From the IMG/VR virus record IMGVR_UViG_3300031963_000217, positions 1 to 51,118 of that record: a DNA stretch of 51,118 nucleotides; one strand, 5' to 3'. Numbering within the stretch: position 1 is the first letter of the stretch; every line of letters starts with the position of its first letter. Shown here one piece after another: positions 1 through 51,118 of this stretch. This DNA comes from a virus. The notes below the pieces were generated by a model. That model did not search any database. It was given only the letters and a program-made list of their open reading frames with translations, and was not told where the DNA came from. The position numbers were made by a program, and so were the translations under genes.

Positions 1-172
1 ACTTGCTTAACAACTCCCTACAAATTCTTTTACAAGTTTGTTTTTCATCATCACACTCAATCAAACAATTAAAATAATCATTAACTAAGTCGTTCTGTTC
101 ATTAGATCGTTCTACTGTCTCCTCAAATTGTTTCCATCCAGCTAATTGATTGTAAGAGATTAGGTTGTGCAT
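1..172 (-). CDS. Small conserved phage protein, C-terminus beyond window
   Basis: This reading frame starts with ATG at 172 and is still open at base 1, so only the first 57 codons are visible. A good ribosome binding site (GGAGG, five bases before the ATG) supports the start. The peptide begins MHNLISYNQLAGWKQFEE and is acidic and polar with two closely spaced cysteines (CLIEC) and a third (TCKRIC) further on. No membrane segment or catalytic motif is visible. It resembles the short hypothetical proteins common in T4-like cyanophages, but I assign no function. Confidence 0.65.
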   Translation of the reverse strand, partial: MHNLISYNQLAGWKQFEETVERSNEQNDLVNDYFNCLIECDDEKQTCKRICRELLSK

Positions 173-306
173 AATAACCTCCATGCACATAGAATAACAT
201 AACAAAGGGGTTTTCGTTCATACGCTTCACCTCTATATTCTACTACTATCTAGGTGTTTTGTGTTGATTCCTTAACAATAATTTATACCTACGAGTTTAT
301 ACCTAT

Positions 307-332
307 AAAAAAAGGAGGAGATCAACCCCTCC
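307..332 (-). terminator. Rho-independent terminator
   Basis: On the minus strand GGAGG pairs with CCTCC around a 9-nt loop and is followed by seven T. It lies just after the stop codon of the 27-aa gene and ends the leftward small-gene operon at 338-845. The stem is short. Confidence 0.6.
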
Positions 333-337
333 GATTT

Positions 338-421
338 CTACTTAAATAAAAATTGAATATAAAGCGACAATAAAACAAGTACAACCGCAGATCCTGCGGC
401 AATTTGTAATACTGCGAACAT
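338..421 (-). CDS. 27-residue single-pass membrane peptide
   Basis: The ATG at 421 is preceded by GGAG eight bases upstream and overlaps the TGA of the preceding gene (TGATG). The 27-aa product is almost entirely hydrophobic from residue 2 to 25 (MFAVLQIAAGSAVVLVLLSL at the start), a single predicted membrane helix ending in Lys. Its function is not recognisable; tiny membrane peptides are frequent in cyanophage early regions. Calling it a gene rests on the start-stop coupling with its neighbour and the terminator that follows. Confidence 0.5.
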   Translation of the reverse strand: MFAVLQIAAGSAVVLVLLSLYIQFLFK

Positions 422-519
422 CACTTTGCTCCAACGAGTTGTGCTAGTTGTGCTTGGTGACGGCGCTCTTCTTTTTGTTTTTGCTCTTTAATGATTTGAA
501 GGAAGTTAAGTTTTTTCAC
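421..519 (-). CDS. 32-residue basic peptide, GTG start
   Basis: The GTG start at 519 sits inside the sequence GTGA, whose TGA closes the upstream gene, and AAAGGAGG lies five bases or so before it. The 32-aa product is highly charged and rich in Gln, Lys, Glu and Arg (KEQKQKEERRHQAQLAQL), probably one alpha helix. Function unknown. The strong Shine-Dalgarno and the overlaps at both ends make translation plausible despite the small size. Confidence 0.5.
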   Translation of the reverse strand: MKKLNFLQIIKEQKQKEERRHQAQLAQLVGAK

Positions 520-653
520 TTGTGCCCCTCCTTTACAAACTTAACACCACGATAGGTTTCGTTGTATTGTTGGGCTTGTTGTTGCATTTGCTGTTGGTAT
601 TCAATACGCTTTTGAGTATCGTATTCAACACCACGATATACGACTTTAGACAT
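516..653 (-). CDS. Small protein with two YRGV motifs (DUF4278-like)
   Basis: A 45-aa protein starting at ATG 653 behind GGAG. It holds two copies of a Y-R-G-V motif, VYRGVEYD near residues 5-12 and TYRGVKFV near 33-40, flanking a Gln-rich stretch. The motif is typical of DUF4278 proteins, short peptides frequent in cyanobacteria and their phages with no known function. Its TGA overlaps the GTG of the next gene. The family match is from memory of the motif, not from a search. Confidence 0.65.
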   Translation of the reverse strand: MSKVVYRGVEYDTQKRIEYQQQMQQQAQQYNETYRGVKFVKEGHK

Positions 654-692
654 TAGGTTTTCTCCTTAATTTTGAGGCTAAAGAGCGTTCCT

Positions 693-845
693 TCAGTCGG
701 CTTTTGCGTCTATTTTGCACTCTTTTGGAGTAATCTGTTTGATTTCCCAAACCAAGTCATTTTTTGCTTGTTTTGGAATATCAACTTTATGAATTCTCCC
801 AACCATTAACTGTGCTTGAAGGCAAGTTAAAAGAAGTGTTTCCAT
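693..845 (-). CDS. Conserved 50-residue cyanophage protein
   Basis: ATG at 845 opens a 50-aa frame beginning METLLLTCLQAQLMVGRIHK and ending KECKIDAKAD. Small proteins of this pattern (LLTC-QA at the N-terminus, a helix ending in EIK, then KEC and an acidic tail) recur in T4-like cyanophage genomes as hypothetical proteins. The two cysteines at about residues 8 and 42 could pair. No Shine-Dalgarno stands out. It is the first gene after a 194-base promoter-containing gap and probably heads the leftward small-gene operon. Confidence 0.65.
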   Translation of the reverse strand: METLLLTCLQAQLMVGRIHKVDIPKQAKNDLVWEIKQITPKECKIDAKAD

Positions 846-926
846 AGATGAACGACCTATAAGTAGGTTTTAATCCGTTCCGAGTCGGCTTACTTCCGTC
901 TGGTTTCCCAGATGAACGATGAGAGT

Positions 927-954
927 ATTATACTCCCTTTCGTGGATATTTATC
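927..954 (-). promoter_or_regulatory. Putative promoter with TATAAT and late-type box
   Basis: In the gap before the 50-aa gene the minus strand carries a perfect TATAAT (932-927) and, 15 bases upstream, GATAAATA (954-947), one base off the T4 late -10 consensus. No good -35 box accompanies the TATAAT. Reads leftward into 693-845. Confidence 0.5.
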
Positions 955-956
955 AA

Positions 957-983
957 GTATGATTTGTATCATACGATACAAAT
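957..983. repeat. Two overlapping inverted repeats
   Basis: GTATGAT/ATCATAC (957-963 with 968-974, 4-nt loop) overlaps ATTTGTATC/GATACAAAT (962-970 with 975-983, 4-nt loop). The two hairpins share bases and cannot form together. They lie just upstream of the promoter at 927-954, so an operator or RNA switch role is possible but unproven. Confidence 0.6.
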
Positions 984-1039
984 TTATAAAATCTTCGCGT
1001 GAGAAAATTTTGCCGGAATTTTTTGCCCCTTCTGGGGAA

Positions 1040-1414
1040 TCACTTACGCTTTTTCTTTTCGGGTGCCTGATATCCCCAGAGTTTTGGATTAATCTTTCCA
1101 TAACCCCAGTCAATATTACGAACTACTGGACCGAGATTATCGTAATACATATCAAACAAATTAGATCTCTTTCCACAGCGTGTTAAATCATAACAAGTTT
1201 TACCATCAATTTGATAAGTGACTATGTAAGCATCAGTTGGAACTTGACTGTCTTTTGCTTCTTCTAGAGTACAGTTTTGTTTGATAACTTCACACCCATA
1301 TTTTGATTTAAACAATTCCTTTTCTTCGGGAGTCCAGGCATGGTTTAAATCTTTATTGGGCGCCTCTCCTTTATCTGATGGCATCTTTGGTTTTTCTATA
1401 AGATTTTTTTCCAT
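1040..1414 (-). CDS. Conserved hypothetical cyanophage protein, 124 aa
   Basis: A complete 124-aa soluble protein, Lys/Asp-rich, with a basic C-terminus (APEKKKRK). It has no signal peptide or membrane segment. Four cysteines (CEVIKQNC and CYDLTRC) are spaced as two pairs and could bind a metal or form disulfides, but I recognise no family. It is separated by a short spacer from the gene at 1438-2049 and ends before a 194-base gap holding a promoter for the next genes. Confidence 0.75.
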   Translation of the reverse strand: MEKNLIEKPKMPSDKGEAPNKDLNHAWTPEEKELFKSKYGCEVIKQNCTLEEAKDSQVPTDAYIVTYQIDGKTCYDLTRCGKRSNLFDMYYDNLGPVVRNIDWGYGKINPKLWGYQAPEKKKRK

Positions 1415-1437
1415 GATAATAACTTCAAAAATTTAGA

Positions 1438-2049
1438 TTAACTTCTACCGCCCCACTGAATGTCTGAATACGCTTCAGCAACAATTTCTTTTGTAAGATT
1501 ATATTTTGTATTCAACTTTTTATCTTTCACCAGGCAAAGAATTTCTGCTTCAAGAGGATGAAGACCTTCAAGGATATTAATAAACATTGTCTCACGACGA
1601 ATATTATTCAACGAATCATTACCACCTTTGATGAAATGATAAAAGTTTTTGTATTCTCTACTAATTGTGGTATGCCCTTGCTTATCACTCGATCCGATTG
1701 AAAAAGATCCAGTTTCGTGCATCTTACGAACTTCTTCAGAAATCTTCGTTGTAAGAGACCCGCTGTAAGAAGTTTGGTCTGAGTATCCAGAATATGGCAC
1801 CGCACCTTCTGGAAGCATTGAAATTACTGATTCATCAAAATTCCAAATAAAGATTGATTTCAATGCGACATGCTCATACTTTCTAAGAATTTCTACCTTC
1901 TTGGAATTTGTTTTTTGTCTTGATACAATATCTAATACTTCAAAGACAAACGGGTTGTTTGGCAAACTTGGAGTTGCAGTAACTCTAGCAGTAGTTGCCT
2001 TTGAAGTGGTCTTTTTAACGGGTGTTTTTGCTTTAGTTGTCGTAGTCAT
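1438..2049 (-). CDS. Conserved T4-like phage protein (DUF6433-like)
   Basis: A 203-aa protein with a low-complexity Thr/Lys/Ala-rich N-terminal 30 residues followed by a folded domain starting NPFVFEVLDIVSRQKTNSKK and ending with a segment on cleavage of long helical type (LHPLEAEILCLVKDKKL). Proteins with this layout occur in many T4-like cyanophages and resemble the family of unknown function DUF6433; I could not confirm this by search. A late-type box (AATAAATA, 2082-2089) lies 33 bases before the ATG. No enzymatic motif is visible. Confidence 0.75.
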   Translation of the reverse strand: MTTTTKAKTPVKKTTSKATTARVTATPSLPNNPFVFEVLDIVSRQKTNSKKVEILRKYEHVALKSIFIWNFDESVISMLPEGAVPYSGYSDQTSYSGSLTTKISEEVRKMHETGSFSIGSSDKQGHTTISREYKNFYHFIKGGNDSLNNIRRETMFINILEGLHPLEAEILCLVKDKKLNTKYNLTKEIVAEAYSDIQWGGRS

Positions 2050-2081
2050 ATGATGAACAAAATGTTGAATAATGTTAAAGT

Positions 2082-2089
2082 TATTTATT
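2082..2089 (-). promoter_or_regulatory. T4-type late promoter box
   Basis: AATAAATA on the minus strand, 33 bases upstream of the ATG at 2049 and just after the stop of the membrane-protein gene. Confidence 0.5.
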
Positions 2090-2091
2090 GA

Positions 2092-2334
2092 CTATTCTTC
2101 GTCTTCCTCTACTTCAAACTCATCTTCAAAGTATCCTTGCTCAAATCGTACTGATACGATTTCTTGATCGATTAACTCACCATCCTTATCATAAAACTCT
2201 GGATGGTATGCAATTTGTTTTGGACCTTCTTGGTGATTCATCATGTATTCTCTGGCAACCCAACCAAGCATTACTCCCACAATCAGAAACAATACTGTTA
2301 GAAAAGAACCGAATACTAAACTGATTGCTAACAT
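2092..2334 (-). CDS. Small membrane protein with acidic tail
   Basis: An 80-aa protein with one N-terminal hydrophobic helix (residues about 3-27, containing VLFLIVGVMLGWVAREYMM) and a soluble tail that ends in a run of Asp and Glu (FEVEEDEE). GGAG seven bases before the ATG supports the start at 2334. The family recurs in T4-like cyanophages as a conserved hypothetical. The likely topology is an N-terminal membrane anchor with a cytoplasmic acidic domain; function unknown. Confidence 0.75.
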   Translation of the reverse strand: MLAISLVFGSFLTVLFLIVGVMLGWVAREYMMNHQEGPKQIAYHPEFYDKDGELIDQEIVSVRFEQGYFEDEFEVEEDEE

Positions 2335-2351
2335 GTGTTTGCTCCGGGAAA

Positions 2352-2570
2352 CTACTTTTTCTTCCTTGATATAAAGGAAAACTCAAAATAGATGGTTACC
2401 TCCCGATTTAGAAAGCAAACCATCTTCTCAAAGATGATGTGAAACGGTTGAGTCTGCTTTCTTTTGCCTCCATTAAGTATAAGTTCAACACCACGATTAA
2501 AGTGGTCTTCCTTTTTATTTAGGTCAAGATTTGATGATTTGTTTTTCCTTGAGGAATTTGATTGTGTCAA
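2352..2570 (-). CDS. Possible small basic protein, TTG start, overlapping glutaredoxin
   Basis: A 72-aa frame that fills the 190-base gap between the glutaredoxin and the membrane protein. Its only available start is TTG at 2570, inside the glutaredoxin gene, five bases after AGGAGG. The part outside the overlap is basic and aromatic (HFNRGVELILNGG, then FEKMVCFLNREV) and uses ordinary codons. No family is recognised. It may be real because the gap is otherwise empty, but the AGGAGG also encodes the Gly-Gly of glutaredoxin, so the start signal could be coincidence. Confidence 0.4.
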   Translation of the reverse strand: MTQSNSSRKNKSSNLDLNKKEDHFNRGVELILNGGKRKQTQPFHIIFEKMVCFLNREVTIYFEFSFISRKKK

Positions 2571-2766
2571 CTGATCCTCCTAATTTTTGTTCATCACAAA
2601 TAACTTGTGGGAAAGTAGAGCCTTCGCCAAACTCGGCATAAAACTCATCTCTGGTAAAATGCTCATTGAGATTATATACTACAAAGTTACTTCCTGTCAA
2701 CTCAAGAACTTGTTTGACTTTATAGCAGTATGGGCAATCCTCTTTAGAATATACAGTAAAGTTCAT
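2524..2766 (-). CDS. nrdC: Glutaredoxin
   Basis: An 80-aa thioredoxin-fold protein with the dithiol active site C-P-Y-C at residues 11-14, the cis-proline segment STFPQV and the glutathione-site GGSVDT near the C-terminus. Glutaredoxins reduce disulfides using glutathione; in T4-like phages they serve as hydrogen donors for ribonucleotide reductase, supplying deoxynucleotides for phage replication. The length matches typical small phage glutaredoxins. The ATG at 2766 lacks a clear Shine-Dalgarno. A consensus promoter lies inside the gene (2671-2700), probably for the genes downstream. Confidence 0.93.
   Translation of the reverse strand: MNFTVYSKEDCPYCYKVKQVLELTGSNFVVYNLNEHFTRDEFYAEFGEGSTFPQVICDEQKLGGSVDTIKFLKEKQIIKS
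2671..2700 (-). promoter_or_regulatory. Consensus sigma70-type promoter inside glutaredoxin gene
   Basis: On the minus strand a perfect TTGACA (2700-2695) is followed after 18 bases by a perfect TATAAT (2676-2671). It points leftward at the genes starting at 2570 and 2334. Both hexamers match host consensus exactly, which is unlikely by chance, but they lie in coding sequence. Confidence 0.55.
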
Positions 2767-2797
2767 AATTTGTTATAATTTTTATATTAATTTATAA

Positions 2798-2902
2798 TAG
2801 AAAAAAGGAGGGTATAAAAACCCTCCTTATTATACCACCAACTCACCTCTCCCACCACAGAGAAGTGGTCTTCATTCCCAAAGTTACAAGGATATTGAAG
2901 AC
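2798..2902 (-). ncRNA. Candidate ~100-nt small RNA
   Basis: A perfect consensus promoter (2909-2937) predicts a start near 2902, and a strong intrinsic terminator ends at about 2801, before any recognisable gene. The resulting transcript of about 100 nt contains a small hairpin (CCAC-TTCTCT-GTGG) and a 10-codon open frame starting ATGAAGACC. It could be a regulatory RNA, a leader peptide with an attenuator for the glutaredoxin gene, or simply an attenuated leader. Confidence 0.4.
2801..2828 (-). terminator. Strong rho-independent terminator
   Basis: AAGGAGGG pairs with CCCTCCTT around an 8-nt loop and is followed by six T on the minus strand. It ends transcripts coming from the fibre operon and from the promoter at 2909-2937. 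Confidence 0.8.
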
Positions 2903-2908
2903 TTGAAT

Positions 2909-2937
2909 ATTATAAAGGAAATTCAAAAGGTTGTCAA
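2909..2937 (-). promoter_or_regulatory. Perfect sigma70-type promoter with palindrome at -35
   Basis: TTGACA (2937-2932), 17-base spacer, TATAAT (2914-2909), minus strand. The -35 box overlaps a perfect 14-base palindrome GTCAACCGGTTGAC (2933-2946), a candidate operator. The predicted transcript starts near 2902. Confidence 0.8.
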
Positions 2938-3005
2938 CCGGTTGACGAAGTGTGTTTTTATAAGTAGACTAGGTTTGTTGCCGTTGAAGATAAGTTATAA
3001 CTTAA

Positions 3006-3275
3006 TTAAGGTTTAGGACCTAAAAGACTCTCATTCCAAACTTCTTTGAGTTCTGTTGTGATCTCATCAACGGTTGTTCCAGTTATTTCTGCTTCAGTAA
3101 CAATATTGGTTGCATCACGAAGTGCTTGTTTTTGAGTCTTAATTTCTTCAGTATCAGTACCAAATTCAAGTGCTCTTACAAAATCCACATCCAGTTTTTC
3201 TAGAAGTGGTTTTCTCACCGCTCTCATCTTATCTTTTTGGATTTCTTTTGCTTTATCTACGTTAATCTTGATCAT
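3006..3275 (-). CDS. Small fibre-operon protein, helical
   Basis: An 89-aa charged, mostly helical protein (VDKAKEIQKDKMRAVRKPLL, then KQALRDATNIV). This pattern, K-A-K-x-I-x-x-D-x-x-R-x-x-R-x-P-L-L with a later KQALRD, is common in small proteins encoded next to tail-fibre genes in many tailed phages. A role in fibre assembly is an inference from that position. Its ATG overlaps the TGA of the gene before (ATGA), so the two are translationally coupled. It is the last gene of the fibre operon. Confidence 0.75.
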   Translation of the reverse strand: MIKINVDKAKEIQKDKMRAVRKPLLEKLDVDFVRALEFGTDTEEIKTQKQALRDATNIVTEAEITGTTVDEITTELKEVWNESLLGPKP

Positions 3276-3535
3276 TTCTTGTACTCCAGTACCCAGTCTT
3301 CATAGTCCATACCGTATCCTGTCGGTTCTCCAAGTTCTTCTACATCAAGTTCCCAAGCATTAAAAAATGTATAGTCATTTGATACTTCTTCTTCATTTAC
3401 AATCCAAAAAGGTTGCCCAGTTGGAGTATCCTTAAGAGCAATTTCAGTGATTGTATAATTTTCAAGTGCTTCTGGTGTTGGGTATCCTACTGCAACTCCA
3501 CCAAAATCATTATGCATAAGAATTAATTGTGCCAT
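3272..3535 (-). CDS. Small acidic fibre-operon protein
   Basis: An 87-aa acidic protein with the segments TITEIALKDTPTGQPFWIV and a later F-N-A-W-E. The pattern I-A-x-K-D-x-P-x-G-x-P-(F/Y)-W-I-V is familiar from small proteins paired with the KAK-type protein next to phage tail fibres, where it is usually a hypothetical protein. The function is unknown. A perfect T4-type late box (3557-3564) precedes it. It is coupled to 3006-3275 by ATGA. Confidence 0.75.
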   Translation of the reverse strand: MAQLILMHNDFGGVAVGYPTPEALENYTITEIALKDTPTGQPFWIVNEEEVSNDYTFFNAWELDVEELGEPTGYGMDYEDWVLEYKK

Positions 3536-3556
3536 AATTATTTTAAGACTTGTGAA

Positions 3557-3564
3557 TATTTATA
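3557..3564 (-). promoter_or_regulatory. T4-type late promoter box (exact consensus)
   Basis: TATAAATA on the minus strand, 22 bases upstream of the ATG at 3535 and two bases past the stop of the 380-aa fibre gene. Confidence 0.65.
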
Positions 3565-3566
3565 AA

Positions 3567-4709
3567 TTAACGGAAAATTGCTACATTACAACTATTAACA
3601 TCAAAAGGAACACTACTAGATGGGTTACCAGTCACAATTTTTAGTGAACCAGTTCCAAATGCTGAATAATTTCCAGAGTTTAGGTTTGGTCCACCTTGTC
3701 CAACCTGATGAACTAATCCTTGCCCACCACCTTGAGAGATGGAGACCGTTGGACAATAGTTAGAATCTGGCATAGAACTTGAAAAATTGATTGTATAATT
3801 TCCAGTACTATTTCTAGTTACACTGGTTACATTAGCACTACCACGAATAGATCCACTTGTTCCATCAAAGTTCACCCAAACACGACATCCATAAGCCGTT
3901 GCTACTGAACCATATCCAGAGTTAAATAATAAATTTCCATTAGAGTTCAATTGCATTTGAACTCCCAATTCACCATTATCAGGTTTGACTTGAAATCTCA
4001 AATATCCACCAGTATCTGCAGCATTTCCAACATTAGTATTTGTATAAGACTCAATAACTGCCTTAATACCAGGATTGCCTGTTAGATTGGTTCCAGATAC
4101 TTTATTTCCAAAAACAATCGAACCAATTCTTGATGCACTTGGATTTGCATTTGGATTTACAAGTGCTAAACAACCGTCAGCAGGATTAGTTCCAGAAGCA
4201 GTTCCTGAAAAAGTATAAACTAATTGATTAGCGTCCTTACCCCAATTTAAATCTGATACTGTTACTCCAGCACCAAAAGTTGCTTCACCTCTTACGTCAA
4301 GTGTTTTTACAGCACTTATTGTTCCTATACCCAGACGACCATTACTATCAAACCTAGCTGCTTCTACACCACCTTCACCAAACGCTATGGTATCAGCAGA
4401 AGGAAAGAATATACCGGTATTACTGTCACCTGTTGGACTTATAGATGGAGCTGAAGTGCTACCGGCAGCAACGGTTGTAACACCAGTATTTGTAATGCTT
4501 GTAGCAGTTACAGTAGTGGCAGTTACTGATGTAAAAGTAGAAACCCCAGAAGAACTTAAAGTATTATTACCAATCTTAATCGTCCCTGACTGAACATCCA
4601 AAGCACTCGTTGGTACTGACGTTCCGATACCGACTCTACCAGTGGAATCTTGATAGACTCCGCCAGTACCAGATTGATGTAACCAACGATTGAATCTTAT
4701 ATCAGACAT
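3567..4709 (-). CDS. Tail-fibre protein with knob-like C-terminal domain
   Basis: A 380-aa virion fibre protein. The N-terminal 90 residues are Thr/Ser/Val-rich beta repeats (TVTATSITNTGVTTV). Residues about 90-130 hold the module SISPTGDSNTGIFFPS, also found in the fibre at 21118-22098. The C-terminal 110 residues (CRVWVNFDGTSGSIRGSANV, then GNYTINFSSSMPDSNYCP, ending NVAIFR) form a domain found at the tips of many phage tail fibres, probably the receptor-binding end. It is preceded by an exact late box fused to the stop of the upstream gene. Confidence 0.85.
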   Translation of the reverse strand: MSDIRFNRWLHQSGTGGVYQDSTGRVGIGTSVPTSALDVQSGTIKIGNNTLSSSGVSTFTSVTATTVTATSITNTGVTTVAAGSTSAPSISPTGDSNTGIFFPSADTIAFGEGGVEAARFDSNGRLGIGTISAVKTLDVRGEATFGAGVTVSDLNWGKDANQLVYTFSGTASGTNPADGCLALVNPNANPSASRIGSIVFGNKVSGTNLTGNPGIKAVIESYTNTNVGNAADTGGYLRFQVKPDNGELGVQMQLNSNGNLLFNSGYGSVATAYGCRVWVNFDGTSGSIRGSANVTSVTRNSTGNYTINFSSSMPDSNYCPTVSISQGGGQGLVHQVGQGGPNLNSGNYSAFGTGSLKIVTGNPSSSVPFDVNSCNVAIFR

Positions 4710-4726
4710 TTATATGAGTTTTTAGA

Positions 4727-4734
4727 TATTTATA
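4727..4734 (-). promoter_or_regulatory. Late promoter box fused to stop codon
   Basis: TATAAATA on the minus strand, 18 bases before the ATG at 4709. Its first TAA is the stop codon of the 73-aa gene at 4730-4951. Confidence 0.7.
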
Positions 4735-4951
4735 GACCCAACAGTTCTTTGAGTTCTTCTATTGAGAGTCCTGCTGCCTCTAACTTCTGTTGTGGAGTTA
4801 AAGATTCTGGTTCAGTAATTGGGTCTGGTGGAAGAGGTTCATTGCCTTCTTCTAACCAGAGAAGATATTCTGTTGAGGTCTCGACATTGTGCCATTCGTC
4901 TGTTCCTATTTTATTTGCAGATGACCTATCTTGATTTAATTTAAAATTCAT
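4730..4951 (-). CDS. Small acidic fibre-operon protein, possible assembly helper
   Basis: A 73-aa acidic protein that ends in a short helical motif, QQKLEAAGLSIEELKELLGL. A Trp-containing segment (EYLLWLEEGNEPLPPDP) precedes it. This layout, a proline-rich linker followed by an A-A-G-L-(S/T)-x-(E/D)-E-L-K helix, is frequent in small proteins next to phage fibres. A chaperone-like role is inference only. It sits between two fibre genes and its stop codon is part of the next late promoter. Confidence 0.7.
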   Translation of the reverse strand: MNFKLNQDRSSANKIGTDEWHNVETSTEYLLWLEEGNEPLPPDPITEPESLTPQQKLEAAGLSIEELKELLGL

Positions 4952-4963
4952 AACTTTATCTCC

Positions 4964-6202
4964 TTATAATTCGGCAGAAGCTCTAATGCGAACGTAAGTA
5001 TGACCACACACTTCACCAGTAGAAAAGTTTCCGGATGTTCTAGAAGCTACAGATGAAACGGCACCCACTGTTGGAGCTTGATTATTACCATAAGTTACAG
5101 CAGTACTGCCCCCATTATAATATATAAATCCAGAAGCTTGATATGCTGTATCATAAGTAACTACGGATGGACCAGTTCTCATTAATGGAGAAAGAGGTAT
5201 GCTAAAATAACCATTAGTTGAACCAGGATACATATTAACTGTTCCCCCATTATATTCTTTTATTTGATAGTATCTTTCACATAATGCTAACTCTTGCCCA
5301 AAACTTCTTCTCTCAAACGGGGTCGCAACTGTACCGGATTCTAATTGAACTCCTGTGATAAAAAAGGTAGCATTAAGAGTTGAAATCCACTGAGTTTGTG
5401 ATGATGTTGCTAATTCTACACTTCCTGTCCATGTATTATTTGTTGCCTGATAGTCTGTACCAGCACCTAGTGTCCACGACATATTCATACCACCAGAGTT
5501 GGTCTTTTCCCAAGTTCCAGTAGTATCTCCACTAATAATAATGGTTTTATACTCCCAAGTATCGGGAGAGTTAATTGAATAATTTATTGGAATAGCACGA
5601 CTGTCGGCATAGTTTGTAAGTGCGACACAATATGTCCCCGATATACTAGATTTTACCCAGAAAGATAAAGTTGCTGTTTTAGCATTGGTAGTTCCATAGT
5701 GTAAATCGGCAACGTTATATCCCTCAAATCTATGACTAATAGAAGCGTAATCACCAGCAGCAATAGTGGCATCGGCGGTGGTGACTTGTGCTCTTAAAGC
5801 ATTTGAAAAACCTTGACCAGTTGGTACGTCAGATGTTTGAATACCAGAAATAACACACGTTGAGTTTTTTTGAATGTTAAATCTATCTACTGGAAATTGT
5901 CTATTACCAAATCCATCACCAGTAACTGAAACACTCGCTCCATTATTTCTCTGATCTAACCTCATATCTCCGTTAATTATTCTATTCCGGGCACCAGAAA
6001 GGGGACCATCATTAATAGAACCAATATAAGCAGTAGTAATACCAGCAGTTGTTACACCTACAATACTTGTAGCATTTAAAGTTGTAAAAGTAGAAATCCC
6101 AGAGACACTCGCAGAATAAGTAATAGTTCCACCAGCAGTCCCGATAGCGACGTTAGTTCCACTCGCAGGAACGATAGCATTAACTCGGAGACTGCTAGCC
6201 AT
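4964..6202 (-). CDS. Tail-fibre protein with carbohydrate-binding-like domain
   Basis: A 412-aa fibre protein. The first 65 residues are Thr/Ser/Gly beta repeats. From about residue 75 the segment RNRIINGDMRLDQRNNGASV opens a large beta-rich domain (ending at about residue 320 with ITGVQLESGTVATPFERRSF) found in many phage fibres; its shape recalls carbohydrate-binding modules (ATLSFWVKSS, WEYKTIIISGD). The last 90 residues form a separate tip. The likely role is host-surface recognition. It is followed directly by the 73-aa helper gene. Confidence 0.85.
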   Translation of the reverse strand: MASSLRVNAIVPASGTNVAIGTAGGTITYSASVSGISTFTTLNATSIVGVTTAGITTAYIGSINDGPLSGARNRIINGDMRLDQRNNGASVSVTGDGFGNRQFPVDRFNIQKNSTCVISGIQTSDVPTGQGFSNALRAQVTTADATIAAGDYASISHRFEGYNVADLHYGTTNAKTATLSFWVKSSISGTYCVALTNYADSRAIPINYSINSPDTWEYKTIIISGDTTGTWEKTNSGGMNMSWTLGAGTDYQATNNTWTGSVELATSSQTQWISTLNATFFITGVQLESGTVATPFERRSFGQELALCERYYQIKEYNGGTVNMYPGSTNGYFSIPLSPLMRTGPSVVTYDTAYQASGFIYYNGGSTAVTYGNNQAPTVGAVSSVASRTSGNFSTGEVCGHTYVRIRASAEL

Positions 6203-6222
6203 TTATAAACTCCTTTGTATTA

Positions 6223-6504
6223 TCAACCAGCGAGTGCTGCTGACGCTGCTGCTGCCTCTTCGTTTCTTTGTGCTGCTGTCTTGACTAAACCTTCTTCATA
6301 AGCTGCCAAAACCATATCTGGTTTGTTAGTAGCAGTGATTGCTTCGTTATTATCTAACTTATGCTTGACGTAAAGGTCGCAGATTTCGTCAATCGCAATG
6401 CGAGCACGATTGGTTGCTGCATTATCAATCCAGTCCTGAGGATCAGCAGCGACGTATTGAAGTGCTAGGTCTTCTGCTTCCGTTAAAGTAATTGTATAGT
6501 CCAT
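6223..6504 (-). CDS. Small fibre-operon protein, copy 1 of a duplicated pair
   Basis: A 93-aa helical acidic protein beginning MDYTITLTEAEDLALQYVAA. Residues 1-83 are almost identical to the protein at 20823-21095 although the codons have drifted, and only the C-termini differ (AAAASAALAG here). It sits between two fibre genes, as does its twin. A role in folding or capping fibres is inferred from position and duplication. No family is recognised. Confidence 0.8.
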   Translation of the reverse strand: MDYTITLTEAEDLALQYVAADPQDWIDNAATNRARIAIDEICDLYVKHKLDNNEAITATNKPDMVLAAYEEGLVKTAAQRNEEAAAASAALAG

Positions 6505-6538
6505 ACTTATATGTAAATTGTTTTGAAGTATTTAGTGG

Positions 6539-6546
6539 TATTTATT
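6539..6546 (-). promoter_or_regulatory. Late promoter box overlapping stop codon
   Basis: AATAAATA on the minus strand, 35 bases before the ATG at 6504. It overlaps the TAA stop of the C1q-like fibre by two bases. Confidence 0.55.
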
Positions 6547-7399
6547 ATGATATTTTGGCGCCTGAAAATGAAATAAAACCACTACCTGAAATTAATTGAA
6601 CACTATTTGATGCCCAATAAATATCAACTACATCATTTGTTGCTAAACTTACAATACATGATGCATTAATGATAGTATTTTCTCCAATATCATCTCCTGC
6701 AGTTTGTCTTAACTCTGCCCTTTGGCGAATATTTCCATTTACTCTTATATCCCACATTGATTCTGTATTTGCATCAGTATATGTTGAGGCTTGGAAAAAA
6801 TAAACTCCACCGACTGGTGCAGTAAAGGCATAAGTTGAAGTATTATATGAGTTTGTGTTATCAAAACCACCACTATCAGAGGTGGAATTATACGGTAATC
6901 TTTGTGCTGATGTAATAGTTACAGATGTAGTAGCTGTTGCTCTGAATGCAGGTTGATATAGGACAGACATATATCCATTACTATCAACCTTAAATCTTTC
7001 TGTCCCAGATCCAATCTGCCCAGAATATAATCTAAAATTATCAATATAGTGGTGATGTATATTGCCAGAAGTTACACCAGTGTCCCATCCAGCGGCATGA
7101 GGACTCATTACAAATCTTCCGGTGGTATTAATTCCGGAATGAACACCAGTTATATCAATAAATTTAGTCGGATTATCAGTCCCTATACCAATAGATCCAG
7201 CAGCACCTACTCTTATTCTTTCGGTATTATTAGTACCTATGGTCAGTATATTAGTCGCAGGAGAAGCAATGGAAGCACCGGTGCCAACAGCAAAACCACC
7301 ACCAGTAATGCCACCACTAAGAGTTACTGGACTACTAATTGTTACAGTAGAGACACCAGTATCAGATTGAATATTATTAACTATAATTCTGCTAGTCAT
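6545..7399 (-). CDS. Tail-fibre protein with C1q-like C-terminal domain
   Basis: A 284-aa fibre protein. I place the start at the ATG at 7399, which overlaps the TGA of the gene before (ATGA), rather than an upstream TTG. The N-terminal 120 residues are fibre repeats with GIGTDNPTKFIDITG. From about residue 140 the sequence follows the C1q/TNF fold pattern: PAFRATATTSVTIT, NTSTYAFTAPVGGVYFFQAS, and the closing GFISFSGAKIS. C1q-like tips form trimeric receptor-binding heads; that role here is inferred. A second C1q-like fibre lies at 21118-22098. Confidence 0.85.
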   Translation of the reverse strand: MTSRIIVNNIQSDTGVSTVTISSPVTLSGGITGGGFAVGTGASIASPATNILTIGTNNTERIRVGAAGSIGIGTDNPTKFIDITGVHSGINTTGRFVMSPHAAGWDTGVTSGNIHHHYIDNFRLYSGQIGSGTERFKVDSNGYMSVLYQPAFRATATTSVTITSAQRLPYNSTSDSGGFDNTNSYNTSTYAFTAPVGGVYFFQASTYTDANTESMWDIRVNGNIRQRAELRQTAGDDIGENTIINASCIVSLATNDVVDIYWASNSVQLISGSGFISFSGAKIS

Positions 7400-7638
7400 A
7401 CGATTGTCCAAACTCCTTGTACTGTGACGGTGTAACCAGCACCGACTGTCACTGTTCCGGCAGTGACTCCGTTAGTTCCCAATGGTATCGTCACGTTCTC
7501 ATCAATAGTATTTTTATTTGTTTTAATCACACCATAACTATCAACCCATTGTGAAGCACCATTGACGCTGATTGGATCTTTAAAATCAACTGTGCTACCA
7601 GTTTGAGAGCGAATGTTTTGAACGTAGATGCGAGTCAT
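7396..7638 (-). CDS. 80-residue fibre-tip module encoded as a separate protein
   Basis: The ATG at 7638 overlaps the TGA of the gene before, and the TGA at 7396 overlaps the next ATG, so three genes are coupled. The product MTRIYVQNIRSQTG... ends in IPLGTNGVTAGTVTVGAGYT and a final QGVWTIV. The same C-terminal pattern occurs in the neighbour at 7635-7874 (45-50% similar by eye) and at the C-termini of the larger proteins at 10392-11132 and 22132-23418. It looks like a self-standing beta-structured tip or adaptor. Confidence 0.75.
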   Translation of the reverse strand: MTRIYVQNIRSQTGSTVDFKDPISVNGASQWVDSYGVIKTNKNTIDENVTIPLGTNGVTAGTVTVGAGYTVTVQGVWTIV

Positions 7639-7874
7639 ACAATTACCCACTCTCCATTTACTGTAACTTCATATCCAGGTTGAACTGTAATGGGACCAGA
7701 AGAAAGACCATTGGTTCCTGCGGGAATGATCACATTTTCAGCAATGGTATCACGATTGGTTTTAATCACTCCATAAGTATCCACCCATTGCTTATCACCA
7801 TTTGCAGTGATGGTTTCTTTGAACTCCGTTGTTGTGGAAGTTGAATCAATAATATTGGCTTTGAGTGTGCTCAT
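7635..7874 (-). CDS. 79-residue fibre-tip module, paralogue of its neighbour
   Basis: A 79-aa protein starting MSTLKANIIDSTSTTTEFKE and ending in IPAGTNGLSSGPITVQPGYE followed by NGEWVIV. It is clearly related to the next protein downstream (7396-7638): both share QWVDxYGVIKTN, a D/E-rich turn, NV-IP-GTNG and a final VNG/VQG-W-IV. Probably arisen by tandem duplication. The two may form hetero-oligomers on the virion. A late-type box overlapping the upstream stop lies 13 bases before the ATG. Confidence 0.75.
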   Translation of the reverse strand: MSTLKANIIDSTSTTTEFKETITANGDKQWVDTYGVIKTNRDTIAENVIIPAGTNGLSSGPITVQPGYEVTVNGEWVIV

Positions 7875-7886
7875 TGGTTTTTTGAA

Positions 7887-7894
7887 TATTTATT
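7887..7894 (-). promoter_or_regulatory. Late promoter box fused to stop codon
   Basis: AATAAATA on the minus strand. Its TAA is the stop codon of the gene at 7890-8210. The next ATG (7874) is 13 bases downstream. Confidence 0.6.
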
Positions 7895-8210
7895 CTGGTT
7901 TTGGATATTTTGCTTTGACTTCCATTACTCTTGTGAGCATTTCTTCATAGGCATCTCCACCTTTCCAAATCGCATCAAGTTGGTCTTTGATATCTGGATA
8001 CTCTGGTGCTCTTTGGCGTTGGTATTCTTTTGCAGCATATTCTTCTTGAAGTCTAGCAATTTCTAATTCAATTTCCTCTCTCGTTGGACATTCTTCCTCT
8101 TCATCCAACCAATCTAAACCTTCATAAGTATTGTTTTTAACTATCCATTTTGTACCAGGAACTAAATTTCGTAGTGCTTCTACAACACCAATAGAACGAT
8201 TATAGGTCAT
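7890..8210 (-). CDS. Small fibre-operon protein (XkdW-like), paralogue A
   Basis: A 106-aa acidic, helical protein. The ATG at 8210 is chosen because it overlaps the TGA of the fibre gene (ATGA). Signature: a Trp near residue 35 (DWLDEEEECPTREEIELEI), then LQEEYAAKEYQRQRAPEYPD and the terminal VKAKYPKPE. Related proteins here are 8974-9300 (close) and 13583-13924 (distant). This pattern is familiar from phage proteins annotated as XkdW-like or as tail-fibre assembly proteins; the function is unproven. Each copy follows a fibre gene. Confidence 0.75.
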   Translation of the reverse strand: MTYNRSIGVVEALRNLVPGTKWIVKNNTYEGLDWLDEEEECPTREEIELEIARLQEEYAAKEYQRQRAPEYPDIKDQLDAIWKGGDAYEEMLTRVMEVKAKYPKPE

Positions 8211-8956
8211 TGTGCCACCTCCCATACTTGTATGTAATTATTTCCCCAACCATAGTTAAACTCACCAGATCCGCCATAAGGTTGTATGGATAATAAAAAT
8301 GTTGTTGAATTGGTTGAGTTAGACACCACGGAAGTATTACAGTGAACTTGATAATGGTGATTCACCTCATCTCCTTTATAAGCAAAGAATAAGGAATTTC
8401 TTTGATAACTTCCATTTATTGCTGAACCATCTCTTTTAATCATTGCGGATATTCCTTCAGATGGAATAATTCTCGTCTGACACTCTGCGTGAATGATTAA
8501 TCTACTATTTGAAAATTTTGGAGTAATTGAAACTGTAACAGGAGTATTGTAAATTACATCTTCACTAATAGTGACATAAACATCATTGACTGATGGGACT
8601 CTATATTCACTATACTGTACAAGTGTTCCGGGAGCATAAAGACTTCCAGTATCCGTGCCAACTAGTTTATGTCCAGTTGGAACTGTAATGGTATTATCAC
8701 TCCCTCTAATTGTTGTTAAAGTACTAATACCTATTGAATTGATATTACCAGCAACATTGCCAGTTACATTACCAGTAACATTGCCAGTTACATTACCAGT
8801 AACATTGCCAGTAATATTACCAGTAACGTTACCAACGAAAGTCCCACTACCACCAGAACTCAAAGTAGTTGTACCAATTTTGAAGTCAGTAGCACTCACC
8901 GTGACAGTCTGACCTGTTCCAACTGGTTTTATTGTATTGACATTCAGAATGCTCAT
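8207..8956 (-). CDS. Tail-fibre protein with GNVT tetrapeptide repeats
   Basis: A 249-aa fibre. Residues about 40-70 are a perfect tandem array of the tetrapeptide G-N-V-T (12-base period at the DNA level, 8750-8838). After that comes a 150-residue tip domain (VQYSEYRVPSVNDVYVTISE, then SITPKFSNSRLIIHAECQTR, ending YIQVWEVAQ). The tip shares its outline with the C-terminus of the 355-aa fibre at 9300-10367 (TP-x-x-S-x-SKI-L, ending EVA). GN-repeats are thought to form a stiff beta-helical shaft. Confidence 0.85.
   Translation of the reverse strand: MSILNVNTIKPVGTGQTVTVSATDFKIGTTTLSSGGSGTFVGNVTGNITGNVTGNVTGNVTGNVTGNVAGNINSIGISTLTTIRGSDNTITVPTGHKLVGTDTGSLYAPGTLVQYSEYRVPSVNDVYVTISEDVIYNTPVTVSITPKFSNSRLIIHAECQTRIIPSEGISAMIKRDGSAINGSYQRNSLFFAYKGDEVNHHYQVHCNTSVVSNSTNSTTFLLSIQPYGGSGEFNYGWGNNYIQVWEVAQ
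8750..8838. repeat. 12-bp tandem repeat encoding GNVT
   Basis: Seven to eight tandem copies of a 12-base unit (CCAGTWACATTR on the plus strand), with a superimposed 24-base alternation between TTGCCAGTTACA and TTACCAGTAACA. Length variation by slippage or recombination is likely. Confidence 0.85.
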
Positions 8957-8970
8957 TGGAGTTTTTTAGG

Positions 8971-8978
8971 TATTTATT
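8971..8978 (-). promoter_or_regulatory. Late promoter box fused to stop codon
   Basis: AATAAATA on the minus strand containing the TAA stop of 8974-9300; 15 bases before the ATG at 8956. Confidence 0.6.
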
Positions 8979-9300
8979 GTTTTGGTTTAGGATACTTTAA
9001 TTTAACTGCTTCACATTTAGCATAATACTCATCAAGTTTTGTATTATCGCCTTTTGAAGACCAATACAAAGCATCAGCAAGTTCTTTCAAGTCTGGATAT
9101 TCTGGTGCTCTTAATCTTTGATATTCTTGCTGACTATATTCTGTTTGAAGTCTTGCTATTTCTGCTTCTACTTCCTCTTCTGTTGGTTGTTGATATACTT
9201 CGTCCCACCAGTCAATAGTGTTATAATCATCGTCTCTTATTGAAAATTCCGCACCAGGTAATAAAGAATCAATTGCTTGGTGAATTGTTATTTTTTTCAT
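8974..9300 (-). CDS. Small fibre-operon protein (XkdW-like), paralogue B
   Basis: A 108-aa acidic protein starting at the ATG at 9300, which shares one base with the TAA of the preceding fibre gene. It parallels 7890-8210: LLPGAEFSIRDDDYNTIDWW at the N-terminus, EEVEAEIARLQTEYSQQEYQ in the middle, RAPEYPDLKE, and VKLKYPKPKQ at the end. Both paralogues follow a fibre gene by an overlap, suggesting that each one serves its own fibre. No enzymatic motif is present. Confidence 0.75.
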   Translation of the reverse strand: MKKITIHQAIDSLLPGAEFSIRDDDYNTIDWWDEVYQQPTEEEVEAEIARLQTEYSQQEYQRLRAPEYPDLKELADALYWSSKGDNTKLDEYYAKCEAVKLKYPKPKQ

Positions 9301-10367
9301 TACGCTGCTACCTCCATTAAAGTCCAAGAAGAATTAAAATCTCCTGCTGATCCAACAAACATAACTCCACCACATCCTGTTGCCCTACAATACAATTCAT
9401 AACTAATCAATGATGTCGTCGCTGGACTGTCTAACCAAGTAAAAGTATATGCGGGCATATCATTTGTATATGAAGCAGTAATACCATCTCTATAAGAGTC
9501 CATTAAACTTGGAGAAACTACAGTTCCACCTCTAGCAATTGCTATATTTCCATCACAAATAAATTGACATCCGATAGTTACAGTGTGAAGTATCTTACTA
9601 GTAGATGCACTTGGTGTAATAGTATTTGTAAAACCAGTGGCTCTATATGTTGAAGAAGTGGAAGTAGCAGTAAAAGATGAAGAACCCAAATCTTTCCAAA
9701 TTACTTGAAGAATACTTCCAGTTTGTTGAAGAATTGGATTGCCAGAACTATTTAATACTTTTGTCCCCGCTGCTGAAAGTTTTAGGTTTCCAGAGCTATC
9801 AATTCTTGCTCTTTCATTTGCACCAGTAGAAAATATAATTGGATTGCTGGTATCTGCTTGTAAGGATAATGTATCGTAAGAATAAATTAAACTTCCAGTT
9901 CCAGTTATACCGCCATAACTATAAGAAGAACCTGTTCTTGATAATTGGACGTTTCTAGTTCCATCACTAATTCTTATACCATCGGATGAAGTGCCAAGAG
10001 ATGTTGGATCACTTACTCCAATATGAGTTTTGTTTAATGGATTATTAGTTCCCAATCCAATAAAACCAGTAGCAGTTGTAGTAATAACTGTTCCACCAGT
10101 TCCAACATTTAATCTTGTAAAAGTAGAAACACCAGTGGTATTAACGTTCGCAGCAGTAATGACACCTACAAACTGAATATTACCATTTGGATCAACAGTA
10201 AATGTATTGCCCGTTGTGTTAATTCCTACCGTGGTAATACCAACAGTCTTACCATCAATCTGTACCAGAACTCTTCCCTGCGAGTTGGTAACTTTAACCT
10301 TCTCATCAATAGTAGGACTTGAAGCATCTGCCTTTGCTTCTATATTACTAACGCGGAGAGTGCTCAT
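9300..10367 (-). CDS. Tail-fibre protein, 355 aa
   Basis: N-terminal repeats (about residues 1-110: VGINTTGNTFTVDPNGNIQF, then ITTTATGFIGLGTNNP) lead into fibre beta modules with DGTRNVQLSRTGS and ERARIDSSGNLKLS. The C-terminal 140 residues form a tip with TNTITPSASTSKILHTVTIG and the ending SSWTLMEVAA, related in outline to the tip of the 249-aa fibre next door. It is followed without a gap by an XkdW-like gene. Late box-like TCTAAATA lies upstream. Confidence 0.85.
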   Translation of the reverse strand: MSTLRVSNIEAKADASSPTIDEKVKVTNSQGRVLVQIDGKTVGITTVGINTTGNTFTVDPNGNIQFVGVITAANVNTTGVSTFTRLNVGTGGTVITTTATGFIGLGTNNPLNKTHIGVSDPTSLGTSSDGIRISDGTRNVQLSRTGSSYSYGGITGTGSLIYSYDTLSLQADTSNPIIFSTGANERARIDSSGNLKLSAAGTKVLNSSGNPILQQTGSILQVIWKDLGSSSFTATSTSSTYRATGFTNTITPSASTSKILHTVTIGCQFICDGNIAIARGGTVVSPSLMDSYRDGITASYTNDMPAYTFTWLDSPATTSLISYELYCRATGCGGVMFVGSAGDFNSSWTLMEVAA

Positions 10368-10388
10368 TCCTTTATATCACCTTTTGAA

Positions 10389-10396
10389 TATTTAGA
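10389..10396 (-). promoter_or_regulatory. Weak late-type box fused to stop codon
   Basis: TCTAAATA on the minus strand, including the TAA stop of 10392-11132; 21 bases before the ATG at 10367. Weaker match than its relatives. Confidence 0.4.
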
Positions 10397-11132
10397 CTAC
10401 GACTAAAACGGAACCAGTTGCAACGTCAATTGTAATACCAAGTCCAACTGTTACGGGACCAATTACAAGACCGTTTTTACCTGATGGAATAAAAAGATTT
10501 GAATCAATATTTTGATCTGTTAAAATGGCACCATCTACAAGAGCAATGTTACCAACTGCCTGAATTGCTCCTTCAGAGTTAGCAGCACCAGCAATAGTTG
10601 TGGTATTGATTCCAAGAATCTTTGTGGTATGAACACCAACAGCATTGGCACTGAATGTTCCACCCGCGCCAGCATTTCCAGAAATACTTACATCAATAGA
10701 ATTGGTTGATGAATTATAGGCAAAAGTATTTCCAAAACCAATAAAGTTAAGTTGAGTAACACCAACTCCAATGTTGACGCCGCCAGACTGAATACCAACT
10801 CCTCTTGCTGAAGGTGCTAGTTTTGCAAAGGTAACTGATCCATCAGCAGGAACACCAACACCTAGTGCAACTCCAAGAGAAATGCAAAAGAAGTCATCAG
10901 TTGATTGTGGTGCTGCTGCGAAGATGATTTGGTTTTCATCAATCTCATATGCTGATGATGGTTCTTGTATAACACCACCAAGAGATACCAGAATTGAAAA
11001 TGGTGATCCAGGATAGTATGGATTTCCACCAGAGGTTAAGTTGAATCTTACGGTAGACCCATTAAACTGTGATGAGATATCATCCAGTTTGAGATAATTT
11101 CCAGCGTCTAATTGTCTACCAATATATGCCAT
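10392..11132 (-). CDS. Structural fibre protein with YIG-type N-terminus
   Basis: A 246-aa protein whose N-terminus, MAYIGRQLDAGNYLKLDDIS, is a domain common at the start of cyanophage fibre proteins and matches the beginning of the 428-aa protein at 22132-23418 in layout (Y-x-G, LDDISS). This domain probably docks on the tail or another fibre. The middle has ISLGVALGVGVPADGSVTFA and the C-terminus ends IPSGKNGLVIGPVTVGLGIT, the same tip motif as the two 80-aa proteins at 7396-7874. It thus looks like an adaptor plus tip. Confidence 0.8.
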   Translation of the reverse strand: MAYIGRQLDAGNYLKLDDISSQFNGSTVRFNLTSGGNPYYPGSPFSILVSLGGVIQEPSSAYEIDENQIIFAAAPQSTDDFFCISLGVALGVGVPADGSVTFAKLAPSARGVGIQSGGVNIGVGVTQLNFIGFGNTFAYNSSTNSIDVSISGNAGAGGTFSANAVGVHTTKILGINTTTIAGAANSEGAIQAVGNIALVDGAILTDQNIDSNLFIPSGKNGLVIGPVTVGLGITIDVATGSVLVVV

Positions 11133-11146
11133 TATGGTTTTTTAGA

Positions 11147-11154
11147 TATTTATG
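11147..11154 (-). promoter_or_regulatory. Late promoter box fused to stop codon
   Basis: CATAAATA on the minus strand containing the TAA stop of 11150-13576; 15 bases before the ATG at 11132. Confidence 0.6.
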
Positions 11155-13576
11155 ATGGGTAGGAGATGATGACGATACCGGAACCACCAGTTCCACCACT
11201 TCTATAGTATGGATATCCTCCAGCGCCCCCGCCGCCACCGGTGTTTGCTTGACCTACTGTAGCAAGTGTTCCAGAACCTGTAGATCCATTTCCACCACCA
11301 CCGCCGCCACCGGTGCCACCAGTTCCGTTATAAGCTCCACCACCACCGCCGCCAGAATAAGTTAATGTTGTGCCAGAAATGGTAAAAGCAAGACCACTTC
11401 CACCATTTCCACCAGTTCCACCAGAAGCATTACTTCCGGCATTGCCAGCGCCGCCGCCGCCACCGCCTGAACCATAACCATCTCCACCGCCACTATTGCT
11501 TCCAGTTCCACCAGGATTTCCCCATCCTAACGGTGGGGAGGCAGTTACAGGAGCACCACCAGTGGCACCTGATCCAGTTCCTCCTGGTTGAATTGGTCCA
11601 CCAGGTCCAGGAGCTCTACCGCCTCCACCACCACAACCACCAGGAAGACCTGTACTTCCATAGTTTGGAGAACCTGCTCCACCACCAGTAGCAGTTACTG
11701 TAGTTGAAAGTGATAAAGAACTATTTGATCCATTCGTCGCCTGAATGCCCATATCTCCATTTCCACCTTGCCCACCTCCACCAACTGTTACGGTGTATTG
11801 TCCTGGAGATGCTGAAACTGGTGCCGAAGTCGCATATTGAATTGCTCCTGCCCCACCACCACCAGAAATAGTACCCCCGCCACCGCCGCCACCAGCGATA
11901 ACCAAATAATCAATAGAAGTTAAAGATGGGCTTAATATGCTAAAGGTGCCAGAACCTAAAAATGTATGAATTGTTTTTGTTGGAGAATATGAAACTGTAC
12001 CGCCACTTGCTTTTGCTGCGATTAAACCTTGTTGATATCGAATTACAACAACACCAGATGCACCAGACTTTGAAACATTAGGAGATGCATGTGATGCTCC
12101 ACCACCGCCCCCACCTGTGTTAGCAGTTCCATCATTTCCTGCTCCTGCTGGTGATCCACCACTACCACCTCCACCAGGTCCACCAGATCCCCCTTGACCT
12201 GCTACATTTGCTCCACCACCACCGCCACCTGCATAAGTCACTGATGTTCCTGTAAGACTATATGATAATCCGTCACCACCAACGCCACCATATGTAGATG
12301 GACCAGGACCAGAAGTTCCCATTGGATTACCTTGTCTTCCTGCTCCGCCACCACCTCCAAAAGCAGCATAAACGGATGGATTATGTTGACCATATCCACC
12401 AGGATTTCCTTGACCAGAAGTTCCAGAACCACCACCAATAGATGGAATCGTAGCAACTGCGCCGCCGCCGCCGCCAGAACCTCCAGGATGTCCAGCAGCT
12501 GCTGGTGCTGAAGGTGAAAATTCTCCTCCACCACCGCCACTAATTGCAGTAATAGTTGTTATATCAGGTCTTGATATTGTTGATGGAGTTCCATCATTTG
12601 GTGTTCCTGCTGCTGGGAGTCCTGCACCACCACTACCAATTGTAACTGAATAAGAACCTGGTGTAATTGGATATGAAGAGTTGTACAATAAACCACCAGC
12701 ACCACCTCCGCCACCACCTCCAGAGGGACCAGCACCGCCACCACCGCCGCCAGCGACTACCAAATATTCAATAACTGCGTCTGTTCTAGAAGAAGTAACG
12801 TTAAATGTTCCAGAAGAAGTGAAACGATGTGCTCTATAAAAAGCACCATTTAGTTCATATTCACTTATAGTTCCACCTGTTGCCTGAATATAAGGCGATC
12901 CAACATTTGCCCATCCCTGAATATTTCCATTGTAAACTTGAACTGCCCCTTCTGTCGCATTGTAAATTATAGTTCCAGTTGCAGTATTGATGCCAGCATT
13001 TCTACCAGTGGTGCTTGTGGTTCCTAAACCAACCAAATTATTTCTTATAAACGCATTTCCAACAGTGATACTTGAAGCTGAACCAACTTGAACTCCATTA
13101 GTCGCAGTAATGATACCAGAAGATTGAAGTCCTTGTGACTGTAAAACTCCAAAGACAGTCGCACCGTATCCTGTGGTTTCCAGTTCTTTTGAGTTATCAT
13201 AATAAAGTTCTGCTGCTCCATTTGTATTAAATACGGCAAGTAATTCACTAAAAGCAGCATTGTATAATATTATGCCATTACTTCCAGCAATAGCTAAATT
13301 TCCAGTTCCAGAATCACTAATTATACTGTTGGACCCATCGTGATAAATCTGCAGATCATTACTATCACCTAAAAGAATTTTATCATTATCACCAAGATTC
13401 ACATTACTTTGGAATGTGGAGACGCCTGATACATTTAGTGCTGTGGAATTGACATTCCCGTAGTTTGGTGCTGTGATCGAAGTCGCAGTAATCACACCAG
13501 TGATATTAATGCCCGTCAAAGGTGCGGTGCTTGAAATACCAGAACTGGTGATTTGTGTAAGACGGTCAAGTGCCAT
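11150..13576 (-). CDS. Glycine-rich adhesin with two Gly-rich modules
   Basis: An 808-aa virion protein. Residues 1-250 are fibre repeats, including DNDKILLGDSNDLQIYHDGS and the module TTGRNAGINTATGTIIYNAT shared by all three glycine-rich adhesins here. Two Gly-rich domains follow (about residues 268-510 and 555-808). Each opens with EYLVVAGGGGGG or DYLVIAGGGGGG, is full of GGGGGxGG runs, and closes with SGVVVIRYQ or SGIVIISYPS. This matches the phage glycine-rich domain; in T4-type gp38 adhesins Gly-rich stretches form polyglycine helices that display receptor-binding loops. Paralogues: 14428-16032 and 18670-20805. Confidence 0.88.
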   Translation of the reverse strand: MALDRLTQITSSGISSTAPLTGINITGVITATSITAPNYGNVNSTALNVSGVSTFQSNVNLGDNDKILLGDSNDLQIYHDGSNSIISDSGTGNLAIAGSNGIILYNAAFSELLAVFNTNGAAELYYDNSKELETTGYGATVFGVLQSQGLQSSGIITATNGVQVGSASSITVGNAFIRNNLVGLGTTSTTGRNAGINTATGTIIYNATEGAVQVYNGNIQGWANVGSPYIQATGGTISEYELNGAFYRAHRFTSSGTFNVTSSRTDAVIEYLVVAGGGGGGAGPSGGGGGGGAGGLLYNSSYPITPGSYSVTIGSGGAGLPAAGTPNDGTPSTISRPDITTITAISGGGGGEFSPSAPAAAGHPGGSGGGGGAVATIPSIGGGSGTSGQGNPGGYGQHNPSVYAAFGGGGGAGRQGNPMGTSGPGPSTYGGVGGDGLSYSLTGTSVTYAGGGGGGANVAGQGGSGGPGGGGSGGSPAGAGNDGTANTGGGGGGASHASPNVSKSGASGVVVIRYQQGLIAAKASGGTVSYSPTKTIHTFLGSGTFSILSPSLTSIDYLVIAGGGGGGGTISGGGGAGAIQYATSAPVSASPGQYTVTVGGGGQGGNGDMGIQATNGSNSSLSLSTTVTATGGGAGSPNYGSTGLPGGCGGGGGRAPGPGGPIQPGGTGSGATGGAPVTASPPLGWGNPGGTGSNSGGGDGYGSGGGGGGAGNAGSNASGGTGGNGGSGLAFTISGTTLTYSGGGGGGAYNGTGGTGGGGGGGNGSTGSGTLATVGQANTGGGGGAGGYPYYRSGGTGGSGIVIISYPS

Positions 13577-13582
13577 TTATTT

Positions 13583-13924
13583 TTACTGCGGTGGTTGTCC
13601 TTCTGGTTTTGGATGTCTTGCTTTTACTGCCTCTACCATCTGAACCCATTTACCATTCTCCAAATTACCAGACTTGATATCATCAAAGAGAAGGTTCAGT
13701 TGGTCTTTCCAATCTCCATACTCCGTTTCACGATTACGGGCATAGAGGTAGTAATTATAAGTTTCTACATCCTTTTGAATTTGCGCTTCTACTTCTTCCC
13801 ATTCAGGTGGTTCAGATCCATTTGGACATTCCCACCTTGTAAAAGTCCTATTATATAAGTCAAACTTAGCATCAGGACGAAGATATTTAATAGCGGTATC
13901 AACACCAGGCAAACGAATATTCAT
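13583..13924 (-). CDS. Small fibre-operon protein (XkdW-like), distant paralogue C
   Basis: A 113-aa acidic protein with the same skeleton as 7890-8210 and 8974-9300: a Trp-containing segment (TFTRWECPNGSEPPEWEEVE), a helix with Q-x-x-V-E-T-Y-x-x-Y, then DWKDQLNLLFDDI and the closing VKARHPKPEGQ. It is more diverged than the other two. It lies directly before the 808-aa adhesin. Function unproven; possibly a fibre assembly partner. Confidence 0.75.
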   Translation of the reverse strand: MNIRLPGVDTAIKYLRPDAKFDLYNRTFTRWECPNGSEPPEWEEVEAQIQKDVETYNYYLYARNRETEYGDWKDQLNLLFDDIKSGNLENGKWVQMVEAVKARHPKPEGQPPQ

Positions 13925-13949
13925 TTCAGTAGTCTCCTAATATAAGTTA

Positions 13950-14354
13950 TTATTCGGCAGCAGGCTCAGGGGTAACGAGATCCCACTCACCGTTCTCTTC
14001 GTCCCACTGGTATCTTGAACCTGCTTCCACTTGCTCTGCAGTAAGTTCAGGAGCAGGTCCAACTGGCGATTCCCAGTCGGCAGTTTCGTTGTTCAAAACC
14101 CAAGACTCAAAAGGCTTTGGTGCGACGAAGGCATCCAGTCCAGCATTGTATGAGTAACCAACGCCAGCATAACGCTTTCTGATGCTGCTGTTGTAGGAGG
14201 TCTGAACCCACTTACCACCCAGAAGCTTCTTACAGAAAGCAATACCTAGAATCTCATCCTCTTCGCCAGTGTGAGGATCGGTAATATCTTTGTTATCTAC
14301 TACGATAACTTGTGTGACGACGTTGTTTTCGTCTAGTTGAGCAAAGTGTGCCAT
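13950..14354 (-). CDS. Conserved phage structural-type protein (MAHFAQ family)
   Basis: A 134-aa protein beginning MAHFAQLDENNVVTQVIVVD, with W-V-Q-T-S-Y-N near the middle, RKRYAGVGYSYNAGLDAFV and PFESWVLNNETADWESP towards the end. This pattern is very widespread in marine phages, usually annotated as hypothetical or structural and found near tail-fibre genes. The acidic C-terminus (LVTPEPAAE) is unlike a signal. I infer a virion or fibre-associated role. Confidence 0.8.
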   Translation of the reverse strand: MAHFAQLDENNVVTQVIVVDNKDITDPHTGEEDEILGIAFCKKLLGGKWVQTSYNSSIRKRYAGVGYSYNAGLDAFVAPKPFESWVLNNETADWESPVGPAPELTAEQVEAGSRYQWDEENGEWDLVTPEPAAE

Positions 14355-14395
14355 AAGTCTTTATTCGTGAATATAATAAATGAATGGTATGTTTT

Positions 14396-14403
14396 TATTT
14401 ATG
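14396..14403 (-). promoter_or_regulatory. T4-type late promoter box
   Basis: CATAAATA on the minus strand, 42 bases before the ATG at 14354. Confidence 0.55.
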
Positions 14404-14427
14404 TATTATGAAGGGTAAGTGACACTA

Positions 14428-16032
14428 TCAAACTCTATATCTAATAACCACTATTCCACTACCACCTTGCCCTGCCGATCCACCAGCAACCCCAGCACCA
14501 CCTCCGCCACCAGTATTTGCAACTGCATTAGAACCACTAGTTGGTCCTGCAACTCTAGCACCACCAGCGCCGCCGCCGCCAGGTCCACCACTACCGCCTG
14601 GTCCAGGACTCCAAATAGAACCACCACCACCGCCAGCATATAGACCAGTAGGTCCAATCGCAGATGATGTTGGGGAAGGGACAGCAGGACCAATTAACAA
14701 GGAACTAAATGTGGAGTATGATAATCCAGCACCTCCTGGAGAAGGAGTGCCATTTGGACCAGCACCATTTGTTCCTGCAGCTCCAGCGCCGCCACCGCCG
14801 CCGCCAGGACCACCAGGTCCAGCTCCGCCGGCAGCGGACCCGCCAGGATTTCCCCACCCAGCTGGCGGTGAAGCATTTCCAGCAGTTCCACCAGGTGATC
14901 CAGTTGCTGGACCAGCAAATTGTACTGTAGGTCCACCACATCCAGCACCACCACCCGATCCACCAGGTCCTCCTGGTTGATTTCCACTGTCTGATCCACC
15001 ACCGCCTCCTCCAGGAGCCGTTACTAAACCTCCAAGAGAAGAAGAACCTCCAGTAGTTCCTCTTGAGCCAGCCACTGCAGGCCCACCAGCGCCTCCAGCA
15101 CCAATTGTTACTGGATACGTTGCATTTGAAACTAAAACCGAAGTTGAATATACTAAAGCGCCAGCGCCGCCGCCGCCGTTGCCATCAAAGCTTGGAGCAC
15201 CATTTCCTCCCCCACCTCCGCCACCGACACACAAAACTTCAACTGTGTTACTTCCAGTAACAACAAAGCTCGCAGGACTTGATGCAAATACATGATAAGT
15301 ATATCCATTATTTGATACAGTAGAAGGAATTATTGTCCCTCCACTAGCACTAAATGCTGACTTAATTGTTTGCCATCCCAAAATAGGTCCAAAATATCCT
15401 TCAATTGATGTTGTGGTATCATTATAAACCAAAGTTCCAGTCGCAGTTCCAACACCAGCATTTCTACCAGTTGTTGTTGTTTGACCTAGACCAATTTGAT
15501 TATTTCTTATAAAACTTTGTCCAACAATAATACTTGTTGTAGCACCAACTTGAATACCACCAGAAAATGTAGAGAGTCCAGTAGCATTTACATTACCAGT
15601 TACATTACCACTAAATCCACCAGTCGCTGTTACAACTCCAACAACAGAAGCACCAGCACCAACTACAAGACCGCTTCGTGCGGTAATAACACCAACAGAA
15701 TCAACGTTAGTTACATCTTCATAGGTCACTGTTCCAGCAACACTAATGTTTCCACTAAAAGATGCACTCGCAGCAGTGATAGTGCCGACAGTAATGTTGG
15801 GTGTTCCGCTTAACCCCGTTGCGTTTCCTGTTACATTTCCTGTTAGATTCCCTACAAAACCACTAGAAGAAGTTGTAACACCACTAACAACAAGACTATT
15901 CGTTCTTACATTTGCTGTTGATGCCGCACCAGTAATATTGGGAGTATCGATACTTCCAGTGACTACAATGTTTTGTAAAGTAACTGTCCCAGTGCTTCCA
16001 ATACCAGCGGCAGCAATCTTGGTAAATGCCAT
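14428..16032 (-). CDS. Glycine-rich adhesin with one Gly-rich module
   Basis: A 534-aa protein. The N-terminal 130 residues (GNLTGNVTGNATGLSGTPNI, then TVTYEDVTNVDSVGVITARS) are nearly identical to the start of the 558-aa fibre at 23665-25341. Next comes the TTGRNAGVGTATGTLVYNDT module, then one Gly-rich domain from about residue 262, opening EVLCVGGGGGGG and closing GSGIVVIRYRV. Within it, Gly-Pro steps are frequent (GGAGPGGPGGGGGGAG). Probable receptor-binding adhesin. It is the first gene after three oxygenase genes. Confidence 0.88.
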   Translation of the reverse strand: MAFTKIAAAGIGSTGTVTLQNIVVTGSIDTPNITGAASTANVRTNSLVVSGVTTSSSGFVGNLTGNVTGNATGLSGTPNITVGTITAASASFSGNISVAGTVTYEDVTNVDSVGVITARSGLVVGAGASVVGVVTATGGFSGNVTGNVNATGLSTFSGGIQVGATTSIIVGQSFIRNNQIGLGQTTTTGRNAGVGTATGTLVYNDTTTSIEGYFGPILGWQTIKSAFSASGGTIIPSTVSNNGYTYHVFASSPASFVVTGSNTVEVLCVGGGGGGGNGAPSFDGNGGGGAGALVYSTSVLVSNATYPVTIGAGGAGGPAVAGSRGTTGGSSSLGGLVTAPGGGGGGSDSGNQPGGPGGSGGGAGCGGPTVQFAGPATGSPGGTAGNASPPAGWGNPGGSAAGGAGPGGPGGGGGGAGAAGTNGAGPNGTPSPGGAGLSYSTFSSLLIGPAVPSPTSSAIGPTGLYAGGGGGSIWSPGPGGSGGPGGGGAGGARVAGPTSGSNAVANTGGGGGAGVAGGSAGQGGSGIVVIRYRV

Positions 16033-16054
16033 TATTAACCGACTACTTTTTCTT

Positions 16055-16062
16055 TATTTATC
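16055..16062 (-). promoter_or_regulatory. Late promoter box fused to stop codon
   Basis: GATAAATA on the minus strand containing the TAA stop of the 176-aa oxygenase gene; 23 bases before the ATG at 16032. Confidence 0.6.
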
Positions 16063-16588
16063 GCACTAACATATCCCAAGAAGTCACAACACGCTCTTTA
16101 TTGCTTGCGTTTGACTGTGCGTAATGTAAAAGCACACTGGGAACAATATACATTACACCTTCTTTCGCATCAGGAGCAAAAGCAAGTTGTGTGGTATCAC
16201 TTACAGGATCGTTCCAGGGACCAACAAAGACTGTTGGTTTATGAACTTTCTCATCATACTCAACATATAAAATTCCACTGTAACCGTGACTACGATGATT
16301 ATGAACGGTCTGATAGTCTTCTTTCTTATATTTAATCGTCCAGATATCGGTGATTTGATACTCCGAAACACCAGACTCTTCACAAAACTTTTTCAGTTCC
16401 TCATTGAAGAGCATATCAAAGTCCAGAGCATAACTTCTACCGTCCTTCTGGCGGTCTGTATAAAAGTGTTGAAGACCTTTCTTCTCAAAGTTTTTTCTTT
16501 CAATCTTTTTATACAGTGCCGCCTTTTTTCTGGACCAGTCTTCTACCTCATAACGGTAGATTGGTACGAAGAATAGGGGATGTATCAT
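16058..16588 (-). CDS. Putative 2OG-Fe(II) oxygenase, 176 aa
   Basis: A 176-aa protein with the pattern of the cyanophage 2-oxoglutarate/iron oxygenases: YQTVHNHRSHGYSGILYVEY (His96 and His98, with Y-S-G-x-L-Y-V strand) and a distal SVLLHYAQSNASNKERVVTS (His155, Arg166). These fit a double-stranded beta-helix with iron ligands and a 2OG-binding Arg. Such enzymes hydroxylate proteins or small molecules. Its ATG directly follows the TGA of the second oxygenase. The acidic metal ligand is not obvious, so function is less sure than for the other two. Confidence 0.7.
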   Translation of the reverse strand: MIHPLFFVPIYRYEVEDWSRKKAALYKKIERKNFEKKGLQHFYTDRQKDGRSYALDFDMLFNEELKKFCEESGVSEYQITDIWTIKYKKEDYQTVHNHRSHGYSGILYVEYDEKVHKPTVFVGPWNDPVSDTTQLAFAPDAKEGVMYIVPSVLLHYAQSNASNKERVVTSWDMLVR

Positions 16589-17293
16589 TCAGCGAACTGC
16601 GTCAAAAGCACAGTGACAGAAAGGACCATTGGCGTTTACATAATGTAAAAATATCTGATGGTGGTAAGTATCATCAGGCAACTTTCTCACCTTTCTCCAT
16701 AACCTTTGTGCCCTATTATACCTTGAAGGAAGTGGGTCACGCCAGTGTTCTCTTTCACACCCCTTATAAACCGCTGCGTCACCATCGTTCATCAGCACAT
16801 AACTTTCAGAACCATCAGGACGCTCAAACCAAATGGGCCAAGGATTGTCAGGATGATTAGAACTGATTTGAAGGGTCACACTCACTTCACAAGCAGGACG
16901 GTCACTATGACGCTTTAACTGTTGACCAACAAAATAAAAACGGTCATAGAAATAAGTTGGGTGAAGGTCCATTTCAAGACGCTTCTCTATTTCTTTCTTA
17001 ACCAGAAAGTGTAGTTCACGATAGGTCGGGATATTATAACGAGCAAGTGAACCATTGACTTGCTTCTCATCAGGACAGTAATCATACTTGTCCATTCGGT
17101 TATTATAATAAGTTATTTGCCCCCTTTCAGTCGGCACATCAACCTTTAAGTTTTGTGGGTCGGCAATGAGACCTGGAATGAATAAGTATCCGTTCTTCTC
17201 AAAGGACTCGTTCTTGGACATCTTACGAGGAGGCATCGCACAACGTTGATACCCTTCCTCATAGACACCGCCTGTGGACTTATATTCTTTCAT
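16589..17293 (-). CDS. 2OG-Fe(II) oxygenase, prolyl-hydroxylase-like, 234 aa
   Basis: A 234-aa protein with an H-x-D iron motif at residues 129-131 (QQLKRHSDRPACEVSVTLQI) and a distal His183 with Arg185 in CEREHWRDPLP; the segment GDAAVYKG before it is the usual strand. Oxygenases of this type couple oxidation of 2-oxoglutarate to hydroxylation of a substrate, often a protein side chain. The start at 17293 has a fine GAGGAGGT site that lies inside the last codons of the GIY-YIG gene, so it is translated from the same message. Its substrate is unknown. Confidence 0.82.
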   Translation of the reverse strand: MKEYKSTGGVYEEGYQRCAMPPRKMSKNESFEKNGYLFIPGLIADPQNLKVDVPTERGQITYYNNRMDKYDYCPDEKQVNGSLARYNIPTYRELHFLVKKEIEKRLEMDLHPTYFYDRFYFVGQQLKRHSDRPACEVSVTLQISSNHPDNPWPIWFERPDGSESYVLMNDGDAAVYKGCEREHWRDPLPSRYNRAQRLWRKVRKLPDDTYHHQIFLHYVNANGPFCHCAFDAVR

Positions 17294-17295
17294 TG

Positions 17296-17952
17296 TTATA
17301 CCTCCTCATTTTGTTGTTGTTTTTTGCGTTCCCACCAGAGTTTTCTTGCTTCACTTTGTTTTCTTCTAGTTTCTTCACTAGGAGACTTTCCATAAAAATA
17401 ATTTTTTTCACCCTTGCGAGATTCACTCATTTTCTTTTTACTTTCTTCTGAATGCTTTTTACCAATCCAAGGATGTGGTTGATTTTTCCAAGTTTCTGTT
17501 GTCCGTTCTTTTAGAAGTTCTTTAGTTTCTTCTGTATGCGTTTTTCCATAAAAAGGATTTTGTTCCCCATCGTAAGACCGTCTCTTTTGTAGAGTTTTTT
17601 CTATCCACTCTGGTTTAATTTCTCTACCTTTAAGTCTCTCACTCATCTTTTTTTTATATTCGTCAGAACGAACAACTCCTTCGGCAGAAAACCCAGTAGA
17701 AGTTTGTTTAGATTGATTCGCAAAATGAGCGTTTCTTGCCACATCATAAAACTGATGTAACTTAATTTCAGCATCTAATGCCTCTTCTCTTGTATCAAAT
17801 ACTTCTAAAATAATTTTATTGGTAGGGTTAAAAGTTTTATCATAAAAAGAACCAAAGTACCTATCTTCCTCTGGAAGACAGTCGCAAGTTCTACTTCCGA
17901 TATATCCCCTACCAAAATCTTCGTAAGAGTAATAGACGTAATGATGTCTCAT
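17296..17952 (-). CDS. GIY-YIG family homing endonuclease with NUMOD3 motifs
   Basis: A 218-aa protein. The N-terminus HHYVYYSYEDFGRGYIGSRT matches the GIY-YIG nuclease core in variant form (YVYY ... GYIGSR), followed by EVFDTREEALDAE. The C-terminal half carries NUMOD3-type DNA-binding repeats: NPFYGKTHTEETKELLKE, PWIGKKHSEESKKKMSESRK and NYFYGKSPSEETRRKQSEAR. This layout is that of freestanding phage homing endonucleases (Seg-like). It interrupts the oxygenase cluster and has its own exact late promoter. It is a selfish gene rather than a host-range factor. Confidence 0.88.
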   Translation of the reverse strand: MRHHYVYYSYEDFGRGYIGSRTCDCLPEEDRYFGSFYDKTFNPTNKIILEVFDTREEALDAEIKLHQFYDVARNAHFANQSKQTSTGFSAEGVVRSDEYKKKMSERLKGREIKPEWIEKTLQKRRSYDGEQNPFYGKTHTEETKELLKERTTETWKNQPHPWIGKKHSEESKKKMSESRKGEKNYFYGKSPSEETRRKQSEARKLWWERKKQQQNEEV

Positions 17953-17973
17953 AATACTGCTAAATGATATAAG

Positions 17974-17981
17974 TATTTATA
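17974..17981 (-). promoter_or_regulatory. T4-type late promoter box (exact consensus)
   Basis: TATAAATA on the minus strand, 22 bases upstream of the GIY-YIG gene start at 17952. Confidence 0.65.
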
Positions 17982-17997
17982 TCTCAAACGAGGTTCA

Positions 17998-18615
17998 TCA
18001 TTTCCACCTCGGACCGCAAACCCAGCCGACTAAACTTTTTCTGAGGCCAGACTTGACTTTACGAACTCGGTGAGGAGTGCGTGAGTCAAACATAATCAAA
18101 GTGCCCCTCTGCTTGGGAGCAAAATAGGTCTTACGTCCGTTATCCATAAACTGAACTTCGCCACCAGTATAGTCCTCTGGGTCTGATAGTTGAAGTGAGA
18201 ATGAAAGTTTTCTCACATACTCACCTTGAACCGTGAGAAGATCTTGTGCGATATTGGTGCCTGAACTGACGATTTGTTGAGGTTTATAAGCAGTATCAAT
18301 ACCCGCATCAATGTGCCAGTCATAAAACTGTCCAGCACCATATTGAGTGTATTGAATACTTTCACCATCAATCGCAGTCAGGTCATACAGAAAGTTTTCT
18401 CTGTTGGTTCTCTGAATATAATGCCAGATGAAACCACCAATCCAATGAGAAGTCGGAATCCAGGCATTCTTGCTATCACGGATGACTTTATCTACTGCGT
18501 CTCCGTGAAGTCTGGACTCTTGTGCGATGGGATCGAACTTCTTGATATCTTCTTCAAGAATTTCTATAATATCTTTTGGTAGGTCAGTCGTGTACCACGT
18601 CGTGAGGAACGCCAT
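17998..18615 (-). CDS. 2OG-Fe(II) oxygenase, PKHD type, 205 aa
   Basis: A 205-aa member of the PKHD/PiuC-like prolyl-hydroxylase group. The H-x-D motif is at residues 101-103 (GQFYDWHIDAGIDTAY), the second strand is KLSFSLQLSDPEDYTGGEVQ, the distal His is 182 (FDSRTPHRVRKV) and the 2OG-binding Arg is about 192 (SGLRKSLVGWVCGP). All catalytic residues are present. It is the most complete of three oxygenases in this cluster. A TATAAT-like box with a short hairpin precedes it. Its position next to Gly/Pro-rich fibres suggests, but does not prove, fibre hydroxylation. Confidence 0.88.
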   Translation of the reverse strand: MAFLTTWYTTDLPKDIIEILEEDIKKFDPIAQESRLHGDAVDKVIRDSKNAWIPTSHWIGGFIWHYIQRTNRENFLYDLTAIDGESIQYTQYGAGQFYDWHIDAGIDTAYKPQQIVSSGTNIAQDLLTVQGEYVRKLSFSLQLSDPEDYTGGEVQFMDNGRKTYFAPKQRGTLIMFDSRTPHRVRKVKSGLRKSLVGWVCGPRWK

Positions 18616-18669
18616 AAAAGAATAATGTGTTTCAGTTTTATTATATATTATACCACAAGAAGTGGGATT

Positions 18670-20805
18670 TTATGATGGGTAAGCGATGATGACGATACCG
18701 GAACCACCGTTAGCTCCTTGTTGACTTCCTGTTGGAGTAACAGGTGGACCAACATACGCGCCACCACCACCTCCACCACCGAGATTAACATTTCCATTGG
18801 ATGCTACCCCAGTTGTTGGTCCACCAGCGCCACCTCCACCAGATCCCCCAGCACCTCCACTAGTGGGTGATGAATTTGCACCATCAGCAGATCCTCCTCC
18901 ACCTCCACCACCGGCATATGTTATTGAAGAACCATTAATACTAGATGCTAAACCAGATCCACCAATTCCACCAGCAGGTGGGTTACTTCCAGAACCACCA
19001 GCACCTCCACCACCAGATCCAACATATGGAGAAGCTGATGGTGATCCGGGTGATGCTCCTGGTGGACAGAATCCACCATTATTGCCTTGCGATGGGACAG
19101 TTGTTGCCGTGGGTTGATTAGTTCCATCACCTCTATTTCCAGTTCCCGCAGTGCTTTGGAAACGAGCAGCGCCTCCACCACCAGATCCACCATTTTTACC
19201 TGCGTTATTATCTCCTGCTCCACCTCCACCACCACCTTGTGATGTTATTGTTGAAAATATAGAAGCACTTCCAGGAGATCCATCTGAGGCACCACCAGCA
19301 CCTGTTCCTCCAGTTACAGCGCCACCCCCTCCGCCAGATCCAACAGTGATTGAATATGAACCAGGAGATACGGAAAAACCACTTCCTGTTCTCATTCCGC
19401 CAGCTCCACCGCCGCCGGCAAAACGAGCGCCACCTCCGCCGCCACCGCCAACTACAAGGTAGTCAACGGAACTTAAAGAAGGATCGGTGACTGTAAAGGT
19501 CGCTGATGAAGTAAAGGTGTGAATAGTCTTACCATCAGCATATGAAACTGTTCCACCAGTCGCTTTGACTGACTGTTGACCGACCTGATAACGGAGGATG
19601 ACGATACCGGAACCGCCAGCAGAACCTGATCCTGGAGATGGTTGTGCCCCTCCTCCTCCGCCGCCGCCGCCAGTGTTTGCTGTTGCAGAGGCGGAAGCAC
19701 TAGATGGAGACGAAGCACCTGGACCACCAGTAGCTCCACCACCAGATCCACCTGCTCCACCAGTTCCAGCAGGACCAGGTTGTCCGCTTGCTACTTGTTG
19801 ACCACCGCCGCCGCCGCCGCCGGCATAAAAGACTGCTGTTCCGGAAATAGATGAAGGTAGTCCAGTTCCTCCTGCACCACCAAAATTAAGACTACCACCT
19901 GCACCAGGTGCTCCTGCACCACCACCTCCTCCTCCACCTCCACCAACTGTTGTTGGAGCAAGAGTGCCTGCACCTTGACCACCAGGATTTCCTTGCCCAG
20001 GAGTGCCTGTTCCTGCGGGCAATCCTCTTCCAAATCCACCACCACCTGATGCGCCAGATGTGCCTCCAGGGCTGCCTCCAGGGATGCCCTCACCACCAAG
20101 AGAAACGATAGCAGAAAAACCAACATTTGACGAATTAAATGTTGAACTATTACCAGGAACATTTTGTGGAGCACCTCCTGCTCCAACAATGATTGAATAT
20201 GCTCCAGGAGAATTACTAACAGTTACACCAATACCAGTTCTGAAACCGCCTGCACCGCCGCCTCCCCCTGCACCATTACCATTATCACCATTAGTTCCAC
20301 CGCCTCCACCACCAACTACAAGATACTCGACAGTATTATTATTAGCAGGAGCAGTTAAAACTTTAAAAGTATTAGATGCAGTAAACGTATGCGCTTTCCA
20401 AAAAACTCCACCACTATAATAAGAAGTTACAATACCACCCGTTGCCTGAATAAAGTTATCTGATGTTGGTTTCCAAGTTGTTCCGTCATAAACTTCTACA
20501 ATACCCACTGTTGAATTGTATATAATAGTTCCAACAGCAGTTCCAACACCAGCATTACGTCCAGTGGTCGTTGTAGCGCCTAGACCGACACCAGTACTAT
20601 TAATAAACTTATCACCTACCGTAATACTAGTCTGTATTCCAGATATTTGACCAGTTACATTACCCGTTAAGTTTCCAGTGATACTCGTCGCACTCAAAAT
20701 ACCGACCGTTGTGATACCTGAAAGAACCACACCAGTATCACTGAATGTTACGGTGCTTAATCCACTTCGGTTTTGTATTTGATTGACACGAATTTCAGAA
20801 GCCAT
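18670..20805 (-). CDS. Glycine-rich adhesin with two Gly-rich modules
   Basis: A 711-aa protein with a short repeat stalk (GNLTGNVTGQISG), the TTGRNAGVGTAVGTIIYNST module and then two Gly-rich domains, about residues 160-408 and 448-711. They open EYLVVGGGGGG and DYLVVGGGGGGG and close GGSGIVILRYQ and GGSGIVIIAYPS. The last 40 bases of the gene nearly match those of the 808-aa adhesin, pointing to duplication or recombination. A receptor-binding role is inferred from the phage glycine-rich domain family. Confidence 0.88.
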   Translation of the reverse strand: MASEIRVNQIQNRSGLSTVTFSDTGVVLSGITTVGILSATSITGNLTGNVTGQISGIQTSITVGDKFINSTGVGLGATTTTGRNAGVGTAVGTIIYNSTVGIVEVYDGTTWKPTSDNFIQATGGIVTSYYSGGVFWKAHTFTASNTFKVLTAPANNNTVEYLVVGGGGGGTNGDNGNGAGGGGGAGGFRTGIGVTVSNSPGAYSIIVGAGGAPQNVPGNSSTFNSSNVGFSAIVSLGGEGIPGGSPGGTSGASGGGGFGRGLPAGTGTPGQGNPGGQGAGTLAPTTVGGGGGGGGGAGAPGAGGSLNFGGAGGTGLPSSISGTAVFYAGGGGGGGQQVASGQPGPAGTGGAGGSGGGATGGPGASSPSSASASATANTGGGGGGGGAQPSPGSGSAGGSGIVILRYQVGQQSVKATGGTVSYADGKTIHTFTSSATFTVTDPSLSSVDYLVVGGGGGGGARFAGGGGAGGMRTGSGFSVSPGSYSITVGSGGGGGAVTGGTGAGGASDGSPGSASIFSTITSQGGGGGGAGDNNAGKNGGSGGGGAARFQSTAGTGNRGDGTNQPTATTVPSQGNNGGFCPPGASPGSPSASPYVGSGGGGAGGSGSNPPAGGIGGSGLASSINGSSITYAGGGGGGGSADGANSSPTSGGAGGSGGGGAGGPTTGVASNGNVNLGGGGGGGAYVGPPVTPTGSQQGANGGSGIVIIAYPS

Positions 20806-20819
20806 TATGGTTTTTTAGG

Positions 20820-20827
20820 TATTTATT
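20820..20827 (-). promoter_or_regulatory. Late promoter box fused to stop codon
   Basis: AATAAATA on the minus strand containing the TAA stop of the 90-aa gene; 15 bases before the ATG at 20805. The spacer up to the ATG matches that of the promoter at 11147 almost base for base. Confidence 0.65.
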
Positions 20828-21095
20828 GAGGTAACTGTGCTGCTGCTTCTTCGTTTCTTTGTGCTGCTGTTTTGACTAGACCTTCTTCGTATGCCGCTAA
20901 GACCATATCAGGTTTGTTAGTAGCAGTGATTGGTTGGTTATTGTCCAACTTATGTTTTACATAAAGGTCGCAGATTTCATCAATCGCAATTCTTGCTCTG
21001 TTGGTAGCAGCATTATCAATCCAGTCTTGTGGGTCTGCGGCGACATATTGAAGTGCTAGATCTTCTGCTTCTGTTAAGGTAATTGTATAATCCAT
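20823..21095 (-). CDS. Small fibre-operon protein, copy 2 of a duplicated pair
   Basis: A 90-aa protein nearly identical to 6223-6504 over its first 83 residues (MDYTITLTEAEDLALQYVAA, DLYVKHKLDNN, MVLAAYEEGLVKTAAQRNEE), differing at NNQPIT versus NNEAIT and at the tail (AAQLPQ). Many codons differ while the protein is unchanged, so the sequence has been held by selection since duplication. It lies between a C1q-like fibre and a glycine-rich adhesin. Function not recognised; likely a fibre partner or chaperone. Confidence 0.8.
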   Translation of the reverse strand: MDYTITLTEAEDLALQYVAADPQDWIDNAATNRARIAIDEICDLYVKHKLDNNQPITATNKPDMVLAAYEEGLVKTAAQRNEEAAAQLPQ

Positions 21096-21111
21096 ATAAA
21101 GTCTTTTTGAG

Positions 21112-21119
21112 TATTTATT
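21112..21119 (-). promoter_or_regulatory. Late promoter box overlapping stop codon
   Basis: AATAAATA on the minus strand, 17 bases before the ATG at 21095, overlapping the TAA of the C1q-like fibre gene. Confidence 0.6.
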
Positions 21120-22098
21120 ATCCTATTAAGTACCCACCAAAATTTGGATAATTGTCAGTTGAAGAATTAGTAGATGGATAAAAAACATTTCCACTATCAG
21201 AACTAAAATATATTCTAATTGTATCATTGGCACTTAAAGTCAGTATTGTCTGCTGAATTGCATTAACAGGATATTCCGATCCAGTAGCAGTAGAATCCAA
21301 TCTTAACTGTTGGGTATTAACAGAAGAATTATTTTTATGAATAAAAAATCTATAAACATCAGATATATTATTTCCAACATTTGACCAGAAAAATAAATAA
21401 GTTCCTGCTACTGGTGCGGTAAAAACTCCATTACTTGTATTATAATGACTTCCAATGTTAACATATGTAGATGGAAAAATTATATAGTTTCCAGTAGCAT
21501 ATGTTCCACTACCAACTCCATATGCGTGGAACACTGGTTGATAAGGTGTAGTTATCCTACCGTTTGAATCTACACTAAATCTTGAGGTATTTGCCGTTAG
21601 AATACGAAAAGATCCAGTGCTTGAAGGATTATTGATACCAATATCAAATCCATTATCCGTAGTTGAATAAACATTAGTGTATTCGCTCCCTCTAAATTGT
21701 ATTTCATTTAAAGAAGCACTATTTTGAATTGTTATTTTTTGATTTACATTATCAGTTCCTATACCAATATTACCAGTGCTTCCAAGTCTTAATGACTCAA
21801 CACCACCTTCAGTAAACGCAATGGTATCAGGTGATGGAAAGAATATTCCTGTGTTTGAGTCCCCACTTGGACTTATAGATGGGGCAGCAGTAGTTCCGGC
21901 AGAAACTACAAGACCATTAGAAAATGTAGCAATGCCAGAAGAATTAACAGTTCCAGTAACATTACCAGTCAAATTACCACTAAAAGTCGTAGCAGTAACT
22001 CTATCAGTTCCGATTGATACATTGTTTCCAACAGTAATGGAACTCGCTACCGAGATCGTACTAACACCAGAAATACTGTTGAAATTAATGATTGCCAT
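21118..22098 (-). CDS. Tail-fibre protein with C1q-like domain, second copy
   Basis: A 326-aa fibre. The N-terminal region has SGNLTGNVTG and the module SISPSGDSNTGIFFPSPDTI shared with the fibre at 3567-4709. From about residue 195 the C1q-like pattern begins (PVFHAYGVGSGTYATGNYII, NTSNGVFTAPVAGTYLFFWS) and ends DNYPNFGGYLIG. It resembles 6545-7399 in architecture but its tip sequence is largely different, as expected for a receptor-binding head under diversifying pressure. Confidence 0.82.
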   Translation of the reverse strand: MAIINFNSISGVSTISVASSITVGNNVSIGTDRVTATTFSGNLTGNVTGTVNSSGIATFSNGLVVSAGTTAAPSISPSGDSNTGIFFPSPDTIAFTEGGVESLRLGSTGNIGIGTDNVNQKITIQNSASLNEIQFRGSEYTNVYSTTDNGFDIGINNPSSTGSFRILTANTSRFSVDSNGRITTPYQPVFHAYGVGSGTYATGNYIIFPSTYVNIGSHYNTSNGVFTAPVAGTYLFFWSNVGNNISDVYRFFIHKNNSSVNTQQLRLDSTATGSEYPVNAIQQTILTLSANDTIRIYFSSDSGNVFYPSTNSSTDNYPNFGGYLIG

Positions 22099-22128
22099 CT
22101 ATCTTATAATAAGACTTCCAGTTTTGAA

Positions 22129-22136
22129 TATTTATA
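22129..22136 (-). promoter_or_regulatory. Late promoter box fused to stop codon (exact consensus)
   Basis: TATAAATA on the minus strand including the TAA stop of 22132-23418; 31 bases before the ATG at 22098. Confidence 0.65.
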
Positions 22137-23418
22137 CGACGACCCAAACTCCATCAATCGTCAGAGCACCATTAACATTCACAGGTCCTGCCATCAGACC
22201 ATTAAAGTTTGTTCCAATATAATGATTGCCGTTCAGAGTATTATCCATTATCACCATACCATTTGAAACATAAATTCCTTGGAATGAGTTGCCAACACCA
22301 GTGAGTGCTGATACATCAACGCTTGTAGTATTAACTCCAACAGAACTTTCGGTTGTAATACCAGCAGTGTTTGCTCTCCACTTGGAAGAAACAACGCCAG
22401 TCAACAAAGAACCATCACCAACAAACTTGGATGCTGTGATGATTCCTGCACCAACATTGCCCATTGAAACGGCAGCACCAGTCGTATTGATGCCACCAGG
22501 TCCAACTGTAATGGAACCTACAACAACATTATCAGCAGTTGTAAGCCCTACATTGCCAGTGCGCCCATAAAAACCAGTGACATTACTTGACGTTGCACCA
22601 GCAAAGCCAATGTGTCTTACCTGAATTGCAACTCCACTTCCAGGTGCTGATACAAAACTAATAACATTTGCATTGACACTATATGCTCTAGTTACAAAAG
22701 CATCTGAAGGATACTGTACAACACCATCTAGTGTAGCTAAAACATTCTGATTGTTTGCTGGTATTTTAGAAAGTGTAAAGTCAGTTGTTGCATTATTGCC
22801 AGTGAAACTATCAACAGTATTATCCGCAATATCAAAGGTTGGGAAGTTGTTGGCAACTAGATTTCCCCAAAAGACATCGGTGATTGCTGGGGGTGTTGAA
22901 AATACAATGACAGAATCTAAATCAAATCCAAATCCATTTGCTGGTGTTGTCGTATCATTTGGTTGCTGAATAACACCATTAATAGAAATTTGAAGTTGAG
23001 CAGCACGAGTCATTGCTGCTTTGGTTCCATTATCATATGTTGCCTTGAATCTTGTATTGATTCCGTCGAAGGCAACATTGAATGTATGATTTGTTCCTAC
23101 TCCAGGTCCAGTGATTTGAATAAAGGCGCCGTTTATTGCATTGACATAACTCAATGCAAGACGAATGCTATTTTGGTCGTATTTAATAATATAGTAAACA
23201 TTACCAGAAATTAAGTTACCAATTGCAGTTCCAGTGGTGCTGTAAGTAACTCTCTGCCCGGTAATGAATCGATGATTGTTTAGCGTGATTGTGTCATTAA
23301 CCAGCGAAATGATACTTGAATCACTACCATCGAACGTCAGTGTGTATGATGAAATGTCATCCAAAATTTTGAAAGAATTATTTTCTCCAATCGAAGGCAG
23401 GTTTCCAAGATATGACAT
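22132..23418 (-). CDS. Structural fibre protein with YLG-type N-terminus and shared tip
   Basis: A 428-aa protein. The N-terminus MSYLGNLPSIGENNSFKILD is a common cyanophage docking domain. The middle has repeated motifs around INGVIQQPND and LDGVVQYPSDA (two similar units, residues about 140-260). The C-terminus ends NFNGLMAGPVNVNGALTIDG, the tip motif shared with 10392-11132 and the two 80-aa proteins. It may link distal adhesins to the tail. Confidence 0.8.
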   Translation of the reverse strand: MSYLGNLPSIGENNSFKILDDISSYTLTFDGSDSSIISLVNDTITLNNHRFITGQRVTYSTTGTAIGNLISGNVYYIIKYDQNSIRLALSYVNAINGAFIQITGPGVGTNHTFNVAFDGINTRFKATYDNGTKAAMTRAAQLQISINGVIQQPNDTTTPANGFGFDLDSVIVFSTPPAITDVFWGNLVANNFPTFDIADNTVDSFTGNNATTDFTLSKIPANNQNVLATLDGVVQYPSDAFVTRAYSVNANVISFVSAPGSGVAIQVRHIGFAGATSSNVTGFYGRTGNVGLTTADNVVVGSITVGPGGINTTGAAVSMGNVGAGIITASKFVGDGSLLTGVVSSKWRANTAGITTESSVGVNTTSVDVSALTGVGNSFQGIYVSNGMVIMDNTLNGNHYIGTNFNGLMAGPVNVNGALTIDGVWVVV

Positions 23419-23432
23419 ATCTGTTTTTTAGT

Positions 23433-23440
23433 TATTTATT
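23433..23440 (-). promoter_or_regulatory. Late promoter box fused to stop codon
   Basis: AATAAATA on the minus strand including the TAA stop of 23436-23651; 15 bases before the ATG at 23418. Confidence 0.6.
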
Positions 23441-23651
23441 CTGGACCAAAAGTGTTTCCTGGAATTCTTGAATCTAATGGAGATTCTGGTCCGTTATCTT
23501 CAACAACTCTAATTGAACTTTCATCTTGACCTTCATCAATCAATTCTTGCTTTCTAGTTAAAGCTTTTTCTTGAGTTGGAATTTTTGAATGAGACCAGTC
23601 TTTTAGTTCCCATTCACCATCTTTTAAAATTTCTATTCTATAAAAAGTCAT
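23436..23651 (-). CDS. Small hypothetical protein in fibre operon
   Basis: A 71-aa charged protein (MTFYRIEILKDGEWELKDWS, ending DSRIPGNTFGPE) lying between two fibre genes. It is compact and Trp-containing, with no signal or membrane segment. I do not recognise it. Position suggests a fibre-associated role similar to the other small proteins here. Confidence 0.65.
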   Translation of the reverse strand: MTFYRIEILKDGEWELKDWSHSKIPTQEKALTRKQELIDEGQDESSIRVVEDNGPESPLDSRIPGNTFGPE

Positions 23652-23664
23652 ATGAGTTTTATGT

Positions 23665-25341
23665 TTAATAATCCGATATTATTTTCATATATATACCCGC
23701 AATATTACCTGATGAATAGTAACTCGTTGCCTTTGCTTGTAATGTGAGATTATTTCCAGAACTACTTAACGACAAACTAAAACTTCCAGTGTTCCAACTA
23801 CCACCAGCGTGTAATTGATTCAATAAGTTAACGCCGTAACCAGGACTAGTAGTATTAAAAGCCCATTCTTGAACATTTTTTGAAGACGCATCTCCAGACG
23901 TAACAAAAATAACTCCACTTGTATCATTAAATCTTGGAAATAAAGTATACCAAGTATTATTACACGTTACCGCTGCGGTATAACTGTGAAAACCTGACAT
24001 ATTTCTATATGTTAAATTTGTGCCAGATGCTATATTACCAGTATCAGTTTGATCGTTTAAGTTAGTATATACACGTACCGAAGAAGACAATACATCACCT
24101 TGTACGTGAAGTTTTTGGGTTGGATTGTCGGTTCCTATGCCAGTATTTCCACCTGGAGATATTACTGCAGCTAATCTTGGTGTTACAGTTGTATTTGCAG
24201 TAGTTGCTTGATTTGCAGTATTGCAAGTATAAAAGTTTATATATCCACCATATGCTTGTTCGATACCACTAAATCCATATGAAGCAGTATTTGTTGCATA
24301 AAAATTATTATTACTTATTCCTCCCTCAATATAATTTAACCATCCTCTTAAGTTATAACCTATTAAATTATTATTATAACTTGAAACCTGACTAGATGAT
24401 AATGCTCCATAAGTCGTCCACAAAACTCCATTACCACCAGATACAGTGGCAATTATACTTCCTACATGTAATGCTGCTCGTGGATTTGTAAATCCTATAC
24501 CAACATTACCACCCGATAAAATCCTCATTCTTTCTGTATTGCCACCGGCTTTGAATTCAATTGCGTTTTCAGCACGAAGTTGCATATTAGTGGTGCCATC
24601 AACATCACCAAAATATCCCCGTGTTGTTCCGCTACTTTGTATAGTAAAAGAACCGTTAAACTTACTACTTCCATTAACATCTAGTTTTGCACCTGGGGAT
24701 GCTGTTCCTATGCCCAAGTTACCACCACCAGTACAAGCAAGAATATTACCACTAGTATTGCTGTTTATTAATAAATCACTACCGTCAATCTGTAAACCTC
24801 TATATCCAGAATTCGCAGTATTTCTCGCAGCAATTCTAGAATAAGTGCTAGGACTATTGGCACCTATCATTAAACGTTCAGAACCTGCAGTTAATTCTAA
24901 TTGTTCTGCTGGATTATTAGTGCCTATACCGACAGAAGAACCAGCACTAACTCGTACTCCACTCCTCGCTGTAATAACACCAACAGAATCAACGTTAGTC
25001 GTGTCTTCATAGGTCACTGTTCCAGCAACACTGACGTTTCCAGTGATTACTGCACTCGCAGCAGTAATGGCACTAACAGTGATATTTGGAGTTCCTGAAA
25101 GACCTGTTGCGTTTCCTGTTACATTACCAGTTAAGTTTCCACTAAAAGTTGTAGCAGTGACAACACCTGTGGAATTAATATTCCGAATAGAAAGCCCTGT
25201 GGAATGTAGATCGGAACTTCCTATTGTAAAACCTGCACTATGAATCGTAACGGCACTTCCAACATTGATTTGCGAAGCCGTAACGACTCCTATGTTTATA
25301 GAACTTTGAAGAACTTCGCCACTAATCTTTGTAAGTGCCAT
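23665..25341 (-). CDS. Tail-fibre protein, 558 aa
   Basis: N-terminal MALTKISGEVLQSSINIGVV is followed by GNLTGNVTGNATGLSGTPNI and TVTYEDTTNVDSVGVITARS, nearly the same as the stalk of the glycine-rich adhesin at 14428-16032. The middle has several GIGTxNPxxKLDVNG fibre modules (GIGTNNPAEQLELT, GIGTASPGAKLDVNG, GIGTDNPTQKLHVQG). The C-terminal 160 residues form a distinct tip ending GIYMKIISDY. Probably a trimeric fibre with a receptor-binding end. Its start overlaps the end of the 108-aa gene by a few bases' spacing. Confidence 0.85.
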   Translation of the reverse strand: MALTKISGEVLQSSINIGVVTASQINVGSAVTIHSAGFTIGSSDLHSTGLSIRNINSTGVVTATTFSGNLTGNVTGNATGLSGTPNITVSAITAASAVITGNVSVAGTVTYEDTTNVDSVGVITARSGVRVSAGSSVGIGTNNPAEQLELTAGSERLMIGANSPSTYSRIAARNTANSGYRGLQIDGSDLLINSNTSGNILACTGGGNLGIGTASPGAKLDVNGSSKFNGSFTIQSSGTTRGYFGDVDGTTNMQLRAENAIEFKAGGNTERMRILSGGNVGIGFTNPRAALHVGSIIATVSGGNGVLWTTYGALSSSQVSSYNNNLIGYNLRGWLNYIEGGISNNNFYATNTASYGFSGIEQAYGGYINFYTCNTANQATTANTTVTPRLAAVISPGGNTGIGTDNPTQKLHVQGDVLSSSVRVYTNLNDQTDTGNIASGTNLTYRNMSGFHSYTAAVTCNNTWYTLFPRFNDTSGVIFVTSGDASSKNVQEWAFNTTSPGYGVNLLNQLHAGGSWNTGSFSLSLSSSGNNLTLQAKATSYYSSGNIAGIYMKIISDY

Positions 25342-25342
25342 A

Positions 25343-25669
25343 TCAGGTCATTTCTAACAGGGTAACCGCAACATCTAAACTTCCAGCAACATCACTTTTA
25401 GCAGTTAAGGTATCCGTTGCTTCCAATACAATTTTATTACCTTGCATAAATTCTAAGGTTGATCCCTGTGGAATGGGAACGTTTCTCAAAAGACTGATAT
25501 TATCTCCGACTGCTCTTGTAATTCCAATACCAACATTAATACCCGTACCCGATACATTTGCGAGTGTAATGCCAATAATAGTTGTTGTGGTCGCAGATGG
25601 AGCAGTATAAATGCCAACAGTTGTTACACCTACACTTGCTTTAGTTTTCAATTTAAAAGCGTTCGTCAT
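25343..25669 (-). CDS. Conserved small structural protein, paralogue of 31415-31753
   Basis: A 108-aa beta-rich protein (MTNAFKLKTKASVGVTTVGI, YTAPSATTTTIIGITLANVS, ending LDVAVTLLEMT). It parallels the 112-aa protein at 31415-31753: both have K-x-x-T-x-A-(S/T)-x-G-(V/I)-x-x-VGIYTAP at the N-terminus and a later I-x-L near the end. Each lies directly beside the giant fibre gene, one on each side. This pairing recurs in T4-like cyanophages; I infer a virion protein associated with the long fibre. Confidence 0.75.
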   Translation of the reverse strand: MTNAFKLKTKASVGVTTVGIYTAPSATTTTIIGITLANVSGTGINVGIGITRAVGDNISLLRNVPIPQGSTLEFMQGNKIVLEATDTLTAKSDVAGSLDVAVTLLEMT

Positions 25670-25674
25670 TTATA

Positions 25675-28600
25675 CTATCCGAATACAATTGAATAAATCA
25701 AAGCGTTTTCCAAAACGCTATTACCATTAACTTTATAATCTCCTGTGATATTTATATCTCCTACTGCGTCTATCTTATAAGATGGAGACGTTGTGCCCAC
25801 ACCAACATTGCCAGTAATATAAACTTCTTCAAATCTAGAATTGCCAACAACATCTAAATCACTTCTAGGATTTGATGTATTAATACCAAGATTATCATTT
25901 GCTGGATTATAATATACAGAATTCGCACCGGAGAAAATGCCAAGACTATTAAATTGAATTTGACCATTCAGTCCGGCAGCATTGGTAACAATGCCAATAC
26001 CACCAGCACTCGACCAGATAACATCCGAACCATTAGATGTAAGAACGAATCCAGAGTTTCCTGCGCTATTTGTGCTATCATAAAGACCATTACGAATACG
26101 AATGTTTCCATCAACATCAAGTTTTTGTGTCGGATTTGTGATTCCAATTCCAAAAAATCCACTTGTAGGAATAAAGGCAATCAGGGTGCTTGCAATTCCT
26201 ACAGAACTGACTCCGATATTGGAGGCAAATGTTGGATATACTGGATTAGCACTAATTGGTTGCGCCTCAACAGTGAATGCAGTAACACCAAAGAGATTAC
26301 TACCATCACCATAGTAAACAACTGTTGTAACACCTGGATTTGATGAAGTTACGATACCCGACGAAGTAATCTTAACCTTGTCAAGTATTGTTTCGCCAAC
26401 GACATGTAACCTTGATTGTGGATTTGTGATGCCAATACCAAAATAACCAGGATCTGGAATATATGCAACTTGAGTGCTTGCGATTCCTACAGAACTTACA
26501 CCAGCATTAGAAGCGAATGTGGGGTATACTGGCGTTGTTACAAATGGTTGAGATTCAACCGTGAATGCTGTAACGCCAAATAGATTACTACCGTCACCAT
26601 AGTAAACAACCGTTGTAACACCAGGATTTGTTGAGGTAATAATTCCAGTTGATGTAATCTGAACTTTGCCTAATGTTGATACTCCAGAAACATTTAACTC
26701 ATTAACAGAAACAAGTCCACCAATAGTGCTAGTTGAAACTCCAGCGACACCCGAATAAGTACTTACACCAGCAGTCCAAGCATAAGTCGCTATACCAGAT
26801 ACGTTGGCATATCCGCTGAAAGTGGAGAATCCTGTTGTATTTGAGTATCCAGAGAAGGTAGAAAATCCTGAAGAGTTTGAGTATCCAGAAAATGTTGAGA
26901 ATCCAGAAGTATTAGAGTAACCAGAGAATGTAGAATATCCAGCTACACCCGAATAAGTACTTACACCAGCAGTCCAAGCATAAGTCGCTATACCAGATAT
27001 GTTGGCATAATCAGAGAAAGTAGATACTCCAGAAGCATTAGCATATCCACTAAAAGTTGATACTCCAGCAGCGTTAGCATATCCAGAGAATGTGGAGAAT
27101 CCTGTTGTATCAGAGTAACCAGAGAATGTAGAATATCCAGCGACACCCGAATAAGTACTTACACCAGCAGTCCAAGCATAAGTTGCTATACCTGCATTGT
27201 TTGCATATCCACTAAAAGTTGATACTCCAGCAGCGTTAGCATATCCAGAGAATGTAGAGAATCCTGTTGTATCAGAGTAACCAGAGAATGTGGAATATCC
27301 AGCAACTCCAGAATATGTTGAAACTCCAGCAGTCCAAGCATAAGTTGCTATACCAGAGTTATTGGCATAATCGGAGAAAGTTGCCACCCCGGCAGCATTA
27401 GCATATCCGGAGAATGTAGAGAATCCTGAAGTATTAGAATACCCAGAGAATGTAGAGAATCCTGAAGTATTAGAATACCCAGAGAAAGTTGATACTCCAG
27501 CAGCGTTAGCATATCCAGAGAATGTGGAGAATCCTGAAGTATTAGAATACCCAGAAAATGTAGAGAATCCAGATACATGGGCATAGTTTGCTACACCTAG
27601 CAAATCTCCCACAAATGTTGGAGCAGTTACAACACCAGTAGAATTAATTTGACTGGTTCTTAGTATATTAAGAGTGCTAATTCCAGTTGAATTAATATTT
27701 GTGAGATTTGAGTGTGTACTTGTTAGCGTAGTAACAACACCAGTTACTGCATTTAAATTAGATGTATTAAGATTAGTAAATGTAGAATTGGTTACATTTA
27801 AATTTAAAACTGTTGCAATGCCAGTTACATTTAATCTTTCATTTGTAAACGCAGTTGCAAATCCAACATTAGAAGAAATATTATCAATGTATGCAAGATT
27901 ACTATAAAGATTTGTAATCGTACCAAATCCAGTATAATTTAATCTCGTGCCACTTAAATCTGTGATAATACCGGATTGCGAGAAGATGTTGTTAGAGTGA
28001 AGATTGCTAATATCGGCACCAGTAATTGTAGCAATTCCGCTCGCCAGTCTTGAAACTTGAAGAGCATCTGCATTGATTTGCTTATCGGTAATTTGTACAT
28101 TACCAACTGCAAGTCTTACATCATTTGGAACTAGTGTAGATCCAATACCGACCGCATAATTAAATAACCAGGCATCAGTGGTGCCGACTCCATAAGTTCC
28201 TGCCCTAGACCATAAAAGTTTTTTGTGTGTATTTGGAAGTGAATTAACTCCAACAGATTGAAGTGAAACTAATGGGTTTCCTTCAGTAGAAGCAATTGAG
28301 ATACCACCACCATTTGCGCTAGTATCAGTTGATACATCAGCATTTATATTATTTGTTGTAATGCCAAGAACAATGGTTTTGTCAATAACAAATAAGTCTT
28401 CTGCGAGGATAACAGTTGTTGTTCCACCAATGCTTAAGTTTCCTGCGATAAAGACGTTATTATGGAATGTCGCAGTAGAATCAAAAACATCAAAGTCTCC
28501 CAAGACATCAAGACTCTGAATTGTTGCAATACCAGTTACAGTTAAATCAGTATTTGTAAGATAATCAATTGTAGCATTTGTGGTGTCTAGAGTTGCAATG

Positions 28601-31413
28601 GTGCCGACACCAGTATAATTAAGTCTTGCACCAGAAATATCAGTTACGACACCTACACTAATATACCCATAATCAGCATTCAGATTTGTAAAATCAGAAT
28701 TAGTCGAAGTAAGATTGGTGCTATTCAGAGTGGTGATTGTAGCGACACCACTTACATTCAAGAAAGTATTATTCAGATTAGCAATCGTACCTATTCCACT
28801 GTTTAGAATCGTAGCAGTAGCGACACCAACATTAATATAATCACTGGTTAAATTATTAATTGCTGCAGTATCAGTATCTAATGTTGTAATTGTGCCGACA
28901 CCAGTGTAAGTAAGTCTGGTGCCAGAAATATCAGTTACAATACCGACATCAATATTGGCATTATTAGCATTCAGATTAGTAAAATCAGAATTTGTATAAG
29001 TTACATTTGTACCTGATAAGGTCGTAATGCTCGCAGTAGTTGCACCTAAAGTAGTAATTGTAGCAATACCACTAGTCAGTCTACTATTAGAAATCTCAGT
29101 GATAATACCAGTTACAATATAAGCATTATCAGCATTTAGATTAATAAAGTCTGAGTTAGTAGATACAATATTAGTGCTGTTAATTGTGGTAATTGTGCCA
29201 ATACCAGTTACATTCAGTTGTGGTGTTTGTAATGTGTCGTAAACGGTAACGCCATATCCAGTGGTCTCAAATTTTTTGAAGTTGTCGTAATAAAGTTCTG
29301 CTGAACCATTTCTGTTAAAGTAAGCAGCAGTTTCTGTATCATTAACTCTTATAGCAACATCATCCCAGTTTGATATACTTAATAGTCCCTGATTATTTGT
29401 ATATCCAATTCCAGCAGTAAATGCACCATCAACGACTCTGTATAGTGTGGTCGGACCGAAAGCATTAATTACAAATCCACCAGTAGAAGTTGTAACGTCA
29501 GTAATTGTAAGATTATCATTAACATTGACCGTTCCACCATTAGAATCAAGTGTTAAATTACCAGTGACGGTATCAATTGTATTATCATTTGTAATTCCAA
29601 TTTGAATATTATCAATCGTAGCTCCGCCGTTCGCATCAATCGCACCAGCAAATGTGGAAATACCGGAAACATTTAGATTGGTTAGATTAGTCTGAGTGCT
29701 ATTCAGTGTGGCAATCGTACCAACACCAGTATAATTCAGATTTGTACCACTAATATTAGTTACAATTCCACTATTAATATAAGCATTAGTAGAATATAAT
29801 GTGGCAATACTACCAATACCACTGTTCAGAAGATTATTGGTTAGATTATTAATCGTACCAGTTGAGCTATTCAGAGTGGTGATTGTAGCGATACCACTTG
29901 AAAGTCTTGTGTTGGTTAAATCAGTTACGACACCAACATTAATATAACCATTCGATGCATAAAGGTTGGTAATCGTACTGGTGCCAACAACTTCTCTAGT
30001 AACATCTAGATTTGTAATTGTACCAACACCAGTATAATTCAGATTTGTACCAGAAATATCGGTTACAATTCCACTATTAATATAAGCATTGGTAGAATAT
30101 AATGTAGCGATACTACCAATACCACTATTCAGAAGATTATTAGTTAGATTATTAATATTACCAGTCGAACTATTCAGAGTAGTAATTGTAGCGATACCAC
30201 TCGTAAGTCTGGTGTTTGTAATATCAGTAATTACACCAACATTAATATTAGCAGTTGGTGAATATAAAGTCGCAATTGAACCAACACCACTGACATTCAG
30301 AATGGTGCTATTCAGATTATTGATTGTGCCAATACCGGTGTTTAGGATATTGACTGTACCTACACCAGTAGTATTAAAGTCGCTGATTACATTATTAATT
30401 GTACCAATACCGCTAGTCAGTCTAGTATTGGTGAGATTAGTGATTGTTGAATTAGTACTGGTAAAGGTTGTAATCGTACCCACACCAGAATTAATTTGTC
30501 CGTTGAAAGTAGTGGCTGTAACTACACCAGTAACTAATACATCACCAATAACATGCAGAGCAGATGTTGGATTAGTTGTGCCCACTCCAACAACACCCGA
30601 AACATAAGCTCCACCAGTAACCTGAAGTCTCTGCGATGCGGTTCCTGTTGTCGTGCCAGATCCAATGAATACAGGACCATTATTAAATGTAGAAATACCA
30701 GAAACTTGTATTTGAGAAAATGATGTAGCTGCAGAAACAATTCGATTAATTGTTGCCGCAATTCCCGTAATGCTTGTAATTGTGGCGGCAACTCCAGTCA
30801 GGTTTGTGATGATTCCGCTGCTTACATTCAGATTAGCAATTGTTGCTGCAGTGCCAGCCAGATTTACAATCTGACCATTTGTGAATGTGACAGCAACTCC
30901 AAGCAGGTTAGTAACAATGCCACTACTTACATTTAAATTAGTAATGGTTGCTGCAGTGCCAGCCAGATTTACAATCTGACCATTTGTGAATGTGACAGCA
31001 ACTCCAAGCAGGTTAGTAACAATGCCACTACTTACATTTAAATTAGTAATGGTTGCACCAGTACCAGCAATACTTGCAATCGTTGCAATGCCAGTAATGT
31101 TGGCATTTCTAATAGTAGTGATGCCAGTAAAGTTTGCATTACGGGCAGTTAATTCATCAAAGACTAAATCATCAGCAACATAAAGATCACCACCAACATA
31201 AAGGTCTCCACCAGTGGTTGTGATACCACCAGCAGATGCCAGTGTGGTAACACCTGTTGTTTGAGTATCTCCAATTACATATAAACTTCTACTTCCGGCA
31301 TTTGTTGTCCCAATTCCGACTTTTCCGGTAACTTGAAGTACTGTTTTACTTTCAGTACTTGAAGATATACCTACATTAAGTTGTGATTGTCTGCCGGAAA
31401 GAAACTTTGACAT
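25675..31413 (-). CDS. Giant repeat-rich tail-fibre protein, 1912 aa
   Basis: The largest gene in the window. Residues about 115-190 hold a 35-residue tandem repeat (TNLNVSSGIVTNLLGVAVTF). Residues about 300-1200 are 14-17-residue degenerate beta repeats (SGIATITTLNSSTGNINN, GVGTIATLNS) likely forming a long beta-helix shaft. Residues about 1270-1560 are tandem 12-residue repeats (STFSGYSNTSGF and variants). Two near-copies of a ~110-residue module (YYGDGSNLFGVTAF, then FGIGITNP) follow, and GVGTTSPSYKIDAVG lies near the end. This is probably a main long tail fibre of the virion. Confidence 0.88.
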   Translation of the reverse strand: MSKFLSGRQSQLNVGISSSTESKTVLQVTGKVGIGTTNAGSRSLYVIGDTQTTGVTTLASAGGITTTGGDLYVGGDLYVADDLVFDELTARNANFTGITTIRNANITGIATIASIAGTGATITNLNVSSGIVTNLLGVAVTFTNGQIVNLAGTAATITNLNVSSGIVTNLLGVAVTFTNGQIVNLAGTAATIANLNVSSGIITNLTGVAATITSITGIAATINRIVSAATSFSQIQVSGISTFNNGPVFIGSGTTTGTASQRLQVTGGAYVSGVVGVGTTNPTSALHVIGDVLVTGVVTATTFNGQINSGVGTITTFTSTNSTITNLTNTRLTSGIGTINNVISDFNTTGVGTVNILNTGIGTINNLNSTILNVSGVGSIATLYSPTANINVGVITDITNTRLTSGIATITTLNSSTGNINNLTNNLLNSGIGSIATLYSTNAYINSGIVTDISGTNLNYTGVGTITNLDVTREVVGTSTITNLYASNGYINVGVVTDLTNTRLSSGIATITTLNSSTGTINNLTNNLLNSGIGSIATLYSTNAYINSGIVTNISGTNLNYTGVGTIATLNSTQTNLTNLNVSGISTFAGAIDANGGATIDNIQIGITNDNTIDTVTGNLTLDSNGGTVNVNDNLTITDVTTSTGGFVINAFGPTTLYRVVDGAFTAGIGYTNNQGLLSISNWDDVAIRVNDTETAAYFNRNGSAELYYDNFKKFETTGYGVTVYDTLQTPQLNVTGIGTITTINSTNIVSTNSDFINLNADNAYIVTGIITEISNSRLTSGIATITTLGATTASITTLSGTNVTYTNSDFTNLNANNANIDVGIVTDISGTRLTYTGVGTITTLDTDTAAINNLTSDYINVGVATATILNSGIGTIANLNNTFLNVSGVATITTLNSTNLTSTNSDFTNLNADYGYISVGVVTDISGARLNYTGVGTIATLDTTNATIDYLTNTDLTVTGIATIQSLDVLGDFDVFDSTATFHNNVFIAGNLSIGGTTTVILAEDLFVIDKTIVLGITTNNINADVSTDTSANGGGISIASTEGNPLVSLQSVGVNSLPNTHKKLLWSRAGTYGVGTTDAWLFNYAVGIGSTLVPNDVRLAVGNVQITDKQINADALQVSRLASGIATITGADISNLHSNNIFSQSGIITDLSGTRLNYTGFGTITNLYSNLAYIDNISSNVGFATAFTNERLNVTGIATVLNLNVTNSTFTNLNTSNLNAVTGVVTTLTSTHSNLTNINSTGISTLNILRTSQINSTGVVTAPTFVGDLLGVANYAHVSGFSTFSGYSNTSGFSTFSGYANAAGVSTFSGYSNTSGFSTFSGYSNTSGFSTFSGYANAAGVATFSDYANNSGIATYAWTAGVSTYSGVAGYSTFSGYSDTTGFSTFSGYANAAGVSTFSGYANNAGIATYAWTAGVSTYSGVAGYSTFSGYSDTTGFSTFSGYANAAGVSTFSGYANASGVSTFSDYANISGIATYAWTAGVSTYSGVAGYSTFSGYSNTSGFSTFSGYSNSSGFSTFSGYSNTTGFSTFSGYANVSGIATYAWTAGVSTYSGVAGVSTSTIGGLVSVNELNVSGVSTLGKVQITSTGIITSTNPGVTTVVYYGDGSNLFGVTAFTVESQPFVTTPVYPTFASNAGVSSVGIASTQVAYIPDPGYFGIGITNPQSRLHVVGETILDKVKITSSGIVTSSNPGVTTVVYYGDGSNLFGVTAFTVEAQPISANPVYPTFASNIGVSSVGIASTLIAFIPTSGFFGIGITNPTQKLDVDGNIRIRNGLYDSTNSAGNSGFVLTSNGSDVIWSSAGGIGIVTNAAGLNGQIQFNSLGIFSGANSVYYNPANDNLGINTSNPRSDLDVVGNSRFEEVYITGNVGVGTTSPSYKIDAVGDINITGDYKVNGNSVLENALIYSIVFG
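26722..27590. repeat. Tandem 36-bp repeats encoding STFSGY-type 12-mers
   Basis: More than 20 copies of a 36-base unit coding for (S/A)T(F/Y)SGY(S/A)N(T/A)(S/A)G(F/V), arranged in higher-order blocks separated by the segment IATYAWTAGVSTYSGVAG. Adjacent copies are often identical at DNA level, which suggests recent expansion. Confidence 0.9.
30855..31065. repeat. Two tandem 105-bp repeats
   Basis: A 105-base unit (starting CAGCCAGATTTACAATCTG) occurs at about 30855 and again at about 30960 with almost no differences, encoding two copies of a 35-residue repeat in the giant fibre. A more diverged third copy is adjacent. Confidence 0.85.
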
Positions 31414-31414
31414 T

Positions 31415-31753
31415 TTAGTTAAGTGTTTCTAGAACGCTACCGATAAATTTAATACTTGTGCTGTCTGCAGATAATTGAATAACGTCACCAGACTCTAAAA
31501 CCAATTTTCCAAATAACAAATCTATTGAATCATTTCCTGCAACTGCCAAGTTCTTGACGATTTCTGTTGTAACTGCAATTCCCGAAACTGTTCTTTTGTG
31601 AGAAAAAGAAATCGTATGAGTTACATTATCAATATTTGCAGCTTGAGCCAGCAGCACAACACCCGAATAACCAGTCGGTGCTGTGTAAATTCCAACCGTG
31701 CTTGCAGTCGCAACTTTAGTAATTGTCTTAAATACGTTTAATGGTAAAGCCAT
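31415..31753 (-). CDS. Conserved small structural protein, 112 aa
   Basis: A 112-aa beta-rich protein (MALPLNVFKTITKVATASTV, GIYTAPTGYSGVVLLAQAAN). It is a relative of 25343-25669. The AGGAGGAG site lies in the last codons of the upstream 620-aa gene. Its TAA is one base from the ATG of the giant fibre. By position it is a virion protein expressed with the long fibre; exact role unknown. Confidence 0.78.
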   Translation of the reverse strand: MALPLNVFKTITKVATASTVGIYTAPTGYSGVVLLAQAANIDNVTHTISFSHKRTVSGIAVTTEIVKNLAVAGNDSIDLLFGKLVLESGDVIQLSADSTSIKFIGSVLETLN

Positions 31754-31757
31754 ACTA

Positions 31758-33620
31758 TTAATCTCCTCCTAATGCTAGAATGAATGGCGTCATTGTTGAG
31801 AATAAACTTTTTGAATAAAAAGTTCCAGAAATAGTTCCTGTTGTTTGATTAATTGTCACGCCTTCACCAATTCTAAAATTACCAGATTGGTCTGTGCTGG
31901 TATAGACGACCAATCCACCGTTTTTCATATCAACCTCATTATCTTGAATTGGCACTCCACCAGCAAAAGGAAGAGCAGTTGTAATGTCTGTTCCAGATCC
32001 GATGTATTCAAAAGAATGACCAGAAGCTAAGATTCTACTTTGTTTAAAAAATGGAATCGAAACACCAGCACCGACAACATATGGCACATTTTCATTTGTT
32101 GTAATCGTGCAAACTCCTGCAGAAACTGGAGTAGATCTTTGAATCGTATAATATGAAGGTGTTAATTCTATAGTAGCAGTTGCTGTATTTATTCCAACAT
32201 CCGGAGTGCTAATTGTAATTGTTGGAATTGAAGTGTATCCTCTACCACTTGAAATAATTTCAAAATCAGTTACACTTCCACCACTAATTTCTGCAACTGC
32301 TTGAGCTGCAACTCCCCAAGTTGAAACTGTGCTTGGATCTCCAATTGTAACTGTTGGGGTTGTAAGATATCCAGTTCCGCCAGATCCGACAATAATTTTT
32401 CCAACAGTATAATATAAGGTATCAAAATAAATTACTTGCCCGTCAAATGGGCGAATGATATTTATTTTTGCGGTGCCACCAGAATTATAAGTATGAGGTA
32501 AAGTAGAAGTTCCAACATTTACACTAAAGGTATATGTTGTCGGAGTACTCAATACAGTAAAAACATATCCATTGTTTCCACTTGGATACGTTACGATTCC
32601 CGGTCCAGAAGGGCAAGTGAATTGAAGACCAGATATTGAAACACCCACACCAACTTCAAATCCGTGCTCATTGTTGGTGGTAATCGTTACAATACCAGTT
32701 GTATTACTATAAGTTGCATTTGTTACATTAAATGTTGGATTATTAAATGCTACTCTGAATGTGTCGGCATTAACATCGCTAGAAGTTGAAAGTATTCCAG
32801 TATATTTTCTTTGCCCAACACCATCAGAAACTAATCCAAAATTACCAAACGAAGCATTGGAGTTTGTAAGATCGCAGGCGCCGCCAGAAGCACAATAAAC
32901 AGCAATGTTTGGGCAAATTGTAAACAAAGATACTAGCTGAGCATAACCTTCATTTGTAATTGAAACACCAACTCCAGCACTATTATATTGTGTAAATGAG
33001 TCAGTAACCATGCTCTTGAGTGGTCCAAGAGCATGATTGCCATCAATCTTCATTCCAATACTATCTGGAATAAAATTAGTGCAGTTACGAATATAAGGAG
33101 ATTGACTAAAATATCTTAGTGTGTCTGGATCAAATGCTACAATTGCACCACCACCCGTCGATGCCCCAGTAAATGAAACTTCTGTGATGTAATTTCCAGG
33201 AGCAACGTGAAATAAATCTCCAGGATTTTGTGGAGTGATTGAGACCTCTCTTAAACTATCACCAACAATACTAACTTGTGGGGGAAGTTTAATGGGGTTA
33301 TTTTCTAGATAATATCCAGCAGCAACTTTAATAACTGATCCTGTTGTTGAGATTGCAACTGCTCCTGCGATTGTTCGCTTTGCGTCTCCAAGTTTGAGTC
33401 CTGTGTTTGTATCGCTTCCGTCTTTTGTGACATAGATAACATTTGTAACTGTTGCTCCGGCACCAACTCTGATAACCTCTGATCCGATACCTACTCTATT
33501 TCTTACAGCATAGAGTTCTGCATCATTAATGTTATAGGCTAATTCGCCGTATTGTAGGGCTCCTTGTGCTGGTATTTTTCCAGGCACAGCAGAGCGTTTA
33601 ATCCGAATCGGAGTTCCCAT
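31758..33620 (-). CDS. Virion structural protein, beta-helix-like, 620 aa
   Basis: A 620-aa protein. The N-terminus MGTPIRIKRSAVPGKIPAQG followed by LQYGELAYNINDAELYAV is a hallmark of cyanophage fibre/baseplate proteins. Then comes a pectate-lyase-like stretch (YVTKDGSDTNTGLKLGDAKR, TIAGAVAISTTGSVIKVAAG, PPQVSIVGDSLREVSI) typical of a right-handed beta-helix, extending to about residue 290. The C-terminal half includes a repeated GSGGTGYLTTPTVTIGDPS and SSGRGYTSIPTITISTPD unit. Probably a baseplate-proximal fibre or tailspike. No catalytic residues are assigned. Confidence 0.82.
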   Translation of the reverse strand: MGTPIRIKRSAVPGKIPAQGALQYGELAYNINDAELYAVRNRVGIGSEVIRVGAGATVTNVIYVTKDGSDTNTGLKLGDAKRTIAGAVAISTTGSVIKVAAGYYLENNPIKLPPQVSIVGDSLREVSITPQNPGDLFHVAPGNYITEVSFTGASTGGGAIVAFDPDTLRYFSQSPYIRNCTNFIPDSIGMKIDGNHALGPLKSMVTDSFTQYNSAGVGVSITNEGYAQLVSLFTICPNIAVYCASGGACDLTNSNASFGNFGLVSDGVGQRKYTGILSTSSDVNADTFRVAFNNPTFNVTNATYSNTTGIVTITTNNEHGFEVGVGVSISGLQFTCPSGPGIVTYPSGNNGYVFTVLSTPTTYTFSVNVGTSTLPHTYNSGGTAKINIIRPFDGQVIYFDTLYYTVGKIIVGSGGTGYLTTPTVTIGDPSTVSTWGVAAQAVAEISGGSVTDFEIISSGRGYTSIPTITISTPDVGINTATATIELTPSYYTIQRSTPVSAGVCTITTNENVPYVVGAGVSIPFFKQSRILASGHSFEYIGSGTDITTALPFAGGVPIQDNEVDMKNGGLVVYTSTDQSGNFRIGEGVTINQTTGTISGTFYSKSLFSTMTPFILALGGD

Positions 33621-33669
33621 TTATGATATGCGGTATCTACCAGAAGAAACAGTATTTACTGCTTTCATT

Positions 33670-33677
33670 TATTTATT
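33670..33677 (-). promoter_or_regulatory. T4-type late promoter box
   Basis: AATAAATA on the minus strand (followed by a second overlapping AAATA), 50 bases before the start of the 620-aa gene and just after the HNH gene's stop. Confidence 0.55.
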
Positions 33678-34048
33678 CAACTTGCGTTATTCCTTCTCGG
33701 GCGATAAGCAAACAAGTTCGTCGGAGGATCTGGTTTCATCCATTCTTCAATCTTATCAAATCTTTCTTCACTATAAAAGTCTTGCTGAACGTACCACAAT
33801 TTCCAGTGCTCGTGCCCTTTTGACTGGTTACAATCGTGGCAGCAACAGACTACATTTTTTGTAACGTCTAATCCACCTTTTGATTGAGGAAGAATGTGAT
33901 CAATCGTGAGTTTCTCATCTGATCCACAATAAGCACATTGATGACTCCATTCTTCTTTTATCTTTTGCCTCCACATTCGTTTCGCTTCTCCTGAACTTGT
34001 TGTTTGTAGATGAAACAAGTACTCTGAAGGCGAACGGAGGAGATCCAT
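33677..34048 (-). CDS. HNH endonuclease
   Basis: A 123-aa HNH nuclease with zinc-binding cysteines CAYCGS and CCCHDCNQSKG around the catalytic LTIDHILPQSKGG (His of the HNH core). Small HNH endonucleases of this type are common in T4-like cyanophages and are often freestanding homing genes. It lies between a small unknown gene and the structural operon, with a late-type box overlapping the stop before it. Confidence 0.9.
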   Translation of the reverse strand: MDLLRSPSEYLFHLQTTSSGEAKRMWRQKIKEEWSHQCAYCGSDEKLTIDHILPQSKGGLDVTKNVVCCCHDCNQSKGHEHWKLWYVQQDFYSEERFDKIEEWMKPDPPTNLFAYRPRRNNAS

Positions 34049-34067
34049 AAGCGATTGCGATTTGAAT

Positions 34068-34075
34068 TATTTATT
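34068..34075 (-). promoter_or_regulatory. Late promoter box overlapping stop codon
   Basis: AATAAATA on the minus strand, 20 bases before the HNH gene ATG (34048), overlapping the TAA of 34074-34370. Confidence 0.55.
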
Positions 34076-34370
34076 AAACAACCACTGGTTTTCCTTGACC
34101 TTCTGGAAGTTTTATCTGAAGTAGTTCTTTCACTTCCCAAGAACCACCAACTCCACCATCCATATTCACAACAATCTCATTAGTCGTAAGTGCTTTAGGA
34201 ATCTCAACATTCACGACAGGTCCCATTAGAAACTTATTGCGAGTATAAGTTCTGTTCTGTGAATCAAAGGCAACCATATTCAGAGCGTCCATTTCATCAC
34301 CACAGTCCAGAATCTTTCTTCCAGTTCTTTTATCAATCACTGAAAAATATTCATCACGATACTTGTTCAT
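34074..34370 (-). CDS. Conserved hypothetical cyanophage protein, 98 aa
   Basis: A 98-aa soluble protein (MNKYRDEYFSVIDKRTGRKI, then NMDGGVGGSWEVKELLQIKL). No catalytic motif or membrane segment is seen. Its start lies inside the upstream 41-aa gene, overlapping by 17 bases in another frame. Function unknown; conserved hypothetical proteins of this kind occur near psbD in cyanophages. Confidence 0.7.
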   Translation of the reverse strand: MNKYRDEYFSVIDKRTGRKILDCGDEMDALNMVAFDSQNRTYTRNKFLMGPVVNVEIPKALTTNEIVVNMDGGVGGSWEVKELLQIKLPEGQGKPVVV

Positions 34371-34479
34371 CTTCTATTTCCTTTTCTTCATTATAAGATG
34401 GTTCTGGTTTTCTGTAAAGACCTGGCCAAGTGTCACGAATAATCTCTGCGAGTTTATAAGGAGTTTCAGAAGTTATCAT
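34354..34479 (-). CDS. Small hypothetical protein, 41 aa
   Basis: ATG at 34479 opens a 41-aa frame (MITSETPYKLAEIIRDTWPG, then LYRKPEPSYNEEKEIEDEQV). It overlaps the start of the next gene by 17 bases out of frame, a usual sign of coupled translation. It lies just after the psbD terminator. No family is recognised. Confidence 0.5.
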   Translation of the reverse strand: MITSETPYKLAEIIRDTWPGLYRKPEPSYNEEKEIEDEQVS

Positions 34480-34499
34480 AGTTGTCTTAAGTTAAGAAA

Positions 34500-34519
34500 A
34501 AAGACCCCGAAGGGTCTTT
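34500..34519 (-). terminator. psbD terminator with UUCG tetraloop
   Basis: AAAGACCC pairs with GGGTCTTT around a TTCG loop on the minus strand, followed by a T-rich tail. It sits 27 bases past the psbD stop. Confidence 0.85.
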
Positions 34520-34546
34520 GCGTTTTCGCAGGGTATTATATTTTTA

Positions 34547-35608
34547 TCACAAGGCATTTCCTCGGGGCAATACCTCATCTGGAAATACGAACCGTTCTCC
34601 TGGTTGGTCTATTGGGGCTAACCAAGCACGAAGTCCCTCATTTAAAAGCACATTTTTTGTGTAAAATGTCTCGAATTCGGGATCTTCTGCTGCTCTAATT
34701 TCCTGACTAACAAAGTCGTATGCACGAAGGTTGAGAGCAAGACCGATGATGCCAATAGAGGAAGTCCAGAGGCCCATAACGGGAACAAAAAGCATAAAGA
34801 AATGCAACCAACGTTTATTGCTAAAAGCAATACCAAAGATCTGAGACCAGAATCTGTTAGCCGTAACCATAGAATACGTCTCTTCCTCTTGAGTCGGTTC
34901 AAATGCTTTGAAAGTGTTTGCCTGTTCACTGTCTTCAAATAATGTGTTTTCGACTGTTGCTCCATGAATTGCACAGAGCAGTGCTCCTCCCAGTATACCA
35001 GCAACTCCCATCATGTGGAAGGGGTTGAGGGTCCAGTTGTGGAAACCCTGAAGAAACAGAAGGAACCTGAAAATTGCAGCAACTCCAAAAGAAGGTGCAA
35101 AGAACCAACTGGATTGTCCCAGTGGATACATTAGAAACACAGAAACAAATACTGCAATAGGACCAGAGAATGCGATTGCATTATAAGGTCTGATACCCAC
35201 CAGACGAGCAATCTCAAACTGGCGAAGCATAAAACCAATCAGACTAAAGGCCCCGTGGAGCGCCACAAAAGTCCAGAGTCCCCCAAGTTGGAACCACCTG
35301 ACGATATCCCCTTGAGCCTCAGGACCCCAGAGAAGAAGAAGAGAATGACCCATAGCGTCTGCTGGAGTACTAACTGCCGCAGTAAGAAAGTTTGCACCCT
35401 CAAGATATGAACTTGCCAACCCGTGAGTATACCAACTCGTAACGAAAGTTGTCCCAGTAAGCCAACCGCCAAGAGCAAGGTAAGCAGTGGGAAAAAGAAG
35501 AAGTCCAGACCAGCCAACAAAAACGAAACGATCTCTCTTAAGCCAATCATCCAGGACATCGAACCACCCCCTTTGTGAAATAGGTCGTGAAAGTGTAGAA
35601 GAAGTCAT
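34547..35608 (-). CDS. psbD: Photosystem II D2 protein
   Basis: A complete 353-aa D2 reaction-centre protein, the usual length in cyanobacteria. It starts [20 protein letters not shown] and ends LPRGNAL. Hallmarks include [20 protein letters not shown], the His-containing helices [20 protein letters not shown] and [13 protein letters not shown], and [21 protein letters not shown]2 pairs with D1 and binds chlorophyll, pheophytin and plastoquinone in the thylakoid membrane. Cyanophages carry it to sustain photosynthesis during infection. GGAGG precedes the ATG. Both a TTGACT/TAACAT promoter and a CATAAATA late box lie upstream. Confidence 0.98.
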
Positions 35609-35630
35609 AGCCTCCTTTTGTTATTTCTCA

Positions 35631-35638
35631 TATTTATG
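35631..35638 (-). promoter_or_regulatory. psbD promoter region: late box with sigma70-like elements
   Basis: CATAAATA on the minus strand 23 bases before psbD. A TTGACT (about 35665) with a 17-base spacer to TAACAT partly overlaps it, so both an early and a late signal may drive psbD. Confidence 0.5.
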
Positions 35639-35660
35639 TTAACATTCCTTAATAAAAAAG

Positions 35661-36032
35661 TCAATGAGTATTAGTGCTTAAATACTCAATCATTGCTTGG
35701 AGAGTGCTTACATTATCTCCAACAAGACCAAGAGCAGTGTTGCAATTATTACAAAGAACACCACGAACCTTATTTGTAGAGTGGCAGTGGTCTATACATT
35801 TCTTTGTCAGTTCTACATTACATATCTGACAGTTCTCATTCTTCATCAAGTCATTATATTGGTCCTCCGTGAGTTTAAACTTGCGTCTGGCATATTCGTG
35901 AGTTTTATAATACTGTCTGCGAACTTCTCTTTCGCAGTCCTTACATTTTGATTGAACACCAGAAGGTCTACTGCTTCTTTTAGAGAACCCATCAAGTTCT
36001 TTTATTTGTCCGCATCTGCTACAAGTTTTCAT
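35661..36032 (-). CDS. HNH / endonuclease VII-like homing endonuclease next to psbA intron
   Basis: A 123-aa nuclease with an N-terminal zinc knuckle (CSRCGQIKELDGF ... CKDCEREVRRQY) and a C-terminal endonuclease VII-type domain: KFKLTEDQYNDLMKNENCQI, CIDHCHSTNKVRGVLCNNCN, with the D-H-C-H core. It lies just downstream of split psbA. In cyanophage S-PM2 a freestanding endonuclease (F-CphI) encoded next to psbA targets the intron insertion site; this gene occupies the same place and may have the same role, though I cannot say whether the proteins are homologous. It has its own exact late box. Confidence 0.85.
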   Translation of the reverse strand: MKTCSRCGQIKELDGFSKRSSRPSGVQSKCKDCEREVRRQYYKTHEYARRKFKLTEDQYNDLMKNENCQICNVELTKKCIDHCHSTNKVRGVLCNNCNTALGLVGDNVSTLQAMIEYLSTNTH

Positions 36033-36058
36033 TATGGTATGGAAGTTTGGTATGGAAA

Positions 36059-36066
36059 TATTTATA
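36059..36066 (-). promoter_or_regulatory. T4-type late promoter box (exact consensus)
   Basis: TATAAATA on the minus strand, preceded by TATAATG, 27 bases before the endonuclease gene and just past the psbA terminator. Confidence 0.65.
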
Positions 36067-36080
36067 CATTATAGCATAAA

Positions 36081-36102
36081 AAAAGAGACCCGTGAGGGTC
36101 TC
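36081..36102 (-). terminator. psbA terminator
   Basis: GAGACCC pairs with GGGTCTC around a 4-nt loop on the minus strand, followed by a run of T. It begins 9 bases after the psbA stop codon. Confidence 0.88.
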
Positions 36103-36110
36103 TAATTTTA

Positions 36111-37444
36111 TTAACCGATTGTGGGAGCAGTAAGAGCAACTGGAGTTGCTTCTGCTGCAGCAAGGTCAAGAGGGAAGTTGTGGGCGTTTCTTTCATGCCG
36201 TTATTGTTATCGTAAAGACTCTTTATTCTTTACTTCTCTATGTCGCCATAGAGTCCAGACTATCTCTTCATCCGTTCTGGATGCTGGGCATTCGTGGGTA
36301 GATTATTGTTGGAACTCACTACCTAGTCGTTAGACCTGCCGAAGAACCTATGTCCTCTTCGGATTGGTACGGGATTGTCTACTTGAGAGTTTCCCCGTTT
36401 AACCCAGTTTCGTCAAGAAACATTCCTGTTTCAGGGTGACTACATTTAAGAAATCACTTCCATGCCGAGTCCAGCACGGTTGAGAACATCAGCCCAAGTG
36501 TTGATAACTTTACCCTGACTATCAACGATAGATTGGTTAAAGTTAAAACCATTCAGGTTAAATGCCATCGTGGAAACACCAAGAGCGGTGAACCAGATGC
36601 CTACAACAGGCCAAGCAGCAAGGAAGAAGTGCAGCGAACGGGAGTTATTAAAGGAAGCATATTGGAAAATAAGGCGTCCGAAATAACCGTGAGCAGCAAC
36701 GATGTTATAAGTCTCTTCTTCTTGACCAAACTTGTAACCATAGTTCTGCGACTCAGACTCAGTGGTTTCACGAACCAGCGAGGAAGTCACAAGAGAACCG
36801 TGCATTGCACTAAACAGAGAACCACCGAAGACACCAGCAACTCCAAGCATGTGGAAGGGGTGCATCAGAATGTTGTGCTCTGCCTGGAACACAAGCATGT
36901 AGTTGAAAGTACCAGAGATACCCAGAGGCATCGCATCAGAGAAAGAACCTTGACCGAAAGGATAGACCAGGAATACAGCAGATGCAGCAGCAACAGGTGC
37001 GCTATAAGCAACACAGATCCAAGGACGCATACCCAGGCGGTAGGAAAGTTCCCATTCACGACCCATATAGGCGTAGATACCAATCAGGAAGTGGAACACA
37101 ACCAGTTGGAAAGGACCACCGTTGTAGAGCCACTCATCTAGAGAAGCAGCTTCCCAGATAGGATAGAAGTGCAGTCCAATAGCATTGGACGAAGGAATCA
37201 CAGCACCAGAGATGATGTTGTTTCCGTACATAAGAGAACCAGCAACGGGTTCACGAATACCATCGATGTCCACAGGAGGGGCAGCGATAAAGGCAACGAT
37301 GAAGCAGATGGTAGCAGCAAGCAGACAAGGAATCATCAGAACGCCGAACCAACCCACATAGAGGCGGTTATCGGTGCTGGTGACCCACTGGCAAAACTGT
37401 TCCCAAGTATTTGATTGTCGTTGTTGAGCGATTGAAGCAGTCAT
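36111..37444 (-). CDS. psbA: Photosystem II D1 protein, split by a group I intron
   Basis: Two exons, 37444-36453 and 36198-36111, join to encode a 359-aa D1. Exon 1 runs from [20 protein letters not shown] to NRAGLGMEV plus AT of the next codon; read alone it would stop after IS. Exon 2 restores [14 protein letters not shown] and ends TAPTIG. D1 binds the manganese cluster, P680, pheophytin and QB; the acceptor motifs [20 protein letters not shown] and [15 protein letters not shown] are intact. Cyanophage D1 replaces the fast-turning host D1. The leader is about 160 nt with hairpins; the promoter is at 37615-37643. Confidence 0.97.
36199..36452 (-). other. Group I intron in psbA, 254 nt, no internal gene
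   Basis: The split lies after AT of the ATG codon in GMEV-M-HERN. Supports: the 5' exon end GTGAT pairs with an internal guide GTCAC (36440-36436), giving the obligatory U-G pair; GCAT at the 3' exon pairs with ATGT (36445-36442) as P10; P7 strands GACTA (36328-36324) and TAGTC within AGATAGTC (36265-36258); P4-like ACGGG/CCCGT (36398-36394 with 36373-36369); intron ends in G. S-PM2 psbA carries a group I intron near its 3' end too. Confidence 0.93.
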
Positions 37445-37496
37445 TTGTTTTTAAAAGGATAGTAAGACCATCAGGGAAATGGTGGAGATACTATGC

Positions 37497-37564
37497 TCCC
37501 CGCACCCTTAGCGGGGATATGAGAGACGTAATTTATACACCCATAGGTCTCGGTTAACGGGTGT
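37497..37564 (-). promoter_or_regulatory. Structured psbA 5' leader
   Basis: Two hairpins in the leader of psbA: TCCCCGC/GCGGGGA with a 7-nt loop (37497-37517) and ACACCC/GGGTGT with a 16-nt loop (37537-37564). No T run follows, so they are not terminators. A smaller ACCAT/ATGGT hairpin lies near 37467-37483. They may stabilise the message or regulate translation; no clear Shine-Dalgarno is seen. Confidence 0.6.
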
Positions 37565-37609
37565 TTGACAGTGTTACAATCTGTTAGGGATTCATAACAT
37601 TTGTTTACC

Positions 37610-37643
37610 TATTTATCATACTACGATCTGGTTCTGGTGTCAA
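37610..37643 (-). promoter_or_regulatory. psbA promoter: overlapping early and late elements
   Basis: TTGACA (37643-37638), 17-base spacer, TATGAT (37620-37615) on the minus strand. The late-type box GATAAATA (37617-37610) overlaps the -10 element. The -35 box overlaps the stop codon of the 54-aa gene. Confidence 0.75.
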
Positions 37644-37804
37644 GCCCTGTATTCTTCGATTTTTTCCAATACCTTGTTCAGATAATGATGCGCCAACCAC
37701 TTTGGATCATACCCAGACTTATTCATCCACTCTTTTTCCAAGTCTGCCTTTAATTTAATAATCTCACACTTAACAATATCTTTGGTCAGGTGTCCGCGTG
37801 GCAT
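37640..37804 (-). CDS. Small conserved cyanophage protein upstream of psbA, 54 aa
   Basis: A 54-aa protein, MPRGHLTKDIVKCEIIKLKA followed by DLEKEW and, at the end, LAHHYLNKVLEKIEEYRA. The pattern MP(R/K)GHLT with a terminal YLN-VL--(L/I)-EY is recurrent in T4-like cyanophages, usually just upstream of psbA, with no known function. It starts directly after the peroxiredoxin terminator and lacks a good Shine-Dalgarno. Its TGA lies in the psbA promoter. Confidence 0.75.
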   Translation of the reverse strand: MPRGHLTKDIVKCEIIKLKADLEKEWMNKSGYDPKWLAHHYLNKVLEKIEEYRA

Positions 37805-37814
37805 AATACTAAAA

Positions 37815-37843
37815 AACTCTGCTGCTTATTTAGCAACAGAGTT
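37815..37843 (-). terminator. Rho-independent terminator after peroxiredoxin
   Basis: AACTCTG-TGC pairs with GCA-CAGAGTT with a single bulge and a 7-nt loop on the minus strand, followed by six T. Confidence 0.8.
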
Positions 37844-37863
37844 AAGTATTATGAAGTCTTATA

Positions 37864-38391
37864 TCAAACAGTAGTACCGACTTTCACATTTGCGGACACA
37901 TACTCTAGAACATTTTCTGGAGTAGTCTGCTCATAAGGGTCGGAGTCGGCATTGTCCCGTTGCCCCACTTCCACGAATAGTTTCTCGATGACTCCGTTAT
38001 CCACGACTGCAGCATAACGCCAAGAGCGGTCACCGAAACCAAGGTTAGACTTGCTGACAAGCATTCCCATAGAACGTGTGAAGTAAGCATTGCCGTCTGG
38101 AATGAGTTTGACATTAGCAATATTCTGGTCCTTAGCCCAGGCATTCATAACAAACCCATCATTAACAGAGATGCAATAAATGTCATCAATGCCAAGTCCA
38201 ATAAAATCTTCGTACTTCTCTTCAAATCCAGGCAGTTGATAAGCAGAGCAAGTAGGAGTGAATGCACCAGGCAGACTGAAAATAACCACACGCTTACCAT
38301 CGAAAAGATCTGCGGAGGTACGAGTTACAAATTCACTAGACTCACGAAAAGTGAATTGAACTTGAGGAACTTGATAACCATCACTACGCAT
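37864..38391 (-). CDS. Peroxiredoxin (Prx5-type)
   Basis: A 175-aa thiol peroxidase. The start ATG at 38391 is chosen because TGGAGG lies five bases upstream. The peroxidatic Cys48 is in SLPGAFTPTCSAYQLPGFEE, the P-x-x-x-T-x-x-C signature of the Prx5 group, with Arg in GFGDRSWRYAAVV. It reduces hydrogen peroxide or alkyl peroxides using glutaredoxin or thioredoxin. A phage copy could protect photosystems kept active during infection; this is inferred from the operon with hli and petF. A second Cys (73) is present. Confidence 0.92.
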   Translation of the reverse strand: MRSDGYQVPQVQFTFRESSEFVTRTSADLFDGKRVVIFSLPGAFTPTCSAYQLPGFEEKYEDFIGLGIDDIYCISVNDGFVMNAWAKDQNIANVKLIPDGNAYFTRSMGMLVSKSNLGFGDRSWRYAAVVDNGVIEKLFVEVGQRDNADSDPYEQTTPENVLEYVSANVKVGTTV

Positions 38392-38402
38392 TTTTACCTC
38401 CA

Positions 38403-38506
38403 TCACCAAATACCAGGGATAATCTGACCAGTAGCAGCATAGCTACCCATCGCAGCAATAATACCGATCATTGCTGCCCAACCGTTAATACGTTCTGCTC
38501 TTTCGT

Positions 38507-38510
<4 letters not shown>
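38403..38510 (-). CDS. hli: High-light-inducible protein, very short form (35 aa)
   Basis: A 35-aa single-helix chlorophyll-binding-type protein: ERAERINGWAAMIGIIAAMG then ATGQIIPGIW. The E-x-x-N-G-x-x-A-M-x-G motif and the C-terminal TGQIIPGI(W/F) are typical of phage and picocyanobacterial Hli. The Arg after Asn-Gly is Trp here. Hli proteins bind chlorophyll and protect photosystem assembly under stress. ATG (38510) overlaps the TGA of the gene before; GGAG precedes it. The host forms are longer; cyanophage Hli are often this short. Confidence 0.92.
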
Positions 38511-39072
<562 letters not shown>

Positions 39073-39159
39073 TTAGTAAGTATCTGATAGTTGATTGACT
39101 GAGTGTGCCAGTAAAACAAAAAAGGCAACACTAGTCATTGTAAAGATAATTGAAGTCAT
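39073..39159 (-). CDS. Possible 28-residue membrane peptide
   Basis: ATG at 39159 opens MTSIIFTMTSVAFFVLLAHS followed by VNQLSDTY and TAA. It is a single hydrophobic helix between hli and petF. It could be a small thylakoid-type peptide, but the same bases hold a TTGACA/TACAAT promoter for petF, so the open frame may be chance. Confidence 0.35.
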   Translation of the reverse strand: MTSIIFTMTSVAFFVLLAHSVNQLSDTY

Positions 39160-39165
39160 TGTCAA
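39137..39165 (-). promoter_or_regulatory. Sigma70-type promoter for petF
   Basis: TTGACA (39165-39160), 17-base spacer, TACAAT (39142-39137) on the minus strand, about 60 bases upstream of the ferredoxin ATG. Confidence 0.6.
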
Positions 39166-39168
39166 GTA

Positions 39169-39378
39169 TCAGAAGAGTCCGAAGAAGAGTTTTCCTGTTG
39201 CTGCATAAGAGATAAAACCAGCCACGATCCCAAGCATAGCCCAGCGACCATTAGTGGATTCAGCGCGTTCAGCATAACTTTTCATCCCATACTTTTTTGC
39301 GTCTTCGTCGGAAATATAAACAGGAGGCTCAATTGCCCACATATTCTGTTGTCCACGATCATTAGTCGTAACAGTCAT
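39169..39378 (-). CDS. hli: High-light-inducible protein (Hli), 69 aa
   Basis: A 69-aa Hli with the chlorophyll-binding helix at the C-terminus: ERAESTNGRWAMLGIVAGFI then SYAATGKLFFGLF (E-x-x-N-G-R-x-A-M-x-G, canonical). The N-terminal half is a soluble extension (IEPPVYISDEDAKKYGMK). An upstream ATG (39399) would be at the predicted transcript start, so the ATG at 39378 is preferred. It is the first gene of a redox/photosynthesis operon behind a perfect consensus promoter. Confidence 0.93.
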   Translation of the reverse strand: MTVTTNDRGQQNMWAIEPPVYISDEDAKKYGMKSYAERAESTNGRWAMLGIVAGFISYAATGKLFFGLF

Positions 39379-39405
39379 TGTAGTTTTGTTAAGAAACATT
39401 ACATA

Positions 39406-39434
39406 ATTATATAGGAAATCTTAAGACCTGTCAA
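39406..39434 (-). promoter_or_regulatory. Perfect sigma70-type promoter of the hli-petF operon
   Basis: TTGACA (39434-39429), 17-base spacer, TATAAT (39411-39406) on the minus strand. The predicted start is near 39399. Six genes follow down to the terminator at 37815-37843. Confidence 0.88.
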
Positions 39435-40234
39435 GGTGTCTGTGAGGATTCGGTAATACGACCCAAATAAGGATCATAATTCATCAAATCGTCTATCTTC
39501 ATATCATGACCCTGCTGCTCCCAAAATTGCAGAAGTCCGTCATGACTTGCTCTGTGAAAAACATCAATGTGCTCCGGATGAATTGAAGACCCCAATTCAA
39601 TTCGATAAAGAAAAATAGGAATCGAATACGTATTTCCAGAATTATAAACCAAATCATCAGCAACTGCTCTAGGTTTTACGCCATTATCAAGTTTATACTT
39701 ATCATCACGAACGTGAAACTTAAGGAGTTTTTCTGCGTGATGACGAGTAATCATATATGCAGCAGTAGAGAAATCATTGACGAATCTCTTGTGCAACTTA
39801 ACGTGCAAATCTCCAGTGCAGATAATTGCAAGTTGCACTACATCCCAATCATAAGGAATCTTGGAAACAAAATCCGCCCAAGTGAAATCCCAAAATCTTG
39901 CAAGTTGAAGATCAACATCATCTTCCATAATGATTGCATATGGAGAGTCAGAGGTTTCATACCAATGCTTAATTGCCTTTAGATGAGAAGTTGTGCAACC
40001 AATCTCCCCAGAAGTCATTGTGTCTGGGTATCTACCTTTAATGATATCTCCCAAGTCATCATCACGACCATCATAAGCAGAGATGTGAGTATAATTCTCA
40101 ATCTCCCAATACTTAAATTGGTCCTCCATATATTGTTTTCTTTCTGGTTGACCATCTAAATTCAAGTAATAGATTGGTCCAATATTTTTAAGTTTATATG
40201 CTGATTTGTTTTTGTCCATCACATTCTCATCCAT
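39431..40234 (-). CDS. Glycosyltransferase family 25 (LPS-type)
   Basis: A 267-aa GT25-like enzyme: YYLNLDGQPERKQYMEDQF at the N-terminus, GEIGCTTSHLKAIKHWYE, the acidic AIIMEDDVDL metal site, and a hydrophobic QLAIICTGD strand. GT25 enzymes add galactose or glucose to lipopolysaccharide in bacteria. Starts at 40234 (overlapping the gene before by 16 bases) or at the second Met, 40219; the choice is uncertain. Its target is not known. It is the last gene of the leftward sugar operon. Confidence 0.88.
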   Translation of the reverse strand: MDENVMDKNKSAYKLKNIGPIYYLNLDGQPERKQYMEDQFKYWEIENYTHISAYDGRDDDLGDIIKGRYPDTMTSGEIGCTTSHLKAIKHWYETSDSPYAIIMEDDVDLQLARFWDFTWADFVSKIPYDWDVVQLAIICTGDLHVKLHKRFVNDFSTAAYMITRHHAEKLLKFHVRDDKYKLDNGVKPRAVADDLVYNSGNTYSIPIFLYRIELGSSIHPEHIDVFHRASHDGLLQFWEQQGHDMKIDDLMNYDPYLGRITESSQTP

Positions 40235-41025
40235 CTTTCTGGAATTAAATCTTTAGTGTTTTTATCTTTACAGGTTTCCCCAAACCAATTTATAGGTGCA
40301 ACGACGTGGTTAGAATTAGACAACCAAGCACCCCACCAGGAGAATGAGGAATTAGCAATAATATGATGTTTGCACAGGGACATTAGACACAGGTCAACAT
40401 ACTGGTCTCCAGATTCAGAAACCATAAAACGCTCATCTGAAAATACCTCCTGCTCTTTACACCATTCTGGTTCATCAGAAAAAATAATGACTGGAAGACT
40501 AGTATCAAAATTCTTCAATGCTTCTTCATAATAATTCAAGTCAAGAGCAGTGTGATTTGGATTTTGAAGGTAGTCTGTGCGACGAATATGAAGACTGATT
40601 GCATCACCAACAGACCCCACCATTTCTTTGCAAGGTTCTAGAATCTCATCCTTGAAAGAAAAGTCAACCCGAATCTCATCTTCAATATGTGCGAAATATT
40701 TTTCTGACTGAAAAAATCCAGCAAGAGTAATTTCATCCGGACACATATTGAAGAGAATCTCATCAAAGTGAAAATGCCTTTCTTCTGCTACTGGAGCATA
40801 TCCCCTATCAAGAAGTTTAATGTTATGAGGAAGGACATACGACATCTTAAATGGATAGAAGATTTCAATCTTCAAATCAAACCCATAAGGGTCCTTAACA
40901 ACTTGACTATGATTTGGAATACAAAAATCATATCCTCGATTGCGGGCAATACCTCTTAAAGAGGCATACTGAAACATTTGATTTCCTAATCTGCCCAGTC
41001 TACCAAGATGATTAAACGCCAGCAT
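40219..41025 (-). CDS. Alpha-1,2-fucosyltransferase (GT11), copy A
   Basis: A 268-aa GT11 enzyme with GRLGNQMFQYASLRGIA at the N-terminus (nucleotide-sugar site), DAISLHIRRTDYLQNPN and the C-terminal SSFSWWGAWLS. It would transfer L-fucose from GDP-fucose to a galactose or similar acceptor; GDP-fucose is made by gmd and fcl in this cluster. A close relative is at 41829-42680. Overlaps 41012-41836 by 14 bases. Confidence 0.92.
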   Translation of the reverse strand: MLAFNHLGRLGRLGNQMFQYASLRGIARNRGYDFCIPNHSQVVKDPYGFDLKIEIFYPFKMSYVLPHNIKLLDRGYAPVAEERHFHFDEILFNMCPDEITLAGFFQSEKYFAHIEDEIRVDFSFKDEILEPCKEMVGSVGDAISLHIRRTDYLQNPNHTALDLNYYEEALKNFDTSLPVIIFSDEPEWCKEQEVFSDERFMVSESGDQYVDLCLMSLCKHHIIANSSFSWWGAWLSNSNHVVAPINWFGETCKDKNTKDLIPERWMRM

Positions 41026-41836
41026 TCAATTGTCCCCTTCTTTCTTTAACATAATTTTGGTCTTCATAGTATCTTACTATAGCATCTTTATCCAGTGTGC
41101 GAATTACCTGCCAAAGATTATGATTATCCATAAACTTTGGATTATGATAATGTGAATTAAAAGTTCTTGAGTGGTCAAAATGATAGACCACATCATTTAC
41201 TCTTCCTACATTATATCCAAGTGCCTGCAAACGATAATAATATTCACAGTCTTCAGCACCCCAAGATATGAAGTTTTCATTCCACATATAAGAGTCAATA
41301 TAAACCTGACGCTTAATCATTTGACCCCAACCCATTACAGAAGGTTGCAGTTTACAATTTGGTTGAATGACATTCAAGTCAAATTTAGATTGAATAAAAG
41401 AATCAAATAAAGAAACTGGATAATCAACTGCCCACTGATAAACACCGCAACCATAAGGGTAGACTGCATCAAATCCACCCATAATCATATTATATGCAGT
41501 TACATAACTTGATACTGGATAGACAACATCGACATCATAATTATAAACTACTTCTGTATTTGAAGCAAGAAGCAAGTCATTTAAAATTCTTGTTTTATAG
41601 AAAAACTTGTTTTCAGATTGCTCAAAGATGTGATAAAGATTTGTCGGAATATCTCCAAAGATTTTTTGAATGACTGGTAGTGCCTTGTCTTGAAAAACAG
41701 ATTGCGTATCATTCTCCTTGACAATAATGGGAGATTGTGGGAAATGGTGTGTGATATAACTGATTGAAGTGATAATGTTTTTCAGTCGGTCTTCACTTTC
41801 AATTCGACAAGGCATTAAGAATGTAAGATTATTCAT
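41012..41836 (-). CDS. Glycosyltransferase (GT2/GT7C-like)
   Basis: A 274-aa GT-A-fold enzyme. The D-x-D-like NYDVDVV follows FYKTRILNDLLLAS, and the C-terminal MWNENFISWGAEDCEYYYRL (W-G-x-E-D) is typical of galactosyl/N-acetylgalactosaminyltransferases of the GT7 C-terminal type, with YHFDHSRTF afterwards. The linkage and sugar are unknown. It is sandwiched between the two GT11 fucosyltransferases, so it may build the acceptor. Confidence 0.85.
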   Translation of the reverse strand: MNNLTFLMPCRIESEDRLKNIITSISYITHHFPQSPIIVKENDTQSVFQDKALPVIQKIFGDIPTNLYHIFEQSENKFFYKTRILNDLLLASNTEVVYNYDVDVVYPVSSYVTAYNMIMGGFDAVYPYGCGVYQWAVDYPVSLFDSFIQSKFDLNVIQPNCKLQPSVMGWGQMIKRQVYIDSYMWNENFISWGAEDCEYYYRLQALGYNVGRVNDVVYHFDHSRTFNSHYHNPKFMDNHNLWQVIRTLDKDAIVRYYEDQNYVKERRGQLNAGV

Positions 41837-42680
41837 AACTCACCTCCACCCAGTTCTCTGGCAGAAGGTCTTTCATATTGTAGTGATTATACATCGATCC
41901 AAACCAAGGATTCGGTGCGACAATCGGTTGTGTAGGATTCTCAATCAACCAGGCACCCCACCAACTCATTGTGCTGTTGGCAATAATACCACCACCACAC
42001 AGAGACATCATACACAAATCAAAGTAAGGAATCAATGCCTGCTGACGACCTTGAAGTGTATCACAAGTTTGAGGATACTTTTCAGTATATTCCGAGAGCA
42101 TAAACCTATCGCCTTGAAATAATTCCTGCTCTCCACACCATTCAATATCATCGGAGAATACAAGCACTGTAGAATTTTCATCAAAGTGAGTCAGTGCCTT
42201 CTCATAATATCCAATAGGACAGGCAGGATGTGCCTCTGGTTTGACCAGGTAATCTCCTCTCCTTACGTGAAGAAAAATCGGATTCTCAATCTCATCAATG
42301 ATTTCTTTACAAGGTTCTAGAATCTCATCTTTGAATATGTAATCTTTACGAATAATATCTTCCACATTCAAAAAATACTTTTCAGAGGTAAAGTAATCGT
42401 GAAGATTTACATTGTCTGGACACTTATCAAAAAACTCTTGGACAAAGTGAAACTCTCCCGTAGAAATACTGGGAGCATTTAAGATTCCAAAATTACTTTC
42501 CTGGACTGATTCCATCTTGAAACAATCAAAAAGACCATAATTGGAATCTCCATAACTATCTGGACGAGGAATCAACCAATCAAATCCCCGATTTTTAGCA
42601 ATACCACGAAGGGCAGCATACTGAAACATTTGATTGCCCAGACGCCCATTAGAACCTAGTCGATTATAACTTATAGTCAT
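41829..42680 (-). CDS. Alpha-1,2-fucosyltransferase (GT11), copy B
   Basis: A 283-aa GT11 enzyme: SNGRLGNQMFQYAALRGIAK, then PIFLHVRRGDYLVKPE (H-x-R-R-G-D-Y) and STMSWWGAWLIENP. It is a paralogue of 40219-41025 with larger inserts (residues about 180-210). It ends in an 8-base overlap with the next gene and begins ATGA with the gene before. Confidence 0.92.
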   Translation of the reverse strand: MTISYNRLGSNGRLGNQMFQYAALRGIAKNRGFDWLIPRPDSYGDSNYGLFDCFKMESVQESNFGILNAPSISTGEFHFVQEFFDKCPDNVNLHDYFTSEKYFLNVEDIIRKDYIFKDEILEPCKEIIDEIENPIFLHVRRGDYLVKPEAHPACPIGYYEKALTHFDENSTVLVFSDDIEWCGEQELFQGDRFMLSEYTEKYPQTCDTLQGRQQALIPYFDLCMMSLCGGGIIANSTMSWWGAWLIENPTQPIVAPNPWFGSMYNHYNMKDLLPENWVEVSYE

Positions 42681-43483
42681 TTTTTAAAATAATTCAAATA
42701 GATAAAGTCTTCAAGAATTTCATATTGCCGTACTCTCTCAAGATTATCTTTAATTGCTTCCATTTTATCATAATAAATGTCTTCTGACACATCAAACTCT
42801 TCCGTCAATGGAATGATTCCTTCAGAATTAAAATAATTGCCAATATCTGAAGATCCCATGTAAACAGGTATGGTACCCGAAGCAAAACAGTCAAGAATTT
42901 TTTCTGTAAAATAAGATTCGTAAAATCCGTTTTCAACAACTACAGAAAACATATAATCACAAAGACCCTCTTCTTTTAAACTAATCTCGTTTATTCCTCT
43001 TCCATACACATCAATCTGGTCACCAATCATTTCTAACCAACGAAGTCGAAGTCTTTGCCCCTCAGTCATTGATTTATTAGATGATATCATTGAAATCATC
43101 TTAGTTTTTTTATAAATTTTTGGTTCTTGAATCCAAAATCCTTGAGCCGGACACCACTTAAATTTTGAATCAAGTTTGAGCAATTGTTGGTTATGAGTAA
43201 AAATAACATCAAAAGTATTCAAATAATCTTGAAGATTTCTCTCCACATCTTCTACAATTCTAGACTTGATGTATTTTGATTCTAATATCCAAGCATATTT
43301 TTTTCCACCAATGGTATCATTAAATGCCTGTGATATTGTATCGTCAACGTAAAATGTTTCGCCAATAGAATTATCGCGAACCCACTCAACATATTTTGAT
43401 TCTTTACCATGCACGGAATAACCTTTGTTTCCTCCAGTGAGATGAGTAAAGGTATCTCCGACTAAATTGAATTTTCTTTTCAT
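42677..43483 (-). CDS. Alpha-1,3-fucosyltransferase-like (GT10)
   Basis: A 268-aa protein with the GT10 signature near the C-terminus: SVVVENGFYESYFTEKILDC, ASGTIPVYMGSSDIGNYF and GIIPLTEEF. GT10 transfers fucose from GDP-fucose in alpha-1,3/4 linkage. With two GT11 enzymes, it makes three fucosyltransferase candidates in a row. The start is the ATG at 43483, next to the divergent plus-strand gene. Confidence 0.8.
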   Translation of the reverse strand: MKRKFNLVGDTFTHLTGGNKGYSVHGKESKYVEWVRDNSIGETFYVDDTISQAFNDTIGGKKYAWILESKYIKSRIVEDVERNLQDYLNTFDVIFTHNQQLLKLDSKFKWCPAQGFWIQEPKIYKKTKMISMISSNKSMTEGQRLRLRWLEMIGDQIDVYGRGINEISLKEEGLCDYMFSVVVENGFYESYFTEKILDCFASGTIPVYMGSSDIGNYFNSEGIIPLTEEFDVSEDIYYDKMEAIKDNLERVRQYEILEDFIYLNYFKK

Positions 43484-43522
43484 AGATGATATAATATATA
43501 AATCTGATGTTAAATTAAAACA

Positions 43523-44203
43523 ATGCGAGTCATATCCTTTTCATTATACGGCAATAATCCAAAATACACAATAGGTGCAATCAGAAATTCAGAATTAAAA
43601 GAAACGTATTTTCCTGGTTGGGAAATGAGAGTCTATCATAATGACTCTGTTCCAAACTATGTATTAGAGCAACTGGAAGCAAATAATGTTGTTTTGGTCA
43701 ATACTGGAGTGGAGCAAGGTTTCTGTAATGCTATGTGGCGTTTTGCGCCAGCATCAGAAAAGGTAGAATGCTTCATCTCCAGAGATTGTGATTCTCGTTT
43801 ATTTGAAAGAGATGCTGTAGCAGTTCAAGAATGGTTAGAATCTGGTAAGTGTTTTCATATCATTCGTGACCATCCTGGCGGTCACGCTTGGGAAATCAGT
43901 GCTGGTATGTGGGGAGCAAGAGGATGCTTTGTTGAGGATATTCAAGATAAAATTAACGAATATATTCAAACAAGTTCTTGGGTGAATGACCGAGCAGTAG
44001 ACCAAAGATTCTTGCAAGAAGTTATTTACCCCAGAGCCTGTGAAAGTCTATTCTTACACGATGAATACTTTAATTATGAAGGTATTGGAACTCCAATTAA
44101 AAGAGACCGACAATTAGATGACTTTGCCTTTATTGGAGAACCATTCGATGAAAATGATAATCAATTAGAAAATCATAGAGATATGATTATTCAAAGATAT
44201 TGA
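43523..44203 (+). CDS. Putative glycosyltransferase, only rightward gene
   Basis: A 226-aa protein transcribed rightward. Hallmarks are MRVISFSLYGNNPKYTIGAI, PGWEMRVYHNDSVPNYVLEQ, a D-x-D type FISRDCDSRLFERDAV and RDHPGGHAWEISAGMWGARG. It resembles GT-A-like sugar-transfer proteins annotated as hypothetical in many genomes. It is divergent from the GT10 gene (39-bp gap with TATAATATATAAATC) and ends in a 13-base convergent overlap with 44191-44898. Its orientation may mean a late insertion. Confidence 0.85.
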   Translation: MRVISFSLYGNNPKYTIGAIRNSELKETYFPGWEMRVYHNDSVPNYVLEQLEANNVVLVNTGVEQGFCNAMWRFAPASEKVECFISRDCDSRLFERDAVAVQEWLESGKCFHIIRDHPGGHAWEISAGMWGARGCFVEDIQDKINEYIQTSSWVNDRAVDQRFLQEVIYPRACESLFLHDEYFNYEGIGTPIKRDRQLDDFAFIGEPFDENDNQLENHRDMIIQRY

Positions 44204-44898
44204 AGAGAATCTGGAAGAATCTTTTGCTTGTAAAGTGAAAGATTCTTTTCATATGCATCTTTATCAGATTGATATGGAATTGCAATTTTTCCTGCTGGTA
44301 AAGAACATACTCGAATATGTCGCAAATCCTTTACCTTATATCCAAAAGCATATGCACGATATGCCATGTCTCCATCCGCATAGTAATACTGATACTCTGG
44401 ATTATACATTCCAATTTCTCTAAAAATTTTCTTTCGATATAATCCATAATTCATTACGATTTCGCCACCAGAATCTGCAACATTGCATAGACACCATCCA
44501 GAAGTATGGTCTTTTCCTTTTAACCAATCTGGGTTTTTGGTGTCTTCATAATTTCCATACTTCCAATTAAAAAGATAAAAGTCGTGATTTGATTGAAGTT
44601 CTAAAAATACTTCAGACCATTCATTACATAAAATTACATCGTCATTCCATTGGCAGATAACTTCGTGAGTTGCTGCTTGAATACCTAAATTCATAAAGTG
44701 TGGATATGAACTACGACCACCAACCTCAATTAATTTAATTCTAGGATGATTTATCTCCTTAATAAGAGAGATAGTGCCATCGGTGCTTCCACCATCAACT
44801 AATACAAGTTCTAATCTTTCATCGGCAATAACAGTATTTGCGATTAAAGTAGGAAGCATTCCCACACGATTTAAAGTGCCAGTTACAATACTAATCAT
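44191..44898 (-). CDS. Glycosyltransferase family 2
   Basis: A 235-aa GT2 enzyme: MISIVTGTLNRVGMLPTLIA, LVLVDGGSTDGTISLIKEIN, QWNDDVILCNEW (D-x-D-like) and the C-terminal YYADGDMAYRAYAFGYKVKD, with a Cys-His pair nearby. GT2 enzymes use nucleotide sugars to extend surface glycans. The ATG overlaps the TGA of the gene before (ATGA). Confidence 0.92.
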   Translation of the reverse strand: MISIVTGTLNRVGMLPTLIANTVIADERLELVLVDGGSTDGTISLIKEINHPRIKLIEVGGRSSYPHFMNLGIQAATHEVICQWNDDVILCNEWSEVFLELQSNHDFYLFNWKYGNYEDTKNPDWLKGKDHTSGWCLCNVADSGGEIVMNYGLYRKKIFREIGMYNPEYQYYYADGDMAYRAYAFGYKVKDLRHIRVCSLPAGKIAIPYQSDKDAYEKNLSLYKQKILPDSLQYL

Positions 44899-45662
44899 TT
44901 GTTTAAATAATCGATAAATTGAAAATTATCAATTCCCATAATCAATGCTAGTAAACTAACGTTCGAAAAACTATACAAAAAGTGACTACAGTTTGAAAGT
45001 AAATAAACGCTAGATAATACCTCTTCATTAATTTGAGAACGATTTGGGCAATTGTGGTGAATGGCTTGAGAGTTATCACTTATTTTAAGAGAAGAGTCGT
45101 AAATAACTCTTTCTTTGTATCTATCCAATAAAGAATCAAGATACCTTTTATCATCGGTAGCAACAAATATTTTTTCTTTTTCTACATTATCAATTGACGC
45201 AAAAATTGTTTCTAATTTTATCTCCGGAAGTTCTTCACTTTTGTCTGTGCCTCTGATTTGTATTCCTAGAGTATCATCATCAATACCCAGTTCTAATTTT
45301 TTATTTTCATATTTAATTAGATACTCATCCTTTATCTTTAGAATATTATTATAAACCAGATTTTTGATTTTTAAGTTATCTAAATTTGCAGGAGTATGTG
45401 CATTATACTGTGAATGAAAGATTTGATTTGAAAAATATCTCTCTAACCACCAAGACCCAATATCATACACATCATTTGTTTTGAGAGAAATATTATCAAA
45501 TAATGATAGCGTCTGAGATTCAGATATTTCAATATTAAAATTACCTTTATCAAGATAATGCTCCATTGCCATGTCGATGATTCCACAAACAATAGAGCAA
45601 AATCCTTTATATGAGTAATTAAATCGTGAATCAGAATATGAAATATATCCGGTTTTAGTCAA
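44895..45662 (-). CDS. Fucosyltransferase-superfamily protein (GT23/POFUT-like)
   Basis: A 255-aa protein with LGIDDDTLGIQIRGTDKSEE followed by EKIFVATDDKRYLDSLLDRY, the pattern (H/Q)-I-R-x-T-D-K then FV-AT-DD of alpha-1,6 and protein O-fucosyltransferases. The donor would be GDP-fucose. The start is TTG at 45662, ten bases after GAGG and overlapping the gene before by 8 bases. The fold match is by motif only. Confidence 0.68.
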   Translation of the reverse strand: MTKTGYISYSDSRFNYSYKGFCSIVCGIIDMAMEHYLDKGNFNIEISESQTLSLFDNISLKTNDVYDIGSWWLERYFSNQIFHSQYNAHTPANLDNLKIKNLVYNNILKIKDEYLIKYENKKLELGIDDDTLGIQIRGTDKSEELPEIKLETIFASIDNVEKEKIFVATDDKRYLDSLLDRYKERVIYDSSLKISDNSQAIHHNCPNRSQINEEVLSSVYLLSNCSHFLYSFSNVSLLALIMGIDNFQFIDYLNK

Positions 45663-46347
45663 TATTAATTACCTCATTTAATCCTTTTGAATGAATTGCA
45701 TCTGGATAATTTCTCACATACTTATGTCTGTAAATTTTTGGTTTTTTTATTTCATACGAATTGACTAAATCCAAAAATCCAGTTTGCATCATATGAATTT
45801 CTTCTGCATTTTCTAGAAGTTTGATGTAATCAAACATACCAAATTGATAGTCATTACGAATAACTTTATAATCACTCGTAACTTTACTCATATCAATATT
45901 ATATCCTCTCTTAGGATCGTCTAAAACAAAGATATATTTTTCATTATCTGGATTTAATGTTTTGCAAACTTCTTCTTCTTTTTCTAAGTCTCTATCAAAA
46001 TAAAATTCATCAAATCTAATTTGAAAATCTAATCCCGCAAGATAATAAAATGCCTCATCAAATGTCATTCTATCTAAACAACTATCAAGATTTTCAAATC
46101 CTGGTTTAAGTAAATTATTTTTAACAGTTGGATTATTCTCGACAAATAGAATTGCCTCTTCTTCCCTATCAAAAGTAAAGATTTCTAGATTATTCAAATC
46201 ACGATACATATAACTCACATTATCGTAGTAATGTGTATAGCAAAATAAGACTATATTATTATACTTTTTACAAAAATGGCGAACCATACCATTACAAATA
46301 ATATGGTCCCCCAAACCCAGGTGATGATGAATATATTTGAGTGACAT
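45655..46347 (-). CDS. Putative GT9-like glycosyltransferase
   Basis: A 230-aa protein opening MSLKYIHHHLGLGDHIICNG (G-L-G-D-H motif of nucleotide-sugar-binding GT-B-like proteins), then RHFCKKYNNIVLFCYTHYYD. The C-terminal portion has YKVIRNDYQFGMFDYIKLLE and IHMMQTGFLDLVN. It is probably a sugar transferase, but no family assignment is firm. Start ATG 46347 has GGGAG upstream; an in-frame TTG at 46356 is less likely. Confidence 0.65.
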   Translation of the reverse strand: MSLKYIHHHLGLGDHIICNGMVRHFCKKYNNIVLFCYTHYYDNVSYMYRDLNNLEIFTFDREEEAILFVENNPTVKNNLLKPGFENLDSCLDRMTFDEAFYYLAGLDFQIRFDEFYFDRDLEKEEEVCKTLNPDNEKYIFVLDDPKRGYNIDMSKVTSDYKVIRNDYQFGMFDYIKLLENAEEIHMMQTGFLDLVNSYEIKKPKIYRHKYVRNYPDAIHSKGLNEVINID

Positions 46348-46348
46348 A

Positions 46349-46693
46349 TCACTCAACTCCCTTATAAAGTTTTACAGAATCTTCACGAAGAGGTCTTCCA
46401 GTTGCAATCGCATTATCTACAAGAAGATTTACTGCTTGAACCAAACGGGGGCGTTTGATTTTGAAGCAAATGTCAATCTTACGCTTCAAATTAGCAACTT
46501 CCTCATCAGTCTCCGCTTCCTGAATTGCATCCTCCAACATCCACATACGAGTATGAAGAATTGAAAGTTTTTCAACAACCTCACCAAGATTGTCAGTTTC
46601 AATGTATTCAACGTCAGGAAGTTCTCTGCGAGAAAGAACTTCATCAATGGTTTCTTTAATACACTGGTCAATCATTTCACCAAACTTACTCAT
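46349..46693 (-). CDS. Conserved helical protein in sugar operon, 114 aa
   Basis: A 114-aa helical protein: EKLSILHTRMWMLEDAIQEA, then RKIDICFKIKRPRLVQAVN and the tail REDSVKLYKGVE. Similar small proteins occur beside glycosyltransferase genes in cyanophages and marine bacteria as hypothetical proteins. It has no catalytic motif that I recognise. Overlaps both neighbours (ATGA). Confidence 0.72.
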   Translation of the reverse strand: MSKFGEMIDQCIKETIDEVLSRRELPDVEYIETDNLGEVVEKLSILHTRMWMLEDAIQEAETDEEVANLKRKIDICFKIKRPRLVQAVNLLVDNAIATGRPLREDSVKLYKGVE

Positions 46694-47862
46694 AATTCTC
46701 CTAGAATATTTTCTAATAGATTCATATCTTTTTGAGATACAAATTGATTATTGCCGATATAAACTCCGTTCTCATGTATCAAATCTACATTTAGATTTTG
46801 TTTTTTACAAGAAATTGTATAATTTTTAAGATATGGTTGTCTTAAAAGATTCCCACCAACAACGGGTCTATATTCAATTTTATACTTATTAAATATTTCA
46901 ATAAGTTTTAATTTAGTTTCTTTTGTTTTACATATGAATGGAAAACAAAAACAACTATTACCTTTATTATACACTATTGGATAAAAATTGTCTTTGTTTT
47001 TTTCAGAAGACATTATTCTTACAAATTCTTCGTATGACCTTCTACGAGTTTCAATAAACTTATCCAATCTTTTAAGTTGAGTCAATCCAAGAACCGCACC
47101 AAATTCAGTGTTTCTAAAATTGTATCCATCACTCACAAAGAGAAAAGATTTTTCAATCTCAGGATTTTGATTCTGATAATATTCAAATTGGTCAGATGCT
47201 CTTGCCAATCCATGAGACCTTTTCATTTTCATTAGGTCATATAAATCTTTACTATTCGTAGATATCATTCCACCTTCTACTGTGGACATATGATGCCCAA
47301 AATAAAAACTAAAAGTAGATCCTAAACTATTCTTTCCTACCTTATCTCCAAGATTATCTAAACATCCATGAGATTCGCAGACATCATCAACAAACAGAGC
47401 TTCAGGGAATAATTTACGATATTCTTCTACTTGTGCAGGAATCCCCAAAAGATGTGTAACAAAAACTAATTTAATATCTGGGTGACATTTTGATATTTCT
47501 TTTAGATTTTCTAAATCAAAACTATAATTCTCAAGATTTACATCACAAAAGATGGGAGTTAGTCCTAGTTGAATAATTGGATTGATATTTGTAACCCAGG
47601 TGCAAGATGGCAATAAAACTTTATCACCACTCTTTAAACCATACTCTTCAATGATTGAAGCAACTAATAAAAAATTTGCTGTGCTTCCAGATGTTACAAA
47701 TAAAGAATACTTGCATCCCAACCATTTGGACCACTCATTTTCAAATCTCTCAACATTTTCTCCCTGAGTAAACTTGTCGGAAGTTAGTACAAATTTTGCA
47801 AGTTGAAATCTATCCCATAGAGAGATAGAATTCTTCATAAGTGGCCAGTTATAGACGGACAT
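46690..47862 (-). CDS. PLP-dependent GDP-4-keto-6-deoxymannose 3-dehydratase-like (ColD-like)
   Basis: A 390-aa DegT/AHBA-type PLP enzyme. AGGAG supports the ATG at 47862. The catalytic Lys of aminotransferases is replaced by His190 in TFSFYFGHHMSTVEGGMI, as in ColD, which has HH-x-x-T-x-EGG. Also ColD-like: FVTSGSTANFLLVASI, GYNFRNTEFGAVLGLTQLKR and YRPVVGGNLLRQ. ColD makes 3-deoxy sugars (colitose) from GDP-4-keto-6-deoxymannose, the gmd product, and gmd lies just upstream. This points to 3,6-dideoxyhexose formation, but substrate is not proven. Confidence 0.82.
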   Translation of the reverse strand: MSVYNWPLMKNSISLWDRFQLAKFVLTSDKFTQGENVERFENEWSKWLGCKYSLFVTSGSTANFLLVASIIEEYGLKSGDKVLLPSCTWVTNINPIIQLGLTPIFCDVNLENYSFDLENLKEISKCHPDIKLVFVTHLLGIPAQVEEYRKLFPEALFVDDVCESHGCLDNLGDKVGKNSLGSTFSFYFGHHMSTVEGGMISTNSKDLYDLMKMKRSHGLARASDQFEYYQNQNPEIEKSFLFVSDGYNFRNTEFGAVLGLTQLKRLDKFIETRRRSYEEFVRIMSSEKNKDNFYPIVYNKGNSCFCFPFICKTKETKLKLIEIFNKYKIEYRPVVGGNLLRQPYLKNYTISCKKQNLNVDLIHENGVYIGNNQFVSQKDMNLLENILGEL

Positions 47863-48793
47863 AATTACTCCTATTTTGAAGAAACCAGTCAACTGTTATC
47901 TTTAATCCTTCTTCCAGAGGAGTCTGTGCTTTCCAACCAAGAGAATCCATTTTAGAAGTATCTAATGCTCTTCTTGGTGTGCCATTTGGTTTTGTAGTGT
48001 CCCAAACAATTTTACCTTGATATCCAACTTCCTTTGCAACTAAGTCAGAAAGTTCTTTAATACTCACCTCTCTATTTGGTCCAATATTGATTACCTCAGG
48101 ATTCTCATAATTATTCATCAAAAATACTAACCCATCCGCAAGGTCATCCGAAAAAAGAAATTCTCTTGTTGGACTTCCATCACCAAAACAAACAACCTCA
48201 GAATCGTTATTTTCTTTCGATTGAATAAATCGGTTAATGAAACTTGGAATTACATGACATTGACTCGGAATGAAGTTATCATTAATGCCATATAGATTAT
48301 TAGGCATTACTGAAACTGTTGGGAATCCATATTGCTCAGTATATCTTTTGCACATGTAGTAACCTATAATTTTGGACATGGCATATCCATCATTAGTTGG
48401 TTCCAAAGGACCAGTCATCAGATATTCTTCTTTAATTGGAACTGGAGCATGTTTGGGATAGATGCAAGCAGACCCTAAGAAGAGAAGTTTTTTACACCCA
48501 TTACGATATGCTGCATCAATTACATTTGTTTGTATCTGAAGATTTTCACGAATAAAGTCGGCTGGTGCTACTTTATTATATCCAATACCACCGACCTTTG
48601 CTGCACCAAGAAAAACATACTCAGGTCTTTCTTCAGCAAAGAATTCATCAACATCTTTTTGAACTCTCAAATCTAAGTCTGCTCTAGAGCGAGTCAGAAG
48701 ATTTGTATAGTCATTAGCAATCAAATGCCTGCAAATTGCAGATCCAACAAGCCCTCTATGACCTGCAATAAAAATCTTAGAATTACTGTCCAT
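47849..48793 (-). CDS. fcl: GDP-L-fucose synthase (or ColC-like)
   Basis: A 314-aa SDR enzyme. ATG 48793 overlaps gmd by 11 bases. It has [20 protein letters not shown], the Ser-Cys motif [37 protein letters not shown] (Y-x-x-x-K), and [10 protein letters not shown] with the catalytic His. It epimerises and reduces GDP-4-keto-6-deoxymannose to GDP-L-fucose. ColC (GDP-colitose synthase) is a homologue and would act on the ColD product; motif reading favours Fcl but cannot exclude that. Confidence 0.92.
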
Positions 48794-49784
48794 AAATGCA
48801 CATGTCCTCAACTAATTGTTTAAAAGAAATCTTAGGTTCCCAACCTAGTTTTTCCTTTGCCTTAGTGGCATCACCCAACAAAGTCTCTACTTCAGCAGGT
48901 CGAAAATATTTAGGGTTGACTTTAACAATGGTTTTTCTCGTGTTTTTATCAATTCCAATCTCATTAAGACCTTCTCCTTCCCACACGATATTCATACCAA
49001 AATATGGAGCCGCTTCTTCTACAAATTCTTTAACAGAATACTGAACTCCCGTCGCAATTACAAAATCATCTGGTTCTTCTTGCTGCAGCATTATCCACAT
49101 TGCTTCAACAAAATCTTTAGCATGTCCCCAATCACGCTTTGCATTTAGATTGCCCAACTCAAGAATCTGCTGTTCTCCGGTAGAAATTCTTGAAAGCGCA
49201 CGAGTAATCTTACGAGTCACAAATGTTTCACCACGACGAGGAGATTCATGATTAAAAAGAATGCCCGTGCAAGCATACATTCCATAAGATTCTCTGTAGT
49301 TTTTGGTGATCCAATATCCATAAATCTTGGCACAACCATATGGCGAGCGGGGATAGAATGGAGTTGTTTCTTTTTGTGGAATCTCCTGCACCAAACCAAA
49401 CAATTCACTCGTAGATGCTTGATAGATTCTTACATGCTTTTCCATTCCCAGAAGACGCACTGCTTCAAGAACTCGGAGAGTGCCGAGAGCATCAACTTGA
49501 CCAGTATATTCTGGTGTTTCAAAAGAAACTTTTACATGACTTTGAGCGCCAAGATTATAAATTTCATCTGGTTGAACTAATTGAATCACTCTTACAAGAT
49601 TTGTAGAATCCGTAAGATCTCCATAATGCAATTTAATTTTATGATAAATGTGATCGATTCTAGATGTATTAATCGAAGATGAGCGACGAATAATACCGTG
49701 AACCTCATATCCTTTTTCTAAAAGTAACTCAGCAAGATAAGATCCATCTTGACCTGTGATGCCAGTAATAAGTGCTTTTTTCAT
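48783..49784 (-). CDS. gmd: GDP-mannose 4,6-dehydratase
   Basis: A 333-aa [23 protein letters not shown] (G-x-x-G-x-x-G), [17 protein letters not shown], the catalytic [40 protein letters not shown] (Y-x-x-x-K) and [20 protein letters not shown]. It converts GDP-mannose to GDP-4-keto-6-deoxymannose, the branch point for GDP-fucose and, via ColD, 3-deoxy sugars. ATG 49784 overlaps the TGA of the gene before; the GDP-mannose would come from the host. Confidence 0.96.
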
Positions 49785-50602
49785 GCTTGACAATTTGTAA
49801 AATCGATTTGACCGTTTCTGGTTGCCCAGATTGGATACTCTTTACCATAAGTATTCCAGATTCGTGCTTGCTCTGGTCCTACTGGGACGCCAGAGTATCC
49901 AGCAGAGTTCCAGATTGTTTCATAAGTGTCATCTTCATGAAAAGTAAAATCATGAGATTCTGCTTCAGATTTTAACAATAGAGAAAAAATAGATTGGTCG
50001 TGTCTATTCTCTATAAAAATTGAATCATTTGCAATTACTGATGGACTATCATCAAGATAATGACCGTTATCTTCAATAGAAATGGATTTCCACTTATCGA
50101 CGATGCTTCTCATCAGATTATCATTCTTCATAAAGAAGATGCCAGAAATAATTTGCCGAGTCATCAGATACTGGTCATCATCATTCATAATTCTACGATA
50201 AGTATCCATCTTTGTCCATTGAATCTCTGGAAGATCCAATGTAAAAAAGACACCGGATGTTTCCAGACACTCTTGACAATATTGTTGCAATTTTTCTAGA
50301 CCATTTTTATTCAACTCGCAACCAGAATCAACATATAAAAGGACATCATCTTCTGGTATATTTTTAAGTGCTTCCCCAACAAAGTAAGATTTACAAGCAT
50401 AATATCCATAAAATCTACTTGGCATACCAACTCGCTGCCCCATCATTTTGCTGGCATTATTATCCCAGAAATCGCCAACTAAATCATCTTCATCAAACTC
50501 TTGAATAGATTTAAAAACTCCAAAACTCTCTGCCTGTTTTTTTAGTCTATTCTTACCAATAGAGAAATTATTATCTCCAAAATAAGTCAAGTGTATATTC
50601 AT
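49781..50602 (-). CDS. Putative GT-A-type glycosyltransferase
   Basis: A 273-aa protein of the sugar-nucleotide GT-A kind: [40 protein letters not shown], the D-x-x-C metal-type motif [20 protein letters not shown] and the C-terminal [20 protein letters not shown]. Similar proteins are annotated as hypothetical or glycosyltransferase in marine phages. It heads the leftward sugar operon with a TATAAT box upstream. Target unknown. Confidence 0.75.
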
Positions 50603-50617
50603 ACAATTAATTTAATA

Positions 50618-50776
50618 TCAAATCATTATACCAAAAAAGGAGAGTTTATGCAACTCTCCCATCAGGTCTTTCATGCACGCCACCAATTCTTTGACTGGAA
50701 ATTGGAAACCAGGCGGGAGAGAGTCCCATCCGCACCAACTGCCCTTGAGAGAGGCAGTAAACTCAAATAGGGTCAT
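50618..50776 (-). CDS. Possible small protein, 52 aa, running through a terminator
   Basis: ATG at 50776 after GGTGGAG opens MTLFEFTASLKGSWCGWDSL ... ending KLSFFGIMI. It lies just after the 78-aa membrane gene. The C-terminus runs through the terminator hairpin at 50633-50659, so either the frame is chance or the message is truncated within it. No family recognised. Confidence 0.35.
   Translation of the reverse strand: MTLFEFTASLKGSWCGWDSLPPGFQFPVKELVACMKDLMGELHKLSFFGIMI
50625..50653 (-). promoter_or_regulatory. Putative promoter of the sugar operon
   Basis: TATAAT (50630-50625) on the minus strand, with TTGCAT (50653-50648) 17 bases upstream in the loop of the terminator. The -35 match is weak, so confidence is moderate. 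Reads leftward into 49781-50602. Confidence 0.45.
50633..50659 (-). terminator. Rho-independent terminator upstream of the sugar operon
   Basis: GGAGAGTT pairs with AACTCTCC around a 5-nt loop on the minus strand, followed by six T. Confidence 0.85.
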
Positions 50777-50799
50777 ATTTGACTCCACCAGTATAAGTT

Positions 50800-51036
50800 T
50801 TAAGTCATTCCAGGACTAAGTGTAAGTTGGGTTAACTTTGATATTTCAGTGATACCAAAGAATGCAATTAAAAATAGCACATCCCAAAGTTTGAGTTTGA
50901 TGGCAAAAGGAATACCGAGTAGACCTCCAATAAACTTTATCATCAAACCATTTTTAAAATCTCCCCACAACATGATTTGATAACCAAGTAAGAGGAGAAA
51001 GTTGCCAATGTATCTCAGGATACTTGTTTTAGACAT
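50800..51036 (-). CDS. Small membrane protein, conserved in cyanophages
   Basis: A 78-aa protein with two hydrophobic segments, YIGNFLLLLGYQIMLWGDF (about 9-28) and FIGGLLGIPFAIKLKLWDVL (about 35-54), plus LFLIAFFGITEISKL. The pattern (LRYIGNFLLLLGY, LKFIGGLL-IPFAI, WDVLFL) recurs among T4-like cyanophages as hypothetical. It is integral to the membrane by prediction, function unknown. Confidence 0.75.
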   Translation of the reverse strand: MSKTSILRYIGNFLLLLGYQIMLWGDFKNGLMIKFIGGLLGIPFAIKLKLWDVLFLIAFFGITEISKLTQLTLSPGMT

Positions 51037-51064
51037 AAGGGGGATTCATCACCGACCAGTGCTG

Positions 51065-51118
51065 TTATAGACCATCCGTGTCTTCTTCATCGTCTCTTAC
51101 ATAACAAGGAACTCTATC
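51065..51118 (-). CDS. C-terminal end of a gene continuing past the window
   Basis: An open frame enters from the right edge and stops with TAA at 51067-51065. The visible 17 residues, DRVPCYVRDDEEDTDGL, are acidic. Too little for identification; it may not be coding. Confidence 0.35.
   Translation of the reverse strand, partial: DRVPCYVRDDEEDTDGL

Follow-up and report, generated by a model that had tools for sequence, protein, structure and literature searches.

Two 2-oxoglutarate- and iron-dependent (2OG-Fe(II)) oxygenase genes, A and B, often joined by a third, C, recur in phages beside genes for Gly-rich tail-fibre proteins. We propose that this cassette hydroxylates prolines in the tips of the Gly-rich fibres, and we put the probability of this reading at roughly 0.58. 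Fibre hydroxylation is favoured because synteny holds in both directions, the genes co-occur across genomes, B and A are naturally fused in one phage, B has a prolyl-hydroxylase-like predicted fold and the fibre proteins are enriched in proline. An earlier sequence-only reading had suggested such a modification; it is the best fit to the comparative evidence, which supports it in part.

The window, i.e. the whole stretch of DNA analysed (51,118 bases), reads as a fragment of a T4-like cyanophage with psbA- and psbD-like genes and a tail-fibre cluster. Glycosyltransferase- and GDP-sugar-enzyme-like genes can be read at 39-50 kb. On the minus strand the cluster begins with a Gly-rich protein of 711 aa, continues through A, a homing endonuclease, B and C to a Gly-rich protein of 534 aa, and then through a phrog_7759 gene and a 113-aa ORF to a Gly-rich protein of 808 aa. 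Three 2OG-Fe(II) oxygenase genes had been placed between Gly-rich adhesins at 14428 and 18670; the coordinates proved exact, and PF21722 matches both flanking proteins. The homing endonuclease between A and B (17296-17952) and the third Gly-rich ORF (11150-13576) had not been reported.

20820-20827, minus strand: T4-type late-promoter-like motif AATAAATA, ~15-20 bases before the 711-aa Gly-rich gene
18670-20805, minus strand: Gly-rich tail-fibre protein, 711 aa, upstream of A, candidate substrate; two PF21722 matches
17998-18615, minus strand: oxygenase A, 205 aa, 2OG-Fe(II); PF13640 / phrog_61
17296-17952, minus strand: free-standing homing endonuclease gene between A and B; apparently GIY-YIG-like N-terminus, NUMOD3 repeats
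16589-17293, minus strand: oxygenase B, 234 aa; phrog_2954, predicted jelly-roll fold, prolyl-4-hydroxylase-like
16058-16588, minus strand: oxygenase C, 176 aa; PF13759 / phrog_81
16055-16062, minus strand: late-promoter-like motif GATAAATA, preceding the 534-aa Gly-rich gene
14428-16032, minus strand: Gly-rich tail-fibre protein, 534 aa, candidate substrate; one PF21722 match
13950-14354, minus strand: small phrog_7759 protein; phrog_7759 profile
11150-13576, minus strand: third Gly-rich protein, 808 aa, possible substrate; two PF21722 matches

C starts directly at the end of B, and the trio is flanked by gaps of 54 and 25 bases. In most relatives A and B are directly adjacent, with no endonuclease between them; a homing endonuclease also occupies the A/B junction in loci L010 and L016. 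The T4-type late motif NTAAATA, whose frequency across the window is just mildly above chance, precedes the 711-aa and 534-aa Gly-rich genes and the endonuclease gene, and a motif scan of the window found it absent before A, B and C. With no late motif before it, A would depend on read-through and, judging from the motif positions, is probably transcribed from the Gly-rich gene. Window scans for sigma-70 promoters and terminators did no better than chance. Genes of phrog_7759 come after Gly-rich genes in related loci, and the protein is possibly a fibre assembly factor; the idea of a Pam3-type chaperone was dropped, as a PDB search gave no match.

All three Gly-rich proteins match PF21722 above cut-off (E = 8e-13 for 14428-16032, 8e-28 for 18670-20805 and 2.4e-36 for 11150-13576). 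Glycine makes up 27% of the 534-aa protein and 31% of the 711-aa protein, and the N-terminal part of the former resembles annotated tail fibres. The structure model of its C-terminal module (14431-15360) has a pLDDT of 87, and the best PDB fold match of the model is the Pam3 fibre 7YPX (E = 1.3e-5); a mycobacteriophage tail tip and the ALK Gly-rich domain rank next, and 7YFW is also matched. With TM scores of 0.36-0.5 the match is partial, and the resemblance to Pam3 is one of type, not detail; the module models like a receptor-binding fibre of the Pam3 gp24 type. Among known systems, Pam3 gp24 and the S16 gp38 adhesin come closest to the window module, whose fibre role is predicted from sequence and model. 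In Pam3, gp24 is present in the virion, and its Gly-rich stems and variable tips were proposed to act in receptor recognition; the paper reports no modification, and the word 'hydroxyl' is absent from its text (PMC9608196).

A likeness to collagen-type modification had also been suggested, and it holds only loosely. No run of at least six Gly-X-Y triplets (X and Y not Gly) occurs in the three window proteins, which are better described as poly-glycine-type receptor-binding domains without Gly-X-Y triple helices. A link of the oxygenases to collagen-like phage proteins was rejected, as they are present in just 4/107 (Gly-Pro-Gln)n and 1/108 (Gly-Ala-Thr)n stretches among the matches listed. Loci L327 and L296 have A adjoining collagen-like genes.

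Conservation of the cassette was examined from both ends, and the gene order recurs far beyond chance. Anchoring on B gave 80 viral contigs and 8 reference phages, which reduce to 34 non-redundant loci (B <80% identity). In each of the 33 loci having any upstream gene, A is the first or second gene upstream of B. Six or more upstream genes are available in 25 loci; in 16 of these, a Gly-rich ORF (≥20% Gly) is among the four genes preceding B, whereas anchors placed at random in these loci would give 7.3 (0/5,000 draws). For the reverse sample, a protein query for Gly-rich relatives returned one match, and a DNA motif for GG[ST]GI(V/I)2IRY, picked without reference to oxygenases, was used instead. 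Among the matches listed, it yielded 120 viral stretches, 37 of which carry A and 27 both A and B, usually in the order Gly-rich gene, one or two small ORFs, A, often C, and B. In contrast, control stretches with an S74 tail-fibre motif carry A in 9/120 and B in 0/120, and random 14-mer stretches carry A and B in 0/120 each, again among the matches listed. Fisher tests on the listed stretches give p = 3e-9 for B against S74 and p = 5e-13 for A against random.

Likewise, in 16 complete phage genomes fetched by accession, B is present in 6/6 genomes with a strong PF21722 match and in 2/10 without (Fisher p = 0.0035; p = 0.007 when S-RSM4, already known to have B, is left out). B lies far from the Gly-rich gene in S-ShM2 (103 kb), S-SCSM1 (31 kb) and Syn9 (11 kb), and occurs without PF21722 in S-PM2, S-SKS1, S-SM2 and S-MbCM6, the last two of which carry other Gly-rich proteins. 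Laboratory cyanophages in which A and B adjoin Gly-rich genes include Synechococcus phage Bellamy and S-RSM4.

The amino acid composition of the Gly-rich proteins points to proline. In the motif sample, among the matches listed with 3 kb or more of downstream sequence, the median Pro content of Gly-rich ORFs is 5.6% at A/B loci and 2.1% without A/B (p = 1.4e-13), and no amino acid differs more between the two groups. Among the same listed matches, Pro is higher despite a lower GC content at oxygenase loci (0.37 vs 0.44), Pro in other proteins differs little (4.0% vs 3.6%), and the Xaa-Pro-Gly context is slightly commoner at oxygenase loci (22% vs 18% of prolines). On a tree of 83 Gly-rich modules, under full Brownian correction, the Pro effect is +2.3 points (p = 6e-6). 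Loci with and without oxygenases alternate through just 6 changes across this tree, so lineage effects are reduced, not removed. Homologous Gly-rich columns shift from S/T/N to P. Of the four residues compared (Pro, Asn, Lys, Cys), Pro alone is significant after tree correction, with p = 0.2 for Asn, 0.09 for Lys and 0.07 for Cys on the 83 modules. Lys and Cys were dropped as targets, their raw enrichment being lost on correction. The original suggestion had been prolyl or asparaginyl hydroxylation; its prolyl half is strengthened by these results, and Asn, which shows no enrichment (p = 0.2-0.8), was rejected.

Individual genomes follow this trend with exceptions. Cyanophage Gly-rich proteins near A/B contain ~4-9% Pro, and the three window proteins 4.7-5.6% (5.2% in the 711-aa protein), each with GNPGG. 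Gly-rich Pro is ~2% in P-SSM2, which lacks B, and in Syn9, where B is unlinked. Counterexamples are S-WAM2, with 4.4% Pro and no B, and S-ShM2, with 3.7%.

Two other explanations of the gene linkage were weighed against these data. The oxygenases might act with carbamoyltransferases and halogenases in a pathway for sugar coats or secondary metabolites, modifying polysaccharide on the host surface or producing a small molecule, and would then adjoin fibre genes since both have to do with that surface. Such a role was proposed for a cyanophage cluster in which 2OG enzymes accompany carbamoyltransferases and a halogenase (PMC7824862). Some cassettes contain carbamoyltransferase or Trp-halogenase genes, which could point to a non-fibre substrate, and the window has the sugar-enzyme-like genes read at 39-50 kb. 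However, these additional enzymes turn up sporadically, in contrast to the recurrent combination of Gly-rich gene, A and B, and a Pro enrichment specific to Gly-rich proteins is left unexplained; we consider this pathway improbable. Equally improbable is the absence of any functional link, with the end of the tail-fibre cluster acting as an insertion hotspot and Pro content being a lineage trait. Accessory-gene hotspots are described by Sullivan 2010, a homing endonuclease is inserted in the window cassette, and A lies near S74 fibres in 9/120 stretches among the matches listed. Yet B, among the same matches, is near S74 fibres in 0/120 and near Gly-rich genes in 27/120, and the presence/absence co-occurrence, the fixed A-then-B order and the tree-corrected Pro effect all exceed what a hotspot accounts for.

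We then consider the enzymes themselves. A matches PF13640 (E = 2.3e-14, above cut-off) and phrog_61 (E = 1.9e-40). Its iron and 2OG residues, H101-I-D103, H182 and R192, are invariant in 9 phage homologues and constitute the HxD...H triad and 2OG-binding Arg of the 2OG-Fe(II) superfamily. By sequence, the nearest solved structures are of the PiuC/YbiX PKHD type (3DKQ, E = 4e-8; PiuC, E = 5e-5). The PiuC/YbiX enzymes come from cells, and their substrate is uncertain. The phage protein A scores 50.6 bits, well under the NCBIfam equivalog cut-off of 143, and a PKHD-type assignment was rejected. A weak profile match (E = 0.003) was obtained to 5C5T/5C5U, which we take to be the PBCV-1 viral prolyl 4-hydroxylase. 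Phage proteins of phrog_61 were already noted to resemble the human prolyl hydroxylase EGLN3 in structure (PMC12774648). Whole genomes here have up to 8 copies of phrog_61. In ACG-2014b, phrog_274 'DNA endonuclease V' proteins adjoining the A-B pair have weak PF13640 similarity.

B matches phrog_2954 (E = 1e-57) and carries the name 'ferrochelatase' in PHROGs and RefSeq. Neither oxygenase nor ferrochelatase models of Pfam match B in a search of 43 homologues, and a PDB sequence search with window B returned nothing useful. The AlphaFold model of B (pLDDT 94, pTM 0.90) has a prolyl-4-hydroxylase as its top PDB fold match, then AlkB, SnoN and PHD2, all 2OG enzymes; the best 50 matches are 2OG oxygenases, and the predicted fold includes their double-stranded beta-helix. 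The triad H129-S-D131...H183 is invariant in the 43 homologues. Because the model matches 2OG enzymes and these residues are invariant, the ferrochelatase name is unsupported; B models as a 2OG-Fe(II) oxygenase with a prolyl-hydroxylase-like fold. Complete triads in A and B had been noted at the outset, and the homologues bear this out. S-SCSM1 encodes a natural B-A fusion of 454 aa, the phrog_3531 profile aligns with B in its first half and A in its second, and B is nearly always single-copy in whole genomes; A and B probably act as partners.

Closest to B in predicted fold are the P. putida prolyl-4-hydroxylase (4IW3/4J25) and PHD/EGLN, with which it has the 2-His-1-carboxylate iron site in common. 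The P. putida enzyme is ~12% identical and has EF-Tu as its substrate, whereas the substrate of the phage enzymes is only proposed. In bacteria, translation proteins are known to be hydroxylated, and the top-matching structure is a complex with EF-Tu, so the phage enzymes might modify EF-Tu or a ribosomal protein and steer translation during infection. This is quite unlikely: the fold similarity is moderate (TM 0.5-0.6), and a host target gives no reason for the two-way Gly-rich link or the Pro bias. Least probable is a general auxiliary metabolic role in 2-oxoglutarate/nitrogen stress, DNA repair (nitrogen-stress or DNA-repair genes in Sullivan 2010, PMC3037559) or, with B as a ferrochelatase, iron/haem metabolism, as in pelagiphage and Western English Channel papers that pair phrog_61 with 'ferrochelatase' phrog_2954 (PMC9599517, PMC11561400), since no Pfam ferrochelatase model matches the 43 B homologues, B models as a 2OG oxygenase, and a role in nitrogen control or DNA repair would not lead one to expect Gly-rich fibre genes alongside.

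C, described earlier as partly recognisable, is recognised by Pfam as a putative PF13759 oxygenase (E = 1.1e-9) and also matches phrog_81. Its residues H96-N-H98, H155 and R166 form an HxH...H...R pattern, with HxH in place of HxD/E, which is common to the solved PF13759 proteins 2RG4/3BVC. A PDB sequence search with window C returned nothing useful.

Under fibre hydroxylation, A, B and, when present, C would form a fibre-modification cassette expressed late alongside the Gly-rich fibre proteins. Using O2 and 2-oxoglutarate inside the host, A and B would hydroxylate prolines of the receptor-binding Gly-rich modules, either ahead of fibre assembly or while it proceeds. The hydroxyls could stiffen proline-rich loops or tips or alter their surface, thus tuning receptor contact. 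The analysis itself shows the predicted folds, the iron ligands, the gene linkage and co-occurrence, and the Pro bias, whereas the hydroxylation chemistry and its effect on binding are inferred. We regard the fibre as the rather likely substrate; that proline is the hydroxylated residue, suggested by the predicted fold of B and the Pro bias of the putative substrate, is about an even chance. Mimivirus hydroxylates and glycosylates its collagen, and the principle of a virus-encoded enzyme hydroxylating the virus's own surface proteins is the one proposed here. It differs from the window cassette in having true collagen repeats and lysine chemistry, and in being a giant virus of eukaryotes. The chlorella virus PBCV-1, a eukaryotic algal virus, encodes a small 2OG prolyl hydroxylase that acts on Pro-containing peptides, but this enzyme is packed in the virion, whereas here two or three enzymes lie beside fibre genes. 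It is also a cautionary precedent, as the prolyl 4-hydroxylase is active and hydroxyproline was not found in virions (PMC7019647).

Our literature search covered open-access papers (subscription papers and preprints lay outside it) and found none tying the A-B pair to Gly-rich tail fibres, nor any report of hydroxylated phage fibres. The A-B pairing itself is already published, read as iron/haem metabolism; the fibre link was not found. Correcting the 'ferrochelatase' name bears on published marine virus gene surveys (PMC9599517, PMC11561400). Few accessory genes are as common in marine phages as those for 2OG-Fe(II) oxygenases, of which a single genome can have 24, and the role of these enzymes was stated to be uninvestigated (PMC9602691). 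Once a recurrent oxygenase pair is linked to a particular fibre protein and residue, the question of role becomes testable by ordinary mass spectrometry. If fibre hydroxylation is true, phage fibres would be incomplete when produced in the absence of these enzymes, and host recognition by abundant marine phages would depend on protein modification. More tentatively, and we think this rather doubtful, a widespread class of phages may install hydroxyproline, and in some lineages carbamoyl or halogen groups, on receptor-binding tips, making host recognition modification-dependent.

Some oxygenase cassettes contain or adjoin genes for a carbamoyltransferase or a tryptophan halogenase, as in these viral stretches:
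L204, 4755-6410
L005, 7312-8976
L022 and L023
L017, 11075-12652
L007, 7316-8872

In many loci a small phrog_7759 protein (window 13950-14354) is encoded downstream of the Gly-rich fibre genes, between these and oxygenase A, and it is possibly a dedicated assembly factor. In another viral stretch, L327 (4358-11105), an A-type oxygenase lies close both to a 1170-aa protein packed with GNPG/GQPG repeats and to a collagen-like protein of 811 aa with (GPQ)n repeats. No such link is seen for collagen-like genes as a whole.

Two small ORFs of the window (20823-21095, 90 aa; 6223-6504, 93 aa), each downstream of a different fibre gene, are almost identical, apparently through recent duplication. The psbA-like gene (36446-37444) has a group I intron match at its end (36236-36497), past which lies an HNH-type ORF (35661-36032). 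Rfam matches in the window are:
872-920, glutamine riboswitch
37483-37576, PhotoRC-II RNA
50669-50766, wcaG RNA

Judged by sequence similarity, the name 'DNA endonuclease V' is doubtful for the phrog_274 proteins of two viral stretches, since one (L006, 7239-8445) weakly resembles 2OG-Fe(II) oxygenases and the other (L131, 6706-7185) has no such resemblance over the cut-off, with a weak cupin similarity. Likewise, the database label 'ferrochelatase' is unsupported for phrog_2954, which comprises oxygenase B (window 16589-17293) and its relatives. Phage ferrochelatase counts based on phrog_2954 in published surveys may represent 2OG oxygenases instead.

Follow-up and report, generated by a model that had tools for sequence, protein, structure and literature searches.

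A candidate cyanophage route to GDP-L-colitose: a ColD-type dehydratase beside gmd and a covarying Fcl-type enzyme

The locus and its genes

The virus fragment IMGVR_UViG_3300031963_000217 from IMG/VR is 51,118 bases long and is called, as a whole, the window here. It carries psbA, and the DNA of its glycosyltransferase block matches solely Synechococcus, Prochlorococcus, other cyanophage or marine virus records, with the freshwater Synechococcus phage S-SRM01 as the nearest; these two sequence features together mark the virus as a cyanophage. The first 34 kb of the window consist largely of tail-fibre genes.

The genes of interest lie on the minus strand (Table 1): gmd, an fcl-type gene and a gene for a ColD-like pyridoxal phosphate (PLP) enzyme run head to tail with overlaps of 14 and 11 bases, in agreement with the original prediction, which had placed gmd and fcl beside a PLP enzyme. 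That prediction also had ColD depend on the gmd product, and a true gmd, scoring well above the cut-off of its family profile, does adjoin the ColD-like gene. The ColD-like frame is counted from its first ATG; with a TTG start it spans 46690-47892. Fucosyltransferases had been expected nearby, and fucosyltransferase-type genes were found, with profile matches to PF00852, to PF01531 and, below cut-off, to PF19745. The S-SRM01 counterpart of the FUT8/NodZ-like gene is annotated as a NodZ fucosyltransferase, and the S-SRM01 block that matches the second GT11-like gene is annotated with two alpha-1,2-fucosyltransferases.

Table 1. Genes of the cluster and its surroundings in the window, with the assignments favoured here
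Feature	Position	Strand	Evidence
gmd, GDP-mannose 4,6-dehydratase	48783..49784	-	TIGR01472, 566 bits (cut-off 415)
fcl-type C5-epimerase/C4-reductase, proposed GDP-colitose synthase	47849..48793	-	305 bits to 1bsv
ColD-like PLP enzyme, proposed GDP-4-keto-6-deoxymannose 3-dehydratase	46690..47862	-	phmmer 2.4e-59 to ColD
DUF4254-like helical protein, 114 aa	46349..46693	-	PF14063, 26 bits (cut-off 27)
233-aa protein, perhaps a glycosyltransferase	45655..46356	-	no Pfam match
FUT8/NodZ-like fucosyltransferase, candidate colitosyl-/fucosyltransferase	44895..45662	-	PF19745, 21.4 bits (cut-off 27.6)
GT10 fucosyltransferase-like gene	42677..43483	-	PF00852, 37.9 bits
GT11 fucosyltransferase-like gene	41829..42680	-	PF01531, 76 bits; 86% identity in S-SRM01
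Second GT11-like gene	40219..41025	-	85% identity to S-SRM01 block gene
psbA	36446..37444		phrog_182

The PLP enzyme is of the ColD type

The enzyme contains the motif HHMSTVEGG, which opens with His190 (numbered from the ATG). In the phmmer alignment this residue falls opposite His188 in E. coli ColD, the position at which the PDB mutants H188N and H188K of ColD show N or K; a description of the His mechanism is available (PMC8987622). The aligned His is kept in all 80 IMG/VR ColD-like copies, in E. coli ColD and in the bacterial relatives, while the Lys-type paralogues that some of these contigs also hold carry Lys there. This bears out the claim that the aminotransferase Lys has given way to His190 as in ColD. 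Counted by enzyme, the contigs of the 80 loci hold 81 of the His type, L062 having an RfbH-like enzyme in addition to its ColD.

Identity to E. coli ColD is about 32%, and the best PDB relatives by sequence are all ColD (2gms, 2.4e-59), against 1.4e-32 for E1 and 5e-22 for perosamine synthase; judged by this E-value and by the retention of the His across copies, the likeness to ColD is beyond chance. The AlphaFold model (pLDDT 79, pTM 0.82) gives the same ranking: the top 12 Foldseek matches in the PDB are all ColD (1.8e-29 to 7.5e-27), followed by GDP-perosamine synthase (1.3e-23) and E1 (6.9e-23). The ColD residues W88, D159, S183, H188, R219, F240, R250, E329 and R331 are conserved in the window enzyme, and S187 is replaced by a glycine, G189; we take the residues compared to be functionally important in ColD.

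A tree of ColD and aminotransferases had been proposed as a check on the original prediction. In a tree of 72 proteins, classical ColD and a group of phage and metagenome-assembled genome proteins are joined as sister groups (support 98), Lys-type enzymes are separate (99) and enzymes with the RfbH motif fall outside the ColD group; the window enzyme groups with ColD and does not cluster with true aminotransferases. An aminotransferase of the PerA, WbpE or ArnB kind (DegT family) is rejected on the absence of the catalytic Lys and on tree position. RfbH/E1, the CDP-4-keto-6-deoxyglucose 3-dehydrase, shares the replacement of Lys by His and C3 deoxygenation; however, it occupies a separate branch and has its own motif, HHxTMGEGG, and an iron-sulphur Cys loop. 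This reading too is rejected: the window motif differs, and the [2Fe-2S] Cys loop is missing, with no Cys in the loop after RSHG. By sequence, fold matches, conserved active-site residues and tree, the window protein is a ColD-type His enzyme, sister to classical ColD; C3 deoxygenation of GDP-4-keto-6-deoxymannose is its proposed activity.

Distribution of the gene set

A scan of viral contigs in IMG/VR gave 80 loci; in nearly all of them gmd adjoins the ColD-like gene, and the order gmd-fcl-ColD is likewise nearly universal. In the isolates ACG-2014f and S-CAM7 the three genes likewise stand in a row, with ColD-like proteins 52-53% identical to that of the window. Their triplets are annotated as nucleotide-sugar epimerases accompanied by an aminotransferase, a hypothetical protein or a 'putative CDP-4-keto-6-deoxy-D-glucose-3-dehydrase'. 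With 80 loci and these isolates in hand, the set is widespread in cyanophages, and the earlier statement that such a sugar would be unusual on a phage was too strong. Among open-access papers containing both 'colitose' and 'phage', none appears from its title and the start of its abstract to concern a cyanophage.

In bacterial colitose loci (Vibrio, Yersinia, Colwellia and others) the order is gmd-colC-colD. A scan for a cyanobacterial source of ColD, made with two motifs only, returned no cyanobacteria among 65 genome hits.

An Fcl subtype that accompanies ColD

The original prediction saw a complete set of gmd, ColD-like and Fcl/ColC-like genes. Its gmd and ColD-type members stand; ColC does not. 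The best PDB match of the window short-chain dehydrogenase/reductase (SDR) is E. coli GDP-fucose synthetase; the protein shares 47% identity with Fcl of E. coli and 35% with ColC, and in the tree it lies in the GDP-fucose-synthase branch, with the ColC clade apart (support 100). Any colitose pathway here would thus have to end with an enzyme of the Fcl type whose active-site residues are altered. Against the Fcl model NF047922 it scores 412 bits, below the curated cut-off of 500; the Fcl of cyanophages that lack ColD also falls below 500, mostly at 462-474 bits.

A second viral scan used Fcl alone as the query. At 70% identity or more to the window Fcl, all 46 evaluable contigs carry ColD; at 57-70%, nine of ten do (the script counted ten, but L207 holds only an RfbH-type enzyme), making 55 of 56 above 57%. 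Below 57% ColD is present in four of 19 and absent from 15. When eleven ColD-less contigs were searched whole, one of them 247 kb long, nine were without ColD and two gave weak RfbH-like matches. The median identity of gmd to the window is nearly constant, at 82% in loci with window-type ColD, 81% with other ColD and 83% without close ColD; the corresponding medians for Fcl are 74, 55 and 52%.

In the numbering of E. coli Fcl, all 68 sequences of the window subtype keep S/T107, C109, Y136, K140 and H179, the residues of reduction and epimerisation (PMC12362431); the equipment for C5 epimerisation and C4 reduction is thus present, and activity on a 3-deoxy substrate is proposed. All 68 also have Ala108 and Arg283, and most have N164, I169, C178 and F202. 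In 30 gammaproteobacterial Fcl sequences without ColD, position 108 is always S or T and position 283 always Lys. Ala108/Arg283 is also found in Fcl proteins linked to ColD in Clostridia, and SDRs linked to ColD in archaea have Val108/Arg283. Among Fcl proteins of phages that lack ColD, that of DSL-LC02 alone has Arg283, together with Val108; there a C-methyltransferase gene (PF08421, PF08484) lies between gmd and fcl, and its family predicts C3 methylation, a change at the neighbouring carbon.

In a reduced set, none of 40 Fcl rows without a C3-modifying neighbour has Ala108/Arg283 and all 40 have Lys283, and 39 of 39 Arg283 rows are labelled as having such a neighbour, a label that was applied to the whole window subtype and so credits a row like L207 too generously. 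On the tree the link between Arg283 and a C3-modifying neighbour amounts to only about four changes, and a sign test on independent pairs is without power; Fisher values, which take no account of relatedness, are given no weight. The tie of Ala108/Arg283 to C3-modifying neighbours, as read from these alignments, is suggestive. Convergence with ColC was looked for and not found: ColC keeps Ser108 and Lys283, so Ala108/Arg283 is not required for colitose synthesis. Nor does ColD force a change at position 283, since eight loci with ColD retain Lys283 (L069, L073, L079, L086, L208, L212, ACG-2014f and S-CAM7).

A small companion gene

With duplicates removed, the DUF4254-like gene is present in 51 of 62 loci with window-type ColD, in one of nine other loci with ColD (the nine include L046, whose Fcl is cut off and which may be of window type) and in none of 19 loci without close ColD, although L158 and L207, two of these 19, hold a distantly related His-type enzyme. 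Scanning with the small protein itself gave 80 loci, 69 with ColD in the stretch examined; L294 has a ColD truncated at its edge, six more loci have a ColD of 51-54% elsewhere on the contig, and the last four are short fragments in three cases and, in one, a 100-kb fragment that lacks ColD. The gene was not found in isolated phages or in bacterial ColD loci. Its modest model (pTM 0.55) has three helices and no match in the PDB at E<=0.001. Perhaps, at a guess, the protein is an accessory to the ColD step.

Exchange of the cassette among relatives

S-SRM01 and the contigs L219 and L223 have flanking genes in common with the window, at 74-95% identity: 74% for the gene at 49781, 79-86% for gmd, 82-88% for GT2 and 90-95% for the gene at 43523. 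All three are without ColD and DUF4254, and carry an ordinary Fcl at 52-54%. Between these flanks the FUT8/NodZ-like gene is at 56-57%, against 66-100% in relatives with ColD, and the gene at 45655 is at 53-55%, against 58-100% (median 87% in loci with ColD). The GT11 genes, at 85-86% in S-SRM01, do not change along with ColD. By this comparison of identities, fcl, ColD, DUF4254, the FUT8/NodZ-like transferase and the gene at 45655 change together, in part perhaps simply because they are physically linked.

A proposed pathway and its rivals

GDP-colitose is a rare sugar donor; colitose is fucose lacking one oxygen, and is known from bacterial surface glycans. The locus is best understood as a phage-borne route to GDP-L-colitose made up of Gmd, a ColD-type 3-dehydratase, an Fcl-derived C5-epimerase/C4-reductase and a transferase. 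That is, Gmd would convert GDP-mannose of the host to GDP-4-keto-6-deoxymannose; the ColD-like enzyme, loaded as pyridoxamine phosphate (PMP) from glutamate, would remove the C3 hydroxyl, with His190, where aminotransferases have Lys, serving as acid/base; hydrolysis would then give GDP-4-keto-3,6-dideoxymannose; the Fcl-type enzyme would invert C5 by its Cys/His pair and reduce C4 with NADPH, yielding GDP-L-colitose; finally, colitose would be transferred to a surface glycan of the host or to a phage glycan by one of the nearby fucosyltransferase-type enzymes, the FUT8/NodZ-like protein being the likeliest candidate. The gene identities, the His, the kinship with ColD, the recurrence of the set and the covariation of Fcl with ColD are observed; substrate, product, acceptor and the part given to DUF4254 are the putative elements of the scheme, which is probably correct as a whole.

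A branched arrangement is the alternative with most to recommend it, yet we consider it unlikely. Fcl would make GDP-L-fucose, while the ColD product would go to another 3,6-dideoxyhexose by way of a phage or host reductase; or a promiscuous Fcl would make both fucose and colitose. Fcl is after all the best family match of the window SDR, fucosyltransferase-type genes are shared with phages that lack ColD (the GT11 genes are nearly the same in one of them, S-SRM01), Lys283 persists in the eight ColD loci named above, and in L075-L077 ColD stands beside other SDRs with no Fcl. Within the window, however, no other SDR adjoins ColD, and the Fcl subtype follows ColD closely and has distinct residues at active-site positions. 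There is a slight chance that the ColD-like enzyme instead acts on another 4-keto sugar such as a GDP-heptose, or that its product continues through a perosamine-synthase-like enzyme to a 4-amino-3,4,6-trideoxy sugar. Relatives of ColD do serve as GDP-heptose C3-dehydratases in Campylobacter (HS:5), where the enzymes for GDP-3,6-dideoxyheptose are 62-67% identical to ColD (PMC10440746), and a Lys-type DegT enzyme is close by in L017, L018 and L079; but the constant neighbour is gmd, a clear GDP-mannose dehydratase, and among the examined ORFs that surround the window's cluster none encodes a Lys-type enzyme. Finally, these genes of the lipopolysaccharide (LPS) type might produce no sugar at all, being packaging filler or passing acquisitions, in line with the suggestion that LPS clusters of cyanophages in general might be 'stuffer DNA' (PMC3037559). 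Dozens of divergent contigs have open frames, invariant catalytic residues and one fixed order of genes, and several genes are exchanged in a coordinated way, which makes this very improbable.

The colitose route, to return to it, is known from bacteria; the phage form differs in the last enzyme, in the attached small gene and in the exchange of the cassette. The E. coli O55:H7 colitose locus (gmd, ColC, ColD and a GT11 transferase) resembles the window in its first two enzyme types, in the conserved ColD active-site residues, in having a GT11-type transferase and in the order gmd-SDR-ColD, found in many bacterial colitose loci; the window differs in a ColD only 32% identical, an Fcl-type last SDR, its place on a phage and its attached DUF4254. 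The gmd-fcl fucose cassettes of P-SSM2, S-SCSM1 and S-SRM01 have gmd at 78-81%, also upstream of a glycosyltransferase block, and most of that block is common to S-SRM01 and the window; but they are without ColD and DUF4254, and their ordinary Fcl has Ser108/Lys283. ACG-2014f and S-CAM7, similar in gene row and ColD, differ from the window in the Lys283 of their Fcl, and DUF4254 was not found in them.

The co-occurrence of subtype and ColD, Ala108/Arg283 in 68 of 68 sequences, the ordinary Fcl of ColD-less relatives and the constancy of gmd suggest that the window subtype may be a GDP-colitose synthase that evolved from phage Fcl, separately from ColC. A fuller version can be offered only tentatively, as falling a little short of an even chance: cyanophages would have evolved this synthase, marked by Ala108/Arg283, independently of bacterial ColC, and would pass it around in a cassette that also holds ColD, a DUF4254 helper and a transferase to match. 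The sugars that related phages place on a surface would then differ by a single oxygen.

The Fcl subtype lends itself to testing how an enzyme shifts in specificity after its neighbour begins to supply another substrate, and DUF4254 gains a first functional context. If the reading is true, a switch between fucose and colitose, made by swapping a short cassette, would alter the host or virion surface by a single oxygen, which could affect superinfection, grazing and competition between phages.

Variant gene sets around ColD

Other partners accompany ColD, the GDP-4-keto-6-deoxymannose 3-dehydratase, at several loci. Three (L075-L077) carry two non-Fcl SDR genes flanking ColD and a UDP-glucose dehydrogenase-like gene, and are without Fcl; this is a finishing route of another kind. 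Three clostridial loci (L127, L129 and L130) combine gmd and ColD with an Fcl-type SDR bearing Ala108/Arg283, which replaces ColC. Arrangement also varies: a ColD gene is inserted between gmd and fcl in L086, binned as Crocinitomicaceae. That contig may be misbinned phage, because its Fcl is sister to the Fcl of phage S-SKS1, with short branches. The gmd of locus L014, unlike related gmd genes, seems about 34 residues short or split.

Features of the window and of comparison loci
Feature	Sequence	Coordinates	Match or setting
Long proteins (three)	window	11150-13576, 14428-16032, 18670-20805	phrog_2295; amid many tail-fibre genes
psbA (photosystem II D1), complete	window	36446-37444	phrog_182, 1.6e-188
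gmd	L014	6198-7080	
Lys-type DegT enzyme	L017, L018	9543-10649	NKTITAGEGG; near gmd-fcl-ColD
Lys-type DegT enzyme	L079	3729-4850	NKTITAGEGG; near gmd-fcl-ColD
RfbH-motif 3-dehydratase, then TPP enzyme (PF02776)	L207, cyanophage-type contig	10977-12925	
C-methyltransferase (PF08421 + PF08484)	L153, phage DSL-LC02	4772-6010	gmd on one side, fcl on the other

Within the window, the phrog_2295-matching proteins are probably paralogues of one another; the glycosyltransferase block adjoins psbA.

Some enzymes at the comparison loci may point to further sugars. The Lys-type DegT enzyme is possibly a perosamine-type aminotransferase; the L207 pair is reminiscent of a route to a branched, yersiniose-like dideoxy sugar; and the DSL-LC02 C-methyltransferase hints at a C-methylated 6-deoxy sugar.
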